This document shows, piece after piece, positions 1-35,978 of a stretch of 35,978 nt of DNA. A program made the translations under genes and the position numbers. Each line of letters begins with the position of its first letter. Position 1 is the first letter of the stretch. The notes under the pieces were generated by a model. The model was given only the letters and a program-made list of their open reading frames with translations. It had not been told where the DNA came from and searched no databases. Location of the stretch: contig CAITPF010000166.1 in NCBI GenBank assembly GCA_903894155.1, forward strand, positions 1 to 35,978, in the 5' to 3' direction. This stretch comes from an uncultured beta proteobacterium. GTDB taxonomy: Bacteria > Pseudomonadota > Gammaproteobacteria > Burkholderiales > Burkholderiaceae_B.

Positions 1-60
1 GTGTGGGAAACACCTGCGGGTCTATCAACACGTCGCAAGGAGCTGCGCGACCAGCATTGA
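1..60 (+). CDS. Possible 3' tail of an upstream gene (partial)
   Basis: The first frame is open from base 1 to a TGA at 58-60 and would encode a 19-residue, basic, polar C-terminal tail (ending RKELRDQH). Nothing identifies the family, and so short an open stretch can occur by chance. If real, the gene starts left of the window and runs in the same direction as the MocR gene. Treat it as a possibility only. Confidence 0.2.
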   Translation: MWETPAGLSTRRKELRDQH

Positions 61-124
61 CCAGGGAAGGGGGGCTGCGTCATCGAATCTAACATGCGGG
101 ATTTTGATCTTGGCTCATGATATT

Positions 125-138
125 AGAATTTCAATTCT
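125..138. promoter_or_regulatory. Perfect palindrome upstream of the MocR gene
   Basis: AGAATT-TC-AATTCT is a perfect 6-2-6 inverted repeat in the AT-rich region between base 60 and the MocR start at 210. It lies 8 bases left of the candidate MocR operator. It could be part of the regulator-binding region or a separate operator. Its function is inferred from position and symmetry only. Confidence 0.35.
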
Positions 139-146
139 TGTCTCAT

Positions 147-180
147 GCCAGATAAACTATATCGATCAGTCCAGAACTGA
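147..180 (-). promoter_or_regulatory. Candidate MocR operator, copy 1
   Basis: Read on the minus strand, this 34-base stretch contains TTCTGGACT, a 13-base AT-rich middle (after GATC) and ATCTGGC at its end. It matches a stretch at 1750-1783 upstream of the ABC operon in 25 of 34 positions with no gaps. It holds two CTGG half-sites in the same orientation. MocR/GntR regulators commonly bind spaced direct repeats and autoregulate, so this is the likely site in the regulator's own promoter, 30 bases before its start codon. Confidence 0.55.
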
Positions 181-209
181 GCGAACAATCCGTAGGGAAT
201 CCGTAGCCT

Positions 210-1715
210 ATGAGCCGTGTTGCCCGAACCAGCGACCTGATGTGGCCCCGCCTGTTCCGGCGTTTCGAAGGACGCGCCAGTACCCGGCAGGGGCAGTTGC
301 GCGATATGCTGGTCCATGCGGTGGTGGAAGGATTCCTGTCCCCGGGTCAATCCCTACCCTCGAGTCGGTTACTGGCCAGCGAGTTGAAACTTTCCCGCAC
401 CACGGTGACGCTGGCGTTTCAGGCACTGATGGATCAGGGCCTGATCGTGGGGCGCCCGCGTAGTGGATACTTCGTCGCAGACCAGATGCTGGCCACATTT
501 GTCGTCGCGCGTCGTCGCGCGGACCAGCGCGCGCTGCGGGGCAGCGTGAACTGGCACGATCGCATGGTGCTGACCCCGTCGATACAGCGAAACATCGTCA
601 AGCCGAGTGACTGGCAACAACGTCCATATCCATTCATCTACGGCCAGTTCGATGCGACCCTGTTCCCGGGGCGGGAGTGGCGCGAGTGCGTTCTGGAATC
701 GCTGCAATCGCGCTCTGTGCGCCAGTGGGCGCCAGACCACCTTGATCGTGACGACGACATGCTGGTCGAGCAGATTCATCGCCGTCTGCTTCCGGCGCGT
801 GGCATCTGGGTCGAACGCAATGAGATCCTGGTTACCGCCGGTGCGCAACAGGCGACGTTTATGCTGGCAGCGCTACTTGTCGGCCCGACGACGACGGTTG
901 GTGTCGAGAATCCTGGTTACCCGGATGCGCGCAACAACTTCGCCCTGCGGACTGCGCACGTGCGGGCGCTGCGGGTAGACGGCGAGGGTCTGGCCCCTAG
1001 TGCCGCGTTGTCCAGTTGCGATTACGTCTACGTGACACCGAGCCACCAGTGCCCGACGACGGTCACAATGCCTCTGGCGCGCCGGCACGCTTTGCTCGCT
1101 CGTGCCGAACGCGACGACTTTGTTGTGATCGAAGACGACCACGAGAGCGAGCTCAACTTTTCCGGCCATCCCATGCCTGCGCTGAAGAGCCTCGATACGG
1201 CGCAGCGCGTCATCTACGTGGGTAGCTTGTCGAAGACGCTGGCGCATGGACTGCGCTTGGGCTTCATCGTGGCGCCGTCGGACCTGATACGCGAATTGCG
1301 CGCGCTGCGCAGGCTGATGATGCGGCACGTTCCTACCAACAACCAGCAGGCTGCGGCAAGCTTTATCGCGCACGGCCACCACGAGGCATTCGTGCGCCGT
1401 CTTAACGTCGCCTACCGCGATCGGTCGCGCGCCCTGGACGCGGCGTTGCATGCGCATGCACCAATGCTCGCACCGATGGCCGCGAAGGGCGGATCGGCGC
1501 TCTGGGTGGCAGCGCCGTCGGAGTTGAACACCAGTGACCTCGCACAACGGCTCTACGAGCAAGGCGTTGTCATCGAACCTGGCGAGGTATTCTTTGCGGG
1601 AACCAAGCGCCCGCGCAATCACATGCGCATTGGCTACTCGTCGATCGGACTGGACCGCATCGATGCGGGCGTGCGAATCATCGCACGTGAAATTGTGCGG
1701 GCGAGCTCACGCTAA
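210..1715 (+). CDS. MocR-type regulator: GntR winged helix fused to aminotransferase-like domain
   Basis: This is a 501-residue cytoplasmic PLP-dependent transcription regulator of the MocR subfamily. Residues about 22-92 form the GntR winged helix-turn-helix (a LSRTTV recognition region, then the wing RPRSGYFV). After a linker, residues about 140-500 have the fold-type I aminotransferase architecture: ENPGYPD near 233, a VIEDDHESE Asp motif near 307, and SLSKTL with the PLP-binding Lys at 342. The length is normal for the family. The chosen ATG at 210 has a GGGA about 11 bases upstream. Unlike many MocR genes, it runs in the same direction as its likely target, the ABC/D-aminoacylase operon starting at 1994, rather than divergently. 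Matching operator-like sequences precede both. It probably senses an amino acid or D-amino acid adduct of PLP, but the effector cannot be read from sequence. Confidence 0.93.
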   Translation: MSRVARTSDLMWPRLFRRFEGRASTRQGQLRDMLVHAVVEGFLSPGQSLPSSRLLASELKLSRTTVTLAFQALMDQGLIVGRPRSGYFVADQMLATFVVARRRADQRALRGSVNWHDRMVLTPSIQRNIVKPSDWQQRPYPFIYGQFDATLFPGREWRECVLESLQSRSVRQWAPDHLDRDDDMLVEQIHRRLLPARGIWVERNEILVTAGAQQATFMLAALLVGPTTTVGVENPGYPDARNNFALRTAHVRALRVDGEGLAPSAALSSCDYVYVTPSHQCPTTVTMPLARRHALLARAERDDFVVIEDDHESELNFSGHPMPALKSLDTAQRVIYVGSLSKTLAHGLRLGFIVAPSDLIRELRALRRLMMRHVPTNNQQAAASFIAHGHHEAFVRRLNVAYRDRSRALDAALHAHAPMLAPMAAKGGSALWVAAPSELNTSDLAQRLYEQGVVIEPGEVFFAGTKRPRNHMRIGYSSIGLDRIDAGVRIIAREIVRASSR

Positions 1716-1993
1716 GCCGACAGTCGATTGGACTGCAGCGCCAGATGCCTGAGTTCTGGACTTATCAAAAATATGAATCTGGCTCTATGCCCGGACACGT
1801 CCACTTGCTAGTCTCGGGCAAGAACCATCGCTCTGATCGTGCCGACACCAGGCATTGAGCATGACTAGCCTGCTCATGCCTTCATCCATGACGTTTAGTG
1901 TTTTGTTGAAATCACATCATTTTTTGGCGCTACCTGAATGATATTGATCGAACTAGCCTGAATTTTCCCTCCATCAACGGGATCACCTCCGCA
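1716..1993 (+). promoter_or_regulatory. Leader/promoter region of the ABC importer operon
   Basis: This 278-base gene-free stretch contains a candidate MocR operator (1750-1783). A possible extended -10 (TGC-TAGTCT, hexamer 1809-1814) follows just downstream. An imperfect hairpin lies at 1851-1880 (GGCATTGAGCA pairing with TGCTCATGCC, one bulged T). The hairpin is not followed by a T run, so it is not an obvious terminator. It could shape the leader RNA. No small gene is convincing here. Confidence 0.45.
1750..1783 (+). promoter_or_regulatory. Candidate MocR operator, copy 2
   Basis: This stretch carries TTCTGGACTTATC, an AT-rich spacer and ATCTGGC, with the same spacing as the reverse-strand motif at 147-180 (25 of 34 identical). 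The two CTGG half-sites are direct repeats about 22 bases apart, i.e. two turns of the helix. It lies about 210 bases upstream of the first importer permease gene and just upstream of a candidate promoter, a position suited to activation. Confidence 0.55.
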
Positions 1994-2947
1994 ATGCTTC
2001 GACTCGTCGCCTCGCGCCTTCTCAGTGCCATTCCCGTGCTGCTGACGGTCATGCTGATCGCGTTCTTTTTGATGCGGATGGTGCCTGGCGATCCAACCAT
2101 GGTGCTTGGCGGCCTGGACGCAACGCAGCAGGAGCGCGATGAAATGCGGCGCACGCTCGGCCTGGATCAACCGCTGCCGGTACAACTGGGTCGCTGGATG
2201 ATCGGCTTGGCGCATGGCGATCTGGGGCGTTCAATCCTTCTCGGCCAGGATGTGGCCAGTACCGCCGCAGAACGACTTCCCGTCACGTTTTCCATTGCGC
2301 TGTTTTCGTTTGCGATCACTGTTACGTTTGGGGTGTTTGCGGGTGTGGTGGCTGCATTGCGCCAAAACACCTGGGTTGATCAACTGCTGATGACGTTAGC
2401 GGTGTTGGGCGTGTCCCTGCCAAACTTCTGGCTTGCACTGGTGCTGATCGTCCTGTTTTCAGTTGATCTGGGATGGTTGCCGACTGGCGGCTATGTGCCG
2501 TTCATGACTGATCCGCTGCAGTGGTTGCGCGCGGCAACTCTCCCGGCGTTGTCGCTTGCCTTGGTGCAGGTCGGTCTGCTCGCACGCGTCACGCGGTCAT
2601 CGATGCTGGACGTTCTGCGTCAGGACTATGTCAGGACTGCGAGAGCGAAAGGGTTGAGTGCATTTAAAGTGGTGTTCAAGCATGCCCTCACCAACACCCT
2701 GATTCCGGTCGTGACGATCACCGGTCACCTGTTTAGCTTGCTGCTGGGTGGCTCCATCGTGATTGAAACCGTCTTTTCAATTCCCGGGTTTGGTTTGCTG
2801 CTCGGGTCAGCCATATTGGGCCGAGACTACCCCGTGATTCAGAGTGGGTTGCTGATCTACGCCGTCATGCTGGTCTTGCTGAACATTGTTTTGGATCTGA
2901 TTTACGCCAAACTCGACCCCAGGATCGGTTATGACGCTAGTAACTGA
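1994..2947 (+). CDS. Dipeptide/oligopeptide-type ABC importer permease (DppB-like)
   Basis: This 317-residue inner-membrane permease is of the DppB/OppB type. The N-terminal helix is at about 9-30 and is followed by the hallmark MVPGDP. Further hydrophobic segments lie at about 99-121, 131-156, 183-199, 233-260 and 283-305. The cytoplasmic EAA coupling loop (DYVRTARAKGLS) is at about 211-222. It would form the translocation pore with the product of the next gene. The start ATG is preceded only by GGGATCACCTCC, which is a weak ribosome-binding site. The last 17 bases overlap the next gene, indicating translational coupling. It is the first gene of the operon running to the D-aminoacylase. Confidence 0.95.
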   Translation: MLRLVASRLLSAIPVLLTVMLIAFFLMRMVPGDPTMVLGGLDATQQERDEMRRTLGLDQPLPVQLGRWMIGLAHGDLGRSILLGQDVASTAAERLPVTFSIALFSFAITVTFGVFAGVVAALRQNTWVDQLLMTLAVLGVSLPNFWLALVLIVLFSVDLGWLPTGGYVPFMTDPLQWLRAATLPALSLALVQVGLLARVTRSSMLDVLRQDYVRTARAKGLSAFKVVFKHALTNTLIPVVTITGHLFSLLLGGSIVIETVFSIPGFGLLLGSAILGRDYPVIQSGLLIYAVMLVLLNIVLDLIYAKLDPRIGYDASN

Positions 2948-3836
2948 CACGGCGAAGGATGTCGCTGGCGCGCCCCTTTCGTCATCGAGGCACTGGTGGC
3001 GTCGCGATGTCGTTCGCAGAATGCTGGGCCATCGGACGTTTATGATTGGCGCCGTGCTGTTTTTTGCGGTCCTTGTGGTGACGCTGCTCGCGCCATGGAT
3101 TGCACCGGTAGACCCGCTGAAAGTGTCGATGCGAAACAGCTTCAAGCCTCCCAGCGCCGATTTCTGGTTTGGCACCGATAACCTTGGCCGCAATTTGCTG
3201 AGTCGCGTGCTTTACGGCGGTCGCGCTTCGTTACTCATTGGGTTTGTCGTGGTGATCGTCAACGCTGTATTCGCGGTTGGCATCGGCGCCATCGCCGGCT
3301 ATTTCCGCAGGCTTGACAATCCAGTGATGCGGGTCATGGACGCGCTGATGGCATTTCCTGCCATCCTGCTGGCACTGGGGATTGCTGCGGCACTTGGCCC
3401 GTCAATGGCAAACGCGATGATTGCCCTGGCGGTAGTCGCCATTCCCGGCAATGCCCGGCTAGTGCGATCCACCTTTCTCGTCATTCGGGAGATGACCTAC
3501 GTTGAGGCCGCAATTGTCGCTGGCGCACGTCCGATGCGGATCATCATGAAACACATTCTTCCCAACTGCATGGCACCTCTCGTGGTCGCCTTGAGTTTTA
3601 CGTTCGCCTATGCCGTGCTGGCCGAAGCGGTGCTCAGCTTTCTAGGCGTTGGTACGCCTCCCCCGGCCCCGAGTTGGGGCGGGATCATCGCCGAGGGGCG
3701 TTACTACTTAAGCGACGCTCCGTGGATCATCCTGATTCCGGGTGGCATGCTCGCGATGACCGTGCTGAGCCTCAACCTGCTAGGCGATGGCCTGCGGGAC
3801 GTGCTCGACCCCAAACTAAAAGTTCAACGAGGATGA
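2931..3836 (+). CDS. Dipeptide/oligopeptide-type ABC importer permease (DppC-like)
   Basis: This is a 301-residue partner permease. It shows the DppC/OppC N-terminal helix at about 37-58, the family signature FWFGTDNLGRNLLSR at about 78-92, and several membrane segments. An EAA loop (VEAAIVAGARPMRIIMKH) lies at about 191-208. The start ATG overlaps the end of the DppB-like gene by 17 bases. The stop codon overlaps the next start as ATGA. Two permeases of this type heterodimerise in the inner membrane and couple to the two ATPases encoded next. Confidence 0.95.
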   Translation: MTLVTDTAKDVAGAPLSSSRHWWRRDVVRRMLGHRTFMIGAVLFFAVLVVTLLAPWIAPVDPLKVSMRNSFKPPSADFWFGTDNLGRNLLSRVLYGGRASLLIGFVVVIVNAVFAVGIGAIAGYFRRLDNPVMRVMDALMAFPAILLALGIAAALGPSMANAMIALAVVAIPGNARLVRSTFLVIREMTYVEAAIVAGARPMRIIMKHILPNCMAPLVVALSFTFAYAVLAEAVLSFLGVGTPPPAPSWGGIIAEGRYYLSDAPWIILIPGGMLAMTVLSLNLLGDGLRDVLDPKLKVQRG

Positions 3837-4855
3837 CTTCCACCCCACCTGTCATTGCGCCGGTGTTGTCGGTGCGCGATCTGAGCGTTTCTTTCAGCAC
3901 AGATTCCGGCGAGGTCCCCGCGATCGAGGATATCTCGTTCGACGTTGCTCGCGGCGAAGTATTGGGCATCGTCGGTGAGTCGGGCAGCGGAAAGAGTGTG
4001 ACTGCACTGACGGTGATGCGCCTTTTGCAAATTCCGCCGGCACGAATACGCAGCGGCAGCATCCACTTTGAAGGCCAGAATCTTCTGGCACTCAAAGAGG
4101 CACAAATGCGGCGTATCAGAGGTCGCGCGATCTCGATGATCTTTCAAGAGCCTATGACGTCTCTCAATCCGGTCTTTACGATCGGCGATCAGATTGTCGA
4201 AACCATACTTGCTCACGAGTCTGTGAGTGTGGCCAGTGCAAGAAAACGTGCCATTGATCTGCTCGGCCGGGTTGGCATACCTTCACCCTCCAGGCGAATT
4301 GACGATTTCCCACACCAGATGTCGGGTGGTCAGCGCCAGCGCGTGATGATTGCCATTGCACTGGCTTGCCAACCTCGTATTCTATTGGCGGACGAGCCGA
4401 CGACTGCGTTGGACGTCACGATTCAGGCCCAGATTCTGGACTTGCTTCGCAATCTGCAGCGAGAGTTTGATATGTCGGTTGTGATGATCACGCACAACAT
4501 GGGCGCGATTGCGGATTTTGCTGACCGGGTTCTGGTGATGTACGCCGGTCGCGTCGTGGAGGAAGCCGGCGTGCACGAAATATTTGAGAAACCACACCAC
4601 CCCTACGCTGCGGCGCTTTTGGCCAGCGTGCCGTTGCTCGACGACGACCGCCGGCGGCTTTCCGCCATCCCCGGCCAGTTGCCAATTCCGTCAGAGTGGC
4701 CGCCCGGTTGTCGATTTGCCCCTCGCTGCCAGCAGGCTTCGACTCAGTGTCAGGAAGCGGTTCCTGATTTTAGAAACGTGGGCGTCTCAGCCCGTGTTGC
4801 GTGCATCCTATATCCTCACGATATCGCGCGATCGGTGACGGAGTGCAAAAAATGA
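3833..4855 (+). CDS. Oligopeptide-type ABC importer ATPase (DppD-like)
   Basis: This is a 340-residue ABC ATPase. Walker A GESGSGKS is at 48-55, the Q-loop [11 protein letters not shown] at about 103-113, the signature MSGGQRQRV at about 163-171 and Walker [13 protein letters not shown] at about 183-194. The C-terminal oligopeptide/dipeptide extension has paired cysteines (GCRFAPRC) typical of DppD/OppD. The frame stays open 53 codons further upstream, but the ATG at 3833 is chosen because it forms a 4-base ATGA overlap with the DppC-like stop and matches the family N-terminus. The product energises import from the cytoplasmic face. Confidence 0.95.
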
Positions 4856-5946
4856 ACGCCGGCTCCAGTCCGAATGTGATCGAAGCGATTCACCTGAGCA
4901 AGCAGTTCAAGCTTAAGCGGCGCTCGGTGTTCGACGCCGTGCCGCCCCCCGTTCGTGCCGTGGACGACGTGAGCTTTGCCATCGCCCGCGGTGAAACGCT
5001 GGGACTGGTGGGCGAGTCAGGCTGCGGCAAAACGACCGTTGGCCGTCTTCTGCTGGCACTCGAGCGACCAACGGGAGGCTCGATACTTTTTGGTGGCGTG
5101 GATCTGACGAAGCTTGATGCCGGTGCGATTCGCCCGCTACGGCGTGGCATGCAGATGATTTTCCAGGATCCCTACGGCGCACTCAATCCGCGCATGACAG
5201 TCGAGCAAATCATCGCTGAACCTTTGATTATCCAGGGTGCCCGGTTTGACCAGGCAACGCGGGAGCGCACAAGGGAATTGCTGGACCTGGTTGGCTTGTC
5301 TTCTGCACATGCGACACGTTATCCCCATGAATTTTCTGGTGGTCAGCGACAGCGCATCGGCATTGCGCGCGCGCTGGCGCTTCAGCCACAACTCATTGTT
5401 TGCGATGAACCGGTCTCTGCGCTGGATGTGTCAGTGCAGGCACAAGTTGTCAATCTCCTGCAGGATTTGCAGGAGCGGTTCAGTCTGAGCTATTTATTTA
5501 TCGGACATGATCTTGCCGTCGTGCGCCATATATCCCACCGTGTTGCGGTGATGTATCTTGGCAGGATCGTGGAGTTGTCCAGCAAGCAGCAGCTTTACGG
5601 TGACCCGCTTCATCCCTATACCTCCGCATTGCTTGATTCAGTGCCTTCACCGCGTCCCTCGCGCGAGTCGCGTCGGCCCATTCTTGCGGGTGATCCGGCA
5701 ACTTCGGATCGGCCGTTGCGCGGATGTCTGTTCCAAAACCGGTGCCCGCAGGTCGTTGAAATTTGCCGCAGCACTGCTCCGGCTCTGGAGGAAAAGCGCT
5801 CGGGCCACTGGGTTGCTTGCCACCGCATTGACGCAGGCGAGAAGGCAATGGATGGCTTTACAGAATTTCCCGTCAGTAGCAACGCCCAGACCGCTAAGGC
5901 TGTACCGAGTATCCCCGTCCAGTCAATAAATTCGAACCCACCCTAA
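4852..5946 (+). CDS. Oligopeptide-type ABC importer ATPase (DppF-like)
   Basis: This 364-residue ABC ATPase is the usual second nucleotide-binding subunit. It shows Walker A GESGCGKT at 54-61, a [13 protein letters not shown]-loop, the signature [15 protein letters not shown], Walker [15 protein letters not shown] and a C-terminal GCLFQNRC cysteine motif of the oligopeptide family. A GTG at 4801 is in frame, but the ATG at 4852 overlaps the previous stop as ATGA and is the better start. The C-terminus carries roughly 40 extra, low-complexity residues after the family domain. The gene is followed 10 bases later by the binding protein, whose ribosome-binding site (GGAG) directly follows the stop codon. 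Confidence 0.95.
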
Positions 5947-5956
5947 GGAGCTGATC

Positions 5957-7537
5957 ATGAAATCAGTTTATGCCTCTTGTGCCGCACTCATCCTGGGTGC
6001 TCTTGGAATGACGGCTGCGCAGGCGCAGACTGCAGCGCCGTTTCAGTGCCCAACCAAAGGGGGAGACCTCACTTATGGACAGGCGGCCAAGGCGAACAGT
6101 CTCGACCAGGCGGTATCGAACACCGTCTCGACACGGAACATCGCCCAGAACATCTTCGAGTCACTGATGACGCGCGATCAGGCCAACAATCCAATTCCGC
6201 AGCTTGCGGAATCGGTAGCGGTTTCGCCGGACGGCATGACTTACTCGTTCAAATTGCGACACGGCGTGAAATTCCATAACGGAAAGGAAATGACCTCGGC
6301 CGACGTATCGGCCTCTCATGACCGATACAAGCGAGTCGGCTGGGATAAGGCGATGCTGGTGAACGTCGACCGGTGGTCTGCGCCGGACCCCTACACCTTC
6401 GTTATTCATATGAAAAAGGTGCAGCCGACGTTTTTGGATGCAATAAGCTCGTTCCTGGTTCCGCTCATCATTATCCCGTCCGAACTCGCTGACGCGGAGC
6501 CCATGCGTTTGCCCATTGTTGGCACCGGCCCATTCGAGTTGGAGAAGTTCGTACCCGACAGCTACGTCAAACTCAAACGCTTCGAAAAATACACCCCGAA
6601 CACTGCATATTCTGATATCACGGGCTTCGGCGGCTACAAGCAGGCCTGCCTCGACTCCGTCACGATCCGGTTCGTTTCCGAAGCGGGCGCGCGCGTTGCG
6701 GGTTTGCAGACTGGCGAGCTGAACATCATCGAAAATCTCCCGGTCAGGTCAAAAGGCGCACTCGAAAAGGACAAGGCCATTACCATAGAGAAGCTGGAAA
6801 ACGCCGGGGTCGTCATCACCACAGCCAACTACTCTGCTCCGCCCACCGACAACCTGCTGGTGCGAAAAGCGGTCCAGGCTGCGCTTGACATGGACGAAAT
6901 CATGGATGCGGCGACGGATGGCGCATATCGACTCAACGTCGGCTTACAGTACCCGGGTAATGCTGCCTACAGTGAAAGCGGCAAGGAGTTCTACAACTTG
7001 AAGGACCCGGCATTGGCCAAACGTTACCTTAAAGAAGCTGGCTATAAGGGCGAACCCGTCGTGCTGCTGACAAATAAGGACTACCCGGCGCACTACAACG
7101 CCGCGGTGGTGATGGCCGCGCAATTAACTGCAGTCGGGATCAATGCCAAACTGAGAGTACTGGACTGGCCTACCTCGATTCAGACCTTCGAAAAGGAAAG
7201 CACGGGCTGGAATTACTTCTTTACTACGTGGTTCATTGCCGTGGCCCAAGGCCCCCTCGGGGCACTGAGTTTCCTCGCGCCACCACAGAACACGTACAAG
7301 CCAAAAGGACCGGATTCGGTGGACAAGGTTCTTGAGACCGAATGGGCTGGCATGCAGACCTTACCCACAGCCGAAGAGAGAAACGCCGCGTTTGCGCGTG
7401 GGCAACACCGTGTGATGGAGCAAGGAATGGCCCTGCCTTTTGGCACTTCGACTCTGCTGTTTGGCGTTCGCTCAGATGTCAAGAACTTCCGCCCCTTCCT
7501 GATTCCACGGTTTTCAAACGTTTACGTGCAGAAATAG
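5957..7537 (+). CDS. ABC importer periplasmic substrate-binding protein (SBP_bac_5 family)
   Basis: This 526-residue family 5 extracytoplasmic solute-binding protein is DppA/OppA-like. A Sec signal peptide covers about residues 1-23 (hydrophobic core ALILGALGM, probable cleavage after AQA). The mature protein has the family landmarks GGDLTYG, NIFESLMT, the PQLAESVAVSPDG region and the VKFHNGKEMTSADV motif. GGAG precedes the ATG. It is encoded at the end of the transporter genes and 59 bases before the D-aminoacylase, so it probably captures the substrate that enzyme processes. Specificity for N-acyl-D-amino acids or D-peptides is inferred from context, not from residues. Confidence 0.93.
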   Translation: MKSVYASCAALILGALGMTAAQAQTAAPFQCPTKGGDLTYGQAAKANSLDQAVSNTVSTRNIAQNIFESLMTRDQANNPIPQLAESVAVSPDGMTYSFKLRHGVKFHNGKEMTSADVSASHDRYKRVGWDKAMLVNVDRWSAPDPYTFVIHMKKVQPTFLDAISSFLVPLIIIPSELADAEPMRLPIVGTGPFELEKFVPDSYVKLKRFEKYTPNTAYSDITGFGGYKQACLDSVTIRFVSEAGARVAGLQTGELNIIENLPVRSKGALEKDKAITIEKLENAGVVITTANYSAPPTDNLLVRKAVQAALDMDEIMDAATDGAYRLNVGLQYPGNAAYSESGKEFYNLKDPALAKRYLKEAGYKGEPVVLLTNKDYPAHYNAAVVMAAQLTAVGINAKLRVLDWPTSIQTFEKESTGWNYFFTTWFIAVAQGPLGALSFLAPPQNTYKPKGPDSVDKVLETEWAGMQTLPTAEERNAAFARGQHRVMEQGMALPFGTSTLLFGVRSDVKNFRPFLIPRFSNVYVQK

Positions 7538-7596
7538 GCGGTTTTTGTCAGCAAATGCGCCGGCTGTCGCTGTTCGCCGTTTAGCCAGGAGACTGT

Positions 7597-9189
7597 ATGT
7601 TCGACACCATTATTTCCGGTGGACTGATTATTGATGGCACTGGTGCACCAGGCTTCGTGGCCGACGTCGGTATTGTGGGCGACCGCATTATCGCGGTCGG
7701 AGACCTGTCGGCCGCCACCGCAGCCGACAAAATTGACGTGACCGGCTTGACGCTCGCCCCCGGCTTCATTGACATCCATACGCACTCTGATTTCACCCTT
7801 CTCGTCGATGGGCGCGCGGACAGTCAGATTTGCCAGGGCGTGACGACCGAGGTGATCGGACAATGCGGGTACAGTTGCGCTCCGCGCAATCTGGGTGCCG
7901 GTGGAAACCAGCTAATCGGATACATTGACGCCGGCGTTGACATCAACTGGCAAACCTTCGGCGGCTATCTCCGAAAACTGGAAGAGGCTCGCCCGGCCGT
8001 CAATGTAGCGGCATTTGTGGGGCACGGCGCAATTCACCGCGCGATCAAGGGAGACGACACTTCGACCAGCACCTATGAGGAAATCGAGGCCATGGTGCAG
8101 TTGGCTGAAGCGGCCTTTGACGATGGTGCGATGGGATTCTCAACCGGCCTCGAATACTTTCCAGGCAACATCGCCCCGCTGGAAGAGATGGCGGCTTTGA
8201 CCGCGGTAGCGGCCAAGCGCGGCGGGCTTTATGCCACGCATGTGCGCAACCGTGATGTTTATTACGATCTCGGCTTTACGGAGGCCGTGGCCACGGCGCG
8301 GCATGCGGGCGCAAGGTTGCAGATCTCGCACATCCAGCCGAAATTTGGCGCGCCAGTGCATGCCATGGAGCATTCGCTGGAGTTAATTTACCGGGCCGAG
8401 CGTGAAGGGGTGGACGTGGGCTTTGACATCATCCCGCATGACTGGTCCCACACGTCTATGTCCGCGGCGTTGCCACCATGGGCGCGTGCCGGGGGCACTG
8501 CCAAGACCATTGAGCGCCTTAAAGACCCCTTCTTGCGCGATCTCATGAAGAAGAACCCGCAGCCGATTTGGCGTCTGGTACCGGCCGGCAAATGGGACGA
8601 CATCATCTTGCTTAGGGCGGTGGTCAATCATTCGCTGATCGGTCAGACTTTTGCAGAAATCGGGCGACAACGCGGGGTTGATCCTTACGACGCCTATTTT
8701 GATATCCTGATCGAAGAGGGTGAGCATCTGCCGCAAGCTCTTTGGACCTCGCACAGCTTTAACGATGCCGACATCTGCATGTGCATGCACGAGTCCAAGT
8801 GCATCGTGATGTCTGACACGTTGGCCGTGAGCAAGCGTGGCCCGCTGAAAGGGACCATTGGTTCACTCAGTGGTTACGGGTGGACCGCCCGATTGCTTGG
8901 GCATTTCGTGCGCGAACGTGGAATTATTACGCTTGTCGAGGCGATATGCCGGATCACCCTGCGCCCCGCCGAACGACTGGGTCTTGTTGACCGGGGTCGA
9001 GTGCGCGCTGGCGCATTTGCAGACATCGTCGTCTTTGATGCAGAGAACGTACGCGACCAGACGACCGTTCTGACGCCACAGGTCCACCCGACCGGGTTTT
9101 TACATGTCATGGTCAACGGGCGATTCGCCGTTCGGGATGGATTGCGCAATGACGAGCAATCCGGCCGAGTTTTGCGCCACTCTGGCTAG
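7597..9189 (+). CDS. D-aminoacylase (N-acyl-D-amino-acid deacylase)
   Basis: This 530-residue amidohydrolase-superfamily metalloenzyme is predicted to hydrolyse N-acyl-D-amino acids to the free D-amino acid and a carboxylate. It has the expected metal-site pattern of D-aminoacylases: HTH at 61-63, Cys in GQCG at 90, ATHVRN (His215), SHIQPK (His245) and MSDT (Asp407). It also has the family loop GFSTGLEY at about 180-187. It has a full-length beta-sandwich/TIM-barrel layout and no signal peptide, so it is cytoplasmic. A GGAGA ribosome-binding site precedes the ATG. It is the last gene of the operon. Its stop codon lies only 18 bases before a tRNA-Cys remnant, so the operon ends exactly at a probable integration boundary. 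Confidence 0.93.
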   Translation: MFDTIISGGLIIDGTGAPGFVADVGIVGDRIIAVGDLSAATAADKIDVTGLTLAPGFIDIHTHSDFTLLVDGRADSQICQGVTTEVIGQCGYSCAPRNLGAGGNQLIGYIDAGVDINWQTFGGYLRKLEEARPAVNVAAFVGHGAIHRAIKGDDTSTSTYEEIEAMVQLAEAAFDDGAMGFSTGLEYFPGNIAPLEEMAALTAVAAKRGGLYATHVRNRDVYYDLGFTEAVATARHAGARLQISHIQPKFGAPVHAMEHSLELIYRAEREGVDVGFDIIPHDWSHTSMSAALPPWARAGGTAKTIERLKDPFLRDLMKKNPQPIWRLVPAGKWDDIILLRAVVNHSLIGQTFAEIGRQRGVDPYDAYFDILIEEGEHLPQALWTSHSFNDADICMCMHESKCIVMSDTLAVSKRGPLKGTIGSLSGYGWTARLLGHFVRERGIITLVEAICRITLRPAERLGLVDRGRVRAGAFADIVVFDAENVRDQTTVLTPQVHPTGFLHVMVNGRFAVRDGLRNDEQSGRVLRHSG

Positions 9190-9207
9190 GCCATCGCTGG
9201 CGGAATT

Positions 9208-9254
9208 TGGAGGCGCAAGCCGGAATCGAACCGACCTAGACGGATTTGCAATCC
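9208..9254 (-). pseudogene. tRNA-Cys 3'-half remnant (att-like copy 1)
   Basis: These 47 bases match the intact tRNA-Cys at 20339-20385 in 46 positions. They cover the encoded CCA, the acceptor 3' strand, the T arm, the variable region and the anticodon loop, and stop inside the anticodon stem. The 5' half of the tRNA is missing and replaced by unrelated sequence. The orientation is the same as the intact gene. Such a remnant is what a tyrosine-recombinase integration into a tRNA gene leaves at the distal end of the inserted DNA. It cannot make a functional tRNA. Confidence 0.9.
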
Positions 9255-9286
9255 TTGCTGGCCGCGACAGGACTCGACTAGACACG
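9255..9286. repeat. Element-end repeat beside tRNA remnant, copy 1
   Basis: The 32 bases next to the tRNA remnant begin TTGCTGGCCGCG and end ACACG. They match 11863-11894 in 27 of 32 positions. The intact tRNA gene lacks this sequence. Sharing of both the tRNA part and its non-tRNA neighbour suggests the recombination-site arm of one family of integrating elements. Confidence 0.75.
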
Positions 9287-9561
9287 GAATTCCGTAAGGG
9301 CGCTGCAGGGGGCCGAGGGTTGCCTGAATTCACAAGTTCTGGTGAGTTCATGCCTGCAGTCGATCTACCGCACGTTTTCAAACATAGTCTCGCTTCATTC
9401 GTTTTTCAATCCGACTTATCGCCGGGAGCGTTTTCTGCTATCGACGCCAAGCATGGTGAGTTGGCAACGATGTTGGTATATTGCTGGTATATCGAAGGCG
9501 AAGGGTCCGTACGCTTGGCAGCCGACTGAAAATCGGTCGGAAATGAAAGGAAGGTATGGAG

Positions 9562-10497
9562 ATGAAAGCTTTTAAATTGCTCCTCTGCGTCTTGCTTTTT
9601 CCCGTGGCTGCGATGGCTCAGGGCGACGCCGTGCGCCTTCTCGTGGCGGCACCAGCGGGGGGCGGTACCGATGTTGTCAGCCGCATCCTGATCAAGGAGG
9701 CGGCTCCCTTGTTGAACGAGGCGATGCTGGTCCAGAACATCCCTGCGGCAGGTGGCGTTATCGCCATGAGCCAGATGATGCAGGCGCCACCCAACGGCAA
9801 GACCTTGGTTGCGATGGCCAACGGCTCGCTGACTGCTATTCCGCATTTGATCAAGGTGCCGTTTACGGCGGATGACTACATTCCCCTGTTGGGCGTCTCG
9901 AGCGCGCCCTATGTTGTTTGCGCAAGCCCTGCCTTTCCGGCGACCAACGCCAAAGAGTTCGTCGAGGTGCTGAAGGCGAATCCGGATAAGTACACGATTG
10001 GAACGGATGGCGGAGCGGGATGGCTTTCGACCCAACGCGCGCTGCGAGCCCTGGGCGCATCGGTGCGCAACATTTCCTACAAGGGTGCAGCAGAGATCGT
10101 CGTGGGTTTCCTTGGTGGCCACATCGATCTCTACAGTGGTGGCACGGCGTCGATTCTGCAGAGTTCCCAAACAGGCAAGGCGAATTGCTATTTGCTGACC
10201 ACCGCTGACCGGTCACCGTCGTTTCCCCAAGCCGCGGGGCTCAATGATTTCGGCATCGGATCCGAAGAGACGCCGCTCTGGCGCATCGTGCTCGCGCCCA
10301 AGAACACGCCGCCTGACATCGTTGCCCGTCTGGAAGCTGCCTTCCTGAAGGCCGCGAACTCGCCGGCCATGCGGCAGTTCCATACTGACAATGGCGAAAA
10401 GTTCATCGTCTTTCAGGGAGAAGAACTGCGGGCGCGGCTCAAGCGCGAATATGACGGCTTGGGAAAAGTGGCTCAGTCGCTGGGGCTGAAGCCTTGA
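9562..10497 (+). CDS. Bug/TctC-family periplasmic solute receptor
   Basis: This periplasmic receptor of the Bug (Bordetella uptake gene, TctC-like) family has 311 residues from the chosen start. A Sec signal peptide ends near AMAQG (about residue 20). The mature protein has the family pattern: VRLLVAAPAGGGTDVVSR, an NIPAAGG loop, and GTDGGAGWLSTQRAL, corresponding to the ligand-binding loops of other Bug proteins. An ATG two codons upstream (9556) sits one base after the GAAAGGAAGG ribosome-binding site. The ATG at 9562 is correctly spaced (7 bases) and is preferred. No TctA/TctB membrane genes are nearby, which is usual for this family. It pairs with the amidohydrolase gene downstream as the cargo of the smaller compartment. 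Confidence 0.88.
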   Translation: MKAFKLLLCVLLFPVAAMAQGDAVRLLVAAPAGGGTDVVSRILIKEAAPLLNEAMLVQNIPAAGGVIAMSQMMQAPPNGKTLVAMANGSLTAIPHLIKVPFTADDYIPLLGVSSAPYVVCASPAFPATNAKEFVEVLKANPDKYTIGTDGGAGWLSTQRALRALGASVRNISYKGAAEIVVGFLGGHIDLYSGGTASILQSSQTGKANCYLLTTADRSPSFPQAAGLNDFGIGSEETPLWRIVLAPKNTPPDIVARLEAAFLKAANSPAMRQFHTDNGEKFIVFQGEELRARLKREYDGLGKVAQSLGLKP

Positions 10498-10538
10498 AGA
10501 GCTCGCTTATGCGAATCCGCGTTGGATGAAGGCCTGAT

Positions 10539-11636
10539 ATGTCCGTAACGTCAGATCACCACAGCCCGGCATCGGGCCCCGCCAGCGGGTTTCACGGCAC
10601 GACCCATCGAGAGCCTGCCTTACTCAAGAGCTGGCTTGCCGGGTCGCACGAGCCAGCGATCGAGCCCGATCTGCCCATCGTCGATGCACACCACCATCTC
10701 TGGGATGACCAGCGGGGCCGTTATCTCGCCGATGAGCAACTGGTCGATCTGGACTGCGGTCACAATGTGGTCGCAACCGTCTACATCGAGGCCAGTTCGA
10801 TGTACCGGGCCGACGCGCCCCCTGCAATGCAGCCCGCTGGCGAAGTCGAATTCGTCAACGGCATCGCCGCGGCAAGCGCCAGTGGTCGCTACGGCAACAA
10901 GCGGCTTTGCGCTGGCATCGTCGGCTACGCCGACATGATGTTGGGCAACGAGGTGCAGCCGGTGCTGGAAGCGCTGCAGCAAGCTGGCAATGGACGGCTG
11001 CGGGGCATCCGCTACGGTGTCTGCTGGGACACAGGCGATGCGGTGAAATTCATTCGCCGCCAGGTTCCGGCACACCGGTTGGCTGACCCTGTGTTTCGCC
11101 AAGCCTTTGCACGCCTGGCGCCACTGGGTCTGTCTTTCGAGAGCTGGCAGTTTTATCACCAGTTGCCGGATCTGGCGGACCTGCTGCCCGCTTTTCCGCA
11201 CACCAGCGTGATCCTCAATCACTGTGGCGGTGTGTTGGGTATTCCCCCCCACGACAACCGGCAGCAGGTGTTCGAAATTTGGCGAAGGCATATCCGCGAG
11301 CTCGCCCGGTTTTCAAACCTCACGGTCAAGTTGGGAGGGCTCGGCATGCTGTACTCCAACTGGGACTTTCACCTACGCGCCAAACCTCCCACATCCGTGG
11401 AGTTGGCCGACGCCTGGCGGCCCTATATTGAGACCTGTATCGAGGCCTTCGGCCCAGACCGTTGCATGATGGAAAGCAACTTTCCCGTCGATAAGCAGAC
11501 GTGTAGTTACGGCGTGTTGTGGAATGCGATGAAGCGCATCACGGAACACTGCACAAGTTCCGAGAAAACCAACCTCTACATGGGAACCGCGGTGAAAGCT
11601 TATCGTCTTGAGGCGATACGGCCACACGAACGCTGA
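10539..11636 (+). CDS. Amidohydrolase_2-family metal-dependent hydrolase (PDC-hydrolase/lactonase-like)
   Basis: This 365-residue TIM-barrel amidohydrolase belongs to the family that includes 2-pyrone-4,6-dicarboxylate lactonase and other lactonases and decarboxylases. The N-terminal metal motif IVDAHHHLWD has HxH at about 51-53. It also shows a VYIEASSMY strand, LRGIRYG, a His in ILNHCGG, and the C-terminal MMESNFPVDK with the conserved catalytic Asp. About 40 extra residues precede the first strand. GAAGG lies 7 bases before the ATG. It follows the Bug receptor gene by 41 bases on the same strand, probably one transcript, suggesting that it acts on the imported compound. The substrate is unknown. 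Confidence 0.85.
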   Translation: MSVTSDHHSPASGPASGFHGTTHREPALLKSWLAGSHEPAIEPDLPIVDAHHHLWDDQRGRYLADEQLVDLDCGHNVVATVYIEASSMYRADAPPAMQPAGEVEFVNGIAAASASGRYGNKRLCAGIVGYADMMLGNEVQPVLEALQQAGNGRLRGIRYGVCWDTGDAVKFIRRQVPAHRLADPVFRQAFARLAPLGLSFESWQFYHQLPDLADLLPAFPHTSVILNHCGGVLGIPPHDNRQQVFEIWRRHIRELARFSNLTVKLGGLGMLYSNWDFHLRAKPPTSVELADAWRPYIETCIEAFGPDRCMMESNFPVDKQTCSYGVLWNAMKRITEHCTSSEKTNLYMGTAVKAYRLEAIRPHER

Positions 11637-11815
11637 CCATCTGGCTCAATGGGCAGAGCGGTCTACATTTGGTGAGTTGGCTGAAGAAATCCCGATCAGG
11701 GCAGTGTCGAACGGCTAAACAGGGGCAGATGCTACGTTTACGCCACCCCTAAGAGAAGGCATAAAAAGGCGACCAGGCCGCGCTGCGGTAGATCGCTGAT
11801 TTATACGGCTTTATC

Positions 11816-11861
11816 TGGCGGCGCAAGCCGGAATCGAGCCGACCTGGCCGGATTTTCAATC
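11816..11861 (-). pseudogene. tRNA-Cys 3'-half remnant (att-like copy 2)
   Basis: These 46 bases match the intact tRNA-Cys 3' half in 42 positions. The changes are at the discriminator base, T arm, anticodon-stem edge and anticodon loop. The match again stops just inside the anticodon stem and is followed by the same non-tRNA sequence as copy 1. It is more diverged than copy 1. That is expected if this half was brought in on an incoming element's own attachment site and later displaced by a second integration at the reconstituted tRNA gene. Confidence 0.88.
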
Positions 11862-11862
11862 A

Positions 11863-11894
11863 TTGCTGGCCGCGTCAGGACACGATCAAACACG
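11863..11894. repeat. Element-end repeat beside tRNA remnant, copy 2
   Basis: This stretch starts TTGCTGGCCGCG and ends ACACG. It is 27 of 32 identical to 9255-9286, in the same orientation and at the same distance from its tRNA remnant. It lies at the left end of the larger (8.5-kb) compartment. Confidence 0.75.
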
Positions 11895-11955
11895 AAGTCC
11901 ACGAATCTTTCAGAAGCGGCCCTTGGCTCGTCGTGCCCGGCCTGCACACCAATGA

Positions 11956-12948
11956 CTATTCGTAAAAACTGACGCCAGATGACTTGATCAGTTCTCCCAG
12001 GGTTTTACTTTCCCTTTTCAATTTCGCTCCCAGATCATCGGGCGATACGTATGCAACCGGGTTGCCCTGAGCGTAAAGCTGCGCAACATATGCGGGTTCT
12101 TTGCTCATCGCCTCGAGTTCACCGCTAAGCTTGATCACAATGTCTTTTGGAAGTCCTTTGGGCCCGAACAGTGCCGTCCAGATTGGAAAGACGATATTTG
12201 GGTAGCCCAGTTCAACGAGCGTTGGCACACCTGGCAGGTAAGGCAGGCGCTTTGCTGAGGTGACTGCGATCGGGATCAGCGTGCCGTCCTTGATTGGTTG
12301 CTCGATCGCGCCGGAGTACCCGACCGCAAACAGCGATACGCGTCCGGCCATGGCGTCGACCAGCGCTGGGGCGGCCCCGCGATAGGGAACATGGACGATG
12401 TTGATCCCTGACTCGTGAGCAAACAGTGCGGGCGGAAAGTGCGTTGTACTTCCAACGCCTGCTGAGGCATACGTCAGAATGCCTGGCTGGGCCTTTGCGA
12501 GCGCAATAAATTCTGCAAGTGTTTTTACGCCGACGGACTTGGGAACGACGAAGACGTGCGCAGATTCGGCTACGCCACCAATTGGCACAAAGTCTTCCTC
12601 CGGGTTGAAGGACAGCGGGTTATCTGGCGCTCGCACGTGGCGATAGATGCCGAGGGAATTTGCCGCAAGGTAAAGGGTGTAGCCGTCTGGCGGGGCCTTG
12701 ACCGCCGATTCGGTTCCGACGATACCGCCTCCGCCGCTTGGTCGGTTCAATATCACGACAGGCTGACCGACACGCTCAGAAAGGCGCTGGGCCATGACTC
12801 GGGCAACGATGTCTGTGAGGCCGCCAACACCGAACGGAACAATCACCTGTATTGGCTTCGACGGATAGGGTTGCGCGTGCGCAGGCAATGATGCCGTGAC
12901 GATCCCCAGGCTGAGAAGAAGCGTTGTGACGCACTGGTGTACTCGCAT
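11956..12948 (-). CDS. Bug/TctC-family periplasmic solute receptor
   Basis: This 330-residue Bug-family receptor has a Sec signal peptide (core LLLSLGIVTASL, cleavage after AHA at about 25). The family motifs follow: YPSKPIQVIVPFGVGGLTD, RPSGGGGIVG, and YASAGVGSTTHFP around the second ligand-binding loop. CAGGAGAC precedes the ATG. It is the last gene of the minus-strand operon that starts with the PrpD-DUF35 fusion, 75 bases after the alpha/beta hydrolase gene. It probably delivers the substrate of that pathway. No membrane components are encoded with it. Confidence 0.9.
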   Translation of the reverse strand: MRVHQCVTTLLLSLGIVTASLPAHAQPYPSKPIQVIVPFGVGGLTDIVARVMAQRLSERVGQPVVILNRPSGGGGIVGTESAVKAPPDGYTLYLAANSLGIYRHVRAPDNPLSFNPEEDFVPIGGVAESAHVFVVPKSVGVKTLAEFIALAKAQPGILTYASAGVGSTTHFPPALFAHESGINIVHVPYRGAAPALVDAMAGRVSLFAVGYSGAIEQPIKDGTLIPIAVTSAKRLPYLPGVPTLVELGYPNIVFPIWTALFGPKGLPKDIVIKLSGELEAMSKEPAYVAQLYAQGNPVAYVSPDDLGAKLKRESKTLGELIKSSGVSFYE

Positions 12949-13023
12949 GAATTGTCTCCTGATGCGAACGTCTTTGCCAATCGCTGTCGCTGACCTCTGA
13001 GTTGGATCGCTTTGACGACAGGC

Positions 13024-13833
13024 TTACTTGATCGAATTGAGAAACTGCTCCACAAGGATATTGAACTCGGGGGTTTCCATGTGAGGATAGTGCCCGATAC
13101 CTTCCATTGAAATCAGTCTGGCATTCGGGATGCCCGCAATGGTTTCCTCAACCAGATTAAAAGGAACGAAGTAGTCTTCCTGCCCCCAGACCACCGCGAC
13201 CGGACACGATATGCCGGGAAGCAAGGCGCGCACATCGTGCGACACCCAACCCTTGAGATCGTTGTAGTGAACCTTGGGATCGCCCAGGCGCCGTGTCCAA
13301 ACAATTTCCTCAACGCGCTCAGGCAGTGCCCTTGTTCCTGAGGCGGAAAATCCACCAACGTATCCATTATCCGCGAAGCTCGGGATGGCAGAGTCTTCCA
13401 GGCCGCGTTCAAGCGCTGCCAGTGGGTATGTCGGGGTTCTTGCGGCCGCCTCGCACGGAATTGCTGCGAGTAAGTCCCTGCTGTGGTGCGCAGCAATATC
13501 GAGCGTGATATCTCCGCCGATTGAGCATCCCATGATGACGGGGCGGTGCAATCCGAGCTTTTTGCAAAGATTCCAGACCACTTCCGCGTGCGCATGAATT
13601 GAGTCGATGGGCTTGAATCCCTTCAGCAATGACTTGCAGTGACCCGGTAAATCCGGTGCGATGACGTAGTATCCGCGCTCGGCAAAGTAGGGCATCACGA
13701 AGCGCCACTGCAAGGCATGCTTTCCCGCCGTATGAATGCAGACCATCGGCTGCCCGGCGGGGTCTCCCGCGACATCCATGAAGAGGCGGTGGCCGTCGAC
13801 CTCGACATACTTCGCTGTAATTTCGATGGTCAT
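13024..13833 (-). CDS. Alpha/beta hydrolase (MhpC-like fold)
   Basis: This 269-residue alpha/beta hydrolase has the oxyanion region IHTAGKHALQW (33-43), a nucleophile elbow GCSIGG with Ser104, a probable acid in GQEDYFVP, and the catalytic His in GIGHYPHME near the C-terminus. No signal peptide is present. Fifteen more codons are open upstream, but the ATG at 13833 overlaps the previous stop as ATGA and gives a normal N-terminus. Substrates in this fold range from meta-cleavage products to esters, lactones and CoA thioesters. Here it may hydrolyse a ring or ester product of the thiolase pathway encoded by its operon partners. Confidence 0.88.
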   Translation of the reverse strand: MTIEITAKYVEVDGHRLFMDVAGDPAGQPMVCIHTAGKHALQWRFVMPYFAERGYYVIAPDLPGHCKSLLKGFKPIDSIHAHAEVVWNLCKKLGLHRPVIMGCSIGGDITLDIAAHHSRDLLAAIPCEAAARTPTYPLAALERGLEDSAIPSFADNGYVGGFSASGTRALPERVEEIVWTRRLGDPKVHYNDLKGWVSHDVRALLPGISCPVAVVWGQEDYFVPFNLVEETIAGIPNARLISMEGIGHYPHMETPEFNILVEQFLNSIK

Positions 13834-14213
13834 GCGTTGCTCTCCAGCGAGGCGGGGTCTGACTGAACGATGCCGCATAGCACTTCGCTAAGCCCGTAGA
13901 CCGCCTTGATGATTCGTGAGTACTCGATGGTATTGCCCTCCACCTTCAGACGCCCCGTGACGATTGCTTCCTGTAGCCTGTTTTTGGGCCCAGCTGTGGC
14001 GAATTTCCAGTCATCGACCGTCCCCTTGAGGCAAAAGGTGTAGCCAAACGGGGGAGGCTGGCGCGTTGCGAGAATCACGCGCCCCATGAACACCTTCATC
14101 CAGATACGGTCACTGCCGAGCTCGAGTTGAATTGCTCCATCGAAGTACTTTGCGCTAGCCGCGAAGTTCGGATTCCCATTCAATTTTGAGGCCAGGAGAT
14201 CGGTGTTGAGCAT
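13830..14213 (-). CDS. SCP2 sterol-carrier-like protein
   Basis: This small 127-residue soluble protein is best matched to the SCP2 (sterol carrier protein 2) lipid/acyl-CoA-binding fold. Features are an early FDGAIQLELG strand pair, a GTVDDWKFATAG segment, and the family's characteristic late AIVTGRLKVEGNTIEYSR helix-strand. There are no cysteines suggesting catalysis beyond one near the C-terminus. A GGTAGGAAG ribosome-binding site precedes the ATG, 7 bases after the thiolase stop. SCP2 domains often accompany SCP-x-type thiolases and would present a hydrophobic CoA ester. The family call is by pattern and is moderately sure. Confidence 0.65.
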   Translation of the reverse strand: MLNTDLLASKLNGNPNFAASAKYFDGAIQLELGSDRIWMKVFMGRVILATRQPPPFGYTFCLKGTVDDWKFATAGPKNRLQEAIVTGRLKVEGNTIEYSRIIKAVYGLSEVLCGIVQSDPASLESNA

Positions 14214-14220
14214 TTGCTTC

Positions 14221-15375
14221 CTACCTCTTCAGGATGATGACTGCGGACGCACCGGTGTCGTCGCCAATGAATCCGCCCGAGCAGTGCGCAAGCGCTGCCT
14301 TGGCTCCATGGATCTGGCGTGCGCCGGCTTGGCCGCGAAGTTGCCAGACAAGTTCTGCGACTTGAGCCACGCCCGTTGCTCCAACAGGATGGCCCTTTGA
14401 GAGGAGACCGCCACTGGGGTTGATTGGAAACCGTCCGCCAAGCTGTGTCTCACCTGATTCGACCCATCGGCCGCCTTCGCCAGGAGGGCAAAGCCCAAGA
14501 TTCTCAACCCGCACAATTTCGGCGATCGTAAAGCAGTCGTGCACCTCAGCGAAATCAAGGTCCGCAGGACCAATGCCAGCCTGCTCGAATGCCGCCTTCG
14601 CGGCTCTTGATTCGAGTTCGTTTGCTGCGATATCCCGGTGCCGTTCATACGTGCCCGACGTCAGTGCGGCGGCCGCGACGAAAATTGGCGTGACGTTGAG
14701 TTTTCGCGCAATTTCTTCGCTGCAAAGTATCGCCGCTGCTCCTCCGTCGGTCGTCGGGCATGAGTCATAAAGGGTGAGAGGCGCGCAGATAAGAGGGGAG
14801 TTGCGGACATCCTCAATCGTGATCTCCTTTGATTGCAGCGCTGCACGCGGATTCAGTTTTGCATTTCGACGGTTCTTGACCGCGACCATGGCAAGTTGCT
14901 CAAGCGTGGTGCCGTACTCCCTCATGTGCCGTTGCGCGCGCATTGCCCACACGCCCGGTGGCGCAAGCCCGGCGATGCCCTCGATCGTATCGCCTATTCT
15001 TCCCAGTGGTGCCGCCCCCTGTCCGTTGAGCTTCTCGACGCCCACCGCCAACGCAATATCGTAAAAGCCGGAGGCAACGGCCATCCATGCCTCGCGAAAG
15101 GCGGTCGACCCGCTGGCACAGGCGTTTTCGACCCGCGTGATGGGTATGCCGGTAATACCGACTCCGCGCAGAATTTGCTGCGCGACGCAGGTCATGTGCC
15201 CCGTTTCACGTCGCTCGGTCAGGTTCCCCAGGTAGGCGACCTCCACGTCCTTGGCCGAAAGTCCTGCATCGGCCAGCGCCTCCCACACAGCCTGTCGGCC
15301 GAAACTTTCCACCGGAGTTTCGGGAAACTTCCCAAAGCGCGTCATGCCCACCCCGACGACTGCGACTTGCCTCAT
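14221..15375 (-). CDS. SCP-x-type thiolase / acetyl-CoA acetyltransferase-like
   Basis: This is a 384-residue thiolase-superfamily enzyme. The nucleophilic Cys is at 86 in ENACASGS, EVHDCF is at 277-282 (with the HDCF signature of the SCP-x/lipid-transfer thiolase branch), and NPSGGLLSKGHPVGATG is at about 319-335. This branch includes thiolases that work with DUF35 partners and the retro-aldolases of steroid side-chain degradation. The upstream gene supplies a DUF35 domain as part of a fusion, and its stop overlaps this start as ATGA. The likely role is retro-Claisen or retro-aldol cleavage (or condensation) of a CoA ester. Direction and substrate are not visible in sequence. Confidence 0.9.
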   Translation of the reverse strand: MRQVAVVGVGMTRFGKFPETPVESFGRQAVWEALADAGLSAKDVEVAYLGNLTERRETGHMTCVAQQILRGVGITGIPITRVENACASGSTAFREAWMAVASGFYDIALAVGVEKLNGQGAAPLGRIGDTIEGIAGLAPPGVWAMRAQRHMREYGTTLEQLAMVAVKNRRNAKLNPRAALQSKEITIEDVRNSPLICAPLTLYDSCPTTDGGAAAILCSEEIARKLNVTPIFVAAAALTSGTYERHRDIAANELESRAAKAAFEQAGIGPADLDFAEVHDCFTIAEIVRVENLGLCPPGEGGRWVESGETQLGGRFPINPSGGLLSKGHPVGATGVAQVAELVWQLRGQAGARQIHGAKAALAHCSGGFIGDDTGASAVIILKR

Positions 15376-17201
15376 GCCGTGTCTCCCTGTTGTGATGCGG
15401 GATCATCCACTACAGGACGAAAGTAGAATCCGACGACTTCCCGACCACTGGGCTCCCGGCGTATAGGCCTGACCACCATCTCCAGTGAGGCATCCATCTG
15501 AAGAGTCTCCGGGCTCCAGTCGACGATTTTCGCCACGACCCGAACTCCCTCGGGCAAGTCCACGTATCCGTAGGCGTAGGGCACTTCGAAACCCTTCGGC
15601 GCCAGCGTTTCACGCTCGACAACCGTGAAAGCGTAAAGTTTCGCGCGACGGCTGAGAAAGCGCTCCTCCATCGTGCCCTGCTTCATGCAGGCGCTGCACA
15701 AGTCCTGTCTTGGGAAGTAGACCGTGCCACACTCTGTGCATCCGCTGCCAAGCAGGTGCGGCAATCCGTCTGGTGCCCCTGAAAGATCGAGTAACTGCGG
15801 ATCGAAGGAAGCGATTTCTCGCGATTCGACGACAGTCGGTTGCGCGGCCGTGAGTCGCATCAGCGACCGCACATTGGACAGCGCGTCAATCGAAGCCACG
15901 AGATCCACAACCTCAGAGGCAATCGCCGGGGTTAAGACTCCAGCCGTGGCGTCATGGAATTTGTCGACCAGTTCACCCCAGTCAAGGGGAGCCATGGCAT
16001 GCCCTTTCGCATGCAGCACGCTTTGTGCAAATTCTCTCCCGTCGCTGCAGCGCACAAAAACATTGTCCGGATATGAATCCCCATTGTCATTGGAATCCAT
16101 CCCGGCGTGAACGTGCATTTGAACCTTGCGAGCAAGATTTCTCACCGTCGTCTCGTGGACCTGATTCTCGCTGAATTGGGGTAGCCCGAGTTTGCGGTGC
16201 ATCAGCGCGCTGGCCACGCAATAGTGAAGGCTGAATTTTGCCTCGAGTCCGTTTACAGGCTCATCGTAAAACAGGATCTTGGGCGCAAGGGGGGGCATCT
16301 CGCATCGAATCTCAGCGATATCGTCAGGACGCAGATCATGTTGCGTTGCAAGGTGAATGATCGCGTCGACGACGCGGTGCTGCATCAGGCAACAGGGATA
16401 CTTCTTGACATTGACGCCTGGATTGACGATTCCCCAGGGCTGGCCAAGTTCTTTACACATTTCATCGGCAGTGACTGGCAGGCCATGAAAGAATGCGAAG
16501 GGAAATCCAAGGGCCGCTTCAAAAATATCTGGTGCGGAGGTAAATCCGTCGCGCGCGAGTTGTGCGGCGATTATCCCGTTGCGCGCCGCGTTGCCGCCGT
16601 GCAGCGATTTCGTGTCCGTGCCGAAGTTTTTGACGAGACCCGCCGCAGTCGACGCAGCAATGCCGAGCGCGTGGGCGGTTTGCGCGACGTCAAGCCGAAG
16701 TAGTTTCGCGGCAGCTGCGCTAACCCCCAGGGTTCCAAACACGGCAGTGGGATGCCATCCCTTCAGGTGCAGCATGGGCATTGTCCGTGCGATCTTGGCC
16801 CAAACCTCGGCGCCCAAGGCATAGGCGGTGACCACTTCCGCGCCCGTGCTGCCCAGTTCTTCGGCCAGGGCCAGTATTGGCGGGAACAACACCGCGCTCA
16901 GATGACCTTGGGCGTGATGCCCAACATCGTCGAAGTCGAGGACGTGAGCCAGGATGCCGTTTACCCATGCAGCATCCTCAGCGCAGGCGCGCACCAGGCT
17001 TCCCACCAGCGTGCATGTCGGGTTTGATCCTTTTGCCGCAACGTGCGCGATCGCGATCTGACCTGCAGATTCACTTCGCGCAGCAAGCGTTACCGCAAGC
17101 GTATCCAACAGGTTGCGCCTGGTGGCTGTGACTGCAGCAGGGGGGAGGTCAGCAGGGGAAGTCGACACGACAAACTGTGCTATCCTTTTTGCGACGGTCA
17201 T
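15372..17201 (-). CDS. MmgE/PrpD-family protein fused to a DUF35 zinc-ribbon/OB-fold domain
   Basis: This is a 609-residue single reading frame with two parts. Residues 1 to about 450 are an MmgE/PrpD-type domain (2-methylcitrate dehydratase, immune-responsive protein and iminodisuccinate epimerase superfamily). Its landmarks are LDFDDVGHHAQGHLSA near 88, LHGGNAARNG near 199, and KKYPCCLMQHRVVDAI near 264. Residues about 482-609 form a DUF35 domain: a rubredoxin-like zinc ribbon with Cys488, 491, 502 and 505 (CTEC, CSAC) followed by an OB-fold (YGYVDLPEGVRVVAKI). Normal MmgE/PrpD proteins are about 450 residues, and DUF35 proteins are normally separate small subunits of SCP-x thiolases. The thiolase gene follows with an ATGA overlap. 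AGAGGA precedes the ATG. The fusion probably tethers a dehydratase/hydratase-type enzyme to the thiolase. Confidence 0.88.
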   Translation of the reverse strand: MTVAKRIAQFVVSTSPADLPPAAVTATRRNLLDTLAVTLAARSESAGQIAIAHVAAKGSNPTCTLVGSLVRACAEDAAWVNGILAHVLDFDDVGHHAQGHLSAVLFPPILALAEELGSTGAEVVTAYALGAEVWAKIARTMPMLHLKGWHPTAVFGTLGVSAAAAKLLRLDVAQTAHALGIAASTAAGLVKNFGTDTKSLHGGNAARNGIIAAQLARDGFTSAPDIFEAALGFPFAFFHGLPVTADEMCKELGQPWGIVNPGVNVKKYPCCLMQHRVVDAIIHLATQHDLRPDDIAEIRCEMPPLAPKILFYDEPVNGLEAKFSLHYCVASALMHRKLGLPQFSENQVHETTVRNLARKVQMHVHAGMDSNDNGDSYPDNVFVRCSDGREFAQSVLHAKGHAMAPLDWGELVDKFHDATAGVLTPAIASEVVDLVASIDALSNVRSLMRLTAAQPTVVESREIASFDPQLLDLSGAPDGLPHLLGSGCTECGTVYFPRQDLCSACMKQGTMEERFLSRRAKLYAFTVVERETLAPKGFEVPYAYGYVDLPEGVRVVAKIVDWSPETLQMDASLEMVVRPIRREPSGREVVGFYFRPVVDDPASQQGDTA

Positions 17202-17254
17202 GCCTGTCCTCTTTAGTGTTGATGCTGCAAATTACCCATCATTCCACGTCTAGA

Positions 17255-17272
17255 CTGTCAATTAGTTGACGG
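17255..17272 (-). promoter_or_regulatory. Candidate Crp/Fnr-family operator, copy 1
   Basis: CTGTCAATTAGTTGACGG (plus strand) contains the perfect inverted repeat GTCAA-TTAG-TTGAC at 17257-17270. It lies between the divergent PrpD-fusion and Crp/Fnr genes, directly before the regulator's start. Read on the minus strand it ends TTGACAG, a consensus -35 hexamer pointed at the PrpD-fusion operon. It closely matches the palindrome at 18043-18060 on the regulator's other side. Confidence 0.6.
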
Positions 17273-17273
17273 A

Positions 17274-18032
17274 GTGGTGCAGAAAGTATCCGCCAACGTT
17301 TGGACCATGGAAAACCAGCCTGATTTTCCCGGCACCGTTCACCCCCTCCTTCTGAACCGGGCTCTCCAAGAGGCTCGCCCGGTTGGCACCTGGCCCGTCA
17401 GTTGCGTCAAAGAGTTAATCGCCGCCACACGGGTCAAGACCTTTGAACCCGACTCCTGGATATTGCGCCGCGGCGAACCAGTCAATTTCCTCTATATCGT
17501 CGTGTCCGGCATCGTAGAAATCAGCGCATCAAGCGCTGACGGCTCCCGGCTGACGATCCGATATGCCGGGCCCGGTTGGAGCTTTGGCCTTTTGGGCTTG
17601 GTTGACGGAAACCCCATGAATCATTCCTGCCGGGCCCACGAGCGAACTGCCGTTGCGTTGTTGCCAAAGGAAGTGCTATTTAGCATCCTAAAGCGCGAAC
17701 CTACCCTGTGGGAGTCGGTCGCGCGCGAGGTCGCGGAGCGCAATCGGTTCATCCTGCGCCAGTTCGCGGAACAGGCCTTCGAACCTTTGCGTGTCCGGCT
17801 CGCCCGGGTCATCCTGATCCTTGCGGAGTCATACGGCTCCGAATGCAATGACGGAGTCGTTGTCAACTTGCGCCTTGCCAAAGACAAACTCGGCGAGATG
17901 CTCAGCGTTTCGCGCCAGAGCGTCACCAAGGAAATCAAGCCCCTTGAAACGGAAGGGGTGATTCGCATGAACTACGGTCGGATCCTGATTCTGGATATGG
18001 AGGCGCTCAGGGCAATCGCTCGCGCCGACTGA
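17274..18032 (+). CDS. Crp/Fnr-family transcription regulator
   Basis: This regulator has up to 252 residues. A cyclic-nucleotide-binding-like beta-barrel spans about 48-140 (RRGEPVNFLYIVVSGIVEI near 65-83, GPGWSFGLLGL near 99-109), followed by the dimer helix and a C-terminal winged helix with recognition segment SVSRQSVTKEIKPLE at about 211-225. No iron-sulfur cysteine cluster typical of FNR is apparent at the N-terminus, so the signal is unknown. The start is uncertain. GTG at 17274 and 17277 lie in or against the palindrome and GGAG. The ATG at 17307 (residue 12) would leave the palindrome in the untranslated region but has no clear ribosome-binding site. Flanking palindromes suggest it controls both the minus-strand thiolase operon and the plus-strand CoA-transferase genes. 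Confidence 0.9.
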   Translation: MVQKVSANVWTMENQPDFPGTVHPLLLNRALQEARPVGTWPVSCVKELIAATRVKTFEPDSWILRRGEPVNFLYIVVSGIVEISASSADGSRLTIRYAGPGWSFGLLGLVDGNPMNHSCRAHERTAVALLPKEVLFSILKREPTLWESVAREVAERNRFILRQFAEQAFEPLRVRLARVILILAESYGSECNDGVVVNLRLAKDKLGEMLSVSRQSVTKEIKPLETEGVIRMNYGRILILDMEALRAIARAD

Positions 18033-18042
18033 GACCCATTAA

Positions 18043-18060
18043 CTGTCCAGAAGTTGACAG
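18043..18060 (+). promoter_or_regulatory. Candidate Crp/Fnr-family operator, copy 2
   Basis: CTGTCCAGAAGTTGACAG lies within a perfect longer inverted repeat, AACTGTC-N8-GACAGTT (18041-18062). It falls in the 100-base gap between the regulator gene and the CoA-transferase gene. The right half contains TTGACA (18054-18059), a consensus -35 pointed at the CoA-transferase. Oriented the same way relative to its target, it matches the minus-strand reading of copy 1 in 12 of 18 positions, including all of TTGACAG. No strong -10 follows, which fits an activator-dependent promoter. Confidence 0.6.
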
Positions 18061-18132
18061 TTATTCCCGAAAAACTGCACTAGGCTTCCCACCAGGCTCA
18101 GCGTTGAGGGTCGAACTTCGGGAGAATGGCTG

Positions 18133-19320
18133 ATGGCGGAAATATTGAAAGGGGTTCGCGTCCTGGATTTATCTCAGGTGATGGCCGGGCCGTTCGGAAC
18201 GATGGTCCTCGGCGACTTGGGTGCCGAGATCATCAAAGTCGAGAACGCCGATGGCGGGGATCTCTGCCGAAACAACCGGCAGTACTTGCACAAGGGTGAA
18301 AGCGCTTACTTCATCAGCCTTAACCGGAACAAGAAGAGCCTCACGCTTAACCTGCGAAGTCAAAAGGCGCGCCAGGCTTTCTTTGATCTGGTGAAGATAT
18401 CAGACGTGGTGTATGACAATTTTCGCCCGGGAACGATGGAGAAACTTGGTGTCGGCTATGACGTTCTGAAACAGATCAATCCGCGGATCATCTGCTGCTC
18501 GGTATCAGGTTTCGGCGCGAACAGCCCGTTCAAGGACAGGCCGGCGCTGGATCTTCTGATTCAGGCCATGGGTGGCGTGATGAGCTTTACCGGTGAGGAG
18601 AAGGGTCGGCCGCCCGTGCGCGTTGGCTACCCGATGGGCGATCTCGCTGCCGCCCTGTACGCGACCATTTCGGTGCTGGGTGCGCTTTACCATCGAACCG
18701 TGACGGGTGAGGGGCAACAGTGCGACATCGCGATGCTGGATGCACAGCTATCACTGATGACATATCGTGCCCAATACTATTTTCTTGCGGGAGTTATTCC
18801 TGAGCCGATTGGATCCGCACACGCTACGTCGATTCCAATCCGCGCATTCAAGACAGCTGACGGCGGTTATGTCACGGTTGAGGCATCCCACGAGAAGTTC
18901 TTTCGCAACTTGTGCGGCGTGATCGAAATGCCAGAGCTTGCTCAGGATCAGCGATTTTCGTCGCTGGCGGCGAGGGCAAAGAACAAGGAGGCTCTGTTTG
19001 CGATTCTCGAAGAGAGGTTCCTGGCCAGAACACGGGATGACTGGATCGAGAGGCTGGTTGCGGGCGACGTACCGGCTGGGCCAGTCAATAACCTGGAGGA
19101 GGCGCTTTCGAACCCGTCCATATTGGCCCGCGACATGGTAGCCGAGGTGGATCATCTTGGAGAGCGAATAAAAATCGTCGGCAATCCAATCAAGATGTCG
19201 GGCCTTGGGCAGCAGACCTTCAGCGCGCCACCGACCCTGGGCGAACACAATATGGAAATTCTTGGTGGGTATCTGAACTACTCAGCCGAACAGATCCGGG
19301 AAGTACTTGAGAGCCCATAG
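18133..19320 (+). CDS. CaiB/BaiF family III CoA-transferase
   Basis: This 395-residue cytoplasmic CoA-transferase of family III moves CoA from a donor thioester to a free carboxylic acid. The N-terminus has LKGVRVLDLSQVMAGPFGTMVLGDLGAE-type sequence (family hallmark, residues 5-32). Further landmarks are IIKVE, NRNKKSLTLNL (64-74), VVYDNFRPGTMEKLGVGYD, and GYPMGDLAAA with the probable catalytic Asp170. GGGAGA lies 8 bases upstream of the ATG. It follows the Crp/Fnr gene and a candidate operator and is followed 25 bases later by a Bug receptor gene. The pair suggests import and CoA activation of an acid that then enters the divergent PrpD/thiolase pathway. Confidence 0.93.
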   Translation: MAEILKGVRVLDLSQVMAGPFGTMVLGDLGAEIIKVENADGGDLCRNNRQYLHKGESAYFISLNRNKKSLTLNLRSQKARQAFFDLVKISDVVYDNFRPGTMEKLGVGYDVLKQINPRIICCSVSGFGANSPFKDRPALDLLIQAMGGVMSFTGEEKGRPPVRVGYPMGDLAAALYATISVLGALYHRTVTGEGQQCDIAMLDAQLSLMTYRAQYYFLAGVIPEPIGSAHATSIPIRAFKTADGGYVTVEASHEKFFRNLCGVIEMPELAQDQRFSSLAARAKNKEALFAILEERFLARTRDDWIERLVAGDVPAGPVNNLEEALSNPSILARDMVAEVDHLGERIKIVGNPIKMSGLGQQTFSAPPTLGEHNMEILGGYLNYSAEQIREVLESP

Positions 19321-19345
19321 CGATCCCTGTGTGATGAGGAAGACC

Positions 19346-20332
19346 ATGAAGACTTTATTTATTCGACTCATTGGTTTTTGGTCCGTACTGCTTTGGTCGG
19401 CAGGATTGGTTGTCGCGGCAGAAAGCTTTCCGTCAAAGCCGATCACGATCGTCGTGCCGTTTGCACCGGGTGGCGCGACTGACGCGGTCGCCCGCATTTA
19501 CGCGGACAACATGTCGAAGACGCTTGGTCAGCCAGTTGTCGTGCAAAACATGACCGGAGCGGGAGGAACCGTTGGCTCCAGATATGTCATGCGCGCCAAG
19601 CCGGACGGAACCACGATATTGATTGGTAACCTTGGCACTCACGTGGCGAGTCTTGGCCTGTTTGCAAATCCCGGTTATGACCCAGTGACTGACTTCAAGG
19701 CCGTCAGCCTGATCGCCTCAATCCCGATGTTTGTTGTCGCGAAAAAGTCCCTGCCAGTCAAGAATTTTCGCGAGTTCGTCACGTATTTGAAGGAGCATCC
19801 GGGACAACTGTCGTATGGCACCGCCGGAATTGGTTCGACTGCGCACCTGACGTGTCTGTATCTGGAAAAATTAGTTGGTTCGCAGGCGCAACACGTACCC
19901 TATGCGGGCACAGGTCCGGCGCTCTCGGCCTTGCTTGGACAGCATATCGATTATGTCTGCGACGCGGCCGGCGCAATCGTCCCTCAAATACAGGCAGGCG
20001 CGGTTAACGGACTTGTCGTAACGACCCGGGAGCGTCTTACGGCGCTTCCTGATATGCCAACCTCAATTGAGGCAGGCTATCCTGAATTCATCGTTTACGG
20101 TTGGATCATCATCTTTGCGCCAAAAGACACGCCGAATTCCGTCATCACGATTCTTGGCGATGCTCTTGCCAAGGCTGCGAAGGATCCCGAGGTTAGAGAC
20201 AAGATCCTTGCCGCCGGAAGTGAACTGCCGCGAATTCAGGACTTGGGACCCCAGGCGGCGGCGAAGCTCCTCAATCAGGAGATCGAACGATGGATACCGC
20301 TGATGAAGTCTGCTGGCATCAGGCCAGAGTAG
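19346..20332 (+). CDS. Bug/TctC-family periplasmic solute receptor
   Basis: This 328-residue Bug-family receptor has a signal peptide (core LIGFWSVLLWSAGLVV, cleavage near VAA at about 25). FPSKPITIVVPFAPGGATDAV, NMTGAGG and YGTAGIGSTAHLT mark the family ligand-binding loops. The frame extends 13 codons upstream to a TTG, but the ATG at 19346 follows GAGGAAG at good spacing and starts the signal peptide. It probably shares the CoA-transferase transcript. The stop lies 6 bases before the 3' end of the tRNA-Cys region, so the gene abuts the right edge of the putative island. Confidence 0.9.
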   Translation: MKTLFIRLIGFWSVLLWSAGLVVAAESFPSKPITIVVPFAPGGATDAVARIYADNMSKTLGQPVVVQNMTGAGGTVGSRYVMRAKPDGTTILIGNLGTHVASLGLFANPGYDPVTDFKAVSLIASIPMFVVAKKSLPVKNFREFVTYLKEHPGQLSYGTAGIGSTAHLTCLYLEKLVGSQAQHVPYAGTGPALSALLGQHIDYVCDAAGAIVPQIQAGAVNGLVVTTRERLTALPDMPTSIEAGYPEFIVYGWIIIFAPKDTPNSVITILGDALAKAAKDPEVRDKILAAGSELPRIQDLGPQAAAKLLNQEIERWIPLMKSAGIRPE

Positions 20333-20475
20333 GGCTTTTGGAGGCGCAAGCCGGAATCGAACCGACCTGGACGGATTTGCAATCCGCTGCATAACCACTC
20401 TGCCATTGCGCCTTTTAGAGAGTGCAACATGATACTACAAAGGGCGACCAGGCTTTTGCGGCCTCACGTCCGGAT
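20333..20475. other. Intergenic region with tRNA-Cys
   Basis: It holds the tRNA-Cys gene and, to its right, the likely tRNA promoter region read on the minus strand (TAGTAT as a possible -10 around 20431-20436). An AGGC-CGCAAAA-GCCT hairpin read on the minus strand (20450-20464) lies just past the stop of the deacetylase gene and could help terminate it. The stretch marks the change from the moderately GC-rich left part to the visibly GC-richer right part of the window. Confidence 0.4.
20339..20412 (-). tRNA. tRNA-Cys (anticodon GCA)
   Basis: This is a complete 74-base tRNA including encoded CCA. Read on the minus strand, the acceptor 5' strand GGCGCAA pairs with TTGCGCC. The anticodon stem GCGGA/TCCGT (one G-T pair) encloses the loop TTGCAAA with anticodon GCA. 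The T stem GTCGG/CCGGC carries the loop TTCGATT. The discriminator is T, as expected for bacterial tRNA-Cys. It is the only intact RNA gene in the window. Two remnants of its 3' half to the left mark it as an integration hot spot. Confidence 0.97.
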
Positions 20476-21369
20476 CTAGGGGTGTAACTGCTGGTTCTCC
20501 GGCAGGCGGCGGTAGTGCCGCGCGACCTCGCCGGGCAGCGTGAACCAGACCTGGTCGCGATACGAGAGGATGTGCGCGAGTGCTTTGCGCAGGCGCGCGA
20601 GCCGAAAGGGTTGGCCCATGATGAAAGAGTGCAGCGAGATCGCGCACACCAGCGGCGTATCCGCCGAGCGGCGCAGCATCTCGTCGAAGTTCTCGACCAG
20701 CATGTCGCAATACTCGTTCGCAGAATTGTGCCGGTACGCGATGGCGGGCTGGTCGTTGAGCTCGATGGGGTAGGGCACGGCCAGGATGGGCTTGGTCCGC
20801 GAGCTGACCCAGAAGGGCTGCTCGTCGCAAATGCCCCAGTCAAGCACATAGGAGTACCCGGCCTGCACGAGCAAATCCGTGGTCACCAGGCTCGGCGTGA
20901 GGTAGGGGCTTAACCAGCCCTGCGGGCGCTTGCCGTCGGCCTTCTTCATGCTCGCGGTGACCTCGTCGATCATTTTCTTTTCGGTCCGCTCGTCCATCTC
21001 GATTTGCCGTTCGGCATTGGAGCGGCCGTGCGCGATCATTTCGTCGCCGCGATCGCGGTGCGCCTGGATCAGGTCCGGGCAGTGCTCGTAGTTCTCGGTG
21101 TTGACGATCACGCCGACGTTGAGCTTAAGCTCGTCGAACAGCTCGATCAGGCGCCACTCGCCGATGCGGTTGCCATATTCGCGCCAGAGCCAGCTGCGCT
21201 GGCTCCACGGCTGCGTCTGGCGATCGAGATCGACGCCGCATTGCACGCCATACGGAAAATGCTCGATGTTGACTGCGATATAGACGGCAAGGCGCTTGTT
21301 ATCCGGCCAGGCGAACTTGGGCCGACTCTTGATGCCTGAATATTTGAATCGGTCGTGGGATGGCAGCAT
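20476..21369 (-). CDS. Polysaccharide-deacetylase-fold protein, PuuE/allantoinase-like (A)
   Basis: This 297-residue protein has the NodB-homology/polysaccharide deacetylase fold in its PuuE (uric-acid-pathway allantoinase) like branch. Visible are FAWPDNKRLAVYIAVNIEHF (19-38), RIGEWRLIELFDEL, VNTENYEHCPDLIQ, MIAHGRSNAE in the His motif region, GWLSPYLTPSL, and VCAISLHSFIMGQPFR near the C-terminus. The canonical TFDD Asp pair and the H-x3-H motif of metal-dependent deacetylases are not present, as in PuuE-like proteins. GGAGA precedes the ATG at 21369. It is divergent from a paralogue at 21586, and three 24-bp repeats lie between them. The likely role is hydrolysis of a cyclic amide or ureide, or of an N-acyl bond. 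The substrate is unknown. Confidence 0.85.
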   Translation of the reverse strand: MLPSHDRFKYSGIKSRPKFAWPDNKRLAVYIAVNIEHFPYGVQCGVDLDRQTQPWSQRSWLWREYGNRIGEWRLIELFDELKLNVGVIVNTENYEHCPDLIQAHRDRGDEMIAHGRSNAERQIEMDERTEKKMIDEVTASMKKADGKRPQGWLSPYLTPSLVTTDLLVQAGYSYVLDWGICDEQPFWVSSRTKPILAVPYPIELNDQPAIAYRHNSANEYCDMLVENFDEMLRRSADTPLVCAISLHSFIMGQPFRLARLRKALAHILSYRDQVWFTLPGEVARHYRRLPENQQLHP

Positions 21370-21585
21370 GGTCGATCTCCAGTCAGATGAAGCGTTTTGC
21401 CGCCGACGCTGGTCGGCAAGTCTGCGACCATCATAAATGAAACTTCAGTAGCAAAAATAAATGAAACTTCAGTAGCAAAAATAAATGAAACTTCAGTGGC
21501 AAAATGGGCTTGCTGCCCGTGCTGCGCCACAACGACCGTGTGGCGTCGCACGCCAGATCCCGACACCCGGTGGAGAACGCCTGCA
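21370..21585. promoter_or_regulatory. Divergent promoter region between the two deacetylase-like genes
   Basis: The 216-base region contains three 24-bp tandem repeats at 21433-21504. AT-rich repeat units sit inside GC-rich DNA, so the divergent promoters are probably here. The plus-strand frame is open through the repeats, which gives a falsely extended N-terminus for the right-hand gene. Confidence 0.5.
21433..21504 (+). repeat. Three 24-bp tandem repeats with internal palindrome
   Basis: The unit reads ATAAATGAAACTTCAG, then TAGCAAAA. Copies 1 (21433-21456) and 2 (21457-21480) are identical, and copy 3 (21481-21504) differs by one base (TAGC to TGGC). Each copy holds TGAA-AC-TTCA, a perfect 4-2-4 palindrome. 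The palindromes therefore recur every 24 bases on nearly the same face of the helix. This suits cooperative binding of a dimeric regulator, although slippage-generated repeats without function are possible. Confidence 0.85.
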
Positions 21586-22491
21586 ATGAACACCAGACCC
21601 CCCAAGCCCTATGCATGGCCGAACGATGCACACCTCGCGCTTTCGGTCGTCGTCAATCTCGAAGAGGGCGCCGAGGCCAATATCCTGGATGGCGACAAGT
21701 ATCCCGAGCCAGTCGATGAAATGGGAATCGCGCTCAGGCAATCGGTGCGCAGCCTGATCAACGAGTCCAACTACCAGTACGGGATCAAGCGCGGGGGCCC
21801 GCGCGTCTTGCGCCTGCTCGAGCAATACGGGGTGACCGCGACCTTCACGGCCTGCGCGCTGGCGCTTGAGCGCGCGCCTGATCTGACGCGCGCGATCGTG
21901 GCCCAGCGACACGAAGTGACCTCGCACGGCTACCGATGGGGACACCAGTTCAGGATGAGTGAGGAGGAGGAGCGCGCCTATATCCGCAAGGCGCGGGAAT
22001 CGATCACGCAGAGCACGGGCCAGACGCCCGCCGGCTGGTTGTCGCGCTACCTGACCTCAATGAATACGCGCCGGCTGCTGATCGAGGAGGGATTCCTCTA
22101 TCACATGGATGATCTGAGCGATGACGCGCCGTTCTGGGATCATCACGAAGGCCACCCGATCATCGTGCTGCCCTACCAGATGGACAACAACGACATGAAG
22201 ATGTGGGCCGAGCCTTCCTACACGCCGGATCAGTGGCTCAAGTACGCGATCGACAACCTGGACTGGGCGCTGCGCGAGGGCGCGCATGAGGTCAACATGA
22301 TGTCGATCGGCGTGCATATGCGGATCATCGGCCGCCCCGGGCGGATCTGGGCGCTGGAGAAATTCCTGGAGTACGCCACGGCGCGCAGCCGCGAGCCCCA
22401 CGGCCCCTGGATCGCGACGCGCCGCCAGATTGCCGAGCATTTCGCCCGGTGCGTACCGTTTAGCCAGCCGACGGATTGCGCTCAGCGTTAA
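21586..22491 (+). CDS. Polysaccharide-deacetylase-fold protein, PuuE/allantoinase-like (B)
   Basis: This 301-residue paralogue of the divergent gene shows YAWPNDAHLALSVVVNLEEG (8-27), an Asn/Glu in place of the deacetylase Asp pair. It also shows LRLLEQYGVTATFTACALALER, HEVTSHGYRWGHQFRMSEEEE (the SHGYRW motif of the PuuE branch), GWLSRYLTSMNTRRLL, IVLPYQMDNNDMKMW and MMSIGVHMRIIGRPGR. The ATG at 21586 follows GGAGAA. The longer open frame beginning at 21397 runs through the tandem repeats and is rejected. Its 3' end overlaps the convergent GAF gene tail-to-tail by 32 bases. It probably cleaves a ureide, cyclic imide or N-acyl substrate delivered to the amidases nearby. Confidence 0.87.
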   Translation: MNTRPPKPYAWPNDAHLALSVVVNLEEGAEANILDGDKYPEPVDEMGIALRQSVRSLINESNYQYGIKRGGPRVLRLLEQYGVTATFTACALALERAPDLTRAIVAQRHEVTSHGYRWGHQFRMSEEEERAYIRKARESITQSTGQTPAGWLSRYLTSMNTRRLLIEEGFLYHMDDLSDDAPFWDHHEGHPIIVLPYQMDNNDMKMWAEPSYTPDQWLKYAIDNLDWALREGAHEVNMMSIGVHMRIIGRPGRIWALEKFLEYATARSREPHGPWIATRRQIAEHFARCVPFSQPTDCAQR

Positions 22492-23101
22492 GGCCTTCGG
22501 TACCGACGTAGAACGCGTTGGCCGGCGGATAGGCGGCCTGCAGCCATTGCGGTCCGCCCTTGGCGACCCACACGGCGCAGGCGATCCGTGCGACTGCCAC
22601 CAGCGCCTGCAGGTCTTCGTCGCGCATGGTGTGGCGCGCTTGCGCTGCGATCAGGATCTGCCCGATGAATTCCCCGTTCCAGATGAACGGCGCAAAGATT
22701 GTCGACCCCATCCGCGAGGACTTCAGGTACTGGCGAAACGTCTGGTGATCGTCGGTGTTCTTGAGGATCTTCTTGGCGCGCGTGGCGTAGACCTGGCCCG
22801 GATGCCCGCCATCAATGGGCACGATCAGACGCTCCTGTTCAGCGGGGAAGCCGACGTTGCCCACCAGCATGTGGTGCCGCTGATCCGGAGTCACGAAAAA
22901 AGTTCCGCCCACCTGGTAATGACGCTCGCCGGGGAGCAGGGCGCCTGGGCGCAAATAGGCCTCCTGGTCGCCCAGCGTCTCGACGCAGCCGCGCACGAGC
23001 GCGCGGATCGCGGCTTCGGGATCCGGTGCGTCAAGCGCGGCCTGCCCGGCCGTTTCGATCATCGAGAACACGCGGTTGGAAAAGTTCGGGTCAGTTGCCA
23101 T
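22460..23101 (-). CDS. GAF-domain protein
   Basis: This 213-residue cytoplasmic protein is almost entirely one GAF-type sensory domain. It has an N-terminal helix (VFSMIETAGQAALDA), RLIVPIDGGHPG, the SSRMGSTIFAPFIWNGEFIGQILIAA core and a final LQALVAVARIACAVWV helix. No DNA-binding, kinase or cyclase domain is attached. A GTG at 23110 is in frame, but the ATG at 23101 is well spaced from GAGGAG and is chosen. It overlaps the amidase gene by 11 bases, so it is the last gene of the amidase/CoA-ligase operon. A stand-alone GAF protein in a catabolic operon could sense the substrate, but no partner is visible. Confidence 0.8.
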   Translation of the reverse strand: MATDPNFSNRVFSMIETAGQAALDAPDPEAAIRALVRGCVETLGDQEAYLRPGALLPGERHYQVGGTFFVTPDQRHHMLVGNVGFPAEQERLIVPIDGGHPGQVYATRAKKILKNTDDHQTFRQYLKSSRMGSTIFAPFIWNGEFIGQILIAAQARHTMRDEDLQALVAVARIACAVWVAKGGPQWLQAAYPPANAFYVGTEGLNAERNPSAG

Positions 23102-24512
23102 GGTTACCACTCCTCAAGATTTGCTCGATCCATTGCGCATTGTCGAGCAATCGCAAATCGTCGCCGCGCCGTCCGGTCAACTGCAAGCCGACCGGCAGGC
23201 TGCCCGCCGGCACCGGTAGCGGCAGGCTGATCGAAGGGCCCCCTGACATGTTGGCCATCGCGGTGAAGTCCGCGTGGTCGTGCGGAACCGGTGCGTCCAG
23301 CGGAAACGCGACGTGTGCGGTTGCTGGCATCAGCAGCCCCTCGAAAGGCAGCAGTTCCCGATCCAGCCATTGCCCCCAGCGAACCACCTCGGCAAGCAGG
23401 CGAGCCACGTCGGCACCAGACCGTGATGCGCCAAAATCCAGCATCGCCAGCAAGTCGCCCGGGATTTCGTCGCGTCGCTCGCGCAGCGGCTCGGCAAGCG
23501 TCGTCAGGAGTTCGGTTTCACAAAGGACCAGACCCGCCCGGCGCAGTCGGGTAAACGGATAGTCGCTCAGATCCAGGGGAACAATGCGTGCGCCACGTTG
23601 CTGCAGTCGCTTAAGGCCTTGATCGAAGGCCGTGCGCACTTCGGCCTCAAGCGCCAGAGCATCGAGGTTTTCCGGCACCGCGAATGGTCCGGGCATCGCG
23701 AATGGTCTGAGCGTTTCGTCGAAGAGGGCCCCGGTGGTTTCCGCGCGATCCGATCTGGTTGCGCCGCGCGTGTCGGTCGTCGCCCGGCGCGTTCGGGTGG
23801 CGTCGTGCGCATCGGCCTTCGAGGTCGGGGCCACGCCCGCGGACACCACCGCAAAGGCAGCCGCAATATCCCCGACGCTGCGCCCCAGCAACCCCACGCA
23901 GTCGAGCAGGGTGGACAGCGGGAAAACGCCGTTCGTCGCGATGACGCCTGCGCTCGGCTTGAACCCCACCACGCCGCAGTGCGCCGCAGGTATGCGTACC
24001 GAACCCATCGTGTCGGTTCCCAGCGCCAGGCCACAGAGCCCCGCCGCGACTGCTGCCCCGGAGCCACCACTCGACCCCCCGGGTGTGCAGGTGGTGCGCC
24101 AGGGGTTAAGCGCGTTGCCAAAATCGGGGTTGTGATTCGTCGTGCCAAGCGCGACCGGGTGCATGTTGAGTTTGCCCAGGCAGTGCAGGCCGGCGGCCCG
24201 CAGGCGTGCAACGACGGGGGCGTCGGTTGTGGCCGGGCGGGCGCGCAGCGCGCGCAGCCCCGCGTGCGAGGGCAGGCCACGCACGTCGATGTTGTCCTTG
24301 ACCGCGAAGCTTGTGCCGCGCAAATCCGAAACCGACTCAACAGCCGTCGCCACCTCGTCGTGGTCGATCACCGCCACGAACGCGTTGAGAATCGGGTTGC
24401 GGTGCGCGATTGCCCCGCGCTGCAGGTCGAGCAGTTCGTGCTCGCCCACCGCACCCGTGGCGATCAGCCTCGCCTGTTCAAGCGCGGTCAGGTTGAGAGG
24501 GTCACCTGTCAT
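23091..24512 (-). CDS. Amidase-signature family hydrolase (1)
   Basis: This 473-residue enzyme of the amidase signature family has a Ser-cisSer-Lys triad. Lys72 is in AVKDNID, the Gly/Ser loop GGSSGGSGAAVAAG is at 145-158 with the cis-Ser, and the nucleophile Ser171 is in TDTMGSVRIPAAHCG. It hydrolyses a carboxamide to an acid and ammonia or an amine in the cytoplasm. An unusual low-complexity Ala/Arg/Thr/Asp stretch lies at about residues 230-262, followed by a small internal duplication (FAMPGPFAVP). The family core is otherwise intact. Its start region is preceded by five 15-bp tandem repeats. It sits downstream of the CoA ligase in the same operon. The exact substrate (including biuret- or carbamate-type compounds) cannot be assigned. 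Confidence 0.9.
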   Translation of the reverse strand: MTGDPLNLTALEQARLIATGAVGEHELLDLQRGAIAHRNPILNAFVAVIDHDEVATAVESVSDLRGTSFAVKDNIDVRGLPSHAGLRALRARPATTDAPVVARLRAAGLHCLGKLNMHPVALGTTNHNPDFGNALNPWRTTCTPGGSSGGSGAAVAAGLCGLALGTDTMGSVRIPAAHCGVVGFKPSAGVIATNGVFPLSTLLDCVGLLGRSVGDIAAAFAVVSAGVAPTSKADAHDATRTRRATTDTRGATRSDRAETTGALFDETLRPFAMPGPFAVPENLDALALEAEVRTAFDQGLKRLQQRGARIVPLDLSDYPFTRLRRAGLVLCETELLTTLAEPLRERRDEIPGDLLAMLDFGASRSGADVARLLAEVVRWGQWLDRELLPFEGLLMPATAHVAFPLDAPVPHDHADFTAMANMSGGPSISLPLPVPAGSLPVGLQLTGRRGDDLRLLDNAQWIEQILRSGNHGN

Positions 24513-24660
24513 CCTGCCGTCCCGTCGTGCGTCATCCTGTTTTCTGTCATCCTGTTTTTCGTGATCCTGTTTTTCGTGATCCTGTTTTTCGTGATCCTGT
24601 TTTCCGCCATCATGGCGACACTTGCGTCGGGGTCAACGCAGGGGCGCGCGTCGGGCGACC
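24513..24660. other. Gap between CoA ligase and amidase genes, with repeats
   Basis: This 148-base gap is long for an otherwise tight operon and is mostly occupied by five 15-bp repeats (24531-24605). On the minus strand the repeats read AACAGGATGAC or AACAGGATCAC. The true start region of the amidase reads GGCAGGATGAC, so the repeat looks like a multiplied copy of the ribosome-binding/start segment. Confidence 0.6.
24531..24605 (-). repeat. Five 15-bp tandem repeats upstream of amidase 1
   Basis: Plus-strand units are GTCATCCTGTTTTCT, GTCATCCTGTTTTTC, GTGATCCTGTTTTTC (twice) and GTGATCCTGTTTTCC, followed by a partial sixth. The unit length is five codons, so reading frames pass through without stops, and the homopolymer T tracts are slippage-prone. 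On the coding strand the two units nearest the gene keep ATG (GGATGAC), and the three distal ones have ATC instead. Copy number could alter spacing from the upstream gene or offer extra start sites. Confidence 0.9.
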
Positions 24661-26049
24661 TCATCGCCGGTCAATCAGCCGGATCGCTTTTTGCCGCGAT
24701 TCGACGCCTGTGAGCTTCGCAAGCGACGTGGGCGCGACGATTTCAACATTGACCTCGACACCGAGCTTGCGCTTGAGCAGTTCGCGGTATTGCGCCAGCG
24801 CTTCGGGGCTGGAGGGCTCGGTCGATTCGATGCTGACCAGCAAGTCCTCCCGGCCCGACGCATCGCGCGTCAGCGCGCAAATGAACTCGCCCCGGAACCC
24901 CGGAGAATCGGCGAGGATGGACGCAAGAGCCTGCGGGAACACGTTGATCCCGCGAAGCTTCACCATGCTGTCGCTGCGCCCGAGAAACCCCTCCATGCGG
25001 CGAAACGGAAACCCCATCTTCGAGGCGCCGGGCAACAGGCGCGTGACGTCGTGGGTGTTGAACCGGATGATGGGGAAGATGTCGTCGGTGTAGAGGCACG
25101 TGACGATCATGTCACCAATCGAGCCGTGCGCGACAGGCTTTGCGCTGTCAACATCGCAGATCTCGACCCAGTGCGCGTCTTCCATGAGGTGCAGTCCGTC
25201 GTGGTCAGGTCCTTCCGCGCCGATGAGCCCGGTGTCTCCCACGCCATACCAGTCGAAGAGCTCGACGCCGCCCCAGGCTTCGGAGAGCGCGTCGCGCGCG
25301 TCCTTGGCCAGGTGCCCGCAGATCATCCGCAGTGGAATATCGCGCCCCGGGACGATGCCCTGCTCGCGCGCCACGTCGGCCAGGCGCTTCACATAGTCGG
25401 CAAAGCCGACGATCACCGTGGCGCCGAAATCGCGCATGAACTCGACCTGCTTGACCGAAGGTGTTTCGACGCCGGTGCCAGCCGGGATGAGCAGCGCATC
25501 GGTAAAGTGAACCACTGCCTCGCGGATGTAATGGCCCCCGTTGACAAGCCCGTGGCCGTACACGGAATGCACGACATCGGTTGAGCACATGCCTGCCATC
25601 AGATAGGCACGCGCCAGCATCAGGTTCTGTACCTCGCGCGTGCGCGGGCTGAAGAGCAATGGTTGGGGGCGGCCCGTGGTGCCGCTCGTCGATTGCAGCA
25701 CCATCGGCAGCAGCTTGCCGTTGACCGGAATATCGCGCCCATGATGGTCGCCCAGGGGCGGATTGCGCTCGACCGACTGCATGATCTCGTGCTTGCCGAA
25801 GCTTGGCAGCTTGCCGAGGTCGTCGAGCGATCGGATGTCGCCTTGCGCCACGCCCGCTTCCGCCCAGAGCCGCTGGTAGAAGGGGATCTGCCACGCGCGC
25901 TGCAACTGTCGGGCAAAAAGCGTTTCCTGCCACTGCCTTAGGGTATCTGCGCCCATCCCGGCAAACCGCTCGACAAACGCCTGCCCGACAGGAAACTCCT
26001 TGCGCAGCGCGTTGATGTCGATGGCGTCGAAATACGAGACGTGTTGCAT
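24661..26049 (-). CDS. PaaK-like acyl-CoA ligase (phenylacetate-CoA ligase family)
   Basis: This 462-residue adenylate-forming enzyme of the phenylacetate-CoA ligase type activates a carboxylate as acyl-AMP and then acyl-CoA. Residues 30-60 contain the RQWQETLFARQLQRAWQIPFYQ pattern of the PaaK N-terminus. The ATP P-loop STSGTTGRPQP is at 120-130. A DWYGVGDTG motif replaces the usual YG-x-TE region. The hinge GRSDSMVKLRGINVFP lies before the C-terminal lid. The length is slightly above typical PaaK (about 430-440). It lies between the two amidase genes, implying that acids released from amides are made into CoA esters. Aromatic acids are the family's usual substrates. Confidence 0.9.
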   Translation of the reverse strand: MQHVSYFDAIDINALRKEFPVGQAFVERFAGMGADTLRQWQETLFARQLQRAWQIPFYQRLWAEAGVAQGDIRSLDDLGKLPSFGKHEIMQSVERNPPLGDHHGRDIPVNGKLLPMVLQSTSGTTGRPQPLLFSPRTREVQNLMLARAYLMAGMCSTDVVHSVYGHGLVNGGHYIREAVVHFTDALLIPAGTGVETPSVKQVEFMRDFGATVIVGFADYVKRLADVAREQGIVPGRDIPLRMICGHLAKDARDALSEAWGGVELFDWYGVGDTGLIGAEGPDHDGLHLMEDAHWVEICDVDSAKPVAHGSIGDMIVTCLYTDDIFPIIRFNTHDVTRLLPGASKMGFPFRRMEGFLGRSDSMVKLRGINVFPQALASILADSPGFRGEFICALTRDASGREDLLVSIESTEPSSPEALAQYRELLKRKLGVEVNVEIVAPTSLAKLTGVESRQKAIRLIDRR

Positions 26050-26073
26050 GCGATCGGTGCCTGGAAAAGGGGG

Positions 26074-27345
26074 TCAGCGCATCGCGCGGGCGACGGCGAG
26101 GATGCGGCGATCCGAATACCGCGGCCCGGTGACGGTCAGCCCGAGGGGCAACGCCCCCGCGCCTCGTGAGACCGGCACGTTCACGCACGGGGTTTGCAGC
26201 AGCGACCAGATGGCATTGAAGAGCATCGCGCCGCTGCCCTCGGTCGCCGGCGGCGCGCAGCCGACCGTGCTGGGCGTCAGCACGGCGTCGAATTCGCCCG
26301 CGATGGCATCAAATTCGCGGCGGCAGCTTGCCGCGATGTCGTGCGCCTCGCGCAACTGCGCAAGCGTGTAGCCCGCTGCATTTTCCACTTGGGACTTCAA
26401 TCCGGCGTGCAGGCGCTCGGGATCCTTGCGATATTCCGCCAGAAACGTCGCACGACCCTCGCTGAGCATGATGCATTTCTGCACATCGACCAGTTGATCG
26501 AAAGGCTCCGGCAGGTCGATCTCGGTGACAATCGCGCCGGCCGCGGCCAGCCGCAAGGATTCTTGCGCCAAAGCTTCCCGAGTCTCGGCTCCTGCCTGAC
26601 CCCACACCGGGCTGCGGCAGACGGCAATGCGCGCGCCTTCGAGGCGAAAGTCTGGCGTCCCGGGTTCGACAGGCACCAGCGCATCATTGACCAGAATCAA
26701 GTCGTCGGCGGTGCGCGCGAACCACCCGATGGTGTCCATTGACGGCGAAAAGGTCTTGGCGCCTTCGGCGCTCACCATGCCCCAGGTCGGCTTGAAGCCG
26801 AAAACACCGCAGTAGGAAGCCGGGCGGATCACTGAGCCGCCTGTCTGCGTCCCGATTGCCAAAGGAGTATGGAAATCCGCGACGGCAGCGGCCGATCCGC
26901 TGGAAGATCCGCCCGGCGTGCGTGACAGATCGTGCGGGTTCAGCGTGGGCGCAAGGCGCCCGGATGACGCAAACTCGGCCGTTTCAGTCTTGCCTAGTAT
27001 TAATGCACCGGCTTCGCGCAGCAGCGTGACGCACGCCGCATCGACGCCGCCCGAAAAGCCTTCATACAGGGGGGAGTTGTACTGCGTGGGCATGTCGCGC
27101 GTCAGAAAAACATCCTTGATGCCGATCGGCAAGCCAAACAGAGGGCCGTGCGGCCCCGCCCGGTCGAGCGCGCGCGCCTGCTCCAGAACCTGTTCGGCGT
27201 TGACATACGCCCAGGCATGCACGGCGCTCTCCCGCGCGCGAATGCGTTCAAGGCAGGCACCTGCCAGCGCCTCGACGGTGAGATCCCCCTCCCGGATGCG
27301 CGTTAACGCGTCAACTGCGGAGAATCGTTCTGGCGTGCGCGTCAT
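26074..27345 (-). CDS. Amidase-signature family hydrolase (2)
   Basis: This 423-residue amidase signature enzyme has Lys77 in IGIKDVF, GGSSSGSAAAVADF at 145-158, and the nucleophile Ser171 in TQTGGSVIRPASYCG. It is a paralogue of amidase 1 but clearly different: shorter, and lacking the Ala/Arg/Thr-rich insert. It is the first gene of the minus-strand operon (amidase 2, CoA ligase, amidase 1, GAF protein) and is divergent from the LivK-like transporter operon. Two amidases in one operon suggest sequential hydrolysis of two amide bonds or two related substrates. The start at 27345 has no strong ribosome-binding site. Confidence 0.9.
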   Translation of the reverse strand: MTRTPERFSAVDALTRIREGDLTVEALAGACLERIRARESAVHAWAYVNAEQVLEQARALDRAGPHGPLFGLPIGIKDVFLTRDMPTQYNSPLYEGFSGGVDAACVTLLREAGALILGKTETAEFASSGRLAPTLNPHDLSRTPGGSSSGSAAAVADFHTPLAIGTQTGGSVIRPASYCGVFGFKPTWGMVSAEGAKTFSPSMDTIGWFARTADDLILVNDALVPVEPGTPDFRLEGARIAVCRSPVWGQAGAETREALAQESLRLAAAGAIVTEIDLPEPFDQLVDVQKCIMLSEGRATFLAEYRKDPERLHAGLKSQVENAAGYTLAQLREAHDIAASCRREFDAIAGEFDAVLTPSTVGCAPPATEGSGAMLFNAIWSLLQTPCVNVPVSRGAGALPLGLTVTGPRYSDRRILAVARAMR

Positions 27346-27536
27346 TGAAATCCATGGTTACAAGTAACTGTCTTTACTAACAAAGGACACACCGATATGA
27401 TCGGGGCAGGCTTAAAGCCAGTTGTACCAGTTCAGTTTCCGGATCTCAACATATCATGCGCGGGTTCCCCGGCGGCCTGCCCTCGAGGGCAGCTTGCTTT
27501 GCTCGTCACCCGTCACGTATTCAACTGGAGCTATCG
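27346..27536. promoter_or_regulatory. Divergent promoter region, amidase operon / Liv-type importer operon
   Basis: The region contains a perfect palindrome GTTAC-AA-GTAAC (27357-27368), immediately ahead of the amidase 2 gene. TTTACTAACAAAGG (27373-27386) resembles TTATCTAACAAAAG upstream of the epimerase gene (34003-34016, minus strand). The AT-rich patch around 27346-27400 is the likely promoter area. The rest up to the GGAG (27527-27530) before the binding-protein start shows nothing recognisable. Confidence 0.45.
27357..27368. promoter_or_regulatory. Palindrome in divergent promoter region
   Basis: GTTACAAGTAAC is a perfect 5-2-5 inverted repeat between the divergent amidase and transporter operons, and a candidate operator for a shared regulator. 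No regulator gene lies within this block, so the binding protein would be encoded elsewhere. Confidence 0.35.
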
Positions 27537-28727
27537 ATGCGTCGTTCAATCATTCAGCAGGCATCCCCTTCACCGAGCCGTCGCCGGTTCACCCAGGTCG
27601 CTGCGATTGGCATGGGCGCCGCCGTGTTTGCGCCGGGATTGCTGCGCGCGCAGGGTACGGGCGTGATCAAGATCGCCAACATCCAGGGGGTTACCGGCCC
27701 CTCGGCGGCTTACGGCATTCGCTCGCGCGATGGTTCGATCATTGCGCTGGAAGACATCAACAAGGCCGGGTGGAAGGATGCTTCGGGCAAGTCCTACACC
27801 TTCGAGATGGTTCACTCCGACATGGCCAACGATCCGCGCCAGGCCATTACGCTGTTTCGCCAGGCGGCAAGCGATCCGTCGATCTGTGCCGTGATCGGCC
27901 CGGCGAACTCGGTCGGGTACGTGCCGATGGTGCCGGTGGCCGGCCAGGTGAAGCTGCCGATGGTCGGCGGCGGCTCCGGCGCCCCCGTCAAGGAGTGGAC
28001 GACCTACGGCTATCGCGTAAACCCCGTTTCTTCGACGGCCGTGCCGTTCGTGCTGCGCAAGGTTGTCGCCAAGCATGGCATCAAGCGCCTTGCGGTCATC
28101 TATGACCAGACTCAGGATGCTCAGGCGGGCGATGCTGAAGTCTGCAAGACCATGGCCAAGGAGCTCGGCTACGAGGTCGTCGCGTTCGAGGCTTTCCGCA
28201 GCGGTGACCAGGACGTCTCCGCGCAACTTTCCAAGATCCGCAGCGTCAAACCTGACGCGATCTACATTGCCGCCACCACCGGCGACGGGGTCAAGGTGAC
28301 CACGCAGGTACTCGAGGCTGGCATCAATCTGCCCATGATGACGGGCTTCGGTTCCTTCCAGGATTCCGTGTACTGGGATGGCACCAAAGGCGAGATCAAG
28401 GGCGGCTATACATTCCTCGCGCAGGATCTGAACGCCCCCTCGCCGCAGCTCAAGAGCTTCCTCGAGCGCTACAAGAAGCAGTTCCCGGCGCAGGAAGTCA
28501 CGTCGTTCTCGACCTATGGGCACGACGCGCTCTATGCAATCTACGAGGCGATCAAAAAGGCGGGCAGCACCGATCGTGACAAGATCGCGGCGGCGCTCGC
28601 GGATCTGAACGTTTCCACGCCGATTGGCACCAACGTGAAGTACAAGAATCCCCCGGACGGCAATAACCTCAGCCCTTCGGTGGTCGTCATCCAGGTGACA
28701 GGGCGCGGCCAGTACGTGGTGGTTTGA
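27537..28727 (+). CDS. Branched-chain-amino-acid-type ABC importer binding protein (LivK-like, Tat signal)
   Basis: This 396-residue periplasmic binding protein of the Liv/amide-urea (HAAT) class has a twin-arginine signal (SRRRFTQ at about residues 15-21), a hydrophobic stretch AAIGMGAAVFAPGLL, and cleavage near RAQG. The mature domain starts VIKIANIQGVTGPSAAYG and contains LEDINKAGWKDASGK and FRQAASDPSICAVIGPANS, as in family 4 periplasmic binding proteins. The ATG at 27537 follows GGAG. An in-frame start 27 codons earlier would bury the signal and is rejected. It is the first gene of a complete importer operon and likely binds an amide, ureide or aromatic compound rather than leucine, given its neighbours. 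Confidence 0.92.
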   Translation: MRRSIIQQASPSPSRRRFTQVAAIGMGAAVFAPGLLRAQGTGVIKIANIQGVTGPSAAYGIRSRDGSIIALEDINKAGWKDASGKSYTFEMVHSDMANDPRQAITLFRQAASDPSICAVIGPANSVGYVPMVPVAGQVKLPMVGGGSGAPVKEWTTYGYRVNPVSSTAVPFVLRKVVAKHGIKRLAVIYDQTQDAQAGDAEVCKTMAKELGYEVVAFEAFRSGDQDVSAQLSKIRSVKPDAIYIAATTGDGVKVTTQVLEAGINLPMMTGFGSFQDSVYWDGTKGEIKGGYTFLAQDLNAPSPQLKSFLERYKKQFPAQEVTSFSTYGHDALYAIYEAIKKAGSTDRDKIAAALADLNVSTPIGTNVKYKNPPDGNNLSPSVVVIQVTGRGQYVVV

Positions 28728-28740
28728 GGTAACGCCCGGC

Positions 28741-29523
28741 ATGCTGCGCGTCGAGCACCTCACAAAACGCTTCGGTGGCCTGATTGCGGTCAACGACGTC
28801 ACGTTTGACGTCGCCCGCGGCCAGGTTGTCTCCATCGTGGGGCCGAACGGCGCGGGCAAGACCACGCTCTTTAACCTGATCACCGGCATCGCCAAACCCG
28901 ACGCCGGCAAAGTCACCTTCGACGGTGGGGACATCACGGGATTCGAGCCGCACCGGCTGGCCCAGATGGGGATCGGACGCACGTTCCAGAACATCCGGTT
29001 GTTTTCGCACCTCAATGCGCTTGAAAACGTCATGATCGGTCGCGTGGCGCGCACGCGCTCCGGGGTGCTGGACGCCATGCGCTGCTCTGCGCTCGATCGG
29101 CGCGAACGCACCGAGATGGTCGAGTCCGCCGAGGCGCTGCTCGACTGGGTCGGCGTAGGCGCGAATCGCTTTCGCCTGCCGGCCGAGTTGCCTTATGGCG
29201 ACCAGCGTCGCGTGGAAATCGCCCGCGCGCTTGCGCTCGAGCCCAAGCTCCTGATTCTGGATGAGCCGACGGCGGGCATGGTGGCGCGCGAAGCGCACGA
29301 AGTGATCCACCTGATCGGTCGCCTGCGTGAGGCCGGGGTGACGCTCATGTTGATCGAGCACAACATGAACGTCGTGATGGCAGCCTCCGATCATGTCGTC
29401 GTCATCAGCTTCGGCCAGAAGATTGCCGAGGGCACACCGGCCGAGATTCGCGCAGACGAGCGCGTGATCGAGGCGTATCTCGGCGTGGACGAGGACGATG
29501 CCGTGGGGGCAACTACGCCATGA
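28741..29523 (+). CDS. Liv-type ABC importer ATPase (LivG-like)
   Basis: This 260-residue ABC ATPase has Walker A GPNGAGKTT at 34-42, RTFQNIRLFSHLNALENVMIG (the LivG Q-loop region), the signature LPYGDQRRVEIARAL in the form characteristic of LivG, Walker B LLILDEPTAGM, and a C-terminal VIEAYLG tail. It is encoded 13 bases after the binding protein. Its stop overlaps the next gene's start as ATGA. It forms the nucleotide-binding pair with the LivF-like protein. Confidence 0.95.
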   Translation: MLRVEHLTKRFGGLIAVNDVTFDVARGQVVSIVGPNGAGKTTLFNLITGIAKPDAGKVTFDGGDITGFEPHRLAQMGIGRTFQNIRLFSHLNALENVMIGRVARTRSGVLDAMRCSALDRRERTEMVESAEALLDWVGVGANRFRLPAELPYGDQRRVEIARALALEPKLLILDEPTAGMVAREAHEVIHLIGRLREAGVTLMLIEHNMNVVMAASDHVVVISFGQKIAEGTPAEIRADERVIEAYLGVDEDDAVGATTP

Positions 29524-30245
29524 CCACGCCCTTGCTGAAGATCGAAGACCTCAAGGTGTCCTACGGCAAGGTACCCGCCGTCAATGGCGTATCGCTGGAG
29601 ATATTTCCCGGTGACCTGCGCGTCGTGCTGGGCGCCAACGGCGCCGGCAAGAGCACCATCATCAAGGCCATCATGGGGCTGCAAAAGCCGCGTGAGGGTT
29701 CGATCCGTTTTGACGGCGACACGGATTTGCTGCGCTTGAAGCCCCACAAGATCCATGAGCTGGGCATTGCCTGGGTGCCCGAGGCGCGCCAGCTCTGGAA
29801 CACCCTGACGGTGATCGACAACCTTCGCCTGGGCGGCTGGATCGTGCGCGATGCGGCCGTGGTGGAGCGGCGCATCCAGGAGATGTTCGAGCGCTTTCCC
29901 CGGCTCGGCGAGCGGCGCGACCAGGTCTCCGGGTCGCTCTCGGGTGGCGAGCAACAGATGGTGGCGATCGCGCGGGCGCTGATTTCGGCACCACGGCTGA
30001 TCCTGATGGATGAGCCATCGCTTGGTCTGGCGCCCCTGGTGGTGCGCGATGTGTTCATGCTCACGCGCGAGATCAACGCGATGGGCATCGCCGTGCTGAT
30101 GGTCGAGCAGAACGCGCGCCAGGCGCTCAAGGTGGCCAATTGGGCGTATCTGCTCGAGGTTGGCCACATCGTCGAAAGCGGGCCGGCCGCAGAGATCGCC
30201 GGCAAGGAATCCGTACGCGAAGTTTTCCTGGGTGGCAGCGCATGA
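29520..30245 (+). CDS. Liv-type ABC importer ATPase (LivF-like)
   Basis: This 241-residue ABC ATPase has Walker A GANGAGKST at 38-46, WVPEARQLWNTLTVIDNLRLGG typical of LivF, the signature LSGGEQQMVAIARAL, Walker B LILMDEPSLGLAPLVV and a C-terminal VREVFLG. The start overlaps the LivG-like stop by four bases. The 27-base gap to the next gene holds a GAGG ribosome-binding site. Confidence 0.95.
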   Translation: MTTPLLKIEDLKVSYGKVPAVNGVSLEIFPGDLRVVLGANGAGKSTIIKAIMGLQKPREGSIRFDGDTDLLRLKPHKIHELGIAWVPEARQLWNTLTVIDNLRLGGWIVRDAAVVERRIQEMFERFPRLGERRDQVSGSLSGGEQQMVAIARALISAPRLILMDEPSLGLAPLVVRDVFMLTREINAMGIAVLMVEQNARQALKVANWAYLLEVGHIVESGPAAEIAGKESVREVFLGGSA

Positions 30246-30272
30246 TGCCGTCCAACTGCTTGAGGGGCTAGG

Positions 30273-31145
30273 GTGGAACTGTTTCTGCAGCAAATCGCCA
30301 ACGGCCTGGTCATCGGCAGCACCTATGCCGTCGTGGCGCTGGGCTTTGCGCTGGCGTTCACGGTGTTGCGGGTCATCAATTTTGCGCACCCGGATGTTTT
30401 CATGATCGGCATGTTTGCAGGCCTGGTGGCCGGCGTCCAGTTCCCGGAAGGCGGGCTTCTGCTGGCGATTGTCGTGGGTGCGGTGGTCGCGGGTGCGGTC
30501 GGTTTTCTCATCGAGCGCACGGTGATCCGGCCTCTGCGCGGGCGCGACGTGCTTTCCACCCTGATCGGTACTCTGGGCGTGGCGATCATGCTGCAAAACG
30601 GGATGGCCATCATCGCAGGCCCCGATCCGGTCGCCTACCCGACGCTGCTGCCGCGCAGGATGCTCGAGATCGGCCCCGTCGTGCTGACGGTCAAGCAGGT
30701 CGTCAACTTCGGGATTTGCGTGCTGCTGCTCGCCTTCGTGAGCTTCTATGTGCGCGGCACGCGAATCGGACGCGCGACGCGCGCGATCGCCGAGCGCCCC
30801 GACGTCGCTGCCGCGTTCGGGATCAACGTCGGTCTGATCTGTACTGTGACGATCGTCATCGCCTCGATGATGGGCGGCGTCGCGGCGGTTTCGGTCGGCA
30901 CGCTGTACGGATCGGCCTGGGCTTTCGTCGGCTTGCTCTACGGCCTGAAGGCCTTTACCTGCATGCTGGTCGCGGGCAACCGCTATTTTGAGGGCGTGAT
31001 GGTGGTGGGCCTGGCGATCGGCGTGATCGAGGCGCTCGTCACGGGCTACGTATCGTCCAGCCTGAAGGACGCCGTGGCCTTCTTCGTGCTGATCGGGGTG
31101 CTGTACTTCCGTCCGAACGGCTTATTCGGCTCCTACTCCACCTAA
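30273..31145 (+). CDS. Liv-type ABC importer permease (LivH-like)
   Basis: This 290-residue inner-membrane permease begins, as LivH does, with LQQIANGLVIGSTYAVVALG, followed by INFAHPDVFMIGMFAG. About eight hydrophobic segments follow, with the coupling loop TRIGRATRAIAERPDVAAAFGINV at about 162-185. The start is GTG at 30273, with the GAGG about 6 bases upstream. It pairs with the LivM-like permease encoded 12 bases downstream. Confidence 0.94.
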   Translation: MELFLQQIANGLVIGSTYAVVALGFALAFTVLRVINFAHPDVFMIGMFAGLVAGVQFPEGGLLLAIVVGAVVAGAVGFLIERTVIRPLRGRDVLSTLIGTLGVAIMLQNGMAIIAGPDPVAYPTLLPRRMLEIGPVVLTVKQVVNFGICVLLLAFVSFYVRGTRIGRATRAIAERPDVAAAFGINVGLICTVTIVIASMMGGVAAVSVGTLYGSAWAFVGLLYGLKAFTCMLVAGNRYFEGVMVVGLAIGVIEALVTGYVSSSLKDAVAFFVLIGVLYFRPNGLFGSYST

Positions 31146-31157
31146 GGCCCGGCCCAC

Positions 31158-32057
31158 ATGTATCAGTTTCTTGAGCCGATCTTCATCTTTACGCTGCTGG
31201 CTGTCATGCAGGTGCTGGGGCTGTACATCACGGCGATGTCAGGGCAGCTGTCGATGGCCACCGCCGCAATCGCGGGCGTGGGCGCTTATCTGGCTGCGAT
31301 CCTGACTGTGAAGCTCGGATGGTGGTTCGCGCCTGCGATCCTGTTGGGCGGGGTCATGGGGGCGATCGTCGGGCTTGTTCTGGCGCTGATTACGTTGCGC
31401 ATGCGCGACTTCATCCTCAAACTCACGACCATTGCGTTTGGCGAGGCGATCGCGGTGCTGGCCTTCAACTGGGACTACATCGGCGGGCCCAACAGTTTTA
31501 CCGGCATCGCACCCTACACGACGATCTGGACATGTCTGGTCGGCGCGGGCATCGCACTCTACGTGACGTGGCGCTTTGACGGCTCGCGCCTCGGCTTTGC
31601 CGCGCGCGCCGTGCGCGATGACCCCGTGGCAGCGACCGCCATGGGTGTTTCGCTCGCGCAGCTGCGCTGCATCACGTTTGCGCTGGGCTCCCTGCTTGTG
31701 GGCGCAGCGGGCGCGATCCAGGCCCACTACGTGCTGGTGGTGAGCCCCCACGACCTTGGCTTTTTCGTCTCGCTGAATTTCATCATTTTCCTGCTGTTCG
31801 GCGGCATGCAGACGATGTGGGGCCCGGTGCTCGGCGCGATCCTGCTGACCGCACTGCCCGAGGCGCTGCGTTTTGCCAAGGAGTACCGGCTGATCGTCTA
31901 CGGCCTGATCATCGTCATCGTCATCCTCAAGCGTCCGCAAGGCTTGCTCACGCGGATCCCCACCGGGTTGCCGAAAAAAATCTTCGGCTTCGAAATCGCC
32001 CCTGGGCGCAAGCCGCAGGCGCCGCCCCATGTGAAGCACCAGTTTTCCAAGGAGTGA
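31158..32057 (+). CDS. Liv-type ABC importer permease (LivM-like)
   Basis: This 299-residue inner-membrane permease has TAMSGQLSMATAAIAGVGAYLAAIL (the LivM second-helix motif), multiple membrane segments and the coupling loop SRLGFAARAVRDDPVAATAMGVS at about 148-170. It ends with a basic, proline-rich cytoplasmic tail after the last membrane span. It completes the importer. The downstream hydrolase gene begins 7 bases later with the ribosome-binding site (AAGGAG) inside the end of this gene. Confidence 0.94.
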   Translation: MYQFLEPIFIFTLLAVMQVLGLYITAMSGQLSMATAAIAGVGAYLAAILTVKLGWWFAPAILLGGVMGAIVGLVLALITLRMRDFILKLTTIAFGEAIAVLAFNWDYIGGPNSFTGIAPYTTIWTCLVGAGIALYVTWRFDGSRLGFAARAVRDDPVAATAMGVSLAQLRCITFALGSLLVGAAGAIQAHYVLVVSPHDLGFFVSLNFIIFLLFGGMQTMWGPVLGAILLTALPEALRFAKEYRLIVYGLIIVIVILKRPQGLLTRIPTGLPKKIFGFEIAPGRKPQAPPHVKHQFSKE

Positions 32058-32064
32058 GGCAGCA

Positions 32065-32949
32065 ATGGCTTATGCGGTGACCGACGATGGCGTGAAGCTC
32101 TATTACGAAGTCACGGGCAGCGGCCCGGATATGGTGTTCGTGCATGAGTTCGGCGGCGACTATCGCAGCTGGGAGCCGCAGTTGCGGTTCTTTGCGCGCC
32201 GCTACCGGTGCATCACCTATAGCGCGCGCGGGTTCCCGCCTTCGGATATCCCGGAGGATTCGGCGGCGTATTCACAGGCGCGGGCGGTCAGGGATATCGT
32301 CGCCGTGATGGACGCCGTTGGAAGTCAGAAGGCGCATGTGGTCGGCCTTTCGATGGGCGGCTTCGCAACGCTGCACCTTGGCCTGGATTTCCCCGAACGC
32401 GCGCTCTCGCTGGTCGTCGCAGGATGCGGCTACGGCGCCGAGCTTGCCAAGCGCGATCAATTTCGCGAGGAAAGCGTTGTCTCCGCCGGCATCATGCGCG
32501 AGCAGGGGATGGCGGCGTTTGTCGCCGCCTACTCCAAGGGGCCCACCCGCGTGCAGTTCGAAAACAAGGATCCGCGCGGGTTCGAGGAGTTTCGCCAACA
32601 GTTCGAAGAGCACTCGGCGCTGGGTTCCTCCAATACCCAGCTTGGCGTGCAGCGCGAGCGGCCCTCGCTCTACGACCTGCGCGACCGCCTCGCCAAGATG
32701 CACGTGCCGACGCTCGTCATGAACGGCGATGAAGATTGGCCGTGTCTTTTGCCGGGGCTGATGCTCAAGGAGACGATTCCATCGGCAGCGCTCCTCGTGC
32801 TGCCTAATGTCGGGCACACGATCAACCTGGAAGCGCCGGATGCGTTCAACAGCGCGGTGCTCGATTTCGTGACCTGGGTAGATTGCGGACGCTGGCCGAC
32901 GCGCGATCCGCGCGCCATGGCCAAGTCGATCACGGGCATGGTGAAGTAG
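32065..32949 (+). CDS. Alpha/beta hydrolase
   Basis: This 294-residue alpha/beta hydrolase has the oxyanion region VHEFGGDYRSW (26-36), the nucleophile elbow GLSMGG with Ser96, a probable acidic residue in MNGDEDWPCLLPG, and His in LPNVGHTINLEAP near the C-terminus. No signal peptide is visible. It is the last gene of the Liv-type importer operon, so it may act on the imported compound or on an ester or CoA ester made from it. It is similar in fold to the hydrolase at 13024-13833 but not a close paralogue by eye. Confidence 0.9.
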   Translation: MAYAVTDDGVKLYYEVTGSGPDMVFVHEFGGDYRSWEPQLRFFARRYRCITYSARGFPPSDIPEDSAAYSQARAVRDIVAVMDAVGSQKAHVVGLSMGGFATLHLGLDFPERALSLVVAGCGYGAELAKRDQFREESVVSAGIMREQGMAAFVAAYSKGPTRVQFENKDPRGFEEFRQQFEEHSALGSSNTQLGVQRERPSLYDLRDRLAKMHVPTLVMNGDEDWPCLLPGLMLKETIPSAALLVLPNVGHTINLEAPDAFNSAVLDFVTWVDCGRWPTRDPRAMAKSITGMVK

Positions 32950-32978
32950 GCTGCTTTAACAGCACTGGTTTGATCCGC

Positions 32979-32994
32979 GCCGGTTCAATCCGGC
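32979..32994. terminator. Possible bidirectional hairpin between convergent genes
   Basis: GCCGG-TTCAAT-CCGGC can form a 5-bp stem between the convergent hydrolase and epimerase genes, overlapping the last codons of the epimerase gene. GCTG-CTTTAA-CAGC lies just to its left (32950-32963). Neither has a strong T run, so terminator function is only suggested by position. Confidence 0.3.
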
Positions 32995-33968
32995 GGCAGG
33001 TGCTCACGGGCCCAGGAGACGAGGTCTTCCAGTGCGTTATCCGCGCCATAGGCAGGCTCGTAGCCCATGTCCGTGCGCATCGCCGTAATGTTCATCGGGG
33101 AGCGCTTGGGCGCGTTGTTGTGGCCGATCGAGCAGATCTTCTTGTCCGATGACATCTCGTAATCAAACGCGGGGTAGTGGCGCTTGAGCCCTTCGCACCA
33201 CGCGCCGATATCCCAGTGGCGCCCGGCCGAAAGGTGATAGATCGGGCGCGGCGTCTGCTCGCGGTCGAGCGTGGCGATCAGGCCGCGGGCGACATCGGTG
33301 CAATGCACCCAATCGTCTCCCAGCGTGTCGTAGACCAGGGTCTTGCCACCGGCGCGCGCCGCGCGCAGCAACTGCAGCGGGATGCTTTGCAGATCGCGCG
33401 TCTCGGAGTGGTATTCCCATCGCCCGAACACCATGCCCAGGCGTACGACCGTCAGATTCAGCCCGCGTGTGGTGCGATAGCGCACGCCGAGCCGCTCGGC
33501 CGCAAACTTGCTGATGCCGTAGACGGAATCCGGGCGTGTGGGGCTCGTGGCCTCGTCCAGCCAGGGCGTCAGGGTGCCAGCGCCGCCGAAGATCGACCCC
33601 GTGCCGACTTGCACCACGCGCCGCACGTTGTGCCGCAAGGCAGCTTCCAGCACCTCGATCGTTCCGATCGTGTTGACCTCCACCATTTGGCGCGTGCCGG
33701 TCTTCTCGCGGTTCAGGTCCCCCGTGATGGCAGCGGTGTGGATGATGCGATCCACCTGAAAATCGCCGATCGCGTGGTCGAGATCCTCAGGTACAAGCAC
33801 GCTGCCGCGCGCAATATGGATGCGATGATCGTTCCCGGCGACGGCCGAAAGGAAAGCGGGCGGCGGCGCGATCGGCCCGAAGAGCACCACGCTTTCGCCG
33901 CGCGCGCGCAGTAGTTCTGTCAGGTTGAGCCCGACGAAGCCGGTGCCCCCGGTGATCAGGATGGCCAT
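32985..33968 (-). CDS. NAD(P)-dependent epimerase/dehydratase (extended SDR)
   Basis: This 327-residue extended short-chain dehydrogenase/reductase has the Rossmann dinucleotide motif GGTGFVG at 7-13. The catalytic group has Thr/Ser in VGTGSIFGG (121-129), Tyr150 and Lys154 in YGISK. Residues 244-290 include DWVHCTDVARGL and a substrate-binding C-terminal region. Family members act on nucleotide sugars or on other hydroxy/keto substrates. No sugar-pathway neighbours are present, so a sugar role is uncertain, and oxidation or reduction of a catabolic intermediate is possible. It is convergent with the hydrolase, with a 35-base gap. Confidence 0.88.
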   Translation of the reverse strand: MAILITGGTGFVGLNLTELLRARGESVVLFGPIAPPPAFLSAVAGNDHRIHIARGSVLVPEDLDHAIGDFQVDRIIHTAAITGDLNREKTGTRQMVEVNTIGTIEVLEAALRHNVRRVVQVGTGSIFGGAGTLTPWLDEATSPTRPDSVYGISKFAAERLGVRYRTTRGLNLTVVRLGMVFGRWEYHSETRDLQSIPLQLLRAARAGGKTLVYDTLGDDWVHCTDVARGLIATLDREQTPRPIYHLSAGRHWDIGAWCEGLKRHYPAFDYEMSSDKKICSIGHNNAPKRSPMNITAMRTDMGYEPAYGADNALEDLVSWAREHLPPD

Positions 33969-34111
33969 GTGTTTCCCCTAGGATGTCTGGATTTTCTGCT
34001 AACTTTTGTTAGATAACGGTTCTTCGTTGCATGCCGATTCTTCGATTGCGTGAATTGCCACCGCAACACATGGCTCGACCGCCATTTTGGGTCGCAGTGT
34101 GTTCAGGGCGC
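33969..34111 (-). promoter_or_regulatory. Promoter region of the epimerase gene with palindrome
   Basis: This AT-rich region (relative to neighbours) contains CTAAC-TTTT-GTTAG (33999-34012), a perfect 5-4-5 inverted repeat, overlapped by GTTA-GA-TAAC. It lies about 30 bases upstream of the epimerase start. TTATCTAACAAAAG (minus strand, 34003-34016) resembles a sequence upstream of the Liv-type operon. The remaining bases hold nothing recognisable. Confidence 0.4.
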
Positions 34112-35098
34112 TCAATCAACCTGGATATTCGCCTTTGCCGCGATGCCCTTCCATTTGTCGATCTCGCCCGCGATGAACGCCTTGGTCTGTTCGGGCGTCA
34201 ACACGATCGGGTCGATCGCCATATCGGCCAGCCGGGCGACATAGGCCGGGTTGCGGATGATGGCGTCGTTGTATTCGCGCAGCTTCAGGACGATGGCCTG
34301 CGGGGTCTTGACGGGCACCGCGATGCCCCACCAGGTGCTGGAGACGATCTGCGGCAAGCCAAGCTCGATGAACGTCGGCACATCCGGCAAAAGCTTGAGC
34401 CGACTCGTGTGGGCCACGGCGAGCGCCCGCAATTTGCCTGACTCGATATTGCCCTTGAGCGTGCTCAGGTCGTTGACCGTCATGTCCACCTCATCCTTGA
34501 GCAGGGCCATGGTCGCCGGGCTGCCGCCTTTATAGGGGATGTGCACGATGTCGATGCCCGCGCCGAACTTGAAGAGTTCGCCGCCCATCTGCACGATGGA
34601 TCCTGTGCCGGCCGAGGCAAAGGTCAGCTTGCCGGGCTCCTGCTTGGCCATGGCAATGAGTTCGGGCGCGGTTTTGGCCGGCAGGGTCGAACGGATCGCC
34701 AGGATGTGCGGCGCATTGGCGATCAGGCCAACCTGCGTGAAGTCACGCTGGAAATCGTACGGCACCTTGGGCATCACCACCTGATTGATCACGATGGTGC
34801 TCGTGGTGCCAAACAGGATCGTGTAGCCGTTGGGTTCTGCGCGCGCCGCGTTCTGCGTGCCAATGATGCCCGCCGCGCCGGAAACGTTTTCAACGACGAC
34901 CGGTTGCCCGGAAAGCTTCGAGAGCTCCAGCGCGTAGAGCCGCCCGACGATATCCGCAGGCCCCCCGGCCGGAAAGGGCACAATCATCTGGATCGGACGG
35001 GAGGGGTAGGGATCTGCCGCCCGGGCGGGGCCGGGCACAATCAGCGGACAAAGCAGGGCGCCCAGCAGAGCGGCGAAGGCGCTGCGGATCCTGGTCAC
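34112..35098 (-). CDS. Bug/TctC-family periplasmic solute receptor
   Basis: This 328-residue Bug-family receptor has a signal peptide (core AFAALLGALLCPLIV, cleavage after ARA at about 28). YPSRPIQMIVPFPAGGPADIV, NVSGAAGIIG and FASAGTGSIVQMG mark the ligand-binding loops. The longer frame begins at 35113, but the GTG at 35098 overlaps the upstream stop as GTGA and directly precedes the signal peptide, so it is preferred. It follows the NMT1-like binding-protein gene on the same transcript. Two unrelated periplasmic receptors in one operon is notable. Confidence 0.9.
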   Translation of the reverse strand: MTRIRSAFAALLGALLCPLIVPGPARAADPYPSRPIQMIVPFPAGGPADIVGRLYALELSKLSGQPVVVENVSGAAGIIGTQNAARAEPNGYTILFGTTSTIVINQVVMPKVPYDFQRDFTQVGLIANAPHILAIRSTLPAKTAPELIAMAKQEPGKLTFASAGTGSIVQMGGELFKFGAGIDIVHIPYKGGSPATMALLKDEVDMTVNDLSTLKGNIESGKLRALAVAHTSRLKLLPDVPTFIELGLPQIVSSTWWGIAVPVKTPQAIVLKLREYNDAIIRNPAYVARLADMAIDPIVLTPEQTKAFIAGEIDKWKGIAAKANIQVD

Positions 35099-35978
35099 AG
35101 CGTCACGACACAATCGGTGAACGATCCCGGGGCTCGAATGAAGCCCCCCCTGAGCAGGCAGTCCGCCAGCCGGTCGAAGGCTTCGACGGAGACTTCCCTT
35201 TGGGAAGACCAGACCCCGGTCGACCGGTATCTCTGGATGGTGGAACGAAGAACGGAGCGCGCGACCCCTGGAAACGATCCCTCGACGACGTCAGCGATCT
35301 CGTCTGTGGTCGCCGCGAACAGCCATTCTTGCATTGCGCCAACAGCGCGGTCGAGCGCGGCAAAGGCGGGGGCGTTCTTAACCGCCCCTGCCTTCGAGGC
35401 AATGAAGGTCGTATAGAGGGTCACACCGCGACTGCTGGCGGCATAGAGCAGGCTACCTTGTCCCGCCGCTTCGATCTGGCTTACGAAAGGCTCGAACAAC
35501 TGCACCACGTCGATCTTCCCGCCGGCAAGCGCCTCAATCTGCTGCTGCATGGTCAGGTCGGTGACAAGCCGCCCCTGAGCCTGAAGCTGGCGAATATCCA
35601 GCCCGTGGTCGGCGAGGTCGGCCTGCAGGCACAGCCAGGGGGTGGGCACCTCGGAAACCAGCGACATCCGCAGATTGGCCAGATCTTCCAGTTTGAAGGG
35701 GGCATGCGCGCGACCGACCAGGCAAAACGGGTCGCGCGTGACCACCTGGCTAAAGCAAACGAGTGAGCGGTCGGTTTCCGGATGGGTATCGCGGTCTTTC
35801 ATGACCCGCATGGGCCCGCCCCAGGTGAGATCGACCGCGCCGTTCTGGACAGCCTCGATTCCGGCCCCGGGGGAGCCGGGCGGCAGCCAGTCGATTTCAA
35901 GGCCTTCCTTGTCGGCGAACCGAAGCGCCTTCAGGACGTAGAACGGTATATAGAAGGCAGCGTGGAAGTTTTCGAACA
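35095..35978 (-). CDS. NMT1/THI5-like ABC substrate-binding protein (partial, N-terminus off window)
   Basis: The C-terminal 293 residues are visible, and the frame stays open to the window's right edge. The first visible residues (NFHAAFYIPFYVLKALRFAD, then GLEIDW) and the NGAVDLTWGG segment match the NMT1/SsuA/ThiY-type periplasmic binding fold used for pyrimidine precursors, sulfonates and aromatic acids. An internal ATG near 35811 is not a true start, because it lies inside the domain. The C-terminal section, including a TTDEIADVVEGSFPGVARSVL helix region, is also typical. Its stop codon overlaps the GTG start of the Bug receptor. Partner ABC permease and ATPase genes may lie beyond the window. 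Confidence 0.85.
   Translation of the reverse strand, partial: FENFHAAFYIPFYVLKALRFADKEGLEIDWLPPGSPGAGIEAVQNGAVDLTWGGPMRVMKDRDTHPETDRSLVCFSQVVTRDPFCLVGRAHAPFKLEDLANLRMSLVSEVPTPWLCLQADLADHGLDIRQLQAQGRLVTDLTMQQQIEALAGGKIDVVQLFEPFVSQIEAAGQGSLLYAASSRGVTLYTTFIASKAGAVKNAPAFAALDRAVGAMQEWLFAATTDEIADVVEGSFPGVARSVLRSTIQRYRSTGVWSSQREVSVEAFDRLADCLLRGGFIRAPGSFTDCVVTL

Follow-up and report, generated by a model that had tools for sequence, protein, structure and literature searches.

Two probable, integrase-less islets in tandem at a tRNA-Cys gene of an uncultured beta proteobacterium

Introduction

The tRNA-Cys gene on this contig is accompanied, on its 3' side, by two displaced copies of its own 3' half, raising the question of whether foreign DNA entered the gene twice in succession and, if so, by what agent. 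In the part of the Islander publication drawn on here, the usual footprint of a tyrosine recombinase using the anticodon subsite is a set of ordered, same-facing 3'-half remnants that break within the anticodon stem (PMC4383910). We analyzed the window, that is, the whole stretch of 35,978 nucleotides, and consider it probable (about 0.72) that it holds two integrase-less, CIME-like decayed islets, inserted in tandem at tRNA-Cys, one after the other, by a tyrosine recombinase. Such islets at tRNA-Cys are an instance of an already known kind.

Results

The tRNA-Cys gene and its two 3'-half copies

ARAGORN returned a single tRNA in the window, tRNA-Cys(GCA) at 20339-20412 on the minus strand. 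Rfam, at gathering score, recovered the same gene and no other RNA, and BLAST against the genome's own contigs found no other full copy in the assembly. When the gene and its flank were searched against all 502 contigs (E ≤ 0.001), three places were recovered (the gene, 9206-9254 and 11804-11861), all on this contig; no third remnant was found at this threshold on the other contigs or, on this one, between its start at base 1 and 9208. The three features are listed below, with tRNA nucleotides of the remnants counted from the CCA end.

20339-20412, minus: intact tRNA-Cys (GCA), the putative regenerated target (ARAGORN, Rfam, BLAST against own genome)
11816-11861, minus: inner remnant, tRNA-Cys 3' half, 42/46 identical, tRNA nucleotides 29-74, four changes
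9208-9254, minus: outer remnant, tRNA-Cys 3' half, 46/47 identical, tRNA nucleotides 28-74, one change

Both remnants lie on the 3' side of the gene, in its orientation, and begin in the anticodon stem (nucleotide 28 in the outer, 29 in the inner), which confirms the arrangement described in the earlier note; when window positions 1-20300 were shuffled 30 times by mononucleotide, no ungapped match to the 46-nt half exceeded 28/46. The changes at nucleotides 34, 42, 52 and 71 mark the inner remnant as a decayed copy and, in our own cloverleaf reading, presumably affect the anticodon, the end of the anticodon stem, the T loop and the discriminator, respectively. The divergence of the copies had been taken to fit a model with the outer copy as the host's original half and the inner copy brought in by the first element. 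The outer copy, which the simplest scheme displaces first, is the less decayed, which argues weakly against that scheme.

Gene content of the islets

The two blocks delimited by the remnants and the gene carry catabolic and transport genes, as assigned with Pfam and NCBIfam for ten proteins.

9255-11815: element 1, 2.6 kb, between outer and inner remnants
9556-10497, plus: TctC receptor (Pfam)
10539-11636, plus: Amidohydro_2 protein (Pfam)
11862-20338: element 2, 8.5 kb, between inner remnant and tRNA-Cys
11956-12948, minus: TctC (Pfam/NCBIfam)
13024-13878, minus: a/b hydrolase (Pfam/NCBIfam)
13830-14213, minus: SCP2-like (below cut-off)
14221-15375, minus: thiolase (Pfam/NCBIfam)
15372-17201, minus: MmgE/PrpD and ChsH2-like fusion (Pfam/NCBIfam)
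17274-18032, plus: Crp-type regulator (Pfam/NCBIfam)
18133-19320, plus: CoA-transferase III (Pfam/NCBIfam)
19307-20332, plus: TctC (Pfam/NCBIfam)

No integration or transfer gene was recognized by Pfam and NCBIfam among the ten proteins encoded by the two blocks. A six-frame search of the whole assembly for PF00589 yielded four genes at E ≤ 0.001, none of them on this contig, and the best tblastn match of integrase queries in the window had an E value of 0.025. By the ten proteins and the PF00589 search, the islets have the absence of integration and transfer genes that characterizes CIMEs. They also show the intact tRNA with same-facing downstream 3' fragments that Islander looks for, and their lengths of 2.6 and 8.5 kb fall inside its 2-200 kb range; a tyrosine integrase, which Islander places inside each island, was found in neither, and they are therefore not classed as Islander islands. 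The double integration by a tyrosine recombinase put forward in the earlier note thus stands in part: the footprint speaks for it and a shared end, described below, supports two events, but neither block contains a recognizable integrase or transfer gene. With no integrase found inside the islets or next to them, we can only infer the recombinase.

A shared arm beside the remnants

The similarity of the two copies runs past their tRNA part, a feature that had been missed previously, and forms an 82-nt repeat of 85% identity (9205-9286 and 11813-11894).

9255-9287: putative attP arm of element 1, non-tRNA, shared, adjoining the outer remnant
11862-11895: putative attP arm of element 2, non-tRNA, shared, adjoining the inner remnant

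Just beyond the crossover, the arms agree at 27/34 positions (9254-9287 versus 11862-11895), whereas their agreement with the 5' part of the tRNA itself is 6/34 and 4/34. The likeness extends some 34 nt into the arm, and the duplicated stretch goes no further. Past the other end of the halves, ungapped comparison of the 40 nt beyond the CCA ends gave 13/40, 7/40 and 13/40, which is near chance. The presumed attP would accordingly be common on one side only, and the putative counterparts here of the attL and attR sites that CIMEs retain are the tRNA halves and this one-sided arm. The roughly 34 nt that the copies have in common beyond the crossover point to two uses of a single type of element end.

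Two remnants alike across tRNA part and arm could also arise from a single integration, if the junction of 82 nt was later copied by segmental duplication and the 2.6-kb piece came by another route; the near-chance flanks beyond the CCA ends and the failure to find a recombinase in the islets or on the contig agree with this. We nevertheless regard it as unlikely, as there is no reason for a plain duplication to stop at a unit the size of a recombination site, and Pfam detected no transposase domain in the ten proteins tested from the two blocks.

Distribution and search for a source

For the one gene tested per islet, there is no close relative in the genus. At E ≤ 1e-120, the amidohydrolase at 10539-11636 was found in none of the other 31 genomes of the genus; outside the genus, 5 of the 267 family genomes gave matches of 53-60%. 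The MmgE/PrpD fusion reached at most 40% identity, over part of its length, among the family matches listed. Against plasmids, tblastn with this 609-aa fusion matched 722 records, all below 60% identity, and the longest of 60 matches listed from these records extends to residue 519/609 at 29.5%. A near-search of plasmids with 9200-20420 matched two records, in both of them through the tRNA alone. Base composition was considered as proof of an island and rejected as decisive: GC is 57-59% and GC3 0.64-0.72 (chosen genes), and the figures to the right of the tRNA are 63.6% and 0.81, but other stretches of the genome cover the same range (56.7-65.1% in 13 unmasked stretches; 57.7-65.1% in the six not chosen for any gene).

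It is also conceivable that the islets were passive cassettes that never had an integrase of their own, stacked in a satellite- or CIME-like manner by a tRNA-Cys integrase that acts in trans and recognizes the arm plus the tRNA half. The retention of the same short end by two blocks of unrelated cargo would suit this, as would the small non-coding room beside the arms (largest gap there 9255-9555) and the presence of four PF00589 genes elsewhere in the genome. Against it, of 399 order genomes searched for the core-plus-arm pattern with as many as 3 mismatches, this one (G000) alone contains it, and exact scans gave unrelated matches only: a pattern of 18 fixed bases across core and arm matched eight stretches in genome_contigs, none with a tRNA half, where about 7-8 are expected by chance as estimated from collection size, and the arm alone matched 11 stretches in viral_contigs, none beside a tRNA half. 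Moreover, the arm, allowing 3 mismatches, is missing from all four contigs that bear these integrase genes, whose products include two that are, in our own reading, presumably of the housekeeping XerC/XerD type. Simple decay accounts for the data with less, and we consider passive stacking improbable.

Flanks and the ancestral locus

In 18 of the 18 other genus genomes fetched, G002 aside, tRNA-Cys is followed by a conserved block. In the present genome, this block and the corresponding upstream flank are found on other contigs; they stop within about 50 nt of the expected tRNA-Cys position and have no tRNA halves. The window's tRNA-Cys adjoins an unrelated cluster and, having neither ancestral flank, offered no empty site for comparison in the genus.

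1-9207: DNA beyond the outer remnant, not the ancestral tRNA-Cys flank (Pfam, five proteins)
20476-32057: right flank, a gene cluster syntenic, in whole or in part, in six genus relatives

The genes in 1-9207 encode a GntR/aminotransferase (MocR-like) regulator, a dipeptide-type ABC transporter and an Amidohydro_3 protein; the amidohydrolase at 7597-9189, the one gene tested left of 9208, was found in 0/31 other genus genomes at E ≤ 1e-60. This absence, and the position of the ancestral downstream flank on another contig, where it abuts unrelated DNA and has no tRNA half, leave the suggested role of the outer copy as the host's original half unsupported. Right-flank synteny stops at 20483-20522 in five relatives, the sixth contig ending earlier, and the stretches fetched from all six contain no tRNA. 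The 5' flank of the window's tRNA-Cys matches that of G002 (95% over 110 nt, tRNA included).

A recurrence of the same remnants throughout the genus, which the earlier note had named as evidence against its reading, was not seen: scanning 19 genus tRNA-Cys loci with their own 3' half, over 1.7-17 kb downstream per locus (under 9 kb in 7/19), gave no remnant in 18 and a different, partial remnant of its own in G002. With a shorter query, eight genus genomes (G002, G004, G007, G013, G015, G023, G025, G026) showed a second match; the matches listed include those of G002 and G025.

Because the ancestral flanks lie elsewhere without tRNA halves, at least one further rearrangement is needed. An integron-like accumulation of metabolic genes, in which a recombinase in trans adds integrase-free catabolic cassettes, marked by a tRNA-Cys half and the 34-nt end, at a tRNA lifted out of its ancestral locus, appears to us improbable. 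A false join of unconnected pieces at tRNA-like sequence in the assembly, a MAG of 502 contigs with 5.57% contamination, would fit a tRNA-Cys neighborhood found in none of the relatives fetched and left and right blocks unlike in composition, but is very improbable, as the remnants are interior to the contig and have genes to their left and right, no full tRNA-Cys was found in the assembly apart from this one, which has a G002-like 5' flank, and the three tRNA copies differ from one another and so are not one collapsed repeat.

Discussion

Under the reading that we favor, successive insertion at tRNA-Cys, a site-specific tyrosine recombinase would have crossed over in the anticodon stem-loop and inserted first one and then a second foreign block. 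Each element would have brought a new 3' half, keeping the tRNA intact, and pushed the former half outward, beside the element's own end, represented by the shared arm. The integrase would later have been lost, or may have acted in trans, with the catabolic islets staying behind. We infer the tyrosine recombinase as agent, the two separate events, and the later integrase loss or trans action.

Blocks of catabolic and uptake genes can, on this reading, stack at one tRNA gene and outlast the machinery that inserted them, and island finders that require an integrase would miss these tRNA-Cys islets. If it were true that the short end recruits cargo in trans, this would provide a simple route to collect metabolic modules.

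Several known systems are comparable, as far as the portions of the publications used here describe them. CIMEs arise by tandem accretion, with att-like sites at the 3' end of the target gene and without integration or transfer genes (PMC5704250). The islets resemble them in forming tandem blocks with putative att-like bounds at such a 3' end and in lacking these genes; they differ in that no functional ICE or IME, the co-integrated kind of element that moves CIMEs in cis, was seen on this contig, the att sites are putative, and the cargo is catabolic. The Dehalococcoides ssrA islands are likewise in tandem, with a conserved motif beside each repeat, and 15 have no integration module (PMC3146451). 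Repeats of an RNA-gene 3' end, a short adjoining motif and catabolic cargo are shared, whereas theirs involve a tmRNA target and a serine recombinase, in contrast to tRNA-Cys and crossover in the anticodon region here. In Bordetella petrii, the clc-like islands GI1-GI3 lie at tRNA-Gly, and GI2 is thought to have entered a repeat left by GI3 (PMC2717098). These too are tandem degradation-gene islands at a tRNA with direct repeats of its 3' end, but they have integrases, conjugation genes, circular forms and an 18-bp repeat at tRNA-Gly.

Islander-type tRNA islands are comparable as well, and so are those at tRNA-Cys in four family genomes (G139, G098, G152, G145). In these four, unlike in the window, the fragment and the tRNA are 42-50 kb apart. 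In G139 and G098, the two islands tested, a PF00589 integrase sits beside the fragment, whereas none was found in the window's islets; G152 and G145 have a similar ORF there, a candidate integrase. None of the stretches fetched from the four contains the window's arm. What they share with the window is the same target gene and a same-facing displaced 3' fragment downstream, which begins at nucleotide 24-30 of the tRNA, as compared with 28 and 29 in the window's remnants.

The tRNA-Cys gene and its two 3'-half remnants

The window, a whole contig of 35,978 nt from an assembly of 502 contigs (99.45% complete, 5.57% contaminated), holds a single tRNA gene, tRNA-Cys(GCA), with two copies of its 3' half downstream, both oriented like the intact gene:

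20339-20412, minus strand: intact tRNA-Cys(GCA)
11816-11861, minus strand: inner remnant, 3' half of tRNA-Cys, 42/46 identical, from tRNA nt 29
9208-9254, minus strand: outer remnant, 3' half of tRNA-Cys, 46/47 identical, from tRNA nt 28

When bases 1-20300 were shuffled 30 times (mononucleotide shuffling), the 46-nt half never matched better than 28/46 without gaps, and no further tRNA-Cys-like place was found in the assembly at E ≤ 0.001. An earlier note on this DNA had described the same intact gene with two same-facing halves broken in the anticodon stem, and was correct on both counts: the remnants start at nt 28 and 29, which lie in the 5' strand of that stem. The inner remnant differs from tRNA-Cys at nt 34, 42, 52 and 71 (by our reading of the cloverleaf, in the anticodon, the anticodon-stem end, the T loop and the discriminator, respectively) and is thus a decayed copy.

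A shared arm beside both remnants

The agreement between the two copies continues beyond the crossover, where 9254-9287 and 11862-11895 match at 27 of 34 positions, the first of which is still tRNA in the outer copy. The probability of this agreement is about 3e-10 by a simple binomial for this one comparison at 0.27 per site; the same positions match the 5' part of tRNA-Cys itself at only 6/34 and 4/34. A repeat search of the window returned remnant and arm together as an 82-nt repeat (9205-9286 and 11813-11894, 85%), and beyond the CCA ends ungapped agreement was near chance (13/40, 7/40 and 13/40). On a plain reading of the sequence, both remnants would adjoin the same kind of element end, a putative attP arm beside the displaced half. 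The shared arm, absent from the earlier note, is added support for the observation and strengthens the case made there.

tRNA-Cys as an integration site in the genus and family

The tRNA-Cys query gave matches in 57 of the 61 genomes searched; a query of outer remnant plus arm did so in 259 of 268 family genomes (own genome included in both); among the matches listed, only the window's own inner copy extended well into the arm. At tRNA-Cys, our genus sample covered 19 of the 31 relatives, in 20 stretches. A murB-like gene lies upstream in 16/19, and a downstream block is common to 18/18 genomes besides one (G002), with two marker genes, DUF and Nudix, in each; these identities, and the dapB-like one below, are our own readings of the sequences. 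When each of the 19 loci was scanned downstream with its own 3' half (1.7-17 kb each, 7/19 below 9 kb), a clear remnant appeared in G002 only (30/33 over the last 33 nt, beyond an Abi_2 gene); the other 18 gave none, their best matches of 23-26/46 being at shuffle level. The genus-wide remnants that the earlier note had named as its refuting case were thus not seen at these loci. The G002 tRNA-Cys is the most similar to the window's in the genus, and its partial 3'-end remnant lies 1.2 kb downstream (L064, contig C152, 475-1757) with a different arm. Genome-wide, the tRNA query gave extra matches within the genus in G002 (the remnant), G025 (a second full tRNA-Cys) and G023 (a weak match, 77%); the shorter query of outer remnant and arm gave second matches in eight genus genomes.

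In the family, tRNA-Cys is a recurrent island site (stretches L096, L098, L100 and L102, with partner loci). In the islands of genomes G139, G098, G152 and G145 the displaced fragment measures 45-51 nt and lies 42-50 kb from the tRNA, and an integrase-like ORF adjoins that fragment, not the intact tRNA. Two of the four are confirmed as PF00589 (G139, G098); the other two are similar ORFs. The window's arm was not found in the island stretches analysed. Separately, in genome G035 (L106, 9928-13780) 3.8 kb of inserted DNA separates tRNA-Cys from a 45-nt fragment; it contains an inovirus-like secretin and a reverse transcriptase, along with short ORFs that by eye resemble pieces of a tyrosine recombinase.

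Gene content and origin of the islets

Pfam assigned nine of ten proteins at 9.2-20.4 kb: three TctC receptors, Amidohydro_2, an a/b hydrolase, a thiolase, an MmgE/PrpD and ChsH2-like fusion, a Crp-type regulator and a class III CoA-transferase. The remaining protein, of 127 aa, had only a weak SCP2 match below cut-off, and there was no integrase, transposase or transfer protein among the ten. Searched in six frames for PF00589, the assembly gave four matches, each on a separate contig other than the window's, and tblastn of the window with family and own-genome integrases gave nothing better than E 0.025. The fusion gene (15372-17201, minus strand) joins MmgE/PrpD to a ChsH2-like zinc-ribbon/OB part that resembles BbsA, and the thiolase gene follows it directly.

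At E ≤ 1e-120 the amidohydrolase of the 2.6-kb islet (9255-11815) had matches of 53-60% identity in 5 of 267 other family genomes, with none in the 31 other genus genomes. The 609-aa fusion, in the 8.5-kb islet (11862-20338), matched 171/267 other family genomes at E ≤ 1e-40, with identity of at most 40% and no extension beyond residue 498 among the matches listed, so that the ChsH2-like part is hardly covered. Among 398 other order genomes only two had matches reaching E ≤ 1e-110 (42-44%, without the C-terminal part), and all 722 plasmid records were below 60% identity, the longest of the 60 listed ending at residue 519. None of the matches listed for family, order sample or plasmids was full-length.

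GC was 58.1, 58.8 and 57.3% in three blocks left of tRNA-Cys versus 63.6% to its right; for chosen genes the corresponding GC3 values were 0.69, 0.72 and 0.64 versus 0.81. Within this genome, however, the GC of 13 unmasked stretches ranged from 56.7 to 65.1% (57.7-65.1% for the six left after setting aside four picked for integrases and three picked for ancestral flanks), making composition by itself weak evidence of foreignness.

Separation of tRNA-Cys from its ancestral flanks

In the genus relative G026 (L083, 10858-11067 region) the order is dapB-like, murB-like, tRNA-Gly, tRNA-Cys and a block with the conserved downstream genes. In the window's genome, contig C126 tracks this order as far as the final base of tRNA-Gly (L120:1362-1437, 76 nt at 100%), where the match ends; the expected tRNA-Cys start is 48 nt further. 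Contig C231 tracks the downstream block to within 12 nt of the expected tRNA-Cys end before its match ends (L121:~16972), at a run of C where an assembly fault is possible. Neither junction holds a recognisable tRNA-Cys half. The window's tRNA-Cys instead adjoins an unrelated cluster (20476-32057) that is syntenic, whole or in part, in six genus relatives; synteny ends at 20483-20522 in five, the sixth contig ending earlier, and none of the stretches compared holds a tRNA. tRNA-Cys is therefore separated from both ancestral flanks, which leaves no empty site for comparison. Within the cluster, five 15-nt-spaced repeat copies (24520-24614) lie between an amidase gene and a gene for an AMP-binding C-terminal-domain protein. 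A second tandem repeat, of three 24-nt copies (21433-21504), gives INETSVAK repeats early in a deacetylase ORF.

Mechanism and order of events

The best-supported reading is of two insertions in which a tyrosine recombinase would have placed two elements with a common end at the anticodon region of tRNA-Cys, the integrase being later lost or supplied in trans. The two integrations proposed earlier were right in kind and too specific, given that no integrase and no empty site were found. The proposal that the outer copy is the host's original half is not supported by its surroundings: the DNA to its left is not the ancestral flank, and the amidohydrolase there (7597-9189) has no match in 31 other genus genomes at E ≤ 1e-60, so the outer copy is not assignable in this way. 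The simplest stacking, with the outer half displaced first, is weakly disfavoured by one change in the outer remnant versus four in the inner, so few that they say little about order. The same map can also result if an incoming element entered the att site of a resident one, a route described for such elements (PMC5704250) and proposed for GI2 of Bordetella petrii, as an entry into the repeat left by GI3 (PMC2717098).

Source element and comparison with known systems

The core-and-arm pattern, allowing up to three mismatches, occurred in 1 of 399 order genomes, the window's own. An exact scan of genome_contigs for core and arm gave 8 stretches, about the 7-8 that we estimate for a collection of this size, and no tRNA half was present in any of them; an exact scan of viral_contigs for the arm alone gave 11, none with a tRNA half beside the arm.

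Tandem islands at RNA genes are an already published kind of arrangement, described as CIME accretion (PMC5704250), for ssrA islands (PMC3146451) and for Bordetella petrii GI1-GI3 (PMC2717098). The B. petrii islands share with the window their tandem placement at a tRNA gene, tRNA-Gly there and tRNA-Cys here. Islander islands, as that resource describes them, need an integrase (PMC4383910); with none found, the window's islets stand outside that definition. They match what is described for CIMEs, which have lost their integration and transfer genes and retain att sites (PMC5704250), although the att sites of the islets are putative. The ssrA islands of Dehalococcoides likewise stand in tandem at an RNA gene, 15 of them without an integration module, and the conserved motif described beside each repeat is the same sign as the window's arm (PMC3146451).
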